Shown here: piece after piece, positions 1-64,000 of the stretch
How positions within the stretch are numbered: the first letter of the stretch is position 1
How the letters are laid out: the number at the start of each line of letters is the position of its first letter
DNA from: Luidia sarsii
Taxonomy: Eukaryota > Echinodermata > Asteroidea > Paxillosida > Luidiidae
Reading direction: 5' to 3'
Assembly: GCA_949987565.1 (NCBI GenBank)
Contig: OX465105.1
Span: forward strand, 16,539,426 to 16,603,425
DNA: 64,000 bases
Program-made: the position numbers and the translations under genes
The notes under the pieces: generated by a model
Seen by the model: only the letters and a program-made list of their open reading frames with translations
Databases searched by the model: none
Told to the model about the DNA's origin: nothing

Positions 1-3000
1 ATATTTGCTCAAATTATGCATGCATGATAGTTTGAATTTAGGGACGACCTTTGACACTTAGCTGTCAGGTGACCTGAAGCATTTTGTCCGAATCACACCA
101 TCTAGGATAATCTGAGGGGCACCAGTTGGTACAGTTTTATTAGATAGGCAAGTTTCTAGTCGTTCAATAAATCACTTATGTAACTTTAGCCCCCTCAAGA
201 TTGACTCTGTTTTTAGGCCCTTAATGAAAATATAATTGGACATGAACCCAGATATTTGATATCTCCGTGTTCTATCTTATGAGCTATCCAGCCCTTAGAT
301 GGCAGCCTTCCCAAATAGTCAGCTATCTTTGCCGGAGTGGGGCCACCAGTCAGAAGCATTCAATCTGCAGTCAACCTCCAGGGATCACGCCCTATTTTCA
401 ATTTTTCATTTAAAAAAAAGTGGAAACCTGGCTACAGCAGCTGAGGAATCACACCAAGATTTAACCAAATTATTTTTCAAATTAACCCATTTTTGGTGTT
501 AAATAAAACAAACAATTCATTTATCCCTGTTTTCTTTGATCACCCCTGTCCCTTTCCCCTTCGATCCCCCACCCTGCTCCTGTACCCTTGATCCTCCCCA
601 CCCTTTTGTTTGTTTTCCCTTTAATCTCCCCTCCCTTGGTGTACATCTGCATCCGACTCCCTTCCCCTTTTTCCTTCCTCTGTCATGTGTGTCAGGGCTT
701 TCCTTCCCCCGATTGTCTGTGTATGTCCTTGTCACTTTGCCTTTGAGAAAAGGTTCTCCTGGGATCGAAACATCAGGGCCTCCTAATTCTTGAATATTAT
801 GATCATGCCCCTCGTTTTCATTTCGGTTCTCCTGTCGGTATTGTATCTTTGGGTCTGTGGGGGCGCCAGTCGGAAGCAGAGATTGAGGGAAAGCATGCCG
901 GTAGCTCCGCTTTATTGTCTGAGCATAGGCAGTGCCTCCTTCGGGGAGCTGTCTAGAAGGACACGGTGCTGAGGTTGGGTCCATACTTCTCCACCGTTTG
1001 CCTGAGAGCCATTTTGTCCACCAAATTGAGACCGGACGAATGAAGACCGGTCTCACTGCTCTGGGTCTTCAGGACGGATCCAACCTTGGGATCTGGAGGG
1101 GGGAAAAAGAAAAAAAAAAGGAAAGAATTTTGGTTGCAAATTTTGGTTGCAAATTTTGGTTGCAAGAATTTTGGTTGCAAATTGGAGATTTGCACGGTGG
1201 AAATACTAAGTGGAAGGTTTTCCAGTGACACCGTGCAGCGCTTCTCTCTCAAGAAGGAGTGTGGCTCTGAAAAGAGCTGGTAACTCAACGTGTCGGGTAG
1301 GGTGTACTCCTTTCAGAGCCACACTCCTTCTTGAAAGAGAGAAGAGCTACATGGTGTCAGCGCAAATCTTGCGCTTACCTTTATTTTCCAGGAGGCGCAG
1401 AAGTGTAGACAGCGGAGGAAAGGTGGCTGCGACACTCGACTGATTCCCGTCGCCTGGAGAGAACAAACAACCAACACACACACACAAATCAACGCAAAAC
1501 CAAAACAATCGTATCGTTCTTAGTAGGGAAGTAAATGGGGCCCATGTTGTCAACCTCCTAGTTGGTGGGCCCTGGTAACTGGTCTCGCTCTTCTGATTGA
1601 GCCCGGGCGAACGACAACAACTTGAGACAGCAGCACCTCTAATTGCTGCTTGCCTCATATACAAGAAGAAGAAAAAACGCAAAACCAAAACAATCGTATC
1701 GTTCTTAGTAGGGAAGTAAATGCAAGAGTCGTGTTCTGGTTTTCCGTAATTACATTTCTGTGCTCTCCATCGACGGTAACATGAATTTTCTACAATATTT
1801 TCACTTTCTAAATAATATTTGAATGCGAGTGTAAATAATTCATACTATTCAAATGAAAATCTCAAAGATTTTACATAATATTTTATACCCCACCTTGCTC
1901 TCGTCCCTTTTATTCTCCCACCCTTTTGTTTGTTTTCCCTTTGATCTCCCCTCCCTTCATGAACATCTGCATCCTACTCCCTTCCCTTTTGTCCTTCCTC
2001 TGTCACGTGTGTCAGGGCTTTTCTTCCCCTGACTGTCTGTGCGCTGTACAGTGTCCATGTCACTTTGCCTTTGAGAAAGGCCCTGCTAGGATCAGAACAT
2101 CAGGCCCTCTAACTTTTGAGATTTTTGTATTGCAGGTCATTTTAGTCAGTGCGCAGCTTACAACAGTCTTTTTTCTATTTACTTAATATTATTTGTTTAG
2201 AGCCACACTCCTTCTCGAAAGAGAAGTGCTACATGGTGTCACCGCAAACCTTCCACTTTGTATTTCCACCATGCAAACCTTGAAGTCTTATCAATCTCAG
2301 TCCTAATTCTGAGAGTTGTTTTGAGAACCAGTGAGCTATCAGTTTGCAAATTTCTTTGGGTAAGACTAAAAAAAAAAAATTCTAGCTAGAATTTACCTAG
2401 ATTAGTTGAACTCTGTGAGGAACTCCTGAACGGCCGATTTCGGTAGTCAAGCACACGCGAACTCTCTGATTAAAAGAAGAAGACAAAACATAAATAAAAT
2501 TGTGCTATCACCTTGACATACCAGCACTCTACCATCAGAGTAATATCTCGTATGTAGGTGTGGGCCTTCTCAAATAGTCAACTACAATGTAGTCTTTGCT
2601 GGGATAAAAGCGCCAGTCAGAAGCAATTCAACCATTAATTGCCGTACATCTCCAGGGATCACGTTCCCGCTTTCATTCAGATGCAGAAAACCCATTGTTG
2701 CAAACATCATGGCTACAGCAGCTCAGGGATCAAACAAAGTGGATGCAGCTTTTTGTTTCTCAATTGAAGTCAGCTGAAAAACACATGGATTAGGGTCCTT
2801 TGCAAAAAGTTGAAGCTTTGGATCTGTGAAAAACACAACAGCAAAGGACATAAACACTAGGGTCAAAACAAAAGAGGCAGACCAGGGAGACAGTGGCTTT
2901 GACGATGCAAGGGAATCCACCATATCATAAGACCTGATAGGGAAGACCAAGGTTAGGGGAGAGTGGAGGAGGTTTGTGCATCAGTGCACCAGCGGTCGGT

Positions 3001-3037
3001 GAGACCACGGAGATGAGTGAGTGAGAGCCTTGCTTAC
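1..3037. other. Repeat-rich flank left of GSAP exon 17, no exon recognised
   Basis: This is either the last GSAP intron or downstream DNA. It contains SINE-tail copies (about 255-480 and 2540-2740, with the block ggcgccagtcagaagca), copies of the GATCCTAGCAGGACC module (about 720-790 and 2060-2115), palindromic TGGCTCTGAAAAGAGCC elements (1200-1350 and 2200-2290), and a short direct repeat of ttttggttgcaaa (1130-1180). No segment matched the GSAP C terminus. Confidence 0.5.
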
Positions 3038-6000
3038 CTTCTTTCAAGGTGTCTGCCACGTACTGCTGGGCCAGGTAGTGCATGGCAATGGGGTGGTTCC
3101 ATTTCTGCATGGCCTGAACTGACAATCCCTGGAAAGAAACGACCGGAGGGATGAAAAGTGACCAGGCAGGAAAGCAAAGCGACCAGTGATACAAGGTCAC
3201 TAATAGGCAAACAGTTGACCAGCTGACACAAACGTGACCTGTACAGGAAAGTGAGCTGCAGAGTGCAGACAAAAAGTGAATGGTGGATGAAAAAGTGACC
3301 ACTGAACAAAATTGACCATTTCGCGCCGGGACCTCCGAATCCGGAGGTCAATTGGATTGCCTTTGCAACGGGGCCCTCCGAATCCGGGCACCACTATTGT
3401 CCACATTCTAAACAAAGACTCTTTTCAGCGCGGGATACCGCGCTGCAGCTGAAGGCACGCGGGGGACATTGTCTTTGCATGCCACACAGCCCAACGGTCA
3501 TCGGTCTGGCATTGGAATTCCCCCACATTCTTTACCGTAATCTGTACGCTTGTTTGTGGCCGACCAACTCGAAGATTGGACTGCCTGGAGTGGAGGCTGG
3601 AGTCTGCGGTCAGGGATTGTCAGCAGCGTACACACACGCACACACACACGCCGTTACAGTCCATTGATGACGCACAAAGGGCCATTTTTTGAATGGATAA
3701 TCTGACAAAAGCCACAACAACGTCCGAATTGTGCCAGGTTTTACTCTCTTGTACCCATAGTATACCCTTATCGATTTATTTCACAGAAATATATTGTTCC
3801 GATTGTTTTAGCAAGATTTTAAAATGATGCATTGTTAAAAAAAACCCGTATGGCGGTCACCGGCGCTGAAAACCCCCCGGCGCAAAGTGGTTAAAAGTGA
3901 CCAGTGAACGAAAATTGACAAAAGGAAAACAGTGCCATTTGGATTAAAAGTGACAATTGGATTAAAAGTGGCAGTTGGATTAAAAGTGACAATTGGATTA
4001 CCGGTAAAAGTGGCAGCTGGATTAAAAGTGACAATTGGATTAAAAGTTACCTGTACATCAAAAGTGACCATTTGATTAACAGTGACTGTTGGATTAACAG
4101 TGACCATTGGCTTAAAAGTGACCATTGGCTTAAAAGTGACCATTTGATTAACAGTGACCTATGGATTAACAGTGACCTGTGGATTAAAAGTAATTGGCAA
4201 ATTAAAAGTGTCTGTTGGATAAAAAAAGGGTTTGTTATATTAAAAGTGTCTGTTGGATAAAAAAGTGTTTGTTGTATTAAAAGTGACTGAGGGATTATAA
4301 TGTCCATTGGACTAAAAGTGACCCTTGGATTAAAAGTGACCCTTGGATTAAAAATGACCCTTGGATTAAAAGTGACCCTTGGATTAAAAGTGACCCTTGG
4401 ATTAAAAGTGACCCTTGGATTAAAAGTGACCCTTGGATTAAAAGTGACCCTTGGATTAAAAGTGACCCTTGGATTAAAGGTGACCCTTGGATTAAAAGTG
4501 ACCCTTGGATTAAAAGTGACCCTTGGATTAAAAGTGACCCTTGGATTAAAAGTGACCCTTGGATTAAAAGTGACCCTTGGATTAAAAGTGACCCTTGGAT
4601 TACAAGTGACCCTTGGATTCAAAGTGACCCTTGGATTCAAAGTGACTGGTGGATTGAAAGTGACTAGTGGATTAAAAGTGACTGGTGTTATTGAAAGTGA
4701 CTGGTGGATTAACAATGGCCACTGGATGAACCACGAATAAGACAAAAAAGACTACCGGTGATAAAAAGCAGTTGACCGAAAAAACTGATGGCTAAAAAAA
4801 GTGATGACCAAAAAAGTGACCCCCCCTTCCCTCCCTGGCAGCAATGCTGACCTTGGGGAGTCTGGTGATGACCTGTATCTTCATCTCCACCTGCTCCGGC
4901 GAGTCGTCGGGCACCTCCTGCAGGAGACGGGTCAGGAAGTCCTCCGTCAGTTGCAGCACGCCGTGGTCCACGTACTGCAGGAACATGCGGGGCTCCAAGC
5001 AGCGGAACCCCTGTACCGTGAAGAGCGTCGGAAAACCTACCAGACCAAAAACCAAAACACCCAACCAAGTTGTGGGGGCAGCGTTGAGCACAGGCTTGAG
5101 GAAAGGCTCAGTTGCCTTGTTGTCCGAAGTGCGCCCTCGCGTGCCAGAGGTGGGTTATGCCAACTTCCCACCTCTGTGTGCTGGCCATAATGGGGGAAGC
5201 ACTATCTGGGCTTCAGCTGGGTAGCTCATGAATAATTCAACAAAGTGACGTAGAAGTGAAGTAAATATCTTAATAGGTACATGTACATGTGCAGTATCAT
5301 AATTATACGTCATAATGTTGAATTATTCATGATCTACCCGGCTGGAGCACAGATATTGCTTCTCAAGTTGTTCATATACGTCATAATGTTGAATTATTCA
5401 TGACCTGCCCTGCTGGAGCCCAGATAGTGCTTCCCCCATAATGGTCTTTAGCCTAAAACTTGCAGGTAAATTTTATCTTGTTTTCCCCTTTTACTTTCAT
5501 CAAATAAGTCAGCGCACATAGACTGGACAGTGCATAGAATGTCCTCAATGTCTGTATACTTGGATAAGCTTTTATTTTTCAGGGGTTTTGTGTATCTGTT
5601 GACTAAACCCCCTCCACAGAGTCACCACTCAAAGGGAATCTGGCTTGCTGTGGCTCACGAAGGATGTCCTAAAACTACTCACTGACAGCAATTGCGAATA
5701 TCGCAAATCTCGAAAAAAAAAATTCACAACTGGATCTGAGACGGGTGGAGAGTTTTGCGGTTTCACGGTGTGACACTCCTCTTTCGAGAGGGAGCGTGGC
5801 TCTGAAAAGTTTCTTGATTCCAACTGTCATCGGTGTTTATGTGCCTGCAGTCTCCTGACGACAGGCAGAGTACATACTACCCGAAATGTTGAGTTACCGG
5901 CTCTTTTCAGAGCCACACTCCTTCTCGAAAGAGAAGTGTTACATGTACATGGTGCCAATGCAAATTTTCCACACCATGCAGACCTTCAAGTCTTATGGAT

Positions 6001-9000
6001 CTCAAATGACTGGTAGATGAAAGTGGCTCATAAATCTAAAAAGAGAATCTTACAAGGCCTGAAGTATTAATCCATGCAGGACTTTTCCCAAAGGTAGAGA
6101 AAGGGTCTTGAAGCCAGACCTTTGATTTTTTGACAGAAATGTTTCTATAAGGATCTGGGTCTGATTTTAGAGAGCGGCTTCTAAATTTTGGGTCATGGTT
6201 GCCGCGGCAATTGTCTCCAAGGCAACTCTTACCAAGAGGTACTGGGAAGCAGATGGACTGGACGGCCATGTAGAACCTCTCGATCAGATGGAAGAGCTGG
6301 AAGCACCGAGGAGGCGGCTTCTTGATCCTAACGGAGGGGAGGGGGGAATAAAGACGAGAAATTTCCATCTAAAGCAGGCAAATGCACCCAACAGACTGGT
6401 CGAGGTTGTGTGGGGGATTCGAATAAGGTATAGCGGTGGGTACAGGTCACGTCGAGCAGGGCAAAAACCCTCATCGAATGACATTCTCCTTGTCGCAAAC
6501 ATCATGTTATATCTACATGTACGTCGATGAGACGTTAAGATGCAAGATACTTTATTGTCGTGTAAAAAAAAAAAAGATCTTCTCCACACGCAATTTGCTC
6601 TGCCAGTATTGCAGGAAGTACTGGTAGAAGACAAAAAAAAATCACACATAAAAAAACAATTATTCAACAAGTGCTAAGCATTAACCCTAACCTCCCCAAA
6701 TTCTACTGGATCCTCCGGTGGTATTGGAAGACTTTGGAGGATTGAGGCTGAATGCAAAAATTTTCAAGAAGGAGTTTGGAGGATTGAGGCTGAATGCAAA
6801 ACTTTTCAAGAAGGACTTTGGGGGATTGAGGCTGGTTGGTGTTTGACTTCAAAAAGGATTCTGGAGGATTTGGGGGGGGTTTTGGAGGAATGATGTTGTG
6901 TGTAAGACTAACAGGTTGTTGTCCACACAGGGTTTTTGTTGTAGTGTACTGTACAGTGTATGTGTACATGTAGTTGCCCCCATGTATACATTATATTACA
7001 TTACAAATAGATAATTATAGTCGTCAAAAGAAGGAATAAAAAAACAAAGACTTGCGACCTACAGCGTGATGGTGCTGCCCGGGATGGTGCGAGGGTCCGG
7101 GTAGCCACAGCAGTACAGCATCAGCAGCACCAGCTGCTTGACCTGCTGCAGTTGGCAGCTCAGGTACATCTGGGCAATGTTGTACATCTTCTCCTTGCTG
7201 ACTGGCATCATAGAGTGGCGCTGCAGATGCATGACCAGACGCTCGAGGGTCTACAAGCAGAGAGGGATATAGGGAACCAGACCGTGATATTATGCCAGAA
7301 CAATGTAGCTCTTTCGTGAGTCGGTGGTTCTGAACAGAACCAATGCACTCTTTAAAACCACTGAGCATAGTATATAATTACATACCAAGTAAGGCAAAAC
7401 CCTTCTTGAAGAACGATCCCCTGAACGCAAACTCATATCATGTCTGTGATGCAATTTGGTACACAAAGAAAACCGGATTGGGATTTGAACCCGAGACCTC
7501 AGGTACGAATAACCAAAGTTTTCGGGTTCAAATCCTGGTCCAGTCAAAGTTTTCTTTGCCATTTTCCCTCAAAATTGTCAAAAGTTCCCAGTCATCTTTT
7601 TTATTTGTTTGCTTGACTTGAATAAAGACAGCTTAGTAAAATATAGGAGGGTTTGTGGTGACACCGTGTATAAGTTTCTCCTGATGACAGCCAGAGAATG
7701 ATGACTGGCCGGAACGTTAGGTTGTCGCTCAGGTTCTTTTCAGAACCACACCTCTTTTTTTAGAGACCTTATACATGGCATCACCACAAACCCTCCTTTA
7801 TTGTTTCAACCACCATACAAAGCCTTACAGCCCCTACACAACATTGGTAAGATAAAAAAACAGAAATGTTCACAGATTTACATGAAACCTATACAGTTTG
7901 AAGATGGTTATAGAAGAAACCTCGCACTGAAATATTTCTGCCTAAAATGTTGTATTTTGGGAGAAATAAATTGTTTACGTCTCACCGAGATCTAAACTAT
8001 TTTTCGAAACAGTACGACATTGAATGCTGCATTTTCGCAAAACAAATTAAGCGGTTTCCACGATTTTCTCGAGACTCGGTTGGCGGATTGAGCTGAAATT
8101 TTCACAGGTGTGCTATTTCATGCATATGTTGGATCAGACAATATATGGATGCTATACCAAGATCAATGTTGTGTAGGGGCTTTAAGTCGTATTAAGCTTA
8201 GTCAAAACTAAGACTGCTTTGAACCACAACCACTTACCAAGCTCAGAATGGTGTCCTGGCTGTTGTCCGGCAGCGCTGCGTCCTCGTCAACCAGAACCCA
8301 GGGGGTCTCCCGCCCAGACTGCAGGCCAGCCTTCTTGGAAGGGGTCATGACCCTACGGGCAGAGGCCGCAACCTTCTTGAGGAAGGAGGTCCGCTGGGTG
8401 GGGCTCTGCCTCGTCAGGCTGCCCTGAAGGAGGAGTGGAGGGGGGGGGGAGGAAGTCGGGGAGATGGTGGCTTTTGTTTTGGTTTTGTTTTGGCCTTTTG
8501 GAAAGACGGGCTTGTGAGCATGGGTTGGAGAATGAGTTGAGAGCGGGATGGGATTCAGCTTAGGACTGGCATTGAGATTGGGCTGTTTGGCTTTTGCCTG
8601 GGCCTGGGGCAGGGGCAGGGGCAGGGGCAGGGGCAGGGGCAGGGGCAGGGGCAGGGGCAGGGGCAGGGGCAGGGGCAGTGGCAGGGGCAGGGGCAGAGGC
8701 AGGGGCAGGGGCAGGGGCAGGGGCAGGGGCAGGGGCAGGGGCAGGGGCAGGGGCAGGGGCAGGGGCAGGGGCAGGGGCAGGGGCAGGGGCAGGGGCAAGG
8801 GCAAAGGCAGAGACAGAGGCAGAGGCAGAGGCAGAGGCAGAGGCAGAGGCAGGGACAGGGGCAGGGGCAGGGGCAGGGACAGGGACAGGAACAGGGACAG
8901 GGACAGGGGCAGGGGTAGGGGAACTGGCCAGGGCCAGAGCCAGAGTCGAAGCCATTATCTTAGCAAAGTTCCTTGTTATCTTTCCCTACAGGGATTTTCA

Positions 9001-12000
9001 TAAAACCCGTCCCGATGGAGACGTCAAGGACTGTCACCAGCGACGAGTCCACTCGGAGACTCACTCTCTACTCCTGCTCACCTCCATCAGTGACTGCGCC
9101 CTCTGCTTACGAATCTCCAGCTCAATGTTGCGGGGGTGGAAGCGCAGCGGGGGTCGGACGGGCTGGCCCGAGGGGTCAGAGGTCAGGCTGTGGGCCCGCA
9201 CCCTCTGCTCAAGATTCTCCCACAGGTTGTTGGAGACGCTCTCCATGGTCAGACGTCTCTCCATCCAGTCTCTCTGCCAGGGAGGCAAGGTAAAACCCCA
9301 CCGAATCGAAACCCGGCCAAAAGTCATTTTAAAATGACCGTTGGAAATTCACATAAAATTCCACTTTTCGTGAAAATGGCAGCATTCCAAACGCTAAAAG
9401 TTCATAGCATGTCTAATACTGGTATTTACTTCCACTTGAGTAAGTTACTTTAATAGAATTTGTCAGGTGGAAATTTGGTTTAGTGCAAAAATGGTGTGAT
9501 GGGGCTTTAACAGTGTAATAGAGATTGGAATATTACAAACCACCTTCTACGGGGTGGGACAGAGGGCTTGATTTTTTTTTTATGATTCTTGTTATATTCA
9601 TTCATTTATTCATCCATCCATACGTTTATTTCAAACTCTCTTTCAATCCTAGCAGGGCCTTTCTGAGGAGAAGACTGCTAGGCCCCACTGGGTGGGGATG
9701 GGATCGAGACGCTTGGGACCTCTGAGGCACTTATTAGTGTGTGTACAGTGCGTGTACCTTGTGAACGTTGATCTGAGGCACGGGCGAGTAGACTCCATGC
9801 CTGAAGCTCACCAGCCTCTCGCCGTCCTTTGTCTGCAAAAAAAAAAAAAGTCCCCTTTTCATTTTTGTCGTTAAAAACAATAAAAAATTTTTTAAAAACC
9901 TCTGGATTTGTGGATGAATGCTTCTGGCTGGTGCCCCCACCCCGGCAAAGACTATTTGGGAACGAACGAATGAGCGAACGAACAAATGAAAAAGTGAAGG
10001 AACGAATGAACAAACGAATAAATGAAAGAACAAAAGAACGATAGAACAAAAGAAGGAAAGAACGAACGAACGAACAAACAAATTAACGAACAAAATGAAC
10101 AAACAAACTAACGAAGGAACAAATTTGATTTGGGGATTGATGATTTGCAAGGTCTATTCTTGTTTCCCCTGAAAAGAAGCTCCTCCTCGTTCCTCGTACC
10201 TCCACCAGCTGTCCCCTGGATGTGTCCGTGTTGGTGAACTGCAGGAGCAGAAGCGTCTCGCGGTCAAACTGCCTCCGGAGGGCGCTAAACGTCGCCCCCA
10301 TCAGGTGCTCGGCCAGCAGCTCAGGCAAGTCCAGGCTGGTCACATCCTTAGACAGCTCTCCCATCACCTGAGATTGGATTTCAGGGCAGGTTGGGGTTTT
10401 TTTTATAGAGGGAAAATAGGGAAGAGCTTTACAGACAGCTTCCTGACCTGAATCACCTGCAATATAATCAATCTTGCAACTTTTTGTGCAGTGCCTGACA
10501 TTTTTTGATCTTTGCAGGACCTTGAGGATTTTCGATCCTTGGGAAAGGACCTTTTCTCAACGATCTTTGCTCATCCTTTCTGGTGTGAATTGTAAAAAAT
10601 TAATGTGCTTGTTTTTACGGTAACCTTTGAAGCTGTTTGTATATCTGATTTGGGTTTTTAAACACTTTTTATCATTATATTGATGTGCCCATTTTTATGT
10701 GAAATAAATAAATAAACCAATAATAATAATGATAATTAAAGTACAGTACTCATCTTGCTTCCTAATTTTTTTGCCACTGCGAAAGTTTCCCCTCTATCCC
10801 CGACTGAACATAAGAAATTTTGAAGAATACTAACAATCAGATGGATAGAGTGCATGGTATACCTTGATAAAGCACAGTGGAACGTCGCCTGATGAACATC
10901 CCAGGATCCATGATAATTGATTGGTATAGCGGTCACTTGTTATAGCAGATGTGGCCATATATTTTGTGTACAAAAATTGGGAGCCAAAAGGGCATGTTTG
11001 TTCATAATAGCCGCATGTTCGGTATATCGGTCACTCACTACCTATACCTTCTTGATCAGCACAGAGTCCCTCAGGTGGACGGTCACCAGATGGACTAAGG
11101 CCAGCTTGACCGAGTGGCAGTCGGCTTCGGCCAGCAGGCTTGGGACGGCATCCTTGTTGATGCTGATCCTATAGGCCCTGCCTGTCATGGCGTTGTAAAG
11201 ACAGTCACCTTTGGAGAAGGTCACGCAGGATGAAAAAAACCAAAAAAAAAAGAAAATTAATTTCAATTCATTTATTTTTAACATTTATTGGGCCTGATGT
11301 TTCGATCCTAGCAGGACCTTTCTCAATTATTATAACATAAAACAAATTAATACAATTCTTCTCTACAAACTCAAATGAGACTTTTGTACTCCTAAAATTG
11401 ATTAATTTAATAAGAAAATAACATAATTTATAAAACCTAAAATTTAGTGGGCCTTACGTTTCGATCCTAGCAGGACCTTTCTCAAAGGCAGAGTGACAAG
11501 GACTAAACAGATACATGGATACACGAAGGAAGGGAGAAGAGAGTGAATAGGACACGGATGAGAAACAAAGGACAAAGAGTAAAGCTGGTAGGGAGAGATC
11601 AAAGGGAAGGGCAATGAGTAGGGTAGGGATTATTGAGAAGAGGGGGAAAGATCAAAAAGAGGAGGAAGTGTGGAGGAGTCAATGTACTTCAACTCAAGCA
11701 TCCTTGAAACCACCACATCTTTCTGCCTCTGATGAAGGTTTAATTGTAAAATTATTACAAAAAAGTAGTTGCTATAGAAATGTTTAAATAATATTTAATA
11801 ATATAATAATTACTTTGTTTCAGATCAGTAGTTCCCTGGTCCTAAAAAAGAACACTTTCATTCCTCACATTGATACCACTGTGCTTCAAATTGTTCAAAG
11901 GCCTTATAAACTGTGAGTGGCACTTTGGGAAAATCTTCACAAGAGAGATACTACAATGAAGCTTACCGCTTGTGCTGGTAGTTTTCTCTTGACTGAAGTG

Positions 12001-15000
12001 GGTGAGAGTTTGGCAACCTTTGGAGCTGTCCCAGACGGCCGTGGTCTCGTCCCCGTTCTGGCCCAGTAACGGGCAGAGGGGGACCGGGGGTCGCCCGTGG
12101 AAGGCAATGTGCAGGCATGGCACCACCTCGGGGCTGACGTTCAGTAGGTGCAGTACGTGGCCTGGCGAATACACCGCGATGTAGCTCTCTGTGGGGTGAA
12201 AAGGGAGATGAAATATGAATGAGGGAGGGAGGGGAGGGGGAGGGGGGAAGGGAGGGGAGGGAGGAGAGGGAGGGGAAGGGAGGGAGGGGACAGAGGTACG
12301 GAGGAGGGAAAGGAGGGACAGGGGAGGGAGGGAGGGAGCGAAGGAGAGTGATCGCGAGAGAAGTAGGGAGGAGGGATGGTCAGAGTGAGGGGAAGGGAGG
12401 GGGACAGAGGGAGGGAGGGAGGGAAGGAGGGAGGGACAGGGGAGGGAGGGAAGGAAGGAAGGAAGAGGAGTGGGAGGAAGAGAAGAAGGGAAGGAGGGAT
12501 GGTCAGTGGGAGGGGAAGGGAGGGAGGGGGATAGACGGAGGGAGGGAGGGAGGGACAGGGGAGGGAGGGAGGGAAGGAGGGAGGGAGGGAAGGAGGGAGG
12601 GAAGGAAAGGGAGTGGGAAGGAGAGAAGTAGGGAAAGAGGGATGGTCAGAGAGAGGGGAGAGAGGAAGGGGAGGGAAGTGGGAGGGAAGGGGACAGAGGG
12701 AAGGAAGGAGGGAGGGATGAGAGGGGGAGGGTAAGAGGGAGGTGAGGTGAGGGGAGGGAGGGGACATAAATTATGGAGGGGGACAAAGGGAGGGAGGGAA
12801 AGATGAAGGGACATGGGGAGAAAGTAAGGGAAAGAAGGAGGATGGGTCAGAGGAAGGGGGAGTGAGGGGGAGGAAGGGGGACAGAAGGAGGGAGGGAAGG
12901 AAGGATGGAGGGAAGAAGGGAGAGAAACTCTTGACAGTTGCAAACCAGTCCCATGAAAATCAGCAAATATGGCCACCTTGACTCACCCAATGGTGTAAAG
13001 AAGAGTCTAGTGGTCTCCGCCAGTTCTCTGGGTATCTGCGGCACGCTGCAGTGCAAGACAGTCATGTGGTGCAGCACAAGGACCGAGTAGTTGAGGTCCA
13101 CCAAGTCCTGCCTGTCCGATGACCTCTGACCCGAGGCGGGGGAGGCGGCGGCGGGGGAGGAGGGGGAGGAGGAGGGCTCCCCCTGCGGCCAGGGAAGGCC
13201 GAAGGCGCCGGCGGGCAGTCCGGGCGTCGGCTCTTCCAGCGGCGGGAGGGCCTGCCCTCGGCGGGCGGGCTGACCGCGCCCGTGAGCAGGCGTGGCCAGG
13301 GAGAGCCCGGTGATGTCCGAGATGGCCCGCCGCCGCCGCGCCTCGCCCGGCGGACCGGGCCACGCCCACACCCCGCCCCCCGGATCGGGCGCTACCTCCT
13401 GGCTCTCCCGCTCCTCCGTGGGGGCCCCGCCCCGCCTGCGGTCCCAGGACAGATCTGGGTCAGAGGAGTGCGCAGACGGGGTGAGGACCTTGGGCTTGGT
13501 CGGATGTTGGTAGCAGATGCAGAAAGACCCGTTGGCCTGGAAGATGACCTCCATGTTGAAGGATTTGCCTTCACAGAAGAAAAAAACCCGACAACCCCCA
13601 AACCATACAATGCACAGTCAGAATAGAACACCGGAACAAAGACTTGGATCCCAACAAGGAAGGTTGATATGGTAGACTCGAACCAAATAAATGAATGCAA
13701 CTTAACCACTTTGCACTGGGCCCTCCGAATCCGGGCATCACTATTGTCCAAGTTTTAAACATACACTCTTTTCAGCCTACCGCAAACAAAATGCAGTTGT
13801 AACAAAAGCCACACAGATGTCCAATTGTGACAGGTTTGAACTTGCTCGTGCAAATACTAGCCAGAAATCTGTCCTAACGAAACATCATACCTGATATCGT
13901 TCGACTTGGCACGATGTCGGAATACTGTTCTCTGGTGAAAGAAGAAACAAAGTTGCATTCGAGTCACAAAATACCGAGTCCGGGTCTGAGTACCAGTCAC
14001 AATCTCGTAAGTCATAAATCATTCAGGTCAAAGGTTGAATCCTTAGTCGAGTCACGAATCACTATTATTTCCATTATATTTTCTCTTAACGTTTGAAAGA
14101 AAAAGGAAATCTGGAAAAACTGATTTTGGGTCAAAAACGGAAAAATCTGACAGGAGCGGACCTGTCGAACATATTGAAAATTGGGCCTAAAATCAAGTTT
14201 TTTTGAGGGGGCCAAAAATGACTTCAACTGGTCTAGAGAAAGTCTAATCCGTTTTAGAGGGCTCTCAGATAATAGAGGAGTCATTTTGAGAGAAATCTGG
14301 AAAAAAATGATTTTGGGTCAAAAACAGAAAAGTCTGACAGGAGCGGACCTGTCGAACATGTCAAAAATTGGGCCAAAAATCAAGGTTTTTTTTAAGGGGC
14401 CAAGAATGGCTTCAACTGCTGTACGGAAAGTCTGATCCATGTCAGAGGGCCCTCAGATACCTGAGGAGTCATTTTGAGAGAAATCTAGGAAAATTGATTT
14501 TGGGTCTAAAACGGAAAAAACTGACAGGAGCGGACCTGTCGAACATGTCAAAAATTTGGCCAAAAATAAAGTTTTTTTGAGGGGGCCAAAAATGACTTCA
14601 ACTGGTCTACGGAAAGTCCGATCCATGTCAGAGGGCTCTCAGATACCTGAGAAGTCATTTTCAGACAAATCTGGAAATAACTGATTTTGGGTTAAAAACA
14701 GAAAAATCTGACAGGAGCGGACCTGTCGAACATGTCAAAAATTTGGCCAAAAATAAAGTTTTTTTGAGGGGGCCAAAAATGACTTCAACTGGTCTACGGA
14801 AAGTCCGATCCATGTCAGAGGGCTCTCAGATACCTGAGAAGTCATTTTCAGACAAATCTGGAAATAACTGATTTTGGGTTAAAAACAGAAAAATCTGACA
14901 GGAGCGGACCTGTTGAACATGTCAAAAATTGGGCCAAAAATCAAGTTTTTTTGAGGGGGCAAAAAATGACTTCAACTGGTCTACGGAAAGTCTGATCCAT

Positions 15001-18000
15001 GTCAGAGGGCTCTCAGATACCTGAGAAGTCATTTTCAGACAAATCTGGAAATAACTGATTTTGGGTTAAAAACAGAAAAATCTGACAGGAGCGGACCTGT
15101 TGAACATGTCAAAAATTGGGCCAAAAATCAAGTTTTTTTGAGGGGGCAAAAAATGACTTCAACTGGTCTACGGAAAGTCTGATCCATGTCAGAGGGCTCT
15201 CAGATACCTGAGAAGTCATTTTCAGACAAATCTGGAAATAACTGATTTTGGGTTAAAAACAGAAAAATCTGACAGGAGCGGACCTGTCGAACATGTCAAA
15301 AGTTTGGCCAAAAATAAAGTTTTTTTGAGGGGGCCAAAAATGACTTCAACTGGTCTACGGAAAGTCCGATCCATGTCAGAGGGCTCTCAGATACCTGAGA
15401 AGTCATTTTCAGACAAATCTGGAAATAACTGATTTTGGGTTAAAAACAGAAAAATCTGACAGGAGCGGACCTGTTGAACATGTCAAAAATTGGGCCAAAA
15501 ATGAAGTTTTTTTGAGGGGGCAAAAAATGACTTCAACTGGTCTACGGAAAGTCTGATCCATGTCAGAGGGCTCTCAGATACCTGAGAAGTCATTTTCAGA
15601 CAAATCTGGAAATAACTGAATTTTGGGTTAAAAACGGAAAAATCTGACAGGAGCGGACCTGTTGAACATGTCAAAAATTGGGCCAAAAATCAAGTTTTTT
15701 GGAGGGGGCCAAAAATGACTTCATCCATGCCGGAGTATTCTCGAATCACATTTGCAAGTGAAAGGCATATCCACACAGTATATCAAATTAAAAAGAACAG
15801 GTAAACTATTGAGAGAACAGTCATTTGATGAATCCGCGTAACCCAGGTGGGGTGGGGGGGTTGGCTGGAGATGCATCATGTCCCCATGCTATTGGATAAT
15901 TATTACCAGTATTTACTACGAGCAATTCTACAATGCTTTATCAGAAAACAGTCACTCAAGTTGCACACTTACTTTCCAGAGCTGGTTTTGATGGGAAAAG
16001 GCAGCACAAGTTCCAGCTGCAGGAGTGCAAAACACAATTCAATGATCGAAACATTTCATCAGATATTCAGACTAGAACCTTACACAGTATTAATATCCTT
16101 GTAACAATGGCCACAAATAAAATTGACTGCACCGGGACTTGAACCTGAGACCTCTGGTTTTGGGTACCACGTTGCATCATAGATATATACAGTGGAACGT
16201 CGCTGTAACAAATGCCGAAATACTGAATATTCGGCTATAACGAGCACCCCCTTTGGCTCTCGATTTTTGTGTACACAACTGGACGCAACTGCTTTAACGA
16301 TCAACCGCTACACCAAACAATTTTCATGGATCCCGGGATGTTCGTTATAGCGACGTACCACTGTAATGTGATGAAATTTCCTTGTCAATGCTGCGATTTT
16401 CATGCCAGGGGTCTCTGGTTCGAATCCCGGTCTTGTAATTTTTTTTTTTTTTTTTTTTATCTAGTAGACTGTCCTTACGATCTTGGTGAACTGAGAGGTT
16501 TTGTGGCTGAACTCCAGGCATCGGAGGACGGGGGCCAGTGCCTGCTCGTCGGGCCGCGATTTCATCTGGACAACGTAGAGGAGCTGGTTGATGGCATCCC
16601 ACTGGGCCCAGACGAACTGCTTCAGGACCTGAGAGGTGGCCGGCGGAGCACTCATCATCTGTGTGGAGGAGAAAAGAGGTCTCGGGTTCAAGTCCCCGCC
16701 CGGTCTAGTAAAGCTTTTACTTTTGCCACTTTTCAATTTGTTCAAAAAAAATTCCAGTCAGTTTTTCTCTTTTTATTGGGGGGGGGGCAGAGTTGACAAC
16801 TAACTCAGTATCCAACCCCAAATCTTGTGACTGGCGGCGTCGCTCCAAGGCAAAGATTAACTGACTGTTTGGGGAAGGCTGCCAGCTAAGGGCTGGATAG
16901 CTCAGGTGGTTAGAGCATCATGTTATCAAAGCCGGATGCCTTGCGTTCGAGTCCCATTTTTTTGGGGAAAGATTTAGTTTCGGCCACTTACCACTTTGTT
17001 GCCCATTCTTGCCAGCTGCAGACAGTAGAGACCGACAGCTGTAAAGAGAAGCAGGCAAGCAAAGCATTTACCATGAGTGTAGCGCTGTAGCCAGAAAACA
17101 AGCACTGAATAGCATTTCTTTACAAATTCTTGAGAAAGCGAGAAAAGATCTCTCCAGCCAAACTTGACCAAAACATTGTTCCTATTCTCCTTTTGTGTGA
17201 AAACGTTGTTGTTCCGAGTAGCTCAAAGGATGTTTAATGGTACAATGTAAATCTTGACAAAGTGCCAAATTTTTCAATAACATTTCTTCCTTTTTTCAGA
17301 GTAATACACAAAAATGTTGCAAATTGCTTACTGACTTGAACTGAATGCAAATTTTAAAAAAATAGGAGTGCCTAATGTTTTGAAAAAGAAAGCCTTTGAG
17401 AAAGGTCCTGCTGGGATCAAAAACAACACGCCCTCCTCTTTTTTGATATTTGCATTCGACCATTTCTGTCCGAGTAAGCAGTTTTGTAACTTTGTGCGTA
17501 TAACTCCTTCCTTTCTCTGTCCTACTCATGCCAGCCACCTCTTACATTCTTTGTGGAGCAGAAAGAGAAGTTTGGATTCTTTGCTAGCAGCGTCACGATC
17601 CTTGGTCTGTCGGCTCCACAGGAACTGGGCCCTGAGAAGGTTCCTCCGCTCCACGTTCAGGTCAAAGATCCGATGCTGGGGGAAGATCTCCGCCAGAAAG
17701 GCTCGGTACACTGCCGGCAATGAAAAGCAAAATAAACAACAACAACAACCCATCAATCAAATCAACCAAATTGAATTGAGAGGGATGTAAGTGAACGACA
17801 AAGTCACTTCCTGAAAATCAATGAAGGCCAATAAATTGTGCGACTGCGAGTGAGCGCTTGCGCGACCGAGAGATGCGACTGCGAAAGATTCACGGCAGGG
17901 GTGCAGGCGCCCTTCAGTTTTTAGAGTTTTAACAGATAAAAATGAGCAGTTTGAGATACCTGTTTGACATGAAATTAAAAAAAAAAATTAATTTTTTTTT

Positions 18001-20047
18001 AAATGTTTAAATCTTTTTTAAAGTCACGCCTTTTCTAGAAATCCAGAAATCCAGAAATATCAAAGGGATGTCCTGCCCACCTCGGAAGGGTGACAACCGC
18101 CCCTTGGACTTCGGCTTCGCGCCCTCTCTGGCACCCTCGAGAGTCACATAGGCGATCATACTCCTCTCTTGGTTCACTGAGCAGCTGATGATGTTGATCC
18201 TCCTCTCATGAACGAACAGGACCTGCATTGACCAAGATGCCAAGGACACACCACTCACTGAACATAATCTTACTGAAAAATCCCCTCGAAAATCTGATTT
18301 TCAGCCTTCTCCCCCTCCCCCTGAAGTGATACAAAAAAAAGGTTGCACACTGACTATAGAATGACCCTTACTGAAAACCTCAGAAAATTACAAGGGTTCT
18401 GGTATATCAAATACCTGTGTTCAAGTCAAATTAAATGTTCATGAAGTACCTAAAAAAAAAAGAGTTAATCTTGAGCAGCCCAAAGTTTCTTATTTAAAGT
18501 GGTATGCAAAAACAGAGGTCTCGGGTTCAATTCCCGGTCCAATGAAAGTTTTTTTTGCCCTTTTTTTCTGTCAAAATAAATTTGGTTTCATTTGAAACAC
18601 TTCACTTACGGAGCTCTTCTGCTTTGCCGGATCATAGAGTCCGACGTGGGTGACCTCCTCACTGGAGAAAGATGACACGCTGTCCCAAACAAACAACACC
18701 TCGTTGAACCTTTCCTGTCCAATGATGCGCACTTGAGGGTCTGTTCTCGTGCCGGGTAGATCCGCTAATGGGCCTGCAATAAAAAAAAAAAGGTTGATGC
18801 AACAATCGTTATGCCTACGATTGAATGTGCGTCCGCTGCTAGTCAGTGGTGCTACACGGATTTGAATCCGCCACATGACCTCGACTAGCTCGATGGTCAA
18901 GTGGTTAAGATGTCTGCACTACAAACCAGGCGCCCCTGGTTCGAAGCCCGTCCGAGCTGCCTGTACTTATCACCTGGCATTCGATCAAAGCAATGGAAAG
19001 AATTTAGTTCAATACCTCCAACGTAAAAAGGTGGAAAAAAACCTAAACCCACAATAGACCACCTAGTATAATATTATTGTTAAATGGAGAAAAAATCGAC
19101 ACATGGTTTCCCCCCCAAAAAAACTTGATTTTGTGACGAATAATATGTGAGGCGCATATTCAGGAAGTCCATGTTTTGTACACAGCCACAAACTGACCGT
19201 TGTCCAGTCACAGTCATACTCACAAAATAATAATTTTTTGGAAAACTGTGTAAGTGTAATTTTTTGTCTAGTGGTTGTGCCAAACAATAGCTTTAGTCTA
19301 CATAACAATACGAATGTTAATAAACTAGGACTAGGAGGTCTACTCTAACTAAGTATAATTTAACCTTTTTAAGACGACGGTATTGTCACCGAAATTATTG
19401 TGGATTCAGGATCGGATTTACTAGTTTTTTTTCACCCTTTTTATGGAGCGGGTGTTTAAATAAAAATCTTGCCAACGCGATCCATCTGGAAGTAGTCCGA
19501 GTAACTTGGACCCTTACAATCTCCCTTTTTAAATATTTTGAGGTTTCGGGCGACAGTAGGGTCCAAGGAAAACTGCTTGGAAACCCTGTAAGTAACTATG
19601 TGTTCGACTCCATGACTACCCCCGACCAAAACCCCCAGATTTTACCCAGAAAACACCCCACTGTCACCCGAAACCTCAATTTTTTTTTAATAAGGGCGAT
19701 TGTAAGGGTCCAAGTTTAAGTAACTCGGACTAATCTGGAACTTGGAAGGGCAAACCCTCAAGTCAAAGCTACCTCCATGCTTCCGTCCTCCGTGCTATAA
19801 TTAACTATGGAGGACTTCCTCCATGCTTAACTAATGGAGTACCCTTCCCCCAACAAAAAAGGAGTTGTTTTGAACGCAAGTAACTCCAGCACTTACCGGC
19901 GCTCTCTTTTCGTGGGGAAGGCTCACCGCTTGATCCCGTAGGCCTCGGCTCTTCACTCGCAGGACTTTCATATCTGAGGGACCTGACGAAGCTGCCGATG
20001 TCTTTCTTCACGTCGAAACAGCAAGAGAACTGACACAAACCCTCCAT
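3038..20047 (-). CDS. GSAP: Gamma-secretase activating protein (GSAP) homologue, 17 exons, 3' end missing
   Basis: Exons in transcript order: 20047-19897, 18773-18610, 18222-18081, 17710-17546, 17038-16992, 16658-16479, 13568-12987, 12188-11967, 11208-11048, 10367-10200, 9832-9758, 9273-9082, 8423-8238, 7250-7063, 6327-6233, 5036-4852, 3128-3038. All have AG/GT borders and phases agree, except between exons 6 and 7, where a short exon seems unrecognised. The placed exons give about 998 codons; human GSAP has 854. Family matches include [10 protein letters not shown] (exon 3), [16 protein letters not shown] (exon 6), [16 protein letters not shown] (exon 8), [15 protein letters not shown] and IQVITRLPK (exon 16) and [15 protein letters not shown] (exon 17). 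Exon 7 carries a Pro/Ala/Gly/Arg-rich insertion that explains much of the extra length. In mammals the C-terminal 16-kDa fragment of GSAP modulates gamma-secretase processing of APP fragments; only the start of that region is present here. The terminal exon was not found in 1-3037. The start at 20047 opens an ATG exon resembling the family N terminus. Confidence 0.93.
3316..3890. mobile_element. piggyBac-like MITE, 575 bp
   Basis: The termini ccatttcgcgccggg and cccggcgcaaagtgg are inverted repeats. The right side is followed by TTAA; the left has TTGA, a decayed TTAA. It shares almost its full sequence with the better preserved copy at 31124-31825. No transposase is encoded. It sits in the intron between GSAP exons 16 and 17. 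Confidence 0.75.
3895..4737. repeat. 18-bp tandem repeat array (GSAP intron)
   Basis: About 45 units of ggattaaaagtgaccctt and variants. The core 4310-4620 is almost uniform and both flanks are diverged. Because 18 is a multiple of 3, long open frames run through it on both strands, but these are repeat artefacts. It starts where the 3316-3890 MITE ends. Confidence 0.95.
6720..6900. repeat. Short tandem repeats of a ggaggattgaggctg motif
   Basis: Three to four imperfect units of about 50 bp built on ggaggattgaggctgaatgc. A related theme (ggaggattgtggaggattgagg) forms the array at 42440-42650, so the motif is shared between two introns of different genes. Confidence 0.7.
7440..7640. mobile_element. 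tRNA-derived SINE fragments
   Basis: B-box-like sequences occur on both strands around 7480-7540 (ggatttgaacccgagacctc and gggttcaaatcctggtcc), followed by the gtcaaagttttctttgcca tail common to this SINE family. The two heads face each other, so it may be two nested copies. Confidence 0.6.
7825..8185. mobile_element. MITE family with CCCCTACACAACATTGGT ends, copy 1
   Basis: Inverted terminal repeats agcccctacacaacattggt and atcaatgttgtgtaggggct, with TTAA following the right end. About 360 bp, no coding capacity. Other copies are at 32165-32531, 47266-47646 and 48678-49054. Confidence 0.85.
8605..8930. repeat. GGGGCA hexanucleotide array (GSAP intron)
   Basis: More than 50 units of ggggca/gggaca/ggaaca/gaggca in the intron between GSAP exons 12 and 13, ending about 180 bp upstream of exon 13 in transcript sense. 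The plus strand is rich in G runs and could form quadruplexes; the pre-mRNA carries the C-rich strand. Long Gly-Ala, Pro-Leu and Gly-Arg frames through it are artefacts of period 6. Confidence 0.95.
9955..10115. repeat. GAAC/GAAT tetranucleotide tract
   Basis: Degenerate (gaac)n and (gaat)n units in the intron between GSAP exons 10 and 11. Confidence 0.8.
10874..11040. mobile_element. Decayed pogo/Tigger-like MITE
   Basis: Begins cagtggaacgtcgcc and contains the same internal blocks as the intact element at 16190-16363, in diverged form. It ends about 10 bp from the donor of GSAP exon 9. Confidence 0.5.
11285..11485. repeat. Two direct copies of the GATCCTAGCAGGACC module
   Basis: Both copies read ...gtttcgatcctagcagga followed by cctttctcaa, about 170 bp apart. 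The module is the most frequent dispersed sequence in the window. Confidence 0.8.
12205..12935. repeat. Polypurine GGGA-rich tract (GSAP intron)
   Basis: About 700 bp of almost pure G/A on the plus strand (gggaggga themes) between GSAP exons 7 and 8. Transcribed as a C/U tract in the GSAP pre-mRNA. It begins about 20 bp from the exon 8 acceptor (12188), so it supplies or extends that exon's polypyrimidine tract. Confidence 0.95.
13706..13840. mobile_element. Deleted piggyBac-like MITE fragment
   Basis: Starts with TTAA then ccactttgcactgggccctc, followed by the blocks seen early and late in the 31124-31825 element; the middle is missing. Confidence 0.6.
13891..13931 (-). other. Possible missing GSAP microexon
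   Basis: Exon 6 of GSAP ends in phase 0 but exon 7 starts with two bases of a split codon. The family also has about 30 more residues between these exons. This 41-nt segment has an acceptor (caccag) and a donor (gtatga), and exits in the phase exon 7 needs. Its entry phase does not fit exon 6, so at least one more short exon would be required. Weak candidate only. Confidence 0.2.
14085..15725. repeat. 187-bp tandem satellite-like array
   Basis: The landmark caggagcggacctgt recurs at 14151, 14338, 14525, 14712, 14899, 15086, 15273, 15460 and 15648, a steady 187 bp (188 once). Close to nine units, more alike in the right half. It lies in the GSAP intron between exons 6 and 7. No coding capacity. 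Confidence 0.97.
16190..16363. mobile_element. pogo/Tigger-like MITE with TA target duplication
   Basis: Inverted ends cagtggaacgtcgctgtaac and gttatagcgacgtaccactg, flanked by TA on both sides (16188-16189 and 16364-16365). 174 bp, non-coding. The CAGTGGAAC..CG..TATAAC terminus resembles pogo/Tigger-type mariner relatives. Confidence 0.8.
16888..16965 (+). mobile_element. tRNA-derived SINE head
   Basis: Contains gggctggatagctcaggtgg (D-arm/A-box like) and gcgttcgagtccc (B-box like) at tRNA spacing. The anticodon and acceptor stems are degenerate, so I call it SINE-derived, not a tRNA gene. Confidence 0.6.
18885..18985 (+). mobile_element. Second tRNA-derived SINE family (TGGTCAAGTGG head)
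   Basis: gatggtcaagtggttaagat followed by ccctggttcgaagcccg and a gagctgcctgtact tail: A-box and B-box at tRNA spacing. Related copies lie at 25557-25700 (plus), 38745-38930 and 59570-59740 (minus). Confidence 0.65.
19494..19731. mobile_element. Hairpin MITE with about 70-bp inverted arms
   Basis: Left arm begins agtccgagtaacttggaccc, and the right arm ends with its imperfect complement (gggtccaagtttaagtaact then cggact). The inner parts gaggtttcgggcgacagt and actgtcacccgaaacctc also pair. It lies in GSAP intron 1. No target duplication was resolved. Confidence 0.75.
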
Positions 20048-21614
20048 TACAAACTAGGGAAGGTAGTGTGATTGTGAGTGTGACTGTCTCAGTCTGTCAT
20101 GTCATGTGCACCGTGCGATCGTAAACAAACGCCCCCTACGGCCCGATGTGGAGAGGGGCTGTTGGTAAACTAGACTGGATACCAGTCCCTTGTTTTACAA
20201 GGTGACGCAAAGTCCCCGCAGGCTTCAGTGCAAAACCACGTGACTTCTCGTTCAGTCTTTTGTTTTTTGTGAAAAATAGTAATACAGGTAGTACTAGTAA
20301 ATGAAGCTTAAAATTTGTCTTAATCTCTCAGAATCCTTTTAATCTTTTTGGTCCCTTTTCCGATGGCTTTCCTTGCTACTAAAGCCTACCCTCATGAAAA
20401 ACAAAATCACATGCAAGACTTTTGGATGTCAAACAGGTCTCTTGTCCTTGTTGGGAACTGCATGGAAAGATCTCCCCAGCTTTTTCCCGGTGGCATTTTG
20501 ACATCCAAAAGCCTGGAAGTGGCAGTACACCATCGTTCAGCTCGCGAGTGTATATAATTAACTGCACACCGTCCGGGCCCATGCGGGAGTTTTCCGTTGC
20601 GATGTCATACCCCCGCAGTGACTGGCGGGCCATTCAAAAAGGTGGAGGTTTGCCGGAACGCGAATTCGACCACCGAATTCCATGATTTGTCCCTCTTTAT
20701 GAAACTCGTAGGTGAGTAGCACATAAGTATTGTAGGTTGTTTTTAACACCCAATCAGATAAGCCAACATTTTTATCTGCGTTTCATTCCCCTTTAATGGA
20801 TAGCAAGTAGTGTATGACGTCATATTGATGACGTATCCGTTGCACTAACCGTAACCGGATCGCTTGCGAAACCTCTCTATTAAGATTAGTGAGATACGAG
20901 TGGAAACAGTTTAGCATCGATCCACAAAATAGATACCATGCAACGATTCACACGATCAAAAGCCTTTGACAGGTAAAAATAAGAAAATGACTAGCATCAA
21001 AATGAGCAGGTGGTATAATACCCACGGATCATCACCTGTAGGCCTATAATGAATGACACACTGCGAGAAAACCATTCGATTGAGATTTGGTTTTATTCTG
21101 ATTCACCCAAAGCAAGGCTATAAAGCCATTCAAGGAAGAATTGACAGTCCTCTTAAAAAGGAAAAGATCATTAAATGAGGGTGAGAAACATGAATTACAG
21201 GGAAGGGAATTCCAGAGAGAGGCAGACCGTGAGCTAGAAGAGTTCAAGGCGTTGTTGGTTGAGATACTCTAACCAAGGAGGAAGGCGCCTATTACTTTTG
21301 GCTCGCTTGTTACCTCCTTGCTCTAACGCCCGATGGACGCGCGATCCGGAGGGCGCGATGAATACGGTGCCTTATAATGGTCAGCAAACGCACGCACGTA
21401 CATGTACGTATGTATGCGGACCCACACAGATCAGTCAACAACAGCTCAATAATATACAACGGTGTACAAAAATCAGTGTAAGGATCTCTGTGCAAGTCCG
21501 TACGCGGGTGTACACTGCGGATCACGGTCGGCTACGCCAAATTACCATCAACGTCTTGAACCATGATGCATGATCGAGGAATCCTCCATGATCGCCGCTC
21601 CAACTGACCGTCCC
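20048..21614. other. Intergenic DNA between GSAP start and CDIPT-like stop
   Basis: This includes the GSAP promoter side and the 3' flank of the CDIPT-like gene. No coding exon or clear core promoter element is visible. A minus-strand AATAAA (plus tttatt, about 21092-21097) could be the poly(A) signal of the CDIPT-like gene. Confidence 0.5.
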
Positions 21615-24600
21615 TTACTGACCCTTCTTGTTCCTGGCTTGGCGTTCGGCCACGTCGATGATGGCCATATTCTGGGCGGCCGTGACTAGATGGACCAGGC
21701 TGATGGCCGTCTTGGCCAGAGAGACGGGAGCGGAGAGGACGAGGATGACGCGGAAGATGCCGACTGACACCAGAGGGACTGCGCACAGAAACGCGATGGG
21801 ACAAAAGAAAAAAAACCTACATCAATGGCGTCCCCATAACTGTATAATATCCACAACCACAATATCATGCTACACACCGCAACGGACGATCAAAAGTCAG
21901 GGCGGGGCCTGATCCGTTGCGATCCTCTAGCGCTGAGCATACGGTACTAATAATATTTTATTTTACGTTGAATAGAGCAAACCCTCATTGGAGCTAATTC
22001 GGTCGAATTAAAAAGGTCCTGCTAGGATCGAAACATCGGGTCATCTGCCTTTGAGAAAGGTCCTGCTAGGATCCAAACATCAGGCCCCCTGCCTTTGAGA
22101 AAGGTCCTGCTATAGGATCCAAACATCAGGCCCTCTGCCTTTGAGAAAGGTCCTGCTAGGATCCAAACATCAGGCCCTATAATATCTGCCTTTGAGAAAG
22201 GTCCTGCCAGGATCCAGCTATCAGGCCCTCTCTCTTTAAGAAAGGTCCTGCTAGGATCGAAACATCAGGTCATCTGCCTTTGAGAAAGGTCCTGCTAGGA
22301 TCCAAACATCAGGCCCTCTGCCTCTGAGAAAGGTCCTGCTATAGGATCCAAACATCAGGCCCTCTGCCTTTGAGAAAGGTCCTGCTAGGATCCAAACATT
22401 AGGCCCTCTGCCTTTGAGAAAGGTCCTGCTAGGATCGAAACATCAGGCCCTCTGCCTTTGAGAAAGGTCCTGCTAGGATCGAAACATCAGGCCCTCTGCC
22501 TTTGAGAAAGGTCCAGCTAGGATCGAAACATCAGGCCCTCTCCCTTTGAGAAAGGTCCTGCTAGGATCCAAACATCAGGCCCTCTCCCTTTGAGAAAGGT
22601 CCTGCTATAGGATCCAAACATCAAGCCCTCTGCCTTTGAGAAAGGTCCTGCTAGGATCCAAACATCAGGCCCTCTGCCTTTGAGAAAGGTCCTGCTAGGA
22701 TCCAAACATCAGGCCCTCTCCCTTTGAGGAAGGTCCTGTTAGGATCCAAACATCAGGCCCTCTCCCTTTGAGGAAGGTCCTGCTAGGTCCTGCTTAGTCC
22801 TGCTGCCCTAAAATGAATGCTGACATTTGCATAATTGTTATTATGGCATGATTTTTCCGTTCGCGATACTGCAATTCGACGAGGGATACGGGTAGCCCTA
22901 CTCTATAGCGCTGAGCATACGGTACTAATAATATTTTATTGTACGTTGAATAAAGCAAACCCTCATTGGAGCTAATTCGGTCGACGCAAAAAAAGAACAT
23001 AAAAATGTCGATGTCGATGATTCTGATTAGCCGAGGAAGAATTTCAATTTCAGCCAGACATTTTAAAATCCCTAAAAACAATATTGGTAGCACAGAATGC
23101 ACTAATGCAGATAAAGTTATCTGGGTTTTTTCAACAGACTTACTCGCTGGTCCCTCTGTGAAGTGCAGCACAAACAGCATGCTAAAGAAAAGCTCGTTGA
23201 CCAAGCAAACAATTGACAGAGTCGGCTAGAAAAGAACAAAATAAACATGTATATACTTTGGGTGATATACAAAAATGTTGCAAACTGCTTACTGACTAAA
23301 ATTACCAAAATGTAAATGTTAAAATTTAGTGGGCCTGACGTTTCGATCCTAGCAGGACCTTCCTCTGCCTTTGAGAAAGGTCCTGCTAGGATCGAAACGT
23401 CAGGCCCACTAAATTTTAACATGTAAACTATATACTTTGTTTAAGATTTGCTGCTTGATAAAGGTATCAAACAACGATAAATTAATACAGATCATAATGG
23501 CCTACAAATTGAATATTGTGACCCACTCTGCAAAAAAAAAGCCCTAAGGTTGCGCCATGCCTTTGTGCGTTATCGGCTGTTCCACCCAACAGTGGTGCTA
23601 TTTCCTAACATTTTGTATTCCTTTTTCCACCGACGTTTTGATTACGGTTGACGTCCATTCTTTCGTAATCAATAAAGACGACAAATATAGCATTTGTGAG
23701 CTTCACCCTGCCGCTTTTATCGGCCAGAAAATGTTTAAATAGCCATTTCAACATGAGGCGTTTCTTACTGAAAATATTATTTTTGGGGGTAGACTCAATG
23801 TCCATTTTTTGCAGAGCATTAATAACGACAGTTAATGGCAAATAATAATTGTACTGGACAAGGAATTGAGCCCGAGAGCTCTGGTTTAACGTGGCAGCAT
23901 TCTTACCAACTGAGCTGTCCATGATCAAGCACTTATGTGGGGGCCTTGCAAAATAGCCTGCCATCTTTGCTGGAGCGGGGGTGCCAGTCAGAATATTTCA
24001 ACCAATTATTTTACTGGCGAACATCAAATTATAATTAGAATACGGTACAACTGGCTCACCTCTGTGTAATACATGCGCAGCACGAGGTTGCCTGATTTTG
24101 TAACATGCTTATGGCCTGCAGCACCATTTAAGCAGGAACTGTATGAACATTGTTAATGGGGAAAACGAATTGACTTTAGGTGAAATTCTTCCCAATGCGG
24201 TATCGAACTCGGTCTAAGAATAAAGAACAACATTGTGAGATTTAAAGCTTTGAACGGCCTAATAATGTGGAGCTAGGTATGTTTTGGGTAAGCATGGCAC
24301 ACCATGCGAAGTGTCTCTTTAAGTTTAAGAATAAGTCTTATAGCACGTGTTCACATTATTTTGATGCAATCTTGCTATTTGGATCAATCATAGATATAAC
24401 ATGATTTTGAGAGTGGTTCTTTCAGCCAGGATGTCCCGCAAACCTCAGGCTCACTCTCGTTGCTTGTTGGTGCTTTCCGTACAATCCCCATCGGACCAAG
24501 CATGCGTGAACGTCTTGTATACAAAGTTCAGAAAAGAGAGTGCTTCTCCGAGAACGAATAATTATTTTCGATATGCGCATGAAAGTCATGTCCTTATAGG

Positions 24601-26111
24601 CTTTTATAGCCCTGCCCGAGTTCAATGGATACTGCTTAAAATAATACCAGGGTCATACGGAAAGTACATAGCCTGTGGCTGCAGCTAGCCAACTCCCATA
24701 GCCTTGAGTGTTATTTCGGCCAATAGCCAATGGATTGCTACTGAGGCTGCATCCGAAGTCATTGGCCACGGCTTGAAATTACACACGAGCCTAAGGAAGT
24801 CGTCAACAAGCGGCTGTAGCCAGTTCCCATAGGATTGCGCGTTACTTCTAGCCGCAGCCAATATTATTCGGATAAGGCCTCATAATTATTCACCTATGAC
24901 AGTAGAGCCAGTGACCGGCAATATCAGCGGTCATGGCCAGCTGGAACCAGTTGATGTAGTCAGGGTACAAGACCGATAGATGAGCCTGGCGGCACATCGT
25001 TCCACAGCAGTCGGTCAGTAAATCCAACATCCCCCCAAACCTGGTCTCTGAAAAATAATGGAAACGGCCGGGGCTTTGTCAAAAAGAATATCACCGATGG
25101 GCAAGTGGCTACGGCTTGGCATGGGGACCGACTACAATGGCTGCCACCATTCTCCATAGACTTGTGTGTATACGTAAAGGAAGGTAAGCCACGGTCAACG
25201 AATTCGGTCACGGCTTGATCAGGTCGTGTCTTAAAGGTACACACGAGACTATGGATGTAACTAACAAGAGGCTGCATTCAATTCCCATTGACTTGCGTGC
25301 TATAAATTATATAGTTCAGGCCATTGCTATTGAAGCTAAATCATTGGATGATAAAAATGAAGCAGACAATTAAAGCCAGGCAGGGTAAGAGATCACAGTT
25401 TTATGCCTGCATTTCTCACAAAGTAAAATAAAATGTTGCAAACTGCCTAATTATAATGACTTAAAAATGCCTAAATACATTATCTGAACAAATTAGGAGG
25501 CCTGATGTTTCGACCTTTCCCAAAGGCACAGATTTGTTTTTGTCATAATTCATATTGGATGGTCAAGTGGTAAAGACGTCTGCACTGTCATGGCAAACAG
25601 GAGTCGCGGGCTCGAATCCCGCCAGCGATCGAGCTGCCTGTATTTTCTTTTGTAAGCAGGAATCGGGCAAAGCACTGAGCACTCAGCGATTATTACGTCA
25701 AGTACTAGAGCAAACCCTCATTAAATTTATTTTTTCAAATAGAACAGAAATGCGCTGCATAGGCCTAATGGCTCGCTGCAACCTTGCCCAGCACAATTAG
25801 ACAGAGATGAGATAGGTCTAGACAGTTATCTTTTTAAAAAGGATAAATGGGAAGGTCGACCTTGTTTGAGCCTGCGGGCTGCAAACCCGTCTACGTTGTC
25901 CAGCAGCACATTGAATAGATAGAACAATGTAGCCACAGCGAAGTCAGACCGCATAGTGTAGCACGATATCGCAATAAGCAGGATTCGGAAATAGCCTGTC
26001 CATGGAAAATTGTGAAAAGTTATTAGAAAATAGATGTAGCAAACTGCTCATTCACGGAAATGACCAAAATGAAAGCAACAACAACAGCAACAACAGCAAC
26101 AGCAACAGCTG

Positions 26112-26169
<58 letters not shown>

Positions 26170-26170
26170 A

Positions 26171-26202
<32 letters not shown>

Positions 26203-26371
26203 ACAAAACCAACAACGCAACAACAGCAGCAACAACAACAACAACAACAACAACAGTCGAAGTTGGTAATACCGTGGAGGAATGGAGGAATATACTTATT
26301 CCTCCATGGTAATACGAATTCCAAAACTTACCGATGAGGTTTGGAACTAGCAAGAACACACATTCACCCAT
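21615..26371 (-). CDS. CDIPT: CDIPT-like phosphatidylinositol synthase, diverged tandem copy
   Basis: Six exons: 26371-26332, 25995-25861, 25047-24894, 24138-24060, 23225-23144, 21778-21615, giving 217 codons with no stops. Exon lengths and phases match the neighbouring CDIPT copy exactly for exons 1, 2, 3 and 5. Exon 4 is one codon shorter and exon 6 one codon longer. The protein starts MGECVFLLVPNLIG. It keeps the whole CDP-alcohol phosphotransferase signature, DNVDGFAAR, then G after eight residues, then D-x3-D (GGMLDLLTD). CDIPT joins CDP-diacylglycerol and myo-inositol in the ER membrane to make phosphatidylinositol. Many residues outside the signature differ from copy 1 (YLFNVLLDN for YLLSGLLDA, TDCC for TDRC, GNLVLRMYYTE for GNPILRVYYTSR). 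The last exon is almost the same in both copies. Intact frame, splice sites and catalytic residues argue for a live gene, but substrate use may have shifted. Confidence 0.88.
21995..22795. repeat. 46-bp tandem array of the dispersed GATCCTAGCAGGACC module
   Basis: About 17 units built on gcctttgagaaaggtcctgc followed by taggatccaaacatcaggcc. Minor variants have ctatagg for ctagg, and gatcg for gatcc. The array lies in the last intron of the CDIPT-like gene. The same module occurs singly or as inverted pairs at many other sites. Confidence 0.95.
23325..23420. repeat. Perfect short palindrome of the dispersed module
   Basis: Two arms of about 44 bp (from tgttaaaatttagtgggcct to its complement aggcccactaaattttaaca) around a short centre. 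A close relative is at 39958-40072. Both look like foldback units of the same family. Confidence 0.9.
25557..25700 (+). mobile_element. tRNA-derived SINE, TGGTCAAGTGG family
   Basis: ggatggtcaagtggtaaaga, then cgggctcgaatcccgcc, then a gagctgcctgtattttc tail and gcaaagcactgagcactcag. It lies in the CDIPT-like intron between exons 2 and 3. Confidence 0.65.
26080..26262. repeat. CAACAG/CAA repeat (CDIPT-like intron 1)
   Basis: About 180 bp of (caacag)n changing to (caa)n. All frames are open, giving poly-Q, poly-N/S and similar frames that are artefacts. The repeat lies about 70 bp downstream of exon 1 in transcript sense. Confidence 0.95.
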
Positions 26372-27522
26372 CTTTGTAAAGCGACTCTGACGATTATACT
26401 GACACTACTTAAAAACATACAAGCCCAAAATATATTCCCTATTTAACTATACAGTAGAGATCAAATTAATTCGGTTGCAGCTTTTTCGTTACTATTGGTC
26501 AACCCGGATTAACTACGCGCATTTATAGGCCTATCCACTAGCACTGTTATTTTGTCAAATTTATTCAACAATTAGCTTTTGACCTTGCGCGATGGTATAA
26601 TAATTATGTAGACCTATTTCACGCGACGTCATGCATGGCTGGACTGCCTTACAATGTCAGCGCACAGTGTAAACATCATTGTATCATATAATGGTTGTGC
26701 GTATACACTTTCCGTAAAAAGCGATCCAACAGCAGTTGGCAGTGCTAATTGTTTGTTCACGTGGGTGAAAAAGGTGTATACATGTATTGGCCGGAGTCGG
26801 TCGCCTGAGTGGTTGAGCCCAGTGGTGTGCGTTATTGACCTGGCACTTTCCCCCAGCAGCTGTTCTGCCACGAATAAATCGTAGGCCTATGAGTATAGCT
26901 TTGCCGTTCGTCGAACATGCTGCTGAGAAAGTTAGAACGTCGAGTCCGCGTATGACGCGCGAAAACCGATTAGGCTCGTACGTATACAATTACAACTTAA
27001 AAGCGCCATGCATGTTCCAAAATGCATTGCAGTTTACCTTTCAGTCTAAAATAGTCCTAGATTCGTTCGTCCGAAGCCGAAGGCGCGTACCCTTTCATTG
27101 GCCATTTTGCAACTGGCACAGTACTACCCTGCAAATTCCCCTCGCTAATACTCAATGATTATATATATTTTTTCAGGGTATTTCGCACGGGAGGTTGAAT
27201 TGCCTTTAGAAATACTATTGATTACGAACTGAATACGTGTGCCAAAAAACAATGGATTGGAATTAAAGCACACACGGAAAAACAAAATCAAATGTGTACA
27301 TGTATTTTCATTTTGGAGAGCTTTGAAATGGCTGGCAAAGTTTTGACATAAATCTAAGTGATGCAACTGTGCAGGTACCAGTTTTTGTCTCTGAATAGGC
27401 ACACATGCGCCGGCCCCAGAGACTGGTTACCAGCGTAACATTTATTCGTTGGACCAACTGTCTGGGCATTGTGCAGTCCATGCATGTATGGTTGTACACG
27501 TTAGCACGTCAACTGGGCCTAT

Positions 27523-27609
27523 CACATGACGTCACCTGACCGCCAAAGGCTAATTAGCATGTCTGCAGGATATGCTAATTAGCCTTTGGCGGTCATGTGA
27601 CGTCATGTG
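27523..27609. repeat. Short hairpin with 38-bp arms containing TGACGTCA-like motifs
   Basis: The left arm cacatgacgtcacctgaccg..., with ccaaaggctaattagcat, pairs with the right arm atgctaattagcctttgg...cggtcatgtgacgtcatgtg. The loop is about 10 bp. Confidence 0.85.
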
Positions 27610-28145
27610 ACAAAACCTATAGACCCTTTGTTTTTGCGGGCTTGGCAATGCAGGCTTGCACCGGATTTTTTTTTGTCACTAATGAATTGCAAGATCAGAT
27701 CCCGCCTTGCGTTTACATTAAAAAATGTTCAAAAAGGATTTCAAATGTATCCCGCACGTGGGATCTGAACCGGGTCAGATCGTTCCCGAGAGGTGGATCA
27801 GATCTCGGGAACGTTTACACTCGCGTAGCTCGCCTTCATTCAGTCAGTTTTTCTTTTTTTCATTTCGGTTGCTTTAAAAAAAACCCACAAATTTAACTGA
27901 TTTATACATGTTTGTATTCTGCTTCTGTTTATTGTCTGCTTCGTATAACCATGGAGGATTTTCCTTCCTCCATGGTATAACATTAAACATTTAAACACAC
28001 TTATATTAAACACAATTATTTGATCTGAATAAAAACGGGGGGCAAGATCCCTGGAGATATGCTGGTGTTAATTATTCAATGGTTCTGACCGGCGCCACGA
28101 TCCCGGCAAGGACTAGTTGACTATTTGGGATGCCACCATCTAAAT

Positions 28146-28300
28146 CATGGCTGCATAGCTCAGATGGTAAGAGCACTGGTGCACCAACTGACCAGAGATC
28201 TCGGGTTCAAATACCGGTCCAGTAAACGTTTTCTTTGCCATTTTGTCAAATTTTCGTTCAAAAGTTCCCAGTCAGTTTTCCATCAATTTCTTTGAAAAAA
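28146..28300 (+). mobile_element. tRNA-derived SINE copy
   Basis: tggctgcatagctcagatgg, then agatctcgggttcaaatacc and ggtccagtaaacgttttctt: the same family as the copies at 30957-31027 and 57120-57190, in the opposite orientation. Confidence 0.7.
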
Positions 28301-28578
28301 TCCAACCGGAATAAAGATCATGTGAAATACGCTTGAAAAATGCATGTTTTTCTCAAGGGAGAGCTAGAACGGAATGGAGTCCCAGTTATGAGGAAAGCAT
28401 CCGGTGACTCTGCTGTGATCAGCCCGAGATTCTTCGGAGCCAGGCTGGAAAGCGAAGCCAGGTCCGAATGGTGGAAGGCTGGAAGTCAAGCAATGATTGA
28501 ACTGCATCGACAAGTCCCTGCCTGGTTCAAGAGTACCTAAACATTCATATGCAAACATGTAGCAAACTGCTTACTGAC

Positions 28579-28945
28579 TTAAAGGCCCAATACAACATTG
28601 GGAAGATCCGAAAACATCAACATCCACAGATTTCCTACCAATTCACACAGTTTTGTAGGTGGTCATGATAGAATCCTCATGTTGAAATCTTAGTCTGGGA
28701 TGCTGTACTTCCCTAGAAATCTTCACTCAAACATCGACAAATAGTTTATTACTCGCAAGTCATAAACTATTCCTTACACTACAGAATGGTACAAAAACCG
28801 TAACTTTTTTTTACCATTTACTACTTTCTCAGATCACCATTTGAGCCAAAACCTTCGCAGAATTGCTTTTTGGGGACGTTTAATGGTTTAACACACAAAC
28901 TGTGGCAATCCTTTGACCTTTACCAACGTTGTATTGGGTCTTTAA
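28579..28945. mobile_element. TTAA-flanked MITE, GGCCCAATACAACATTGGG family
   Basis: Ends ttaaaggcccaatacaacat and caacgttgtattgggtcttt then aa; TTAA lies at both ends. About 365 bp. Other copies are at 47643-47942 and 62151-62502. It is a sister family to the CCCCTACACAACATTGGT elements. Confidence 0.8.
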
Positions 28946-30082
28946 AATGATCCCCCAAAAAGGCAAATGTCAATTATTAGCAGGGCCTGACGTTTCAATC
29001 CTAGTAGGACCTTTTGTTCAAGGGCATTAGGTACTACGTAATGACCCAAATCCCTGCCCTTCCCTTTGATCTCACCCTACCAACTATCCCCATTGTCCTC
29101 TGTCATCCATGTCACTGTTACTTTCCCCTTCCTATTTGTTTCGTGCCTGTAATTCTGCCTTTGAGAAAGGTCCTCAACCGTCCTCCTAGGATAAAAACGT
29201 CAGGCCCTCCTTATTTTTGGTATCTAAAACACTGTTACGAAAATACTGAGGTAATGTAATTTTGTAATGAGTTAACTAAATATCATAGGCATTTAATATT
29301 ACACAAATTTCATAACAATGGATTCAAGTTTTATTCTGCTGTGCTAAGTGCAATGGTGTGCTCTTATTGTGCATCATAAGCTTACCACAGACATAATTTT
29401 TCATGATTGAAATGCACGTATAATAATTATCATAAGTAGTGTATTGCTGATTGTATGGCTAAAAAGCCTACCCCTTGCTCTATTCACTAACACGTCCAGC
29501 AAGACAATTGTGGCTTGAAAGTTTAAAGTTACGATCAGAAGCAAGCAGTGCACTTATGACCCCATTTTGATAGAAAAGGGAGTACAGATTCCCACACAGA
29601 TTGGCTGTCCCCCTCCCCTCTCCTTCCTTAGACTAGCCACAAGTCTGCCTCCTGTTCTGTCTGTCTGTCTGGTAGGTGCACAAAAACCTGCACTCATCAC
29701 AATCATTGAGAGACAGGTGCAAGTTGACATGCGTTTGCAACGGCTGCTACACGAAGAAGATGATCAAATCTGTGATAGATTAAAATGTGCACCAGTCATT
29801 TTTTTTCCTCGAAAAAAGTTACTCATCATGGTTACGATTTACACAGTACCTTGAGTGCTGCACACAACGTGAAGGTTAGTAACCTGTAACAGTACTACAC
29901 AAACTTGAGAGATTGAAAATGTGTGTTATTAAACTGACCTCTACAGATTAAGTGCGACATTCACATTGATCCCTTGATTGAGACTAAAGGAAGGCAAGAC
30001 TGAGGGGCAAAGTCGGAGGTGGGGGCGCATCCGCCTTTGACCTTTGACCAGCGGCTCCTCGGGGATGACCAGCGTCCGGCCT

Positions 30083-33000
30083 TCACTCCTTCTTGTTCTT
30101 GGCTTGGCGTTCGGCCACGTCGATGATGGCCATATTCTGGGCGGCCGTGACTAGATGGACCACGCTGATGGCCGTCTTGGCCAGAGAGACGGGAGTGGAG
30201 AGGAGAAGGATGACGCGGAAGATACTGATGGACAACAGGGGGACTGCGCACAGAAACAAGATGGGACAAAAAAACCCACCAATGACGTCCCTATAACAGT
30301 ATCCACAACCACTTGCTATACACTGAAACTATAATCAATTCAAAAGTCAGGAGGGTCTGACGTTTTGATCCTAGCAGGATCTTTCTCAAAGGCCGACTGA
30401 CACCAGGGGAACTGCGGACAGAACAGTCGGCTTATGTCATCGTTTTTTTACACAACGGATGCCCGAGATACAATCAGTGCTTGGATATTCATGGAAAACC
30501 CTGGTCACAACCTTTTCTTAACTACCGCAAGTTACATTAAGCAGACACTGGTGTTTCTGTTTCCAGAACGGACTTACTCAGTGGTCCCTCGGTGAAGTAC
30601 AGCAAGTACAGCATGCTGTAGAACAGCTCATTGCCAGCGCACATGGAAAACAGAACAGGCTGTGGATCAAAGAAAAAGAAATCTTTGAAATTCACAGACT
30701 CATCCTTGTCTTCAAATGAACAAAGGAAAGAAAAATGGGAAATTGCAAAGTGGCTGGCACATACTTTCCAAGTAGTGGCAGTTTGCAATAGCAACACCAA
30801 GTGCTTCCATTTTGTCAACAGAGGGCGGTCTTCACGTTGTGTATAATACATCGTCCTCATCCTTTTGGGAGTTTGAATTGGTTCAATAATTATCTCAATT
30901 ATTGATAAATAGTGCCTGGATTAATCATAAAATTTAAAAAAATGGCAAAGAAAACTTTGACTGGACCGGGACTTGAACCCGAGACCTCTGGTTTTGTGTA
31001 CCAGCGCTCTTCCATCTGAGCTTGCCAGCCCTTGGACAGTGGCCTTCCAAAATAGTCAACTAGTCTTTAAATTGCTTCTGACTGGCAACCCCATCAAGAC
31101 ATTTTTGCAAAGGTCAATGTTAACCACTTCGCGCCGGGACCTCCGAATCCGGAGGTCAATTGGATTGCCTATGCAACGGGGCCCTCCGAATCCGGGCACC
31201 ACTATTGTCCACATTCTAAACAGACTCTTTTCAGCTTAGAACAAAGCAATACGAATCAGTACAAAGACCCCTTTTGACGCAAGTTGCCACATGAATTGCA
31301 AGATTAGCAGCAGTAATTGTGCAATTGTGGGACTTTTACTGTGGAGGATCGAGGGATACCGCGCTGCAGCTGAAAGCACGCGGGGGACATTGTCTTTGCA
31401 TGCCACACAGCCCAACGGTCGTCGGTCTGGCATTGGAATTCCCCCCACATTCTTTACCGTAATCTGTACGCTCGTTTGTGGCCGACCAACTCAAAGATTT
31501 GACTGCCTGGAGTGGAGGCTGGAGTCTGCGGTCAGGGATTGTCAACAGCGTACAGGCACACACACACACACACACACACGTCCGTTAAGGTCCATTGACG
31601 ATGCACAAAGGGCCCTTTTTCGAACGGATAATCTCTTGACAAAAGCCACAACGACGTCCGAATTGTGCCAGGTTTTACTCTCTTATACCCATTGTATACT
31701 CTTATCGAATTATTTCACATAAATATATTGTTCCGATTGTTTTAGCGAGATTTGAAAATAATGCATTGTTCAAAAACCCCCGTATGGCGGTCATCGGCGC
31801 TGAAAACCCCCCCGGCGCGAAGTGGTTAACTCCTGATGATGAAAATTGACAAAGACCCGATGATACTAATTGAAGTTTCACCGAATTTTGTTTTTTCACT
31901 TACCCTTGAGGTGTAATAGACACGTAGGATGGGGTTCCCAGACATGTCAATCAGCTTATGATTCTCTACGCCCTTCACACTTGAACTACAAACAGAGAAA
32001 AGAAACAAGCAATAAACGTCTGGCCCTCTCATTCTTTGAAAGAAGGAAAGAAAGAACGTTATAAAAAAATGAAGACCCAAAATAAAATTACAAATCTCGA
32101 GATAATTACATGGTTTTTTTAATCTGGTATTGAACACTTTTGAGATCGCATTTTAAACTTTGATTTAAAGCCCCTACACAACAATGGTCGAGGTCAAAGA
32201 ATAGCATGCATATGTTGTCTGATCCAACATGCATGAAATAGCACACCTGTGAAAATTTCAGCTCAATCAGCCAACCGAGTCTTGAGAAAATTGTGAAAAA
32301 CCGCTTCATTTGTTTCGCAAAAGTGCAGCATTCAACGCCGTACTGTTACGAAAAATAGTTTAAATTATTTTTTTTCAATTAAATTTATTTTACTCTTTTC
32401 TCCCAAAGTACAACATTTTAGGCAGAAATATTTTAGTGCGAGATTTATAACTATATCCATCTTCAAACTGTTTCATGTAAATCTGTGAACATTTCTATTT
32501 TTCGATCTTACCAATGTTGTGTAGGGGCTTCAATAAGCAGTTTCCATTAACAATTTCCATTTGGGAAAAAAAACATGATTGAAATGAATAGAAACATCAA
32601 AGACCTGGCCACAGCCACAGCCACAGCCGTTCATTTGGGATGGCCTTGACCGACTGACCTGTGAAGATGAAGCCAATGGCTCGCAATGTCAATACTCATG
32701 CTGAGCTGGAACCAGAACATGTAGTCTGGGTACAAGACCGACAGGGTGACCAGGAGACACATGGTTGCGCAGCGGTCAGTCAGCTGGTCCAGCATGGCTC
32801 CAAACTTGGTCCCTGAAAGAAAAGAATTAAAACTGTTTCGAGGACATCAGATTACAGAAGCAGCGATGAAGAACAGCCGGACGTCACACTGCCTTACAAT
32901 GTATCACGACTTGACTTACGATGGATAACCCACATGTAGTAGGAGGTTTGCGGTGACACCATTTTTTATCATCTCTTAAGAGAAGGAGTATGGCTCTGAA

Positions 33001-35105
33001 AAGAGCCATTGTAACGATCTCAGATGGGCCCCCGTGCTGAGTTGAGCCGTGACGTTACTGGCTCACCTCAGCACGTTGCAGCAACGTTCTCAGCTGCTCA
33101 GCGTGCTCAGATGAGTCAGTGAACCAAGCATGTTAGGGCGCCCTTCATTTGAATGTTGTTTATGATTTTCCGCGAACGAACACAGTTTGCTTTTGATTGT
33201 ATGAAGTCAATCAATGCACCCTTATTACGGGGGAACAACTGTATCATTTCTTCCCCAATGTAAAACTGCAAGTTGTAGGCCTAGGTACTAGGCTCCGTAC
33301 TGAGCAAGTTGGTAAATAACGAACGAACGAACGTGCCTGAAAGCACTGCATTGCCAATGGCCGGATCGACTCAGCACGGCCTTCGAAATAGACAACTACC
33401 ATGCGCGCTGCGCATGACGTTTTTATCCATGGTAACGGTCTCATCTGAGCATGGGACCCGTATCAGACTGCTACAAGGTAACTCAACGTTTTGGGTAGTG
33501 TGTACTCTGCCTGTAGTCAGGAGACTGCTGGATTCCAACTATCATTGTTGCTCATAGTTATAAGTGCTGTGGAGCGAGGAGATTCTCAGTCTGAGAATCC
33601 TTCCCGCTGAGTTGGAATCCAGCAGTCTCCTGACGACAGGCACAGTATACGCTTGACACTACCTTCTGGAAATGTTGAGTTACCGGCTCTTTTACTTGGT
33701 ATTTCCACCATGCAAACCTTCAACTCTTTTCTGATGGATAACCTATTGTTGTGATAGGTTAAATGGTTTTCTGTGAATTTGCTCATAAGTCTTGCCACTG
33801 GGTGTAATTCACGCTGAGTCTGATGAAAATGACCTGTGACCAAAAATAATAGCATCTGTATTGCATTTTTTTTTTTTTTTTAGAATTAGAACAAGCCTTC
33901 AAGATGTTTCGATCCTAGCAGGACCTTCCTCAAAGGTATTTTGGCCATGGATGAGAAAAGATGCTGGTAGGATTGCAAAGTCAGGGCCAAAATTGTTAGT
34001 CACCACCAGACCAGAGTCAGACCACCTCCGTCTCCTCCAAACTCCCTGGGGCAAACCCCTGCCCTACCTTGGTTGAGCATTCTCGCAGCGTGGCCGTCAA
34101 AAGCGTCCAGCAGTCCACTGAGGAGATAGCACCACGTGGCCGTGACGTAGTCCGTCCTCATGTAGTAGAAAGATATCACTGCCAGAATGATCCGCCCATA
34201 CCCTGAAGGAGAGAATCAAAAGTGTAAATTATGATAAGAATTGAAGGAAAGTACCGAGTGGAGGGCTTGCAATGACACCGTGCAACACATCTCTTTTCTG
34301 AAGGAGTGCGTGGCTCTGAAAAGAGCCGGTAACTCAACATTTGGGGCAGTGTGCTGTGCACTCTGCCTGTTGTTAGGAGACTGCTGGATTCCATCTATCC
34401 AATTGACATAGGATCGAGTGTGGCCTGCCCAACTGCCAACACAACATACTGTGCTCTCCACAAGTCACTAATGTCACACGTCATCTAGCTAGTAATGTAC
34501 TATTACTAATACTAGTACTAGTAGTAGTAGTACTGTAGTAGTGTAGTACTAGTATCAGTACTACTAGTACTAGTACTACTACTACTAGTATCAGTACTAC
34601 TAGTACTAGTACTACTAGTACAGTAGTACTAGTACTACTAGTAGTAGTAGTGGTAGTAGTACTACTACCAGTAGTAGTGGTAGTAGTACTACTACTACAT
34701 GTAGTACATTAGTTAGTAGTATTAACTTGGACCTTCCATGCTTGGACTTGAAATTTGGAAGTCTCACTCTCAAACTCTCATTTGTAAACTGCTAGTTGTA
34801 GGCTACTACAACTACAGAATTATGTGATGAAATTTGTAAGCTAAACCGTAGCCTTGCCCTTGATCTTTTGTCAACAATTCTGACCTTTTCTTGTGAAAAA
34901 CAACATGTAAACTTATGTAAACAAACAAAGTCAAAATGACATAAAATTATGACATCTGACAAGTGTAATTTCACATCAATGTTGTGCTCAATATTGCACT
35001 TGCAGCGAACAAAAGATTCACTTCAGATCGTAAAAATCTGTACTTCTTATTGTATTTATATTTACCAATAAGATTGGGAACGAATAAGAAGATGTTCTCA
35101 GCCAT
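30083..35105 (-). CDS. CDIPT: CDP-diacylglycerol-inositol 3-phosphatidyltransferase (PI synthase)
   Basis: Six exons: 35105-35066, 34202-34068, 32812-32659, 31985-31904, 30659-30578, 30243-30083; 217 codons (human 213). The phases join cleanly. The enzyme is an integral ER membrane protein that makes phosphatidylinositol from CDP-diacylglycerol and myo-inositol. The N terminus MAENIFLFVPNLIGYGRI and the block YLLSGLLDAFDGHAAR are almost those of vertebrate CDIPT. The catalytic signature is complete: Asp46, Asp49-Gly50, Ala53-Arg54, Gly63, Asp67 and Asp71. Further family blocks are DIASHWLHLHS, DMSGNPILRVYYTSR, CAGNELFYSMLYLLYFTEGPL and HLVTAAQNMAIIDVAERQ, and the tail is Lys-rich (AKNKKE). 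The start codon lies 263 bp from the oppositely directed UQCR10 start. This is the conventional copy of the tandem pair. Confidence 0.97.
30945..31080 (-). mobile_element. tRNA-derived SINE with intact cloverleaf-like head
   Basis: The minus strand at about 31027-30957 reads a full tRNA-like order: 7-bp acceptor pairing (ggctggc with its partner near gtccagtc), a D arm gctcagatggaagagc, a 5-bp anticodon stem ctggt/accag and a T arm with ggttcaagtcc. It is followed by the SINE tail ggccttccaaaatagtcaac on the plus side. Confidence 0.65.
31124..31825. mobile_element. piggyBac-like MITE, 702 bp, with TTAA duplication
   Basis: Terminal inverted repeats ccacttcgcgccggg and cccggcgcgaagtgg, flanked exactly by TTAA at 31120-31123 and 31826-31829, the piggyBac target signature. 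No transposase frame. It lies in CDIPT intron 4. Confidence 0.9.
32165..32531. mobile_element. MITE with CCCCTACACAACATTGGT ends, copy 2
   Basis: Starts ttaaagcccctacacaacaa and ends ccaatgttgtgtaggggctt. Reverse orientation to the 7825-8185 copy. It lies in CDIPT intron 3. Confidence 0.85.
32938..33720. mobile_element. TGGCTCTGAAAAGAGCC palindromic element interrupted by an insertion
   Basis: The element reads ggtttgcggtgacaccat, ggctctgaaaagagcc at 32990-33006, then unrelated DNA to about 33477. It resumes with gtaactcaacgttttgggta and the gtcaggagactgctggattc block. Uninterrupted copies (34255-34400) show these joined directly. Confidence 0.7.
34495..34725. repeat. TAGTAC/CTAGTA simple repeat
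   Basis: About 230 bp of tag/tac trinucleotides arranged as many small palindromes (tagtactagta). It lies in CDIPT intron 1. Confidence 0.9.
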
Positions 35106-35368
35106 TATTGTACTTGAAGCCAGGAACCAGGACTCAGGCGAGACAACAATTCCGTGAGGATATTTTCTGTGTGATTAAAATTATGTTGATCAGACTGTCC
35201 TCTCTATCGTTTTGCCTCAAGAGGGCGCTATTTATCGCACGGCATCGAGGAATAGTCAGGTGCCGTGCCTTGCTTTCACGCAAATCGCGCTCAGGCAGTC
35301 TAGCTGTGGTAACCGGCTTGAATTTTCTTTGGATTCAGCGCACGAAAAGCTGCAAAACGCCGGTCGAG
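35106..35368. promoter_or_regulatory. Shared head-to-head promoter of CDIPT and UQCR10
   Basis: The two start codons are 263 bp apart on opposite strands, so both 5' UTRs and core promoters must fit here unless an upstream non-coding exon exists. I see no convincing TATA box at a standard distance. The sequence is mixed in composition and less repeat-laden than its surroundings. The bidirectional arrangement is inferred from the coding starts. Confidence 0.65.
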
Positions 35369-35935
35369 ATGTCGCTAGTCAGGAGCGTTTATAACACATT
35401 ATTCAGGCGAACGTCGACGTTCGCGCTGTCCATCGTCGTGGGTGCCGTCTTTTTCGAGAGGATGTTCGATGTAGGTGGCGATGCATTGTACGACTACATC
35501 AATCAAGGAGTGAGTATACATGCGCCAATGTACATTTTTGCCACTTCTAAAACCGGTCTTACTTTCCATAGCTAAAGTACGCAGCGCCCAAATTATCGCC
35601 CAATGCGCCTAAATATTCTTTTCACCGGGGATAGACGGCATTTATATTATTATTAATATATTTTCTTTTGATACAGCCAAATTACTCCAAACTCAAAGGC
35701 TAGGCAGGATGAATGATCATTCTACCTCTGAGAAAGGTCCTGCTAGGATCGAAATTTGAAACATCAGGTCTTGACATCTTTTGGATTTGCAATTTTTGCA
35801 AGTCGGCAATCAGTTTGCAACATTTTTTTATGACTGCGTTTTAATTATCATAATTTTTTTTTTTCCTTACAGAAACAATGGAAAGATATCAAAGGCACCG
35901 TTGCAGAACAGGCGGGAGGTGATGATGACGAGTGA
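35369..35935 (+). CDS. UQCR10: Cytochrome b-c1 complex subunit 9 (UQCR10), two exons
   Basis: Exons 35369-35509 (47 codons, donor gtgagt, phase 0) and 35873-35935 (20 codons plus TGA; acceptor after a T-rich tract). The product has 67 residues; human UQCR10 has 63. It starts MSLVRSVYNTLFRRTSTFAL and contains FFERMFDVGGDALYDYIN, which aligns throughout with the family block LLFRRTSTFAL...FFERAFD...DAIYDHIN. UQCR10 is a small single-span subunit of mitochondrial respiratory complex III, near cytochrome c1 and the Rieske protein. The acidic tail GGDDDE is longer than in vertebrates. A longer open frame from 35108 runs into this ATG, but only the part from here matches the family. Confidence 0.95.
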
Positions 35936-37237
35936 TTAAAAACCATGCTGCGATGTGTCTCCGAGTTGGCCCCCCTCCCCTCACTAATATCAGAATACCT
36001 CACGAAACCGTAGACGTCCGGTCCAATATGTCATCCACGGAGCTCAATGAGGAGTTGACCGACGGGACGTACAACCAGCACCGCATAGGGACACCTGGAA
36101 CTTCTCTGAGTTTTTCCTGAACTTCGAGAACAAGCCAACATCCGCAGTGCCAATCAACGCGACGATGTACACTTTCACCTCGTTACTCTTCAAGTTGGAA
36201 ATCTTTCAAGGTCGAGATCCTCGTATGCGAGCAGAAACCTCGTCCAAGGTGAACAGTGAGTGAGAAAGGAAGAGCACTTGAAAAGAGAGTTGCAGTCGAA
36301 TCACCACGACAGATTGTGTGCGATGCATTAAAGATAGCCCTCCACGCCCGCATTTCGTCAAGGTTTAAAATCCATCGTGACTTAGCTTTACCAAGATGTC
36401 GGTCAACACTGGACAGTCTCCTGGCATCACCAAGTTCGACTGTAGTGTATACCTCTTAAATTGTGCCGTTCATCCCCCCTCCCTTTATAATAAATTTCAG
36501 TCTATTCGGAAGACGTCACTAATGGACCGAAGAGTTCACATCGCAGCATGAATGATTGAAATCCACTGTGGTTTTTATGAAGTGTATAAAGTCAGATTAT
36601 TTGTTAAGTTTTCCTGGCCGCTCGGGATCTGATAGTATGCCGACTTGGAATTTCCTGTGCAGTTTGGAGATTGAAATTTTCAGTTTTGATCGGAGAGTGT
36701 TTTGCAAGAGTATTAACAACCAACCAGTTGATGAAAAGGGTTTTTCGTCTTTTTTCCCTACACATGTATGACGATTGATGTTGCAATTGGGATTTAAAAT
36801 CGACAGATAACCTTAGCTCAAGGCAGATACATGTGTATACTGTATAGTCAATCAGTCAAACATCCCATAAATTTGTTAATGGTTGGGACTTTATTTATGA
36901 TTTAAAAATGGAAGAAAGATTGCCTGTTGATCAATTTGATTTCTTTAAGTATTGCCAACGATAGACTTTGCGGCACTGTGACGCCAGCATACCTACAGTA
37001 TCGTTTCTTTTCAAAGTTGTGCCCGTGCTCAGAATTACATGCCCGCACACATGCTCAGAACGACCCAAGGTACCGGTATGCCCGTGCATCCAATGTCCGC
37101 CAAGTCTCGTATCGGCTGATAATTGAATAGTTACCATGGAAATAGCAAATCCCCTGTCAGATATCATACTAAGCTACCCGCATGCTAGCCAGACTTCAAA
37201 GCTTGTCCCAGAGAGCTTGTTAGAAAAATTGAATAAA
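35936..37237 (+). other. UQCR10 3' UTR with candidate poly(A) signals
   Basis: No coding similarity is visible after the UQCR10 stop. AATAAA hexamers occur at 36489-36494 and 37232-37237 on the plus strand. Either could end the transcript. The second would give a 3' UTR of about 1.3 kb. Confidence 0.4.
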
Positions 37238-37277
37238 GTTTGATTTCGGACAAAACAGTTCCCCTGTCTATTGCACT

Positions 37278-37283
37278 TTTATT
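37278..37283 (-). terminator. Candidate poly(A) signal for SLX1
   Basis: The plus-strand sequence tttatt reads AATAAA on the minus strand, about 1 kb past the SLX1 stop. It lies only about 40 bp from the last plus-strand AATAAA downstream of UQCR10, so the two genes may converge tail-to-tail here. Confidence 0.35.
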
Positions 37284-37739
37284 TTCTACATTGTACATTT
37301 TGTAGTTTGGAACATAAAAACATTGTCCTTAAAAATAATTGCATATTATTCACAATACAGGTCATGTTGTAACTGGTGAAAATACATAATATACAAAGAC
37401 TTGCAAAAGCATTACTGCAAATGAAAACATTGATTAAATGTACATTTGACACGACACAAGTTTAAATCTAAATACATATGTTAGCAAATACTGTTGTATT
37501 TTACACAGGGAACAAACTTCCAATTGAATGAACATTATTACACCATCATTTTCATCTAATAAATTCCATGTTTAAAAAAACCCATTTCGACTCCACCTTT
37601 TCGCTTTAATTGGATAATCATTGGGCATTCTCTAGTCTTAATTTTCCACAATGTCTTCCATCCACCACCGAGACAAACACATGCAGTGACACTGTTCTGC
37701 CTTTGAGAAAGTTCCTGCTGGGATTGAGACGTCAGTACC

Positions 37740-37945
37740 TCTAAACTTGTGTGTTTGGGTCAGATAAGACTTGAAGGTTTGCATGGTGGAAATACTAAGT
37801 GGAAGGTTTGCGGTGTCACCATGTAACACTTCTCTTTCAAGAAGGAGTGTGGCTCTGAAAACTTGTTACCGGCTCTTTTCAGAGCCAGACTCCTTGAAAG
37901 AGAAGTGCTACATGGTGTCACCGCAAACCTCCCACTTAGTGTTCA
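37740..37945. mobile_element. Compact palindromic copy of the TGGCTCTGAAAAGAGCC family
   Basis: Arms running from aggtttgcggtgtcaccatg to catggtgtcaccgcaaacct, with ggagtgtggctctgaaaa and its complement nearer the centre; about 170 bp in the inverted part. Confidence 0.8.
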
Positions 37946-38271
37946 GGTGACTGGGGTCAGTCAGCACTAGCAGTTTGCAACATTTGGGTCTGATTTGGAC
38001 TGACATTCAGTCCGAAATCCAAAATGTAACTATGGAACTCGTCCATGCCTTGGGTGCATTCTGATAGAACTCCTGGTGATTACTCTTCATGGTAAACCCC
38101 TAACCGACTCCGGTAGAAAGCAGGTTCCCTCGGGTTAACTTGCGGGCAACCTGGGACTGGTTTGAGAAACCCTTGCTCAGTTGCTCTCTGATTCAAATCG
38201 TAACAGTATGCAGAGGTCGGGGGGGGGGGGGGGGTCGTCTTGCAACGGAGGGTCAAAGGTTGTCATCAGTC

Positions 38272-41200
38272 TCATTGTCTCAACTCTTCTGCCCAGTGGT
38301 CTGCATCATCCTGCAATAAGAGGTCAGTGAACCGAAACGTAGTTGTAGAGAGATGGAGGTTTGTTCCTTGTTTTCTTTTTGTAATCGCTTTGGATGAAGG
38401 AGAAATAAAATTGTATTCGCTTTCCAAAAAACAGCTGAAAAAAAGAAAGAAAGAATGAATCTCACCTCGGACGTTGAGAGTTGGGAGTAGCAGCCCTGCT
38501 TCTTCCGGATCAGATCTCCCCACAGAACGGTCTCCTTGCAGAGGGGGCAGTTTCCGTCGACTGGCAGCAGGAAGTCTGTGCGCCTTAGGAACTTGCCCGC
38601 AAGGCAGATGAGGTGCGCTGCCATGGTACAGTGTGGATGGACGCAGGACAGGAAACCATCTGTCTGGGGAAAAAGAAGAAGAATTTAAGACCCTAGATGC
38701 AACAAGAATTTCGAGTCGAGGAGGATGCACTTCAAGAAAGGGTTTGCCCTGCTCTATGTGTTTATCAAGCACTGTGTGCTCAGTGCTTTGCCCGATTGCC
38801 TGCTGAAGAAATACAGGCAGCTCGGTCGGGATTCAAACCAGCGACTCCTGCTCTCTAGTGCAGACGTCTCGAACCACCGCACTGCTGAGGTGATCGAGGT
38901 CGTGTGGCAGATTCGAATCAGCGGGTAACGCATTGCAGCATAGGTATGACATGTTTTTGTATCAAGGAGAATGTACTTCGATGAGGGTTTATCATACTTG
39001 ACGTGCAATCAAGCACAGTGTGCTCAGTGCTTTGCCCGAATGCCTGCTGAAGAAATGCATGCAACTCGGGGCGGGATTAGACATTCCAAGTGGAATGTTT
39101 GCAGTGACACCATGTAAAACCTCTCTTTCGTGAAGGAGTTCTATTTCGAGGACGTTGAGTTACCTTATCTTTTTAGAGCAACACTCCTCAAAACATGGTG
39201 TCACTGCGAACCTTCCACTTAGTATTTCCACCCGGCAAACCTTCAAGTCTTATCTGGTTAGACATTCATTCAACAAAGGAATGGAAAACTCTAAGGGAAA
39301 TTTCCTAAAATACCAGAGAATGAAAAAGACTTTGGCACTCTGGCAGAGTGTACCGGCACTCTTACCACCTCAGCAATCCAGTCTGTAAGACGGGGCCTTC
39401 CTAAAATAATCTTTGCTTGTGTGGGGGCGCCAAACACAGTCAAAGCCTTCCAATTGTTGCTGCAGCTTATTGTAAGGTCTACCAGCAGGACAAATAGCAA
39501 AACTACAATAGGGTCCAGAGACCAGAATGAAGATAGGAGACTTATCACCAACACACAGTAGTTTGAAAACATAACTCCTACAAGGCTCGCACTTAAGGTT
39601 TTTGTTTACTAGCCTACCGGGCTAGTAAATTGAGTTTTTTGCTAGCCCGTAGCAAGTTTTACTAGCCCTGTAAAATTAATATTGAATTTAAAGCAAGGTT
39701 ATCAGGTCAAGTAAAACAAATTATTAGTTTCTTCTTTTTCATCCCCACCCCCATTGTTTTTTTGCCTCCACACTTCTGTCTACTTTTTACTAGTCCGTCG
39801 GGCTAGCAAAGTTGGTTATTTTACTAGCCCGCAGCTGTTTTTACTAGACAATGACCGTCGGGCTAGTGCTAAGGTCGAGCCCTGACCTATACCACTCCAG
39901 CTCCACTGGTTGTCCATTTATATAAATTCCAAATTATTATTATTTATCATCAATCCTAAAATTTAGTGGGCCTGACGTTTCGATCCTAGCAGGACCTTTC
40001 TCAAAGACCTTTCTCACTCTGCCTTTGAGAAAGGTCCTGCTAGGATCGAAACGTCAGGCCCACTTAATTTTATGATTTGCATTTTGGTAATCTTAGTCAG
40101 TAAGCAGTTTACAACATTTGTTTGTATCACATTAATCATCAATATTAGTGCATCTATATAATGAATTTACAGACAGAATCACCAGATTACCTTAACTTAA
40201 TTGCTATTTCCACAAGACTTGTGCCTACCTGCAGTCTCTTCAAGCAAATGTCGCAGCGCTTGCTGGACGTCTGCGTCATCTTGATGAAGTCGTCGTCATT
40301 GTCACCGGTGCCCTCCGTCTGGCTGCCGGCGGGGTTGTCCGTGTCTCGGGCAGCCGCCGGTTCCCCGCTCTTCTTTTGGGCCTTCTTCCCAGGCTTCCTT
40401 TTGGAGTGCATCTGACCAATGGCATGGGCGGTTGAGATTAGATTTGCGGTTGAGATTAGATTTGATTAAGTCAGTCCTCAAAAGTAAATGACCGAGATTG
40501 AGGGTTTGTGCTGACAGTACTGTACTTGACAACAGCTTTCTATGTTGTGGCCTGAATCTTATCGAGAAAAATTCAAAGCGCTGCAGCTTATATATGACGT
40601 ACACATATTACGTATACATTACATTTGCAATTCAACCATTAACTGCCGTATAAACATGTCTAACCTACCGGGGATCAACCTCCGCTTTTTTTATTCAGAT
40701 GCAAACAACCCATTATTAGTTAACCTGGCTACGGCAGCTCAAGGACCAAGCAGAGCGGATGCACAGCTTTTTCCAATTCAAGTCAAACAAACAAAAGGAA
40801 AACAAAATTCATTTCTGTTCGGTCAGTTCCCCCCCCCCCCAAAAAAGAAAACCCCCAAATCCAATGAAATGCCAACCTTGATGGAGGTCACGGGTCCATA
40901 AGCGATGGGCATGTGGATGGGCGGGTGCAGTCCCTCCTCAAACTCGTGCATGTGGCCTTGCTTGAGCCACTGGACAGTCAGCGGGAGGCGACACCACGGC
41001 CCCACCCTCAGCATGTTGGACAGGACGCGCAGCTCAAACAGGAACTTCTTCTCCGTCCTGCGCTTGGCCGGCACGTGCTTGAGGCGGGTGCAGAGTCTCG
41101 GGTGCTGCCAAGCCCACTCAAACTGCGAGACACGCACGACAAGGGCAGGAGAAGAGGTCCAAATCCAAAACAGGAATGTTAGACTTAGAGCAGACAGACA

Positions 41201-44200
41201 GACAGACAGACACGAACACACAGACACAGAAAGATTGACAGACTGACAGATGGGCGCAGAGTCTCGGGTGCTGCCAAGCCCACTCAAACTGCGAGACACG
41301 CACGAAAAGGACAGGAGAAGAGGTCCAAATCCAAAACAGGAATGTTAGACTTAGAGCAGACAAGACAGACAGACAGACACAAACACACAGACACAGAAAG
41401 ATTGATAGACTGACAGATGGGCGCAGAGTCTCGGGTGCTGCCAAGCCCACTCAAACTGCGAGACACGCACGAAAAGGACAGGAGAAGAGGTCCAAATCCA
41501 AAACAGGAATGTTAGACTTAGAGCAGACAGACAGACAGACAGACACAAACACACAGACACAGAAAGATTGACAGACTGACAGATGGGCGCAGAGTCTCGG
41601 GTGCTGCCAAGCCCACTCAAACTGCGAGACACGCACGAAAAGGACAGGAGAAGAGGTCCAAATCCAAAACAGGAATGTTAGACTTAGAGCAGACAAGACA
41701 GACAGACAGACACAAACACACAGACACAGAAAGATTGACAGACTGACAGATGGGCGCAGAGTCTGTGGTGCTGCCAAGCCCACTCAAACTGCGAGACACG
41801 CACGAAACGGGCAGGAGAAGAGGTCCAAATCCAAAACAGGAATGTTAGACTTAGAGCAGACAAGACAGACAGACAGACACAAACACACAGACACAGAAAG
41901 ATTGACAGACTGACAGATGGGCGCAGAGTCTCGGGTGCTGCCAAGCCCACTCAAACTGCGAGACACGCACGAAAAGGACAGGAGAAGAGGTCCAAATCCA
42001 AAACAGGAATGTTAGACTTAGAGCAGACAAGACAGACAGACAGACACAAACACACAGACACAGAAAGATTGACAGACTGACAGATGGGCGCAGAGTCTCG
42101 GGTGCTGCCAAGCCCACTCAAACTGCGAGACACGCACGAAAAGGACAGGAGATGAGGTTCAAATCCAAAACAGGAATGTTAGACTTAGAGCAGACAAGAC
42201 AGACAGACTGACACAAACACACAGACACAGAAAGATTGACAGACTGACAGATGGGCGCAGAGTCTGTGGTGCTGCCAAGCCCACTCAAACTGCGAGACAC
42301 GCACGAAAAGGGCAGGAGAAGAGGATGAAAGATTTAGCTGACCGCCACCTTCCTCAACCCTCCATAATCCTCTGGGTTGATGTGGAGGATTGTGGAAGAT
42401 TGGGGAGGCATGCTACAATGAGATCTTGGAGGATTGAGGAAGGTTGTCATATTTACTGTATTATTTACACTGGAGGATTGTGGAGGATTGAGGAAGGTTG
42501 TCATATTTACAGTATTATTTACACTGGAGGATTGTGGAGGATTGAGGAAGGTTGTCATATTTACTGTATTATTTACACTGGAGGATTGTGGAGGATTGAG
42601 GAAGGTTGTCATATTTACAGTATTACACTGGAGGATTGTGAATGATTGAGATGGGTTCCAAGTAGAAAGCACTAAGGGGTTAGGATCCAAGTCCAAGTCC
42701 AAGTTAAGTACAAGTCAACCCGTGTTTTGAAAACATCAAATTTCTTACCATCAATGCTGACGACTTATTGGGAAAGCCGTACACTATCAGGACCATTTCC
42801 CTGCAACAACAGAAAGTGTGGGGCAACAACTTGATGAGTATAGTCCTGATACAAACAAAGTTATATAATGAAAGTTGAAAATTAAATGGAAAGTACCAAC
42901 GATGACTGCCCGTATCCCTCAGGATGGTCTCTGACCATCGGGAGGCCGGATTTACCCCCAGAACTGTGGGGTTCTACGTCGTCTGCTGCTCTCCCGACCG
43001 GAACCCCACAGATAACCATGCTTTTTTTCCATAGGCTTCTGTGTAACGTTCACTAGTACTTAGTAGTATCGTGGGAACCCCCGTTTTCGACGCTACACGA
43101 TTTCGACGCTTAGCCTTCTAACTCACATCGCACGATGAAAACAACTCCGTATAACGATCTCAGACTTCGTATCTTACAGTTGGTTTCCTGCTCTTGTCCG
43201 TCACCGAAAATGTGGAAATTTAAGGCTTTTCCAGTAGGCCAAACTCGTGTGATTCAAAAAGTTGCTCTTTTGGGGTCTATTTTCCTAGGTACAAAATAGG
43301 CAGTTGCTTCGAAGCTCCAGTTTTCTTTATTGTTGGTCCTAAAAAAATCTGAGTATACCATAACAAACCCCAACATCCGTAGAAAAAAAATATATCACGC
43401 AGCTTGAGGCAGTCCGTTCAGGGTAAAAACTATGGAGCCTCCTATAGGGCGTCTCGCTTATATATTTTTTTAAATTTATTTTTTATTATTATTTAAAGAC
43501 AAAAAGTAACATGGCCCAATAGGCTTTTTTTTTAAATGAAAAAAATAAAAGGGCAGCTAGAGAAAGTACCAAGAAGGAGGAAATGTGTCTCTGGAGTGAC
43601 ATTGGGAAAGGTCATAACTGAAAAAGCAGCGAGAAAGAGGATTGTGGAGTTTTTTTTAAACGTCACAAAAGAAGACATCAACCAGACCAATACGTTTTAA
43701 GCATAAATTATGAATGATTTGAGGAAAGTGTTAGAAGCAGTGTGGAAAAACAAAAACAAAGATGAACACAAAAAAACATACAGGGAAGAATTTTACAGTG
43801 CCACACAGCATTTTGAGTTATTTTAAGAATTTATTTTGCGTTTGGCTGCACTGGGACACCTTACTAAACACCACTGACGAAAATAGGTGACGATGCTTAC
43901 TGCGCGGTGCGCCGCGGACGTCAACAAAACCAGGTAATCTTACGGAAGTGACAGGCTTGATCAACCTTCTCTATGATTATTCTAATAGTCTGTGGTGTGG
44001 AGAAAGTGACTGGGACCTCTTTTAGTGTGAAACTTTCGTCCACATTGTTCAGTTTGAAGAAAAGTCCTTATATCGTCGAAAACCGGTTATTGGAGGATAC
44101 TGTCTACATACTGGTATAGCGGCTAGCTGCGAAGACGTACAGGGGACCAGACTGCCAGTTGCAGAGCTGCCGTTTGAATCTTGGGAACGAACTGGGAGGT

Positions 44201-45972
44201 TTTTTGCTAATTTTTTGGGGGAAATCGACACATTTTCGCCACATGGACAGTTGCACACAGGTGCGTGGTATGTAAACCACATTTTGCTAGAAATCTTGGG
44301 CCAAATGAAGCAGTATTTTATGAGTTGTGCCGAACCTGCTGAGCCCTATGCCAGAGTACTAGTAGTGAAAGTTACACAGAAGCCTACGGGAAAAAAAACA
44401 TGGTCATCTGTGGGGTACCGGTCGGGAGAGCAGCGGACGACGGCGAACCCCACGGTTCTGGGGGTACGGGAGGATGAGGCCATTGAGGGTTACGGTCACC
44501 ACACCACAACTTATTTCCAAAGCAATTAATGTACATGTAGAAGTATAAAACGATCATTCAATTTGGGGGCTAAACAAAATTGATTTAAAAGGCCCAATAA
44601 ACCATTTCGACGTTCGCAAAGCATCATGGGTATTAGTTGCGGTAACCGTAACCCTCATCCTCCCGAAGGTCGGAGACCTGAGGGTTACGGGAACGTATGT
44701 ACAAAATTATAGCGAGGTTTTTGTTTTTACCATTTTGGAAACACCACTGTCCCGATCGCCCCCTTTTCCCACCCTTTTGAAAATCGCCACACACAATCTA
44801 AGGACATGCACTTGATCCCAAATGTATACTGAATGTGATCAGATAACTCAAAACATCATGGGTAAAATACTTTTCCGAAAAACGGGCAGAAACTCACCAA
44901 AATACTGTCTGTAAATGTCCCGTCAACGTCTCCGCCAGGTTCGGAATCCGAACCTGGCGCCTCGACCAATCAGCGCTTAGTCTCGTGACGTATATCCCGC
45001 ACGACGGCTATTTGCTGTTTTGCAATAACAGTCCACACTCGTGGTGCGCGCGCAGGTCATCGTCCTGTGAAGAGCCGACTGGTACTGTATACAACCATGG
45101 ATATGCGCGCGCACCACGAGTGTGGACTGTTATTGCGAAACAGCAAATAACCGTCGTGCGGGATATACGTCACGAGACTAAGCGCTGATTGGTCGAGGCG
45201 CCAGGTTCGGATTCCGAACCTGGCGGAGACGTTGACGGGACATTTACAGACAGTATTTTGGTGAGTTTCTGCCCGTTTTTCGGAAAAGTATTTTACCCAC
45301 GATGTTTTGAGTTATCTGATCACATTCAGTATACATTTGGGATCAAGTGCATGTCCTTAGATTGTGTGTGGCGATTTTCAAAAGGGTGGAAAAATGGGGC
45401 GATCGGGACAGTGGTGTTTCCAAAATGGTAAAAACAAAAACCTCGCTATAATTTTGTACATACGTTCCCGTAACCCTCAGGTCTCCGACCTTCGGGAGGA
45501 TGAGGGTTACGGTTACCGCAACTACATGGGTATAGATGACAAACTCGCCGTATTTTTACCGCACAACTCTAGTCTATGGCAAAGTTCGTGAATTTTTTTT
45601 TTCTTCAAAAAACTAGATGGAGTTCGGAAACGAAACTCACACATAATTTCTGTCAAGATACAAGCAACAAAACATATTATTTTTTGGTAACTTTTACTTT
45701 TTACGTGTAGTTTTGGATAAATCAGTGAAAATTCCCTTGGTGACAGGTTGGCAAGCGAAGCAATAAATTATTTCAGTTCACCATGGTCCCTTGCCGCTGG
45801 TGCGTTTGGCACCTCCAAACCTGCTGCCTTTGTTGTGCTGCGAGATCCTCCTCCTCGGATCCACTGTAAAACCGATGTACGTTCTGCCTTTGAAGTCAGG
45901 ATTCAGGTTGAGCAGAAGGTAGCAGCCGTAGAATTCCTCAATTTCTACGGCCTTTTCACTTGAGTTCGGCAT
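38272..45972 (-). CDS. SLX1A: Structure-specific endonuclease subunit SLX1 (GIY-YIG plus RING)
   Basis: Six exons: 45972-45782, 42800-42749, 41122-40877, 40411-40229, 38663-38466, 38310-38272; 302 codons (human 275). SLX1 is the catalytic partner of SLX4 in the nucleus and cuts branched DNA such as Holliday junctions and flaps. The GIY-YIG nuclease domain is in exons 1-3: [11 protein letters not shown], then [16 protein letters not shown], then TSGKGPW and [17 protein letters not shown] joined to [10 protein letters not shown]. These include the catalytic Arg and the later Glu of the family. The C-terminal RING-type zinc finger is split over exons 4-5: CDIC, then CVHPHC, AAHLICL and CPLC. The last exon [12 protein letters not shown] aligns with the human tail. 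Between the domains lies a basic then acidic linker. An in-frame ATG at 46116 exists, but the family alignment starts near 45972. Intron 2 holds repeated copies of the exon-3 acceptor. Confidence 0.95.
38745..38930 (-). mobile_element. tRNA-derived SINE, TGGTCAAGTGG family, minus strand
   Basis: Reverse-complement copy: ggattcaaaccagcgactcc (B box complement), with gcaaagcactgagcacacag on the minus strand as in the 25557 copy. A partial second copy follows at 38970-39070. Confidence 0.6.
39590..39890. repeat. Clustered GGGCTAGTAAA / TTTACTAGCCC motifs
   Basis: At least six copies of ttactagcccg or its complement, about 30-80 bp apart, bracketed by aaggctcgcacttaagg on the left and gtgctaaggtcgagccct on the right. 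These brackets are inverted relatives, so the block may be one mobile unit. It lies in SLX1 intron 4. Confidence 0.6.
41110..42315. repeat. 167-bp tandem array duplicating the SLX1 exon 3 acceptor and first codons
   Basis: Exon-start copies (minus strand, ctcgcag then tttgagtgggcttgg) lie at 41122, 41288, 41455, 41621, 41788, 41955, 42122 and 42289: eight acceptors, 166-167 bp apart. Only 41122 continues into the real exon. Each extra unit carries the first 33 or so exon bases ([11 protein letters not shown]), then gtctgtctgtctg-type intron sequence. Units at 41788 and 42289 share a variant giving His for Pro. Confidence 0.97.
42440..42650. repeat. 56-bp tandem repeats (ggaggattgtggaggattg)
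   Basis: About four units of ggaggattgtggaggattga followed by ggaaggttgtcatatttac, in SLX1 intron 2 next to the 167-bp array. All three forward frames stay open by periodicity. Confidence 0.9.
42901..44505. mobile_element. Non-autonomous DNA transposon with about 110-bp inverted ends
   Basis: The left end (aactgtggggttctacgtcg, gctgctctcccgaccgg, aaccccacagataaccatg) is repeated inverted at 44397-44500 (catggtcatctgtggggta, ccggtcgggagagcagc). The right tip gggttacggtcacc resembles the tip of the foldback element at 44634. The inside is AT-rich with no recognisable transposase. It lies in SLX1 intron 1. Confidence 0.7.
44634..45524. mobile_element. 891-bp foldback transposon with 9-bp target duplication
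   Basis: Two almost identical inverted arms of 421 bp (44634-45054 and 45104-45524) surround a 49-bp centre. The element begins tagttgcggtaaccgtaacc and ends with its complement. CATGGGTAT stands directly on both sides (44625-44633 and 45525-45533). A 9-bp duplication with long inverted arms fits a Mutator-like non-autonomous element. It lies in SLX1 intron 1. Confidence 0.93.
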
Positions 45973-47265
45973 TTTTCGGAAGGTTCTCTGCTCGCGTGTT
46001 TTGAAAGAGGGCGCCCCCTCGCGACTGTGGAACGCCACTTCGCTGTGCATTCGCTGCCGCGAGAGGGCATCAGTACTAGTATGCGATGGTTGCAGAACAC
46101 TAAATCGAGCTCCCATTGAACACTGTAGAAAACACGTTCAAAGCCAATTATTCCACACCCAGAACTTTCCCAGTTCTTGTAGCTATACTTCATTGTAGTT
46201 TGGACCTTCATCTCTCAGATTCTTTTAAATTTTGTGCCCTTAGGAGAGTAGATTGTTTTGCTAATTACCACCAGAAACCCCCCCTAATTACCACCAGAAA
46301 AGGTTGTGGCTCCACACTTTATGATAATCAGCTCGGCGGAGCCATCTTGGATGGAATTGTGCTGCAACAACACGATTTCTTTTCTATCACCACAACATGC
46401 AATGTGTATTGTAACATGGTTAATATAGCAGAGCCCATTTCTATGGCAGGGCACAGGATGGAGTGGGTGAATTCGCCAGACTCTTCCGTCCATCTTTCCG
46501 GGGAATGAAGGAGTGAAACCCTTCTAAACTACGTGGTATGGACCTACTCATAAAGTCACGAAGGGTGGGGTATAAGTGCGGTTCAGCATGGGGTAAGGAG
46601 GTCAGTTTATACTTCCCGCAGTGTTAAGCCCGGCGGGGTAGGATCACAAAAGGCCTTTGGATTCCGCTTTGGATGGAGCAGACACCCCGATCAGGTACAT
46701 CCAATATTCAACTTTTGTTTCTCCTCTCAGCTTTTGGGTAACAGAGATATGAATCTTGTCTCTGATCCTAAGCCGGGTGTTTGGAAAATAAAATGGCCGC
46801 TTGGTACTGAAATAATTCAAACATCTTGCAGTTTGGAAATAAATGATGTTATAGCAATTTGGGAACAAACTCCTCAATTTTATTTTACCAACAATAAATC
46901 ATACTATACACCAACTCGTCGTGACACATAAAAAAAACTACATGTAGTTAAATTTGTACACCTCAGGAGTGAAATATTTACAAAAATCCCCAAATGACTA
47001 AAATTCAAGTGACCTTAAAAAGAGTTATAATTCTGTTAAATGAATCACGTAGACCACGAAGATCCACGTGCACCGTTGCTGTAGTTTATACATAACTCAA
47101 TTCAAATCGTGTCAATTTCTATGAGGGAATAAAAGGCTAGGAAATAAAATTATTATTGTCAATGTTAGGGTTTTGGTACAGGGTTAGACAAAGCAGAAAC
47201 AAGTGAACAGCTAATATCTTTAAAATATATGTCACACAGACATCTTGCATACTGCTTATACCGAC
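45973..47265. other. SLX1 upstream region
   Basis: The promoter of SLX1 should lie just right of 45972. No TATA box is evident. The rest shows no gene; a small direct repeat ctaattaccaccagaaa occurs at about 46260-46300. Confidence 0.4.
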
Positions 47266-47942
47266 TTAAAGCCCCTACACAGCATTGGTCGAGGTCAAAG
47301 AATAGCATCCATACGTTGTCTGATCCAACATAATTATGCATGAAATAGCACACCTGTGAAAATTTCAGCTCAATCCGCCAACCGAGTCTCGAGAAAATTG
47401 TGAAAACCGCTTTATTTGTTTCGCGAAAATTCAGTATTCAACGTCGTACTGTTCCGAAAAATAGTTTAGATCTCGGTGAGACGTAAACTATTTCTTTTAC
47501 TAATTTCTCCCCAAATACAACATTTTAGGCAGAAATTATTTCAGTGAGAGGTTTCTACTATAACCATCTTCAAACTGTAGAAGTTTCATGTAAATCTGTG
47601 AACATTTCTGTTTTTCGATCTTACCAACGTTGTGAAGGGGCTTTAAAGGCCCAACACAACGTTGGGAAGATCGGAAAACATCGATGTCCACAGATTTCCT
47701 TATAATTTACACAGTTTGTAGATGGTCATGATAGAATCCTCATGTTGAAATCTTACGGTCTGGGATGCTGTATAGGTCTTGAGAAATTCTCACTCAAACA
47801 TCGACAAATAGTTTATTACTCGCGAGTAATAAACTATTTCTTACACTACAGAACGGGTAAGACCGTGACGTTTTTTTGTCTTTCTCTACATCTTTTTCTG
47901 ACATTCTTTTGACCTTTACCAATGTTGAAGAGGGCCTTTAAA
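47266..47942. mobile_element. Two TTAA MITEs sharing one TTAA junction
   Basis: A CCCCTACACA-family element (47266-47646) ends ggggctttaa and a GGCCCAA-family element (47643-47942) begins ttaaaggcccaac. The single TTAA at 47643-47646 serves as the end of both. Confidence 0.85.
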
Positions 47943-48677
47943 TAACGAAAATTAAAATCTTCACAATGTAATGGCCCAATGTTATGATCGTAGGGAGTCC
48001 GTTCAGAACGGTCCGGCGCAATGGGAGCGATTATTTGACCTTCGTAAAATAAATGGTGTGGCCTACATGTACCTTATACCTTAAAAAGCAAACGAACAAC
48101 GTGGATTACTTTAATCCCCACGGATCCTTGATTTCGATTCTCCATTCTGTACAAGATGAGGATTAATAAACTCAAAAATAGGAGGATATGACTAAATTTG
48201 TACTAAAATTCACTAAAAGCTAAACAACTGATATCGCTTGTCTGACAGTGCGGTAGATTTTACCCGGTTTGTGGTATAACCATTTTAACGCGTAGTCTCT
48301 TTTGAGACCAAGTTTGGCTTGGAAAATTATAAGAGACTGCAATTCAACGTTTCGAGCAGGGTATACTATGCCCATCGCCAGGAGACGGTCTCCCTCTAAA
48401 CGGAGACGGGCTACATGGTGTCACCGCAAACCTTCCAATTGGTATTCCACCATGCAAACCTTCAAAATCTTATCTCACCCGTTCTCGTTATAAATCCAGC
48501 ATATTATAATAATTATTAGACACACTACAAGGACAGATTCGTCATCAGGCAGCATGGGCACAAACTCGCACTGGGCGAAACGATGTCCTCGTACAGTAAA
48601 AAAAAAAATTAGCGGCTCACACCATTAAAGCACACCAGATGCTTACCTCTGAGAACTGTCTGAATTCTGAGCACAAA

Positions 48678-49054
48678 TTAGCCCCTACACATCATTGGTC
48701 GAGGTCAAAGAATAGCATCCATACGTTGTCTGATCCAACATTATGAATGAAATAGCACACCTGTGAAAATTTCAGCTCAATCCGCCAACCGAGTCTCGAG
48801 GAACTCGTGAAAATCGCTTCATTTGTTTTCTCGAAAAGGCAGCATTCGACGCCGGACTGTTCCGAAAAATAGTTTAGATCTCGGTAAGACGTAAACGATT
48901 TCTTTCACTCTTTTCTCCCAAAATACAATATTTTAGGCAGAAATATTTCAGTGCGAGGTTTTTACTATAACCATCTTCAAACTGTATAAGTTTCATGTCA
49001 ATCTGTGAACATTTTCTGTTTTTCGATCTTACCAATGTTGTGTAGGGCCTTTAA
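48678..49054. mobile_element. MITE with CCCCTACAC ends, copy 4
   Basis: Starts attagcccctacacatcatt and ends accaatgttgtgtagggcct followed by ttaa. Internal sequence matches the 47266 copy closely. Confidence 0.8.
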
Positions 49055-50620
49055 CCTTCACGAGGAATTCGGGCGCGAACATAGCAAATCCTGTACGCTT
49101 AGTCTAACAGAAGGAAGGAGCTCCTTTTAGCGCCAGCAAAAAAAAAACGTTTTACGTTTCCAACATTATTTGTTTCTTTCACGAAATGACAGAGGTGTCG
49201 TCGTCTCTACAGCACTTTGTTTTACACCAACTGTCCTGGAAGATTGCATCAGCGGTGGGTGGATCTCGTGCAGAGGCTGATAACATAATTATTACGACAC
49301 GTCTCTGTCCATTATCCACAATACACTCCCCGCCTGCTCACGATATTAATAAGCCGTATCGATTATTATAATTATGAAATAACGAAATAGCAATAAGAAT
49401 CGAATTGATTTAAAGGACCTTACCTTGTACCTTACTCGCTCAAATTGACCACTAAAAAAAAAAAATCACCGACACACTGACAAGAAAAGTTGGGTAACAT
49501 CAATTTGCCCAACAGTGATGGTTGTTATTCGCAGTTTTTTGACTTGGGATAGCAAATGTGCACCCCAAAACAAATTCGGGTAGAAGGAATGTACGGTGAA
49601 CAGTAAAAAGAAATAAAAACAAATCAATAAACAGTGCAAATATTTTGGTGAATAACTGACAGGTACTGGGCATCGTTTGGTGCTTCGATTCTGATCAACT
49701 CGATCCGGAAGTTATTCGGGCTGAGTCTTTGGCCCAACACTCGGTCCGGTTGTCTATACTATTATGCCATTCAAATAAAGCCTAGGGAAAACTGAAAGGG
49801 AAGTTCGTGAGCAATTTGAAGCCAAGAAAATGGCCAAGAAAAAAAATTGACTGGACCGAGGCTTAAAGTTCTTGGTTCAATTTCAATGGACAAGAAAGAG
49901 CGGACCACTGAAACTCGCAGAAACGGCTGACATTTTGAGAATCCAACAAAGGCGATTTCATCGACAGAAAATTCTAATGTCATTAGTGGATATCTTTTCG
50001 AGACCAGTTGGTTGGAAAATTATTTCCAACCATTCATGGCAGTGAATCAACGTAAGAACACAATTCAAATAAAGTGAGGCAAACGGAGCTAATGTTAAAG
50101 TAGTTGAATAAACGGCAAAGGAAAAAAAATGTAATGGATCTATATAGTTCGAGGCCCGGTCCAGTCAAATTTCGTCAATTTTTTTGTTTGCTTGAAAAAT
50201 ACGATCACTAACTATAAGCGTTGAAATGCCTTGTTGCTCGATGCGCGTGACTCAGCGTGTAATGCATGGTACAAAAAGAATGCCACCTTAAACGATATTT
50301 ATTCTTTCTTAGAAATGAAAGACGACGCATACGAGGTATCTATGCTATTTTTTTTTCAACCCGTGAATTCCATGTGATACTTTATGTATGTCGCGAGTAG
50401 TTACCACGATCCTACATTATAACACGAACTAACATCCACTGCTGTACCGTACTCTACACCGTAAAAAGAATGGAAACTTTGGGCGAAACAATGTTCGGCA
50501 AAACCGTGTGCGCAACACTTGGTTTTAATCTGAAATGCTGGGATTTTTGTATCAACACAATCCACAATGTGAGATTTAACTGTGAGACTGAATGCTGCCT
50601 GGTGACTTTCTGTCCAGAAT
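49055..50620. other. Unannotated intergenic stretch
   Basis: No gene, long repeat or clear mobile element was recognised. Short fragments resembling the SINE tail (ttgactggaccgaggctta at about 49850 and ggcccggtccagtcaaat at about 50155) are present. Confidence 0.4.
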
Positions 50621-50621
50621 T

Positions 50622-51695
50622 GGTATCAATGCCTCATTGGTATCAATACCTCATTGGTATCAATACCTCATTGTATCAATACCTCATTGTATCAATGCCT
50701 CATTGGTATCAATACCTCATTGGTATCAATGCCTCATCGGTATCAATACCTCATTGGTATCAATACCTCATTGGTATCAATACCTCATTGGTATCAATAC
50801 CTTATTGGTAACAATGCCTTATTGGTATCAATGCCTCATTGGTATCAATGCCTCATTGGTATCAATACCTCATTGGTAGCAATGCCTCATTGGTATCAAT
50901 GCCTCATTGGTGTCAATAACTCATTGGTATCAATACCTCATTGGTATCAATACCTCATTGGTATCAATACCTCATTGGTAGCAATGCCTCATTGGTATCA
51001 ATGCTTCATTGGTATCAATAACTCATTGGTATCAATACCTTATTGGTATCAATGCCTCATTGGTATCAATACTTCATTGGTAACAATGCCTTATTGGTAT
51101 CAATGCCTCATTGGTATCAATACCTCATTGGTATCAATGCCTCATTGGTATCAATACCTCATTGGTAACAATGCCTTATTGCTATCAATGCCTTATTGCT
51201 ATCAATACCTCATTGGTATCAATGCCTCATTGCTATCAATACCTCATTGGTAACAATGCCTTATTGGTATCAATGCCTCATTGGTATCAATACCTTATTG
51301 GTATCAATGCCTCATTGGTATCAATACCTCATTGGTATCAATGCCTCATTGTATTAATACCTTATTGGTATCAATGCGTCATTGGTATTGATACCTCATT
51401 GGTATCAATACCTCATTGGTATCAATACCACATTGGTATCGATACCACATTGGTATCAATACCTTATTGGTATCAATGCCTCATTGTATTAATACCTTAT
51501 TGGTAGCAATGCCTCGTTGATATCAATACCTCATTGGTATCAATACCTTATTGGTACCAATACCAATACCACATTGGTATCGATACCACATTGGTATCAA
51601 TACCTCATTGGTACAATACCTAATTGGTATCAATGACTCAATATCGATGGTGCTTATAATGGTATCAATGCTTCATTGGTATCAATACCTCATAC
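50622..51695. repeat. 17-bp tandem array (ggtatcaatacctcatt)
   Basis: About 60 units of ggtatcaatacctcatt with a common variant ggtatcaatgcctcatt and some single-base deletions. Each unit holds the dyad GGTAT-CA-ATACC. Since 17 is not a multiple of 3, the long open frames repeat every 17 residues and are artefacts. Confidence 0.97.
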
Positions 51696-52404
51696 CGTTT
51701 CGGACACGGCCTAAGCTAAGTTTTGGAAAAGCGTCCAATACTCATTCTCCAAGGAGATGACTCATAATGGTGTCAGACCAAACTGTCCACATCGTTTCTG
51801 CCTTCAAGCCTTCACGTTTGTGTACTCCCCCAACAGTCTTCTTGAAACTGAACACACATCATGTCCACTAATCGCACGAAAGGGAAGACCACGCGAGTCC
51901 CCGAACAACTCTTCCAACCTTTAATGAACTGCGCTAAGTGCAACCTCGCTCCCAGACGGAGAGCGCCCCGGGGGCGAGTCCCGCCGTGGCGATCCCAGCT
52001 CTCTCACGCTGCAGGCACCACAGCCTGCGTCCCGATCAACGCGCTCAGGTGGACCATTAGCACACGCTCCACCTACAAGCCTACAAACCCGAAATTGATC
52101 CAAGCCGACAGTGCGGTGCTAATGGACGCGTTTGTGAGACCCGAACGAGATGGTCGCCTCCGTTAAGTGCAAAATCATCGGTGCGACGGAGGAAGCCGTG
52201 CAGACGGAGGAGCGACGAATGTTAAAGAATACCACTCTTGACTTCGCTATATGTAATACAAGAGCGCGGATTGGTTATGAAGCTCATATCTTGGTTATCA
52301 CACAACGTGCGAGATAGTCATTCATTCAATCATTCACGCAGACCGTGATGACATGGTGAGTTTTTTTTTTCCCAGCAATCTCTGTCCTGCATCGCCCTGG
52401 AAAG
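51696..52404. other. GC-richer stretch without a recognised gene
   Basis: An open frame on the plus strand (51861-52166, basic, Arg/Pro/Thr-rich) and an overlapping one on the minus strand match no family I know. A single copy of the ccgtttcggacacggcct terminus of the 59010-59135 hairpin lies at 51692-51712. Confidence 0.3.
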
Positions 52405-52935
52405 TCAAGGGCCACTTATAGACCAGACTCCAGCTCGACTAAAGATTACACATGACAGTACATATGACCAGCTAGTCGCAGGCGACGCTGCCTGATGGTG
52501 GTATAGTGACAGGCTTGAGGGAGCCGTACAGGATAGTGTTGGGGACTCGATCCTGCCATGATACGCCCAGGACCGCACGTAGCATTCTTGCACAGGTGTC
52601 GTCCAAGGACGCAGAAAGCGAACTGGACACGGCCCAGGACTCACAACCACAGAGAAGGATGGACTCTACCGACGTTCTGAGTATTTGTTTATCTTGGTGG
52701 TCTTCCTGGATCGAGGATTACCAAACAAGTGAATGCAAATCAGACTAAGCTTATGAGCTTTCCTACAACTAACATCGCGAGCGGAGTTGGTATTAGGACC
52801 CTATAGGTACTTAAAGTCATCAACTTTGTCTATCTGACAAATCGCAAGTTCGTGATCACACAATACAGCTCTGTTTTGCACACGGGATCCTGGGGCTGAT
52901 GAAGAGGTATTCCCCGTTCATTCTGAGATCACGGG
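52405..52935 (-). pseudogene. Non-LTR retrotransposon 3' fragment (post-reverse-transcriptase region), decayed
   Basis: Translated on the minus strand with frame changes, the segment shows blocks typical of the region after the reverse transcriptase in RTE/endonuclease-RT type elements. In order these are VDDFKYL, then SVESILLCGCESWAV, then ARMLRAVLGVSWQDRV and TILYGSL. Stops and frameshifts separate the blocks, so it is not active. No 5' part of the element was recognised. The exact clade is inferred from motif style only. Confidence 0.68.
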
Positions 52936-53092
52936 CTTGTCCAGGTCTTTGAAAGCGCGGGTGATATGAGAATCTCCAATTTGCTGAGAGTACAACTATA
53001 GACACTTTGGCAGCTACCAGAGTCAAAATGGACGATCGAGCAGGCCGGGTTTTTTTTTTTTTTTAAGTGAGTATAGGCCTGACGACGATCTC

Positions 53093-56000
53093 TCAGAGGG
53101 ACTTGAGGACGCCGGGCTGGCTGTGCATGATGAACATGGCTATAGTCACCGTGATAGAGCCCACCATGGTGAGCGACGACACGAGCAGCATGAAGCGGTC
53201 GATGATGAGCGCCACCTCGGACCACTCCCGCACCGGCGGGTCCTTGTTGGTCCCCTCTCCGTCGCCCCCTCCCGGCCCCTCCCGCCACCGGCTGTCGATA
53301 GTCTTCAGGATCTCGGCGCAGCACCGGCATTGGCGCACCTCCTTGCCGTCCGAGTTGCACAGGCAGTGGAGCGGTATGCCGTCCGCCCCGCCGCCGCCAC
53401 CGCCGCCAACGCTACCGCCGCGCGGCAGCCCGCCGCGCTCCCCGTTCACGCCGCCCTCTACGGCGCCGGCCGACAAGGGGCAGGGGCCTAGGGCGCCCTC
53501 TGCCGGCTCCTGGACGTTGTTGGTGGAGGCGCGCGGCCAGGACTCGATGATGGTGGAGGAGCGCGTGGGTCCCCCGGCGGCGCCCTCCTGGAAGGTGAAG
53601 AGCGTCTCGGCGCCGCGGCGGTAGCAGACGATCGGGGCCAGGACCCTGAAGATGAGGTAGCGCAGCCACTGCGGCACCGGGCGGTGGCAGCCTCGATGGT
53701 GAAGGTTCAGAACGATGACACTGCAGAGGACAGACGTGCAGCCGATCACCACCATAGGCGTGAAGAAAAACCCTGCCATGAGAAAAAGAGGAACCAGAAA
53801 ACTAATTAACAGATATAATAAGAGGACAATTGTAACCTGGCACAGCGACATGAGAAATATCCCACCAAAACACTTTTCGAGTAAACAACGCCTAAAGTCA
53901 AAGTATCTTCTCAATTCGATTAAAAATCAATGCTATTTTTTTTTTGGTATTTTCGGAAAGTTAATGTATTGGAGGAAACTTTGATATCATTTGAAAGCTA
54001 ATGGTACACTCTTTCACATTATTAGAAAATCTCAAAATCTCAAAAGTGGGGGTTATTCCTCATAATGATGTGTCGGGTCACAATTATTCTACGATGCGAC
54101 TTGCATGGTAGATACCGTCGAGAGTCGACACAAGAGATGTCTTGAAGGGTTAAAGTGAAAAGGGTTATGAATGACGTGGGGGGGGGTGGGGGGAGGTTGA
54201 AGCCCCAAGCTTGATGCAGGGATTCGTGAATACGGGCGACTCGCAATAGTGCGCCCTCAAGAGTTTGCAACGCGTTGGCCAATCACAATGCGCGGAATCT
54301 GTCAACCCGATGCAGGCCCGGAAAGGGTCCACCGATTCCGCGCTCTTGAGGGCGCACTACTGTGAGGCGCCCGTGTTATGGCCGTTCACAAAAAGAAGGC
54401 TTAGGCTCGGGCTCAGGCTTCCTCTCTGTCTGAAAAAACCCTGAAAAACCAGTTTGTGGTTTGTTTCCGAATTTGAAGGTTTATTGGCTTGATACAGTGT
54501 AGGTACAGAGTATTCACCAAGAAACTGGGGCCAAATGCTTGTGTTTACATGCCTGTGATATTATAACGAGTAAGATCAATATGACCGAAGCCTAAGCCCG
54601 AGTCTAAGCCTTCATTTCGTTTTAACGGCCTATGATTGGCCAACACGTTGCAAACTCTTGAGGGCGCACTGTTGAGAATCGCCCGTCTTGTGATTGGCCA
54701 ACGCGTTGCAAACTCTTGAGGGCGCGCTGCTGTGAATGGCCCGTATCGGGTGGCTAGCTCCTTATAATCCCTCCGCTTCCTCGCTCACCGATGATGGGCG
54801 TCCTCTCGGACGAGGGCGGCAGCGAGCCGCTGATGAGCTCCTGGAAGAGGAGCAGCGCCAGCAGGGTGGTCACCCCCAGCGAGATCTTCTCGCCGGAGTC
54901 CGGAGGCAGGACGTAGATGGACAGGCTGATGACGGCCAGGAGCACGGCGGGCAGGAGGATGCTGAGGATGTAGTGGAGGGGGCGCCGGGTCAGGTGCAGG
55001 GAGAAGGTGATCATGGGGAAGGGGTCGGGGCAGCAGGGGTAGTCCACCTCCTCGCGCGTCACCTCCACCTGCGGGGCAAGCAAATCAAGGAAGAATTCAA
55101 TTCAATTCAATTCAATTCAATTCGACTTTCTTAACATTGACATCCTAGGTATACAATTGAAACGAGACCATATACATGTAAAATTATGTATAAGCCAAAC
55201 ATAATTACAGACATTATGTAATTAAGTGAAAATATTAATATCTCAACATTTAGCGGGCTTGACGTTTCGATCCAAGCAGGATCTTTCTTTCTTTGAGAAA
55301 GGTCCTGCTAGGTCCTGCTAGGTTGCGTGTGTGAACGCGATTCAATGAGGATTTGACCCGCTCGACGGTGTTATGTAAACACCTCATTCTCACCAGTCCC
55401 TTTTTTCCTACTGGCCTCGTGATTTGCGTCCGTGAGACTTCGATTAAACGATGGTGACCGGGGTGTGCCCAACCCTAATGTGCAACTAACACTGAAGACT
55501 GCTTTCCCCAGTTGCTCGCTTGATAAAAACACCCAAGGTGTCTGCCTTTTGTTTACAACGGAGGCAGCTCAGCCTGTCGAGCAAACCCTCATTCAATTAT
55601 TCAAAAAAGAAAGAAAGCCGAAGCAAAATGGAGGATTGGCCTGTGGATATGGATACGTCCAGTATTGGGGAGTATCCGTACCACTAACCATGCGTAACGA
55701 AACACCGCTCTCATCAGTCATCTCGACAACTAGATATGAACCAATGGCCGTAGCAACGACCGTTTGTTCACGAGCGAGTGTATACACTAATGTATGGACC
55801 GCGCATAATTATTATAGGCCGGCAGCAACAGCATAAAGTGCGCTCATCTCTATTCAGAGTGAATGGCAAGTCGGGTGTAAGAATTGAATCTCCTCTCCGG
55901 CAATGTAGCGCTTGCATGATGGGGGGGGGGAGAGCGGTGAGGGGGAGGCTTGCAACCTCGTTCCCGGGGCTTATGTACCATCTCCCCATTCTTTGTTACA

Positions 56001-56746
56001 GCGCGCACAGGACAACGAGGCATTCGTATTCGTATTGAAGGCAACGTATGGTGCACGTATAGTGCACATTTAAAACCCACAGTAATTGGTATACCCTTTT
56101 ATGGTGCATGCATAAAACCCACAGTCGTTGGTATACCCTTCTATGGTGCAAGTATACAACCCACAGTCGGTGGTATACCCTGCTATGGTGCAATGGTGCA
56201 CGTATAAAACCCACAGTCGTTGGTATACCCTGCTATGGTGCACGTGTCAAACCCACAGTCGTTGGTATGCCCTGCTATGGTGCACGTATCAAACCCACAG
56301 TCGTTGGTATACCCTGCTATGGCGCATGTATAAAACCCACAGTCGTTGGTATACCCTTTAATGGTGCAGGTATAAAACCCACAGTCGTTGGTATACCCTT
56401 TAATGGTGCAAGTATAAAACACACAATCGATGGTATACCCTTCTATGGTGCATGTATAAAACCCACAGTCTGTAGTATACTGACCATGCTTAGTTCCCAT
56501 ACTCCATTGGGCACGAAGTAATCGCTAAGGTTCTGCGAGGTCTCCACGTCCTTGAAGAGATCGATGTCGATGATGGTGTAGACCCAGGAGGCGAAGATGA
56601 GGTCGCAGCGCTGCACGTCGAAGGGGAACATGAGCGTGTCGATCTGGCACGAGGACTTGAGGATGGCCGGGAAGTTCCAGGAGACCATGCCGTCCGGCGA
56701 CACGATGGCCGGTATGTTCTTGGTCCGCTCGAAGAACTCGTCGACG
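53093..56746 (-). CDS. Nicotinic acetylcholine receptor alpha-type subunit, 3' three exons
   Basis: Exons 56746-56485, 55068-54789 and 53772-53093; phases are consistent, with stop TGA at 53093. The first exon has the Cys-loop (two Cys 13 residues apart, with FPFDVQRC) and the loop-B Trp (FASWVY). The second has the vicinal cysteines YPCCPDPFP of alpha subunits, then M1 (HYILSILLPAVLLAVISLSIYV in outline) and M2 (GEKISLGVTTLLALLLF). The third has M3, a long M3-M4 loop with a Gly/Ala-rich stretch and a Cys-rich patch (CLCN...CRCC), then M4 and the C terminus. The protein would be a subunit of a pentameric acetylcholine-gated cation channel; Glu at -1' of M2 fits cation selectivity. Exons for the signal peptide and first half of the extracellular domain were not found up to 64000. 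The 20' Glu is replaced and loop C has Phe where Tyr is usual. Confidence 0.94.
53831..54082. mobile_element. Deleted copy of the TGTGACCCGGCACAGC MITE (nAChR intron)
   Basis: Begins tgtaacctggcacagcgaca and ends atgtgtcgggtcaca, and shares cgagtaaacaacgcctaaag and ctcaaaagtgggggttattc with the full copy at 58127-58596. Confidence 0.8.
54225..54745. repeat. Nested inverted repeats built on gagtttgcaacgcgttggcc
   Basis: The block ctcttgagggcgcactactg and its complement, with gccaatcaca, occur at 54235-54290, 54335-54375, 54635-54690 and 54690-54740 in both orientations. They surround a unit with aggcttaggctcgggctcag (54405) and its inverted partner (about 54590). It looks like repeated insertion of one hairpin MITE in the nAChR intron. 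Confidence 0.7.
55095..55130. repeat. ATTCA microsatellite
   Basis: About six units of caatt/attca just upstream of nAChR exon 2 (the acceptor lies at 55069). Confidence 0.9.
56048..56476. repeat. 42-bp tandem array abutting the nAChR donor site
   Basis: About ten units of 42 bp (ggtataccctgctatggtgc, acgtataaaacccacagtcg, tt). The array ends within about 10 bp of the splice donor of the 56746-56485 exon, so the intron opens directly into it. Confidence 0.95.
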
Positions 56747-58126
56747 CTGGGGCCCGGGGAAAGACTGGGAAGGTTTAGAAGGGCCGGTCACGCAACGGGA
56801 GCGTCGGTCCCGCCACGCGCCGGACCCACGCCAGTGGGGCACATTCACATTAACTTCGGTCATGCTTGGGGCTTGGTCTTACTTTGCTCACATAGAAAGG
56901 TGTTTCCAGAAATCTCAGGTTGTTGTCATTCAACACTCTTTTAAAATCATGCCACCCCTTGCCATCGAAGGATTATGTGACTCAGATCGGCAATCGTGCC
57001 GTTTAGAACCGCAACATTCTTGCCTTCAGCAAGGGTATCAGTGTAGCTGGCATATCACGGACAGATAGTGATGGAAATAGGAAACAAAATATGAAAAAGT
57101 AAAAACAAAATATCAAAGAAACCTTTGACTGGACCTGGAATTCAACCCGAGACCTCTGGTTTTGCGTACAAGCGCTCTTCCCATCTGAGATATCCAGCCC
57201 TTAGATGGTGACCTTCCCAAATAGCCAACTAGTCTTTGCCGGGGTGGGGGCGCCAGTCAGAAGCATTTCAACCATTAACTGCCGTATATCTCCAGGGAAC
57301 AAGAGCGCTGGTACCTGTACGCTACGGATGACCGATGGGAAACGCGCTGGTACGCAAAACCAGAGGTCTTGGATTCAAATGCAGGTCCAGTCGAAGTTTT
57401 CTCTGGCATTTTTTTTTTCAATTTTTTCAAAAGTTTCCAGTAAGTTTTTCATGTTTTTTGTCTGATAAGAATAGGATTTAGATGCCTTCCGGCGAGCGAC
57501 ATTGATGAGGAAGTTTGGTTACTGTTAGTGCCTCCCGCGATACAACACCCTGTTTAGTATTATCAGCTTTAAAGCTCAAACAAACAGCGTCTTTTTTGTA
57601 TTGGAATGTACGGGCAGTTAATAGTCTGTGCATCCGTTCACGGCCAAACGCCTTTCCTGAACGTGACGAGCTCAGCAAGTTCACGGTCGACGTGGTGATG
57701 TCCTGATTTAGTCGTGCGTGGCCTGCGATCAAGCCACGCCTTAAAGGGGATGTCTGGGGAATGATTCAAAAATCATTGTTCACCGATGGGGAGAAGAGCC
57801 TTTAATAAGCATTTGGGGTCTGCCTTGGTTGTTACCTCGCACCGGGTCGACCCCATTTTCTTGTCAGATTTCAAAGCGATTTCTGGGATTGGAATTGGCT
57901 GAATGTGAACGTGTCCCACTGTCGACAGCTCTTGGAAGCATTATAGGAGGGATCGTGTTGTAGTGCGAAGGTTGTGTGCATGGAGAAGTGATGAGATGGT
58001 CTAGAGTGACAAGCACGGTGCGGTTGGCACCGTGCCGTCTCACATCGAGACCATTAGACAGAGCCTGTGCGCAGCAAAGCAAGCGACGCGTTTGGCGACA
58101 AGACAAGAAACGTGAAATAATGTATA
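56747..58126. other. Region upstream of the first nAChR exon seen
   Basis: Probably intron. It contains a tRNA-derived SINE at 57115-57310 and a related inverted fragment at 57310-57470. No nAChR N-terminal exon was recognised. Confidence 0.5.
57115..57310 (-). mobile_element. tRNA-derived SINE, longest copy
   Basis: The minus-strand head at 57190-57120 folds like a tRNA (ggctggat, a gctcaga-type D arm, an anticodon-like stem and a ggttgaattcc T arm). The plus side continues into ccttcccaaatagccaacta, ggggcgccagtcagaagcat and aactgccgtatatctccagg, the shared tail also seen at 300-400 and 2560-2660. Confidence 0.65.
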
Positions 58127-58596
58127 TGTGACCCGGCACAGCGACATGAGGTATATCCCACCAAAAAACGTTTCGAGTAAACAACGCCTGAAGTCAAAGT
58201 ATCTCCTCAATTCGATAAAAAAAAATCAATTTTTGTTTGTTTGGATTTTCGGAAAGTTAATGTATTGGAGAATGTTATGTCCAAAGGATTTTTCCGAAAT
58301 TCGTCTCTAAATGTTGAAAAAACGAGGATTTCGGGGGAGTGTTTGGGTACTGTTTTCATGAAAATGTAAAGTTCCTGCCTTTTTGAATGGCCGCTTTCGA
58401 GTAGTTATAATGGTGCTGCTATATTGTGTCTGGTACTAAACGAACGAACAAAGTCCCCTTGTACTACTTACGACAAAGTTCACGGGAAATAATATTGATA
58501 TCATTTATAAGCTAATAGTATACTCTTTCACATCATTAGAAAATCTCAAAATCTCAAAAGTGGGGGTTATTCCTCATTATGCTGTGCCGGGTCACA
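58127..58596. mobile_element. Full-length MITE with TGTGACCCGGCACAGC ends and TA duplication
   Basis: Ends tgtgacccggcacagcgaca and atgctgtgccgggtcaca, flanked by TA (58125-58126 and 58597-58598). 470 bp, non-coding, mariner-type target. A shorter copy lies at 53831-54082. Confidence 0.88.
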
Positions 58597-59009
58597 TATG
58601 GGCTATACACATCGTACACAGCCACACACAGGCGCGTTCTGCAATGGATGTCGGACATGTTTAAACAACATTCTACCAACACGGGTCACGAAATATCAGA
58701 CGGTACAAGTCTGGTCAGTTAGAGTCAAATTGTCGAATTACGTCGGTCGGAATTAGTCACAAAATAAGAGTAGACCAAGAACCCAATACATCTTTGCCCA
58801 GGGATTGTTGTCTGCCTTTTTCTATTTTTTTTTTTTTTACAGAGCAGGCATTCTCAGTTGCCTGTCGCTTCGATCAACCTGATGGATGATACATGAACGT
58901 CCGCACTGTGGAGTCACAGTGCAGCGCGTGCGCGATGACACCGTATAGTATTACATGTAATCTCGTTCGAGAACGAGTGAGGCTCTGAGAAGAGCGGAAC
59001 GACGAACAG

Positions 59010-59135
59010 AAGGCCGTGTCCGAAACGGACTTCCAGATAGCTACGGCTAGGGGCTATTGTCTTCGCATCTCCGTGTATTTCCAATAGGGGGAAGACCTAG
59101 CCCTAGCTCTAGATGACCGTTTCGGACACGGCCTT
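59010..59135. mobile_element. Hairpin MITE nested in a TGGCTCTGAAAAG-type element
   Basis: Arms aaggccgtgtccgaaacgg and ccgtttcggacacggcctt, with inner arms ctacggctagggg and its partner. The surrounding sequence (gtgaggctctgagaagagcg on the left and agtctcctgagagcc on the right) belongs to the other family. A lone arm occurs at 51692. Confidence 0.8.
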
Positions 59136-61597
59136 AGTCTCCTGAGAGCCATTCTCGTTCACGGGGGGTGAGGAGATTATCTACATATTAGCCTAGGCGT
59201 TACCGCAAGCGTTCTACATTGGTCAACCTCGTATCCAGACAAAACGTCATTTCCTCACAGGAAGACGTCACCCAATAATGCCACCCAATGAAAGAAAATG
59301 GACGCCCTTAGTGATATGATACAACGTTGGTGTCGATGCAAATGATAAACACTTTATCCCGAATGACTGTTTCATGAATGAAATTTGCCTTCACACCGTT
59401 GGTTTTTGTTTTTTACCGATGTTCGGAGGAGTCAATTTTGGCCGCTGTGACTCTTTCGTCTCCGCCACGGGTCTGTTTGTTGAAGTACTGCTCATTGCTA
59501 TCGATGAAAAGTTGCACCAATGAAAATTTTAAAAACACCAAGAACGATTAAAACCAGGCACTTGATACTCAATGAGGTTTTGCCCTTGCTCAACGTGATA
59601 GACACTGAGTGCTCATCGGTGCTTTGCCCAGTGCCTGATAAAAAAAATATGTCAGACAGCTCGGGCGGGATTCGAGCCCGCGACTCCCGATTTCTAGTAC
59701 GGACGTCTCAATAACCACTGGACCACCGAGCTGGTCGAGGTCGTGCGGTGGATTCCAATATTGTATAGCGGCGGGTACTGCGTTGCATCATAGATATAAC
59801 ATGATGTTTGCGTCGAGGAGAATGTAATTCAATGAGGGTTTGCCCTTGCTCGACGTGATAAACACCGAGTGCTCAGTGCTCATTGGAACCTCATTGAATT
59901 ACATTCTCCTCGACGCAAACATATATCTGTGACGCTCCTAACCAAAATGGGATCTGCTCAGTAAGAAGTGAATCTCTCAGCTGAACAGTTGGACCGTCCG
60001 TGTAATCATCCCATGCTTACTGAGTATTGTATGGGATAGATTAGGCCTGTTTTTTGCTTTATATAGCGTAACATAAAAGTGAAGCTTTGGATGGTATAGC
60101 GCAGCCAATCAGCTATCTCCGCGCTGGAGTATGCATGTTCTGTGCTTGATGAGGTACGGTAGGTGTTAAAATGCGGCCCCTTTGAATTGTTTAGAGAATA
60201 TTTACTTGTTCGGAATACGGTAAAGTGTTTGCCGTAAGCTTTCGAACCAACATTGCATGCATAATACATGTACACATGTAACAGACTTGCATGGAGGCAG
60301 GTTGGTTGATATTGAAGCGCACATCGTATATACCGATACAAAAAAAGAACACACAAAAAGCAAAGCAACTGATTATAGGCTTTCATTAGTAAACATTAAA
60401 TTAGTGTATTAATTAAGCATTACCTGACGTGTACTACAACAGGGTGTGGTGGAAAGAAGCTTCGTGCACGCAAAACTGTTATAATGATGCCATTTCTCGG
60501 AACAAACAAGTCAAGCACACCATTCCATTGATAAAAAAAGAAAAAGAATTGCATGACAAGGTGAGAACATGTGACCGTTGATCTCACGTCCCCATTCAAT
60601 CCTAGCACTGGAATCCGACTCCAAAGAGAATCGGGTATTCTTTGGTTTTTTTTTTTTTTTTTTTTGGGGGGGGGAAGCATGCGGGAACTATATTCTGGGT
60701 GTAACATTTCCCCCTCTGTTTGCACTGAATGGTAATTTCATAGCCAGGGGGCATATATCTATCTGCCGTCAGCATTTCCGAAAAGCAAAGAGTGGCAGAA
60801 AAGACAAACACAAAAATTCGTATTAGTAGGCGGGGAGCCTGCTTTCCCCCCGAGAAGCAGAAACGGCTCTTCCTTTCGGGCGTCAACTTGACTTCAACCT
60901 GACTGCTGTGCTAAAACCCATGCGAAAGATTTGTTGTTCACTGGCGGGTCTATTTCTCTCAACAAGGCGTATACAATTTCCGTGCTTTGCTATTAATGCC
61001 AAACAAGCCGCCAGGCTGCAACTATATAGTATCTATTGTGTATATATATACAGGGATGTTTATAGCTAATCAGACCGCATGCGTGCTCTTAGTGCATATG
61101 GGCATTTCCCTATTATAAGCATAAGGCCGGCCGTGCATTCGCCAGCATCTACATGGAAGCTTATGAGCTCATTATTCCTCGGTCATGCTCTTGGTGCTTC
61201 GGCATTTTGTGTGTGTGTGTATGTATGGGTGTGCTTACATAAGGTGGGTTGTGAGGTATACTGGAACAATGGGTGGGTACTCAGAACAATGGGACCGCTC
61301 CTTGTGGGGTACTTGTTTGGTACCCCATAAGGTTTTCACGAAACGGATTATTTGTAATTAACTCAAAAAGAAGGAATTCCCGAGGTATGTTTATCAAATA
61401 GAACTATTTTATATAAGGAAAGTTCGCTAGAAATTTCAGCCTAGAAAAGTGATTCTGGTTCGAAAGGGAGCGATTTGAATTAGGCTTTTCTGGGAGTGTT
61501 TTTTTTAGTACACGAGAACAAAGGAAATACCCCACAAGTATACGCGTGAACGGGTTTGGGTTTGGGTGTGTGTGCGTGTGTGTGTAAAAAACTGCTC
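59136..61597. other. Repeat fragments only
   Basis: Contains TGGTCAAGTGG-family SINE copies on the minus strand (59570-59740, partial 59815-59905) and a GT repeat near 61207. No exon was recognised. Confidence 0.5.
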
Positions 61598-61975
61598 CCG
61601 GTGTCCTGCCAAAAAGTGTCCCTGCCAAATACTGTCCGCTCATTAGCATACTGATCGCTGATTGGTTAGCGTTAGGACTAGGATTAGGGTCGTTAGGGTT
61701 AGGGTTTGGATTAGAATTAGGATTGGGATTAGGATTAGGGTTTGGATTAGGGTTGTTTGGGTTAGGGTTAGCGTTACGGTTACAGTTAGGGTCCAACGGT
61801 ACCAAAGTACCCAACGTTGCGTGTGTTAGGCCAGCAACCATACACAATGCGTGTGTAGTGCGCAACCATACCCCAACCACGGTGGTTGAATGTCATACGT
61901 ATTGGACCAATCAGCGGTCAGTATGCTAATGAGTGGACACTATTTGGCAGGGGACATTATTTGGCATGACACCGG
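61598..61975. mobile_element. Inverted-repeat element with telomere-like core
   Basis: Arms of about 75 bp (ccggtgtcctgccaaaaagt, ctcattagcatactgatcgc and complements) enclose about 110 bp of gggtta/ggatta variants (61680-61795). No target duplication was resolved. Confidence 0.8.
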
Positions 61976-62150
61976 TTCTATATAATTATACCACGTGTGA
62001 TCTTTTTTTTTAGGTGCATTGTTCCGAATTCATAGCGTCCCTACAAGCGCTTCAGGCTCATGAATTTCTCATTCACTCCGACCCTGTCCGTCCCGGTGGG
62101 GGGGGGGGTGTTGGTCAATTTCATAGAGCCGCTTTATCACCCAAATTTGC

Positions 62151-62502
62151 TTAAAGGCCCTGTACAACATTGGTAAAGGTCAAAGGAGTGCCACAGTTTG
62201 TGCGTTAAACCATTAAACACTCCAAAAAAGCAATATTTCGAAGGCTTTAGCTCAAAATGGTCTGAGAAAGTAGAAAAGTGCAACACAAAAAACATTCTGT
62301 AATGTAAGAAGTAGTTATTACTCGCGAGAAATACACTATTTGTTGATGCTTGAGTGAAGATTTCTCGAGAAATACAGCATCCCAGTCTGTAAGATTTTAA
62401 CATGAGGATTCTATCATGGCCATCTACAAACTGTGTAAACTAGACGGAAATCTGTGGACATCGATGTTTTCCGATCTTCCCAATGTTGTATTGGGCCTTT
62501 AA
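62151..62502. mobile_element. TTAA MITE, GGCCCTGTACAACATTGG copy
   Basis: Starts ttaaaggccctgtacaacat, ends caatgttgtattgggccttt followed by aa, with TTAA at both ends. Same family as 28579-28945. Confidence 0.82.
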
Positions 62503-63690
62503 AAACATGAAAAAACCTTCCTCAGAAGAATCAACTAGCTATAGGTTGCCGGCCAAAGTTCTAATTGCATTTCTAATGCTAAGCATCAGGTGAAATTTGT
62601 CAATCTCGTTTTATGAAAAGAGGGGAAACATTTCTTGCTCAGCAGACTTTTTCACGCTTAAGCGGCTCTGTGAAATTGGGCCCGGGTTTCTTAAAAAAAA
62701 AACCACTTTCACATTTTGACGCGTGCAAAGCTGCAGTGCATTTAATTTTGTGCGGCCTGGGGAGAACGACAAGGAGACTAAACCATTCATGCATGCGATG
62801 TAAAATGATTGCCAAGCGATCGTTAGCGAAACAGGGCGGGGGGGGGTGGGGTTGTCCGATAGCCGACTTCCTTATTGAAACCCCATGGCCCATCCTCTTT
62901 CCGATCCGGCTCACAACTTGCTGTCTCAATCAGTATAACTAACCATTAGGACGGAGCCAACAGAGTTAGCGTTAAGACATAATCGTACACCAGACCGAGT
63001 TAGTAAAGTCCCGGCGATACTCGCCTCAACCACGTTAAAAAGCACACCAAGTGATCGAGTTCGGTTGAGTCTCCATTAAAAAATCACTGATTTCACCCAC
63101 ATGATAATAAGGAAGGTTATAGTTTTACTTGTGGTTTTCGGTGAAACCACTGGGTTAATACACTCGACCAATGTTCTCCATCGCTGTCGACGGAACCGGT
63201 TTTTTGGTTTTTTTTACCCAAAACTCACATGCTGCGGATTGAGTGGAAAGGTGAGCCCGTTCGTTAAAAACGACATGATTTGTGTCTCAACTCGTACAGA
63301 AAACAGGACCAAATAAATCAAATAAAAATCATATAAAGTCGTGTCATGGTCGGTTCGTACTTCGTGCGAATGACGTTGACTCTGATGTTGGCGCAGGAAG
63401 TTAGCATGTATACGGATTCTTGGTTTCGTAGCCAACATCGCTTCTCTTATATACACGAAACGAGACTATGGGCTAGGTATTCAGAAACAAGTATTTCGAC
63501 TTCCATAGTTTATCTGATTTATTCTCTGTATGGAACAGGGGAAGAAACGTCCTATTATTCAGCCACAAACCACAGCCATATAGCTGCATATTTTTAGGGT
63601 TTTTTTTTCACCGGGGACGAAGCCTGAGCTGGCCACAGCGCGCGCTCCAGGGATTCGCATAAAGGTCTCACACGCGTTTAACGATATTCA
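62503..63690. other. No gene or repeat recognised
   Basis: A stretch of about 1.2 kb with only short poly-G and poly-T runs. Open frames here are short and match nothing I know. Confidence 0.4.
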
Positions 63691-63699
63691 CCGCCGTGG

Positions 63700-64000
63700 T
63701 GTCAGATAAGATTTGAAGGTTTGCATGGTGGAAATGCCAAGTAGGTGGTTTGGGGGTGACACCATGCATGTACATCATCTCTTAAGAGAAGGAGTGTGGC
63801 TCTGAAAAGAGCCGGTAACTCAACGTTTCGGGTAACTAAACGTTTTGGAATCCAGCTGTCTCCTGACGACGGGTAGAGTACACACTATACCCGAAACGTT
63901 GGAATCCAGCAGTCTCCTGACAACGGGTAGAGTACACACGACCCGAAACGTTGAGTAACCTGCTCTTTTCATAGCCATACTCCTTCTCTTAAGAGATGAT
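63700..64000. mobile_element. TGGCTCTGAAAAGAGCC palindromic element cut by the window edge
   Basis: Begins gataagatttgaaggtttgc, then ggggtgacaccatgc and ggctctgaaaagagcc, with two tandem copies of the gtctcctgacgacgggtaga / acccgaaacgttg block. The inverted right arm (ccatactccttctctt) runs off at 64000. Confidence 0.8.

Follow-up and report, generated by a model that had tools for sequence, protein, structure and literature searches.

Which of eight nearly identical 3' splice sites is used if a single one of them opens the full exon, and how can a gene carry such an arrangement? This question is raised by the SLX1 gene of the sea star Luidia sarsii, located in a stretch of 64,000 nucleotides (contig OX465105.1; referred to below as the window). 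An initial annotation of this DNA had described SLX1 in minus direction with seven decoy copies of an intron/exon junction, and both our gene model and the copy alignment bore this out. Minisatellites that duplicate an exon boundary, a rare type of repeat, are known from lancelets, where they are called mirages (PMC3087553, PMC3902484; these two papers and PMC9225289 are cited from excerpts throughout).

The SLX1 gene of Luidia sarsii

SLX1 is a nuclease acting on recombination intermediates. Joining the following minus-strand exons resulted in an intact open reading frame of 302 amino acids:

45782..45972, minus strand: SLX1 exon 1, coding part, from the chosen ATG at 45972; end GGACCATG, donor GTGAAC; within the joined protein on which the Pfam GIY-YIG match is based
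42749..42800, minus strand: SLX1 exon 2, 52 nt; donor ATG/GTAAGA; kept in relatives
41123..42748, minus strand: SLX1 intron 2, 1626 nt, home of the decoy copies
40877..41122, minus strand: authentic SLX1 exon 3, 246 nt; acceptor 41122; donor AAG/GTTGGC, first intron base 40876
40229..40411, minus strand: SLX1 exon 4, 183 nt
38466..38663, minus strand: SLX1 exon 5, 198 nt, bulk of SLX1_C
38272..38310, minus strand: SLX1 exon 6, 39 nt including the stop; ends with the 12-residue C-terminal stretch

The protein contains both features of a structure-specific endonuclease SLX1, the GIY-YIG domain (residues 15-87; 53.5 bits, Pfam cut-off 22.6) and the C-terminal SLX1_C domain (residues 215-276; 67.6 bits, cut-off 27.2). 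Six of the seven PDB sequences that it matched bear the name SLX1, and the closest SLX1 protein among the matches listed was that of Acanthaster, with 74% full-length identity. An alignment with 10 relatives (10 of the 120 listed) did not reveal any insertion at the exon 2/exon 3 junction.

A tandem array across the intron 2/exon 3 junction

Eight near-identical copies of this junction were found on the minus strand. Tandem Repeats Finder (TRF) described the region as 7.4 copies of a 167-bp unit with 97% matches and a score of 2359, far above chance; at 41086-42324, its extent is slightly wider than the 41110-42315 originally assigned to it. The acceptors, given below as their first exon base, follow each other from copy 1 to copy 8 at distances of 167, 167, 167, 167, 166, 167, and 166 bp, in agreement with the spacing noted initially.

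41086..42324, minus strand: 167-bp tandem array ("mirage"; TRF and copy alignment)
42253..42324, minus strand: decoy copy 1, acceptor 42289, 5'-truncated, HHRLC (copy alignment)
42086..42252, minus strand: decoy copy 2, spacer, intron end, and exon part, acceptor 42122
41919..42085, minus strand: decoy copy 3, spacer, intron end, and exon part, acceptor 41955
41752..41918, minus strand: decoy copy 4, spacer, intron end, and exon part, acceptor 41788, HHRLC
41585..41751, minus strand: decoy copy 5, spacer, intron end, and exon part, acceptor 41621
41419..41584, minus strand: decoy copy 6, spacer, intron end, and exon part, acceptor 41455
41252..41418, minus strand: decoy copy 7, spacer, intron end, and exon part, acceptor 41288
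41123..41251, minus strand: copy 8, last spacer and intron end ahead of the authentic acceptor 41122
42427..42650, minus strand: separate 54-bp minisatellite, 4.2 copies, in intron 2 upstream of the array (TRF)

A full unit consists of the end of intron 2 (branch site, pyrimidine tract, and AG), 33-37 nt of exon 3, and a TCTG-rich spacer, whose length of 87-88 nt depends on the chosen unit boundary. The copy alignment confirmed that the full exon is entered solely from acceptor 41122. Over the first 37 nt of authentic exon 3, five of the decoys are 97.3% identical to it, without a mismatch up to nt 33, and the other two 91.9%. Each acceptor had been thought to be followed by the same 11 residues; this is true of six of the eight copies, in which the exon part reads HPRLC, and not of copies 1 and 4, which read HHRLC. 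All eight acceptors end in CGCAG with an intact AG. In decoy copy 1, the repeat extends just ~35 nt beyond the exon part on the upstream side, and a motif search of the 120 nt upstream did not yield a CTRAY branch site.

Copy variation and origin of the array

The units differ at few positions. Relative to unit 2, which served as the sole reference, identities were 98.8-99.4% for units 3-6 and 97.0 and 97.6% for units 1 and 7, respectively. Several variants are common to non-adjacent copies: HHRLC in copies 1 and 4, a one-base deletion in spacers 5 and 7, and a pyrimidine tract with CCC instead of TCC in copies 1, 4, and 8. This pattern fits conversion, or an exchange of blocks, that spans the splice junction. 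Together with the precedent from lancelets (PMC3087553, in the part cited), it makes a change in copy number of the SLX1 array plausible. The particular order of individual variants along the copies also bears on whether the array is an assembly artefact, that is, a shorter array that was expanded or two haplotypes that were merged. The draft-genome version of one lancelet mirage indeed seemed aberrantly assembled (PMC3087553), but given this order and a length of just 1.24 kb, which is short for long reads, we regard such an artefact as very unlikely.

A blastn search of the window with the array spacer (E up to 1) retrieved, besides the seven array copies, five short matches (19-27 nt), of which one lies within the array itself. 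Apart from such short stretches, the spacer has no counterpart in the rest of the window, so that a single simple duplication does not account for the unit. Two further arrays of the window were inspected for a second mirage: no exon was seen in a 187-bp array at 14107-15723, nor any exon sequence in a 42-bp array at 56058-56470, which starts right after a channel exon.

Splice signals of the authentic site and the decoys

By motif match, acceptors 2-8 are preceded at a distance of 57 nt by CTAAC, resulting in the following predicted branch points:

41179, minus strand: predicted branch-point A of the authentic acceptor, GTCTAAC (motif match)
42179, 42012, 41845, 41678, 41512, and 41345, minus strand: predicted branch-point A of acceptors 2-7 (motif match)

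Splice sites were scored with an approximate matrix built on human frequencies and good for ranking only: with a 24-nt tract, the real acceptor reached 6.1, the same as copy 4, and the other six decoys 8.2-8.7, while with an 18-nt tract the real site was the lowest of the eight (4.27 versus 6.36). A stronger authentic acceptor was therefore rejected as an explanation, because 41122 scores no better than any decoy. An RNA structure that hides the decoys was likewise unsupported, since the folding prediction gave the real site no consistent advantage. The predicted mean unpaired probability of tract and AG ranged from 0.45 to 0.61 across the eight sites, with the real site lowest (0.45), whereas the real site was the most open at the last CAG (0.48 versus 0.22-0.37) and at the exon start (0.43 versus 0.30-0.36). 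With a real acceptor that is not stronger, a branch-site motif common to copies 2-8, and no consistent advantage in predicted folding, the strength of the site offers no explanation for 41122 being chosen.

The decoys do differ from the authentic site in what follows them. The best of the 157 GT dinucleotides in the array reached a donor score of 2.17 on the same ranking scale, compared to 4.36 for exon 3, 8.63 for exon 4, and 8.88 for exon 2, the three SLX1 donors scored. Cassette exons or micro-exons, including a poison cassette, were rejected, because no unit has an adequate donor after its decoy acceptor. All eight sites read AG/TTTGAG with no GT directly after the AG, which excludes recursive (ratchet-type) splicing. 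These observations also bear on the view that the array is an intermediate in intron or exon gain, from which a decoy exon fragment is later recruited. This model was proposed from lancelet globin mirages (PMC3087553), and the intact AG in eight of eight copies is in line with it. But every decoy frame runs into a stop, none of the units offers a good donor, and re-splicing is excluded, so that we consider it highly improbable.

Predicted consequences of decoy use

Joining a decoy to the exon 3 donor leads to a computed premature stop in all seven cases, at least 244 nt ahead of the exon 3 end, and the predicted product has 115 amino acids for five decoys and 137 for two. The stop had been described as RACLAV followed by TGA. 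This holds for decoys 5 and 7, which are followed by a 166-bp step and whose TGA sits within the TTTGAG of the next copy; the other five meet a TAA after 34 codons, starting 65 nt before the next acceptor. The predicted products retain the Pfam GIY-YIG match (15-87) and lack SLX1_C (215-276). Decoy use would thus truncate SLX1, as stated initially, with the cut falling just beyond the Pfam nuclease domain and not within it. A protein search with the 115-aa product returned 39 proteins. Against 159 SLX1-like proteins, the two decoy tails gave nothing beyond scraps of 4-12 residues with E above 1, a weak null result, since no listed protein is close enough to be that of Luidia sarsii (best full-length identity 74%).

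Could the array then be regulatory, with eight acceptors competing so that a set fraction of SLX1 pre-mRNA is diverted to nonsense and copy number tunes the dose? The stops in all seven decoys would allow this, the decoy acceptors score at least as high as the real one, six of the seven carry the same branch-site motif, and human genes show an overall preference for upstream 3' sites (PMC9225289). But according to the excerpts of PMC3087553 and PMC3902484, mirages in lancelets do not interfere with regular splicing, the decoys lack a good donor and would form very long exons, and the search with the decoy tails, weak as it is, did not reveal a notable match. We therefore judge such a role unlikely. 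Its stronger form, a copy-number rheostat in which each added acceptor sends more pre-mRNA to nonsense and lowers the amount of nuclease, seems to us scarcely credible; if it were true, there would be a feedback loop between the length of the repeat and the activity of SLX1.

A probable, largely neutral mirage

We consider it likely that the array is a largely neutral, self-homogenising mirage, in which exon definition, an assumption for sea stars, favours 41122 and leakage to the decoys yields nonsense transcripts. It would have arisen as a minisatellite when the 3' end of intron 2, together with the adjoining 33-37 nt of SLX1 exon 3, was duplicated in tandem, and gene conversion, slippage, or unequal exchange may have multiplied and homogenised its copies. 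As the full exon always lies next to the outermost copy, the gene would keep its reading frame, so that the array would be nearly neutral and is probably harmless for the most part. Splicing would occur mostly at 41122, since no other acceptor lies so close to the donor of exon 3 or gives an exon of normal length (246 nt, versus 412-1413 nt for the decoy exons). For human genes whose flanking introns are long, a preference has been described for those splice sites that are nearest to each other across the exon (PMC9225289). The initial annotation had concluded that the cell must either skip seven good acceptors or tolerate nonsense transcripts. We do not share this conclusion: with no good donor and overlong exons at the decoys, no active skipping of seven sites is needed. 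Minor decoy use would be cleared by nonsense-mediated decay, and array copy number may differ between individuals. Decoy use could nevertheless be substantial, given the upstream preference among competing 3' sites, which is significantly reduced under exon definition (PMC9225289, human genes), and given that the AG/GT signals of mirage repeats could serve as cryptic sites (PMC3087553).

Comparison with lancelet mirages

The anatomy of the SLX1 array matches that of lancelet mirages. Its unit holds both an intron end and an exon start, is of minisatellite size (166-167 bp, slightly over the 10-160 bp reported in the excerpts), and is repeated in tandem; the authentic boundary lies at one end of an open gene (302 aa, Pfam), and splice signals are present in eight of eight acceptors. 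Closest is the lancelet globin BflGb6, in which homogenised units of 150-160 bp, a similar size, likewise combine the 3' end of an intron with the start of the exon that follows (exon 2); of two haplotypes, one has 6 units and the other 3, and many copies retain splice signals (PMC3087553). The BflGb6 units are 81-100% identical, whereas the other six full units of the SLX1 array are 97.0-99.4% identical to unit 2. BflGb6 was studied by RT-PCR, whereas our case, with seven decoys and the real site in a sea star SLX1 gene, rests on DNA sequence. The lancelet Adh3, TnC, and PGBD5 mirages are also tandem repeats over splice sites (PMC3087553, PMC3902484), but the units of Adh3 have 10-72 bp (PMC3087553) and those of PGBD5 are imperfect and 60 and 108 bp long (PMC3902484). 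Lancelet mirages affect both 5' and 3' boundaries, whereas the SLX1 array covers an intron 3' end and exon start. As far as the excerpts go, RT-PCR results and the data on Adh3 are taken to suggest that lancelet mirages leave regular splicing alone (PMC3087553), and those of Adh and TnC are said to yield no aberrant mRNAs (PMC3902484). Among the matches listed in a partial coverage of the literature, there was no mirage outside lancelets.

A clean echinoderm mirage points to a wider distribution of exon-boundary minisatellites among deuterostomes, and it shows how a gene can stay intact while a duplication of one of its exon boundaries persists. The SLX1 array is also a natural version of an acceptor-competition experiment, with near-identical tracts and AG in seven decoys and the branch motif in six. 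As in the assays of Reed and Maniatis, alternative acceptors in cis vie for one donor; in those laboratory assays the upstream acceptor won (described in PMC9225289), whereas each SLX1 decoy comprises just 33-37 nt of exon and lacks its own donor. Whether 41122 wins would reveal the weight of exon definition versus site strength.

Gene structure of SLX1

A complete SLX1 gene with six coding exons lies on the window's minus strand; the exons join into an open frame encoding a protein of 302 aa.

Coding exons and introns of SLX1 discussed here (exons as placed in the joined open frame)
45972-45782, minus strand: coding exon 1
42800-42749, minus strand: coding exon 2
Intron 2, 1626 nt, minus strand: holds the decoy copies
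41122-40877, minus strand: coding exon 3 (246 nt)
40876-40412, minus strand: intron 3 (465 nt)
40411-40229, minus strand: coding exon 4
38663-38466, minus strand: coding exon 5
38310-38272, minus strand: coding exon 6

The Pfam domains GIY-YIG (residues 15-87) and SLX1_C (residues 215-276) both exceed their cut-offs, and six of the seven PDB sequences matched bear the name SLX1. Among the best 120 of 443 protein matches, Acanthaster planci ranks first (74% identical across 94% of the query), Asterias rubens second (66%, 97%) and isoform X2 of Patiria miniata seventh (66%, 78%). In an alignment with ten chosen relatives, identity was 74, 68 and 70% for the three sea stars and 54-60% for the seven others. 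These matches identify the source of the window as a sea star. The predicted P. miniata slx1-like isoform X2 lacks the part encoded by exon 1, including most of GIY-YIG; it may use another first exon, or its gene model may be wrong. Two open frames with Pfam matches lie elsewhere in the window, namely 35072-35572 on the plus strand (UQCRX/QCR9) and 4795-5154 on the minus strand (C-terminus of gamma-secretase-activating protein).

Anatomy of the intron 2 array

As the initial annotation described, the intron 2/exon 3 junction occurs eight times in tandem, at 41086-42324, with successive acceptors 167, 167, 167, 167, 166, 167 and 166 nt apart. In a full unit, the last part of intron 2 runs into the opening 33-37 nt of exon 3; the unit also includes a TCTG-rich spacer, whose length of 87-88 nt depends on our own cut. 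With unit 2 as reference, identity of the remaining six full units is 97.0-99.4%; in copy 1, homology upstream of the exon part spans only about 35 nt. The spacer occurs seven times in the array and has no match longer than 27 nt elsewhere in the 64-kb window. The same 11-residue peptide was thought to follow every acceptor, but it follows six of the eight, while copies 1 and 4 encode the variant HHRLC instead of HPRLC. Non-adjacent copies also share a one-base deletion (spacers 5 and 7) and CCC in place of TCC (copies 1, 4 and 8).

Just upstream in the same intron lies a second minisatellite (42427-42650, minus strand; 54 bp, 4.2 copies) with 26-nt inverted matches to 42347-42372. Further arrays elsewhere in the window comprise a GGGGCA hexamer (8606-8921; 52.7 copies), a 17-bp unit (50619-51634; 59.7 copies) and a 187-bp unit (14107-15723; 8.6 copies, 94% matches), in which no exon was recognised when read through. 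A 42-bp minisatellite (56058-56470, minus strand; 9.6 copies) starts about 14 nt past the candidate donor ATG|GTCAGT, at the putative end of an exon for a Cys-loop ligand-gated channel (Neur_chan_LBD); inspection of this repeat revealed no exon sequence within it.

Splice signals of the decoys and the authentic acceptor

Splice sites were scored with an approximate matrix, suited to ranking the sites and to nothing beyond that. When a 24-nt tract was used, copies 1-8 scored 8.2, 8.71, 8.71, 6.1, 8.71, 8.71, 8.71 and 6.1, copy 8 being the real site; with an 18-nt tract, the seven decoys reached 6.36 versus 4.27 for the real site. These are ordinary values: the best AG site of random 167-nt stretches on the same strand was below 8.71 in 83% and below 6.1 in 67%. 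By the same approximate matrix, the acceptors of exons 2, 4, 5 and 6 scored 9.78, 1.61, 14.07 and 7.9. Acceptors 2-8 are each preceded by a CTAAC motif whose A lies 57 nt upstream, with no AG in between; the 120 nt before acceptor 1 contain no CTRAY. Predicted local folding points both ways: of the eight sites, the real one would have the least open tract, yet its CAG and exon start would be more open than those of any decoy.

Of the 157 GT sites in the array, the strongest scored 2.17 on this approximate scale, whereas the donors of exons 2, 3 and 4 reached 8.88, 4.36 and 8.63; 83% of random 167-nt stretches contain a GT that scores higher than the array's best. Because of this weakness, the decoys are unlikely to form cassette exons.

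Consequences of decoy use

Of the seven decoys, only 5 and 7 run into the proposed stop (RACLAV, then TGA). In the remaining five, a TAA follows after 34 codons and begins 65 nt upstream of the next acceptor. If a decoy were used, exon 3 would lengthen from 246 nt to 412-1413 nt, with predicted products of 115 aa (five decoys) or 137 aa (two). Under the usual 50-nt rule, decoy transcripts, if made, are predicted NMD targets, since each of the seven would stop 244-1311 nt before exon 3 ends.

Origin of the array and choice of acceptor

The founding duplication probably straddled the intron-exon border and was tolerated, since the final copy still gives access to the complete exon. Exchange, slippage or conversion may then have added copies, as the variants common to non-adjacent copies suggest.

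The initial annotation's reading of the array is partly supported. PMC9225289 counts introns above 250 nt as long, as are SLX1 introns 2 and 3, and describes for human genes with long flanking introns a preference for the sites closest across the exon. By analogy, 41122 would be favoured. On the other hand, that paper reports an overall upstream preference among competing 3' sites, which it describes as significantly reduced, without stating a reversal, in the long/long class; some leakage to the decoys is therefore likely, if SLX1 behaves similarly.

The same anatomy, named mirages, is described for lancelet genes (PMC3087553). Similar to our array, BflGb6 carries 150-160 bp units of intron end and exon 2 start, six in one haplotype and three in another. 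For Adh3 the paper cites somatic instability. Results of RT-PCR, together with those on Adh3, are said there to suggest regular splicing free of interference, although the authors allow for cryptic use of the repeat splice signals. TnC and PGBD5 are further lancelet mirage genes (PMC3902484). Among the titles and abstract openings listed in our literature searches, which covered few subscription papers and could miss mirages under other names, none indicated a mirage beyond lancelets. The SLX1 array is a further case of this type.
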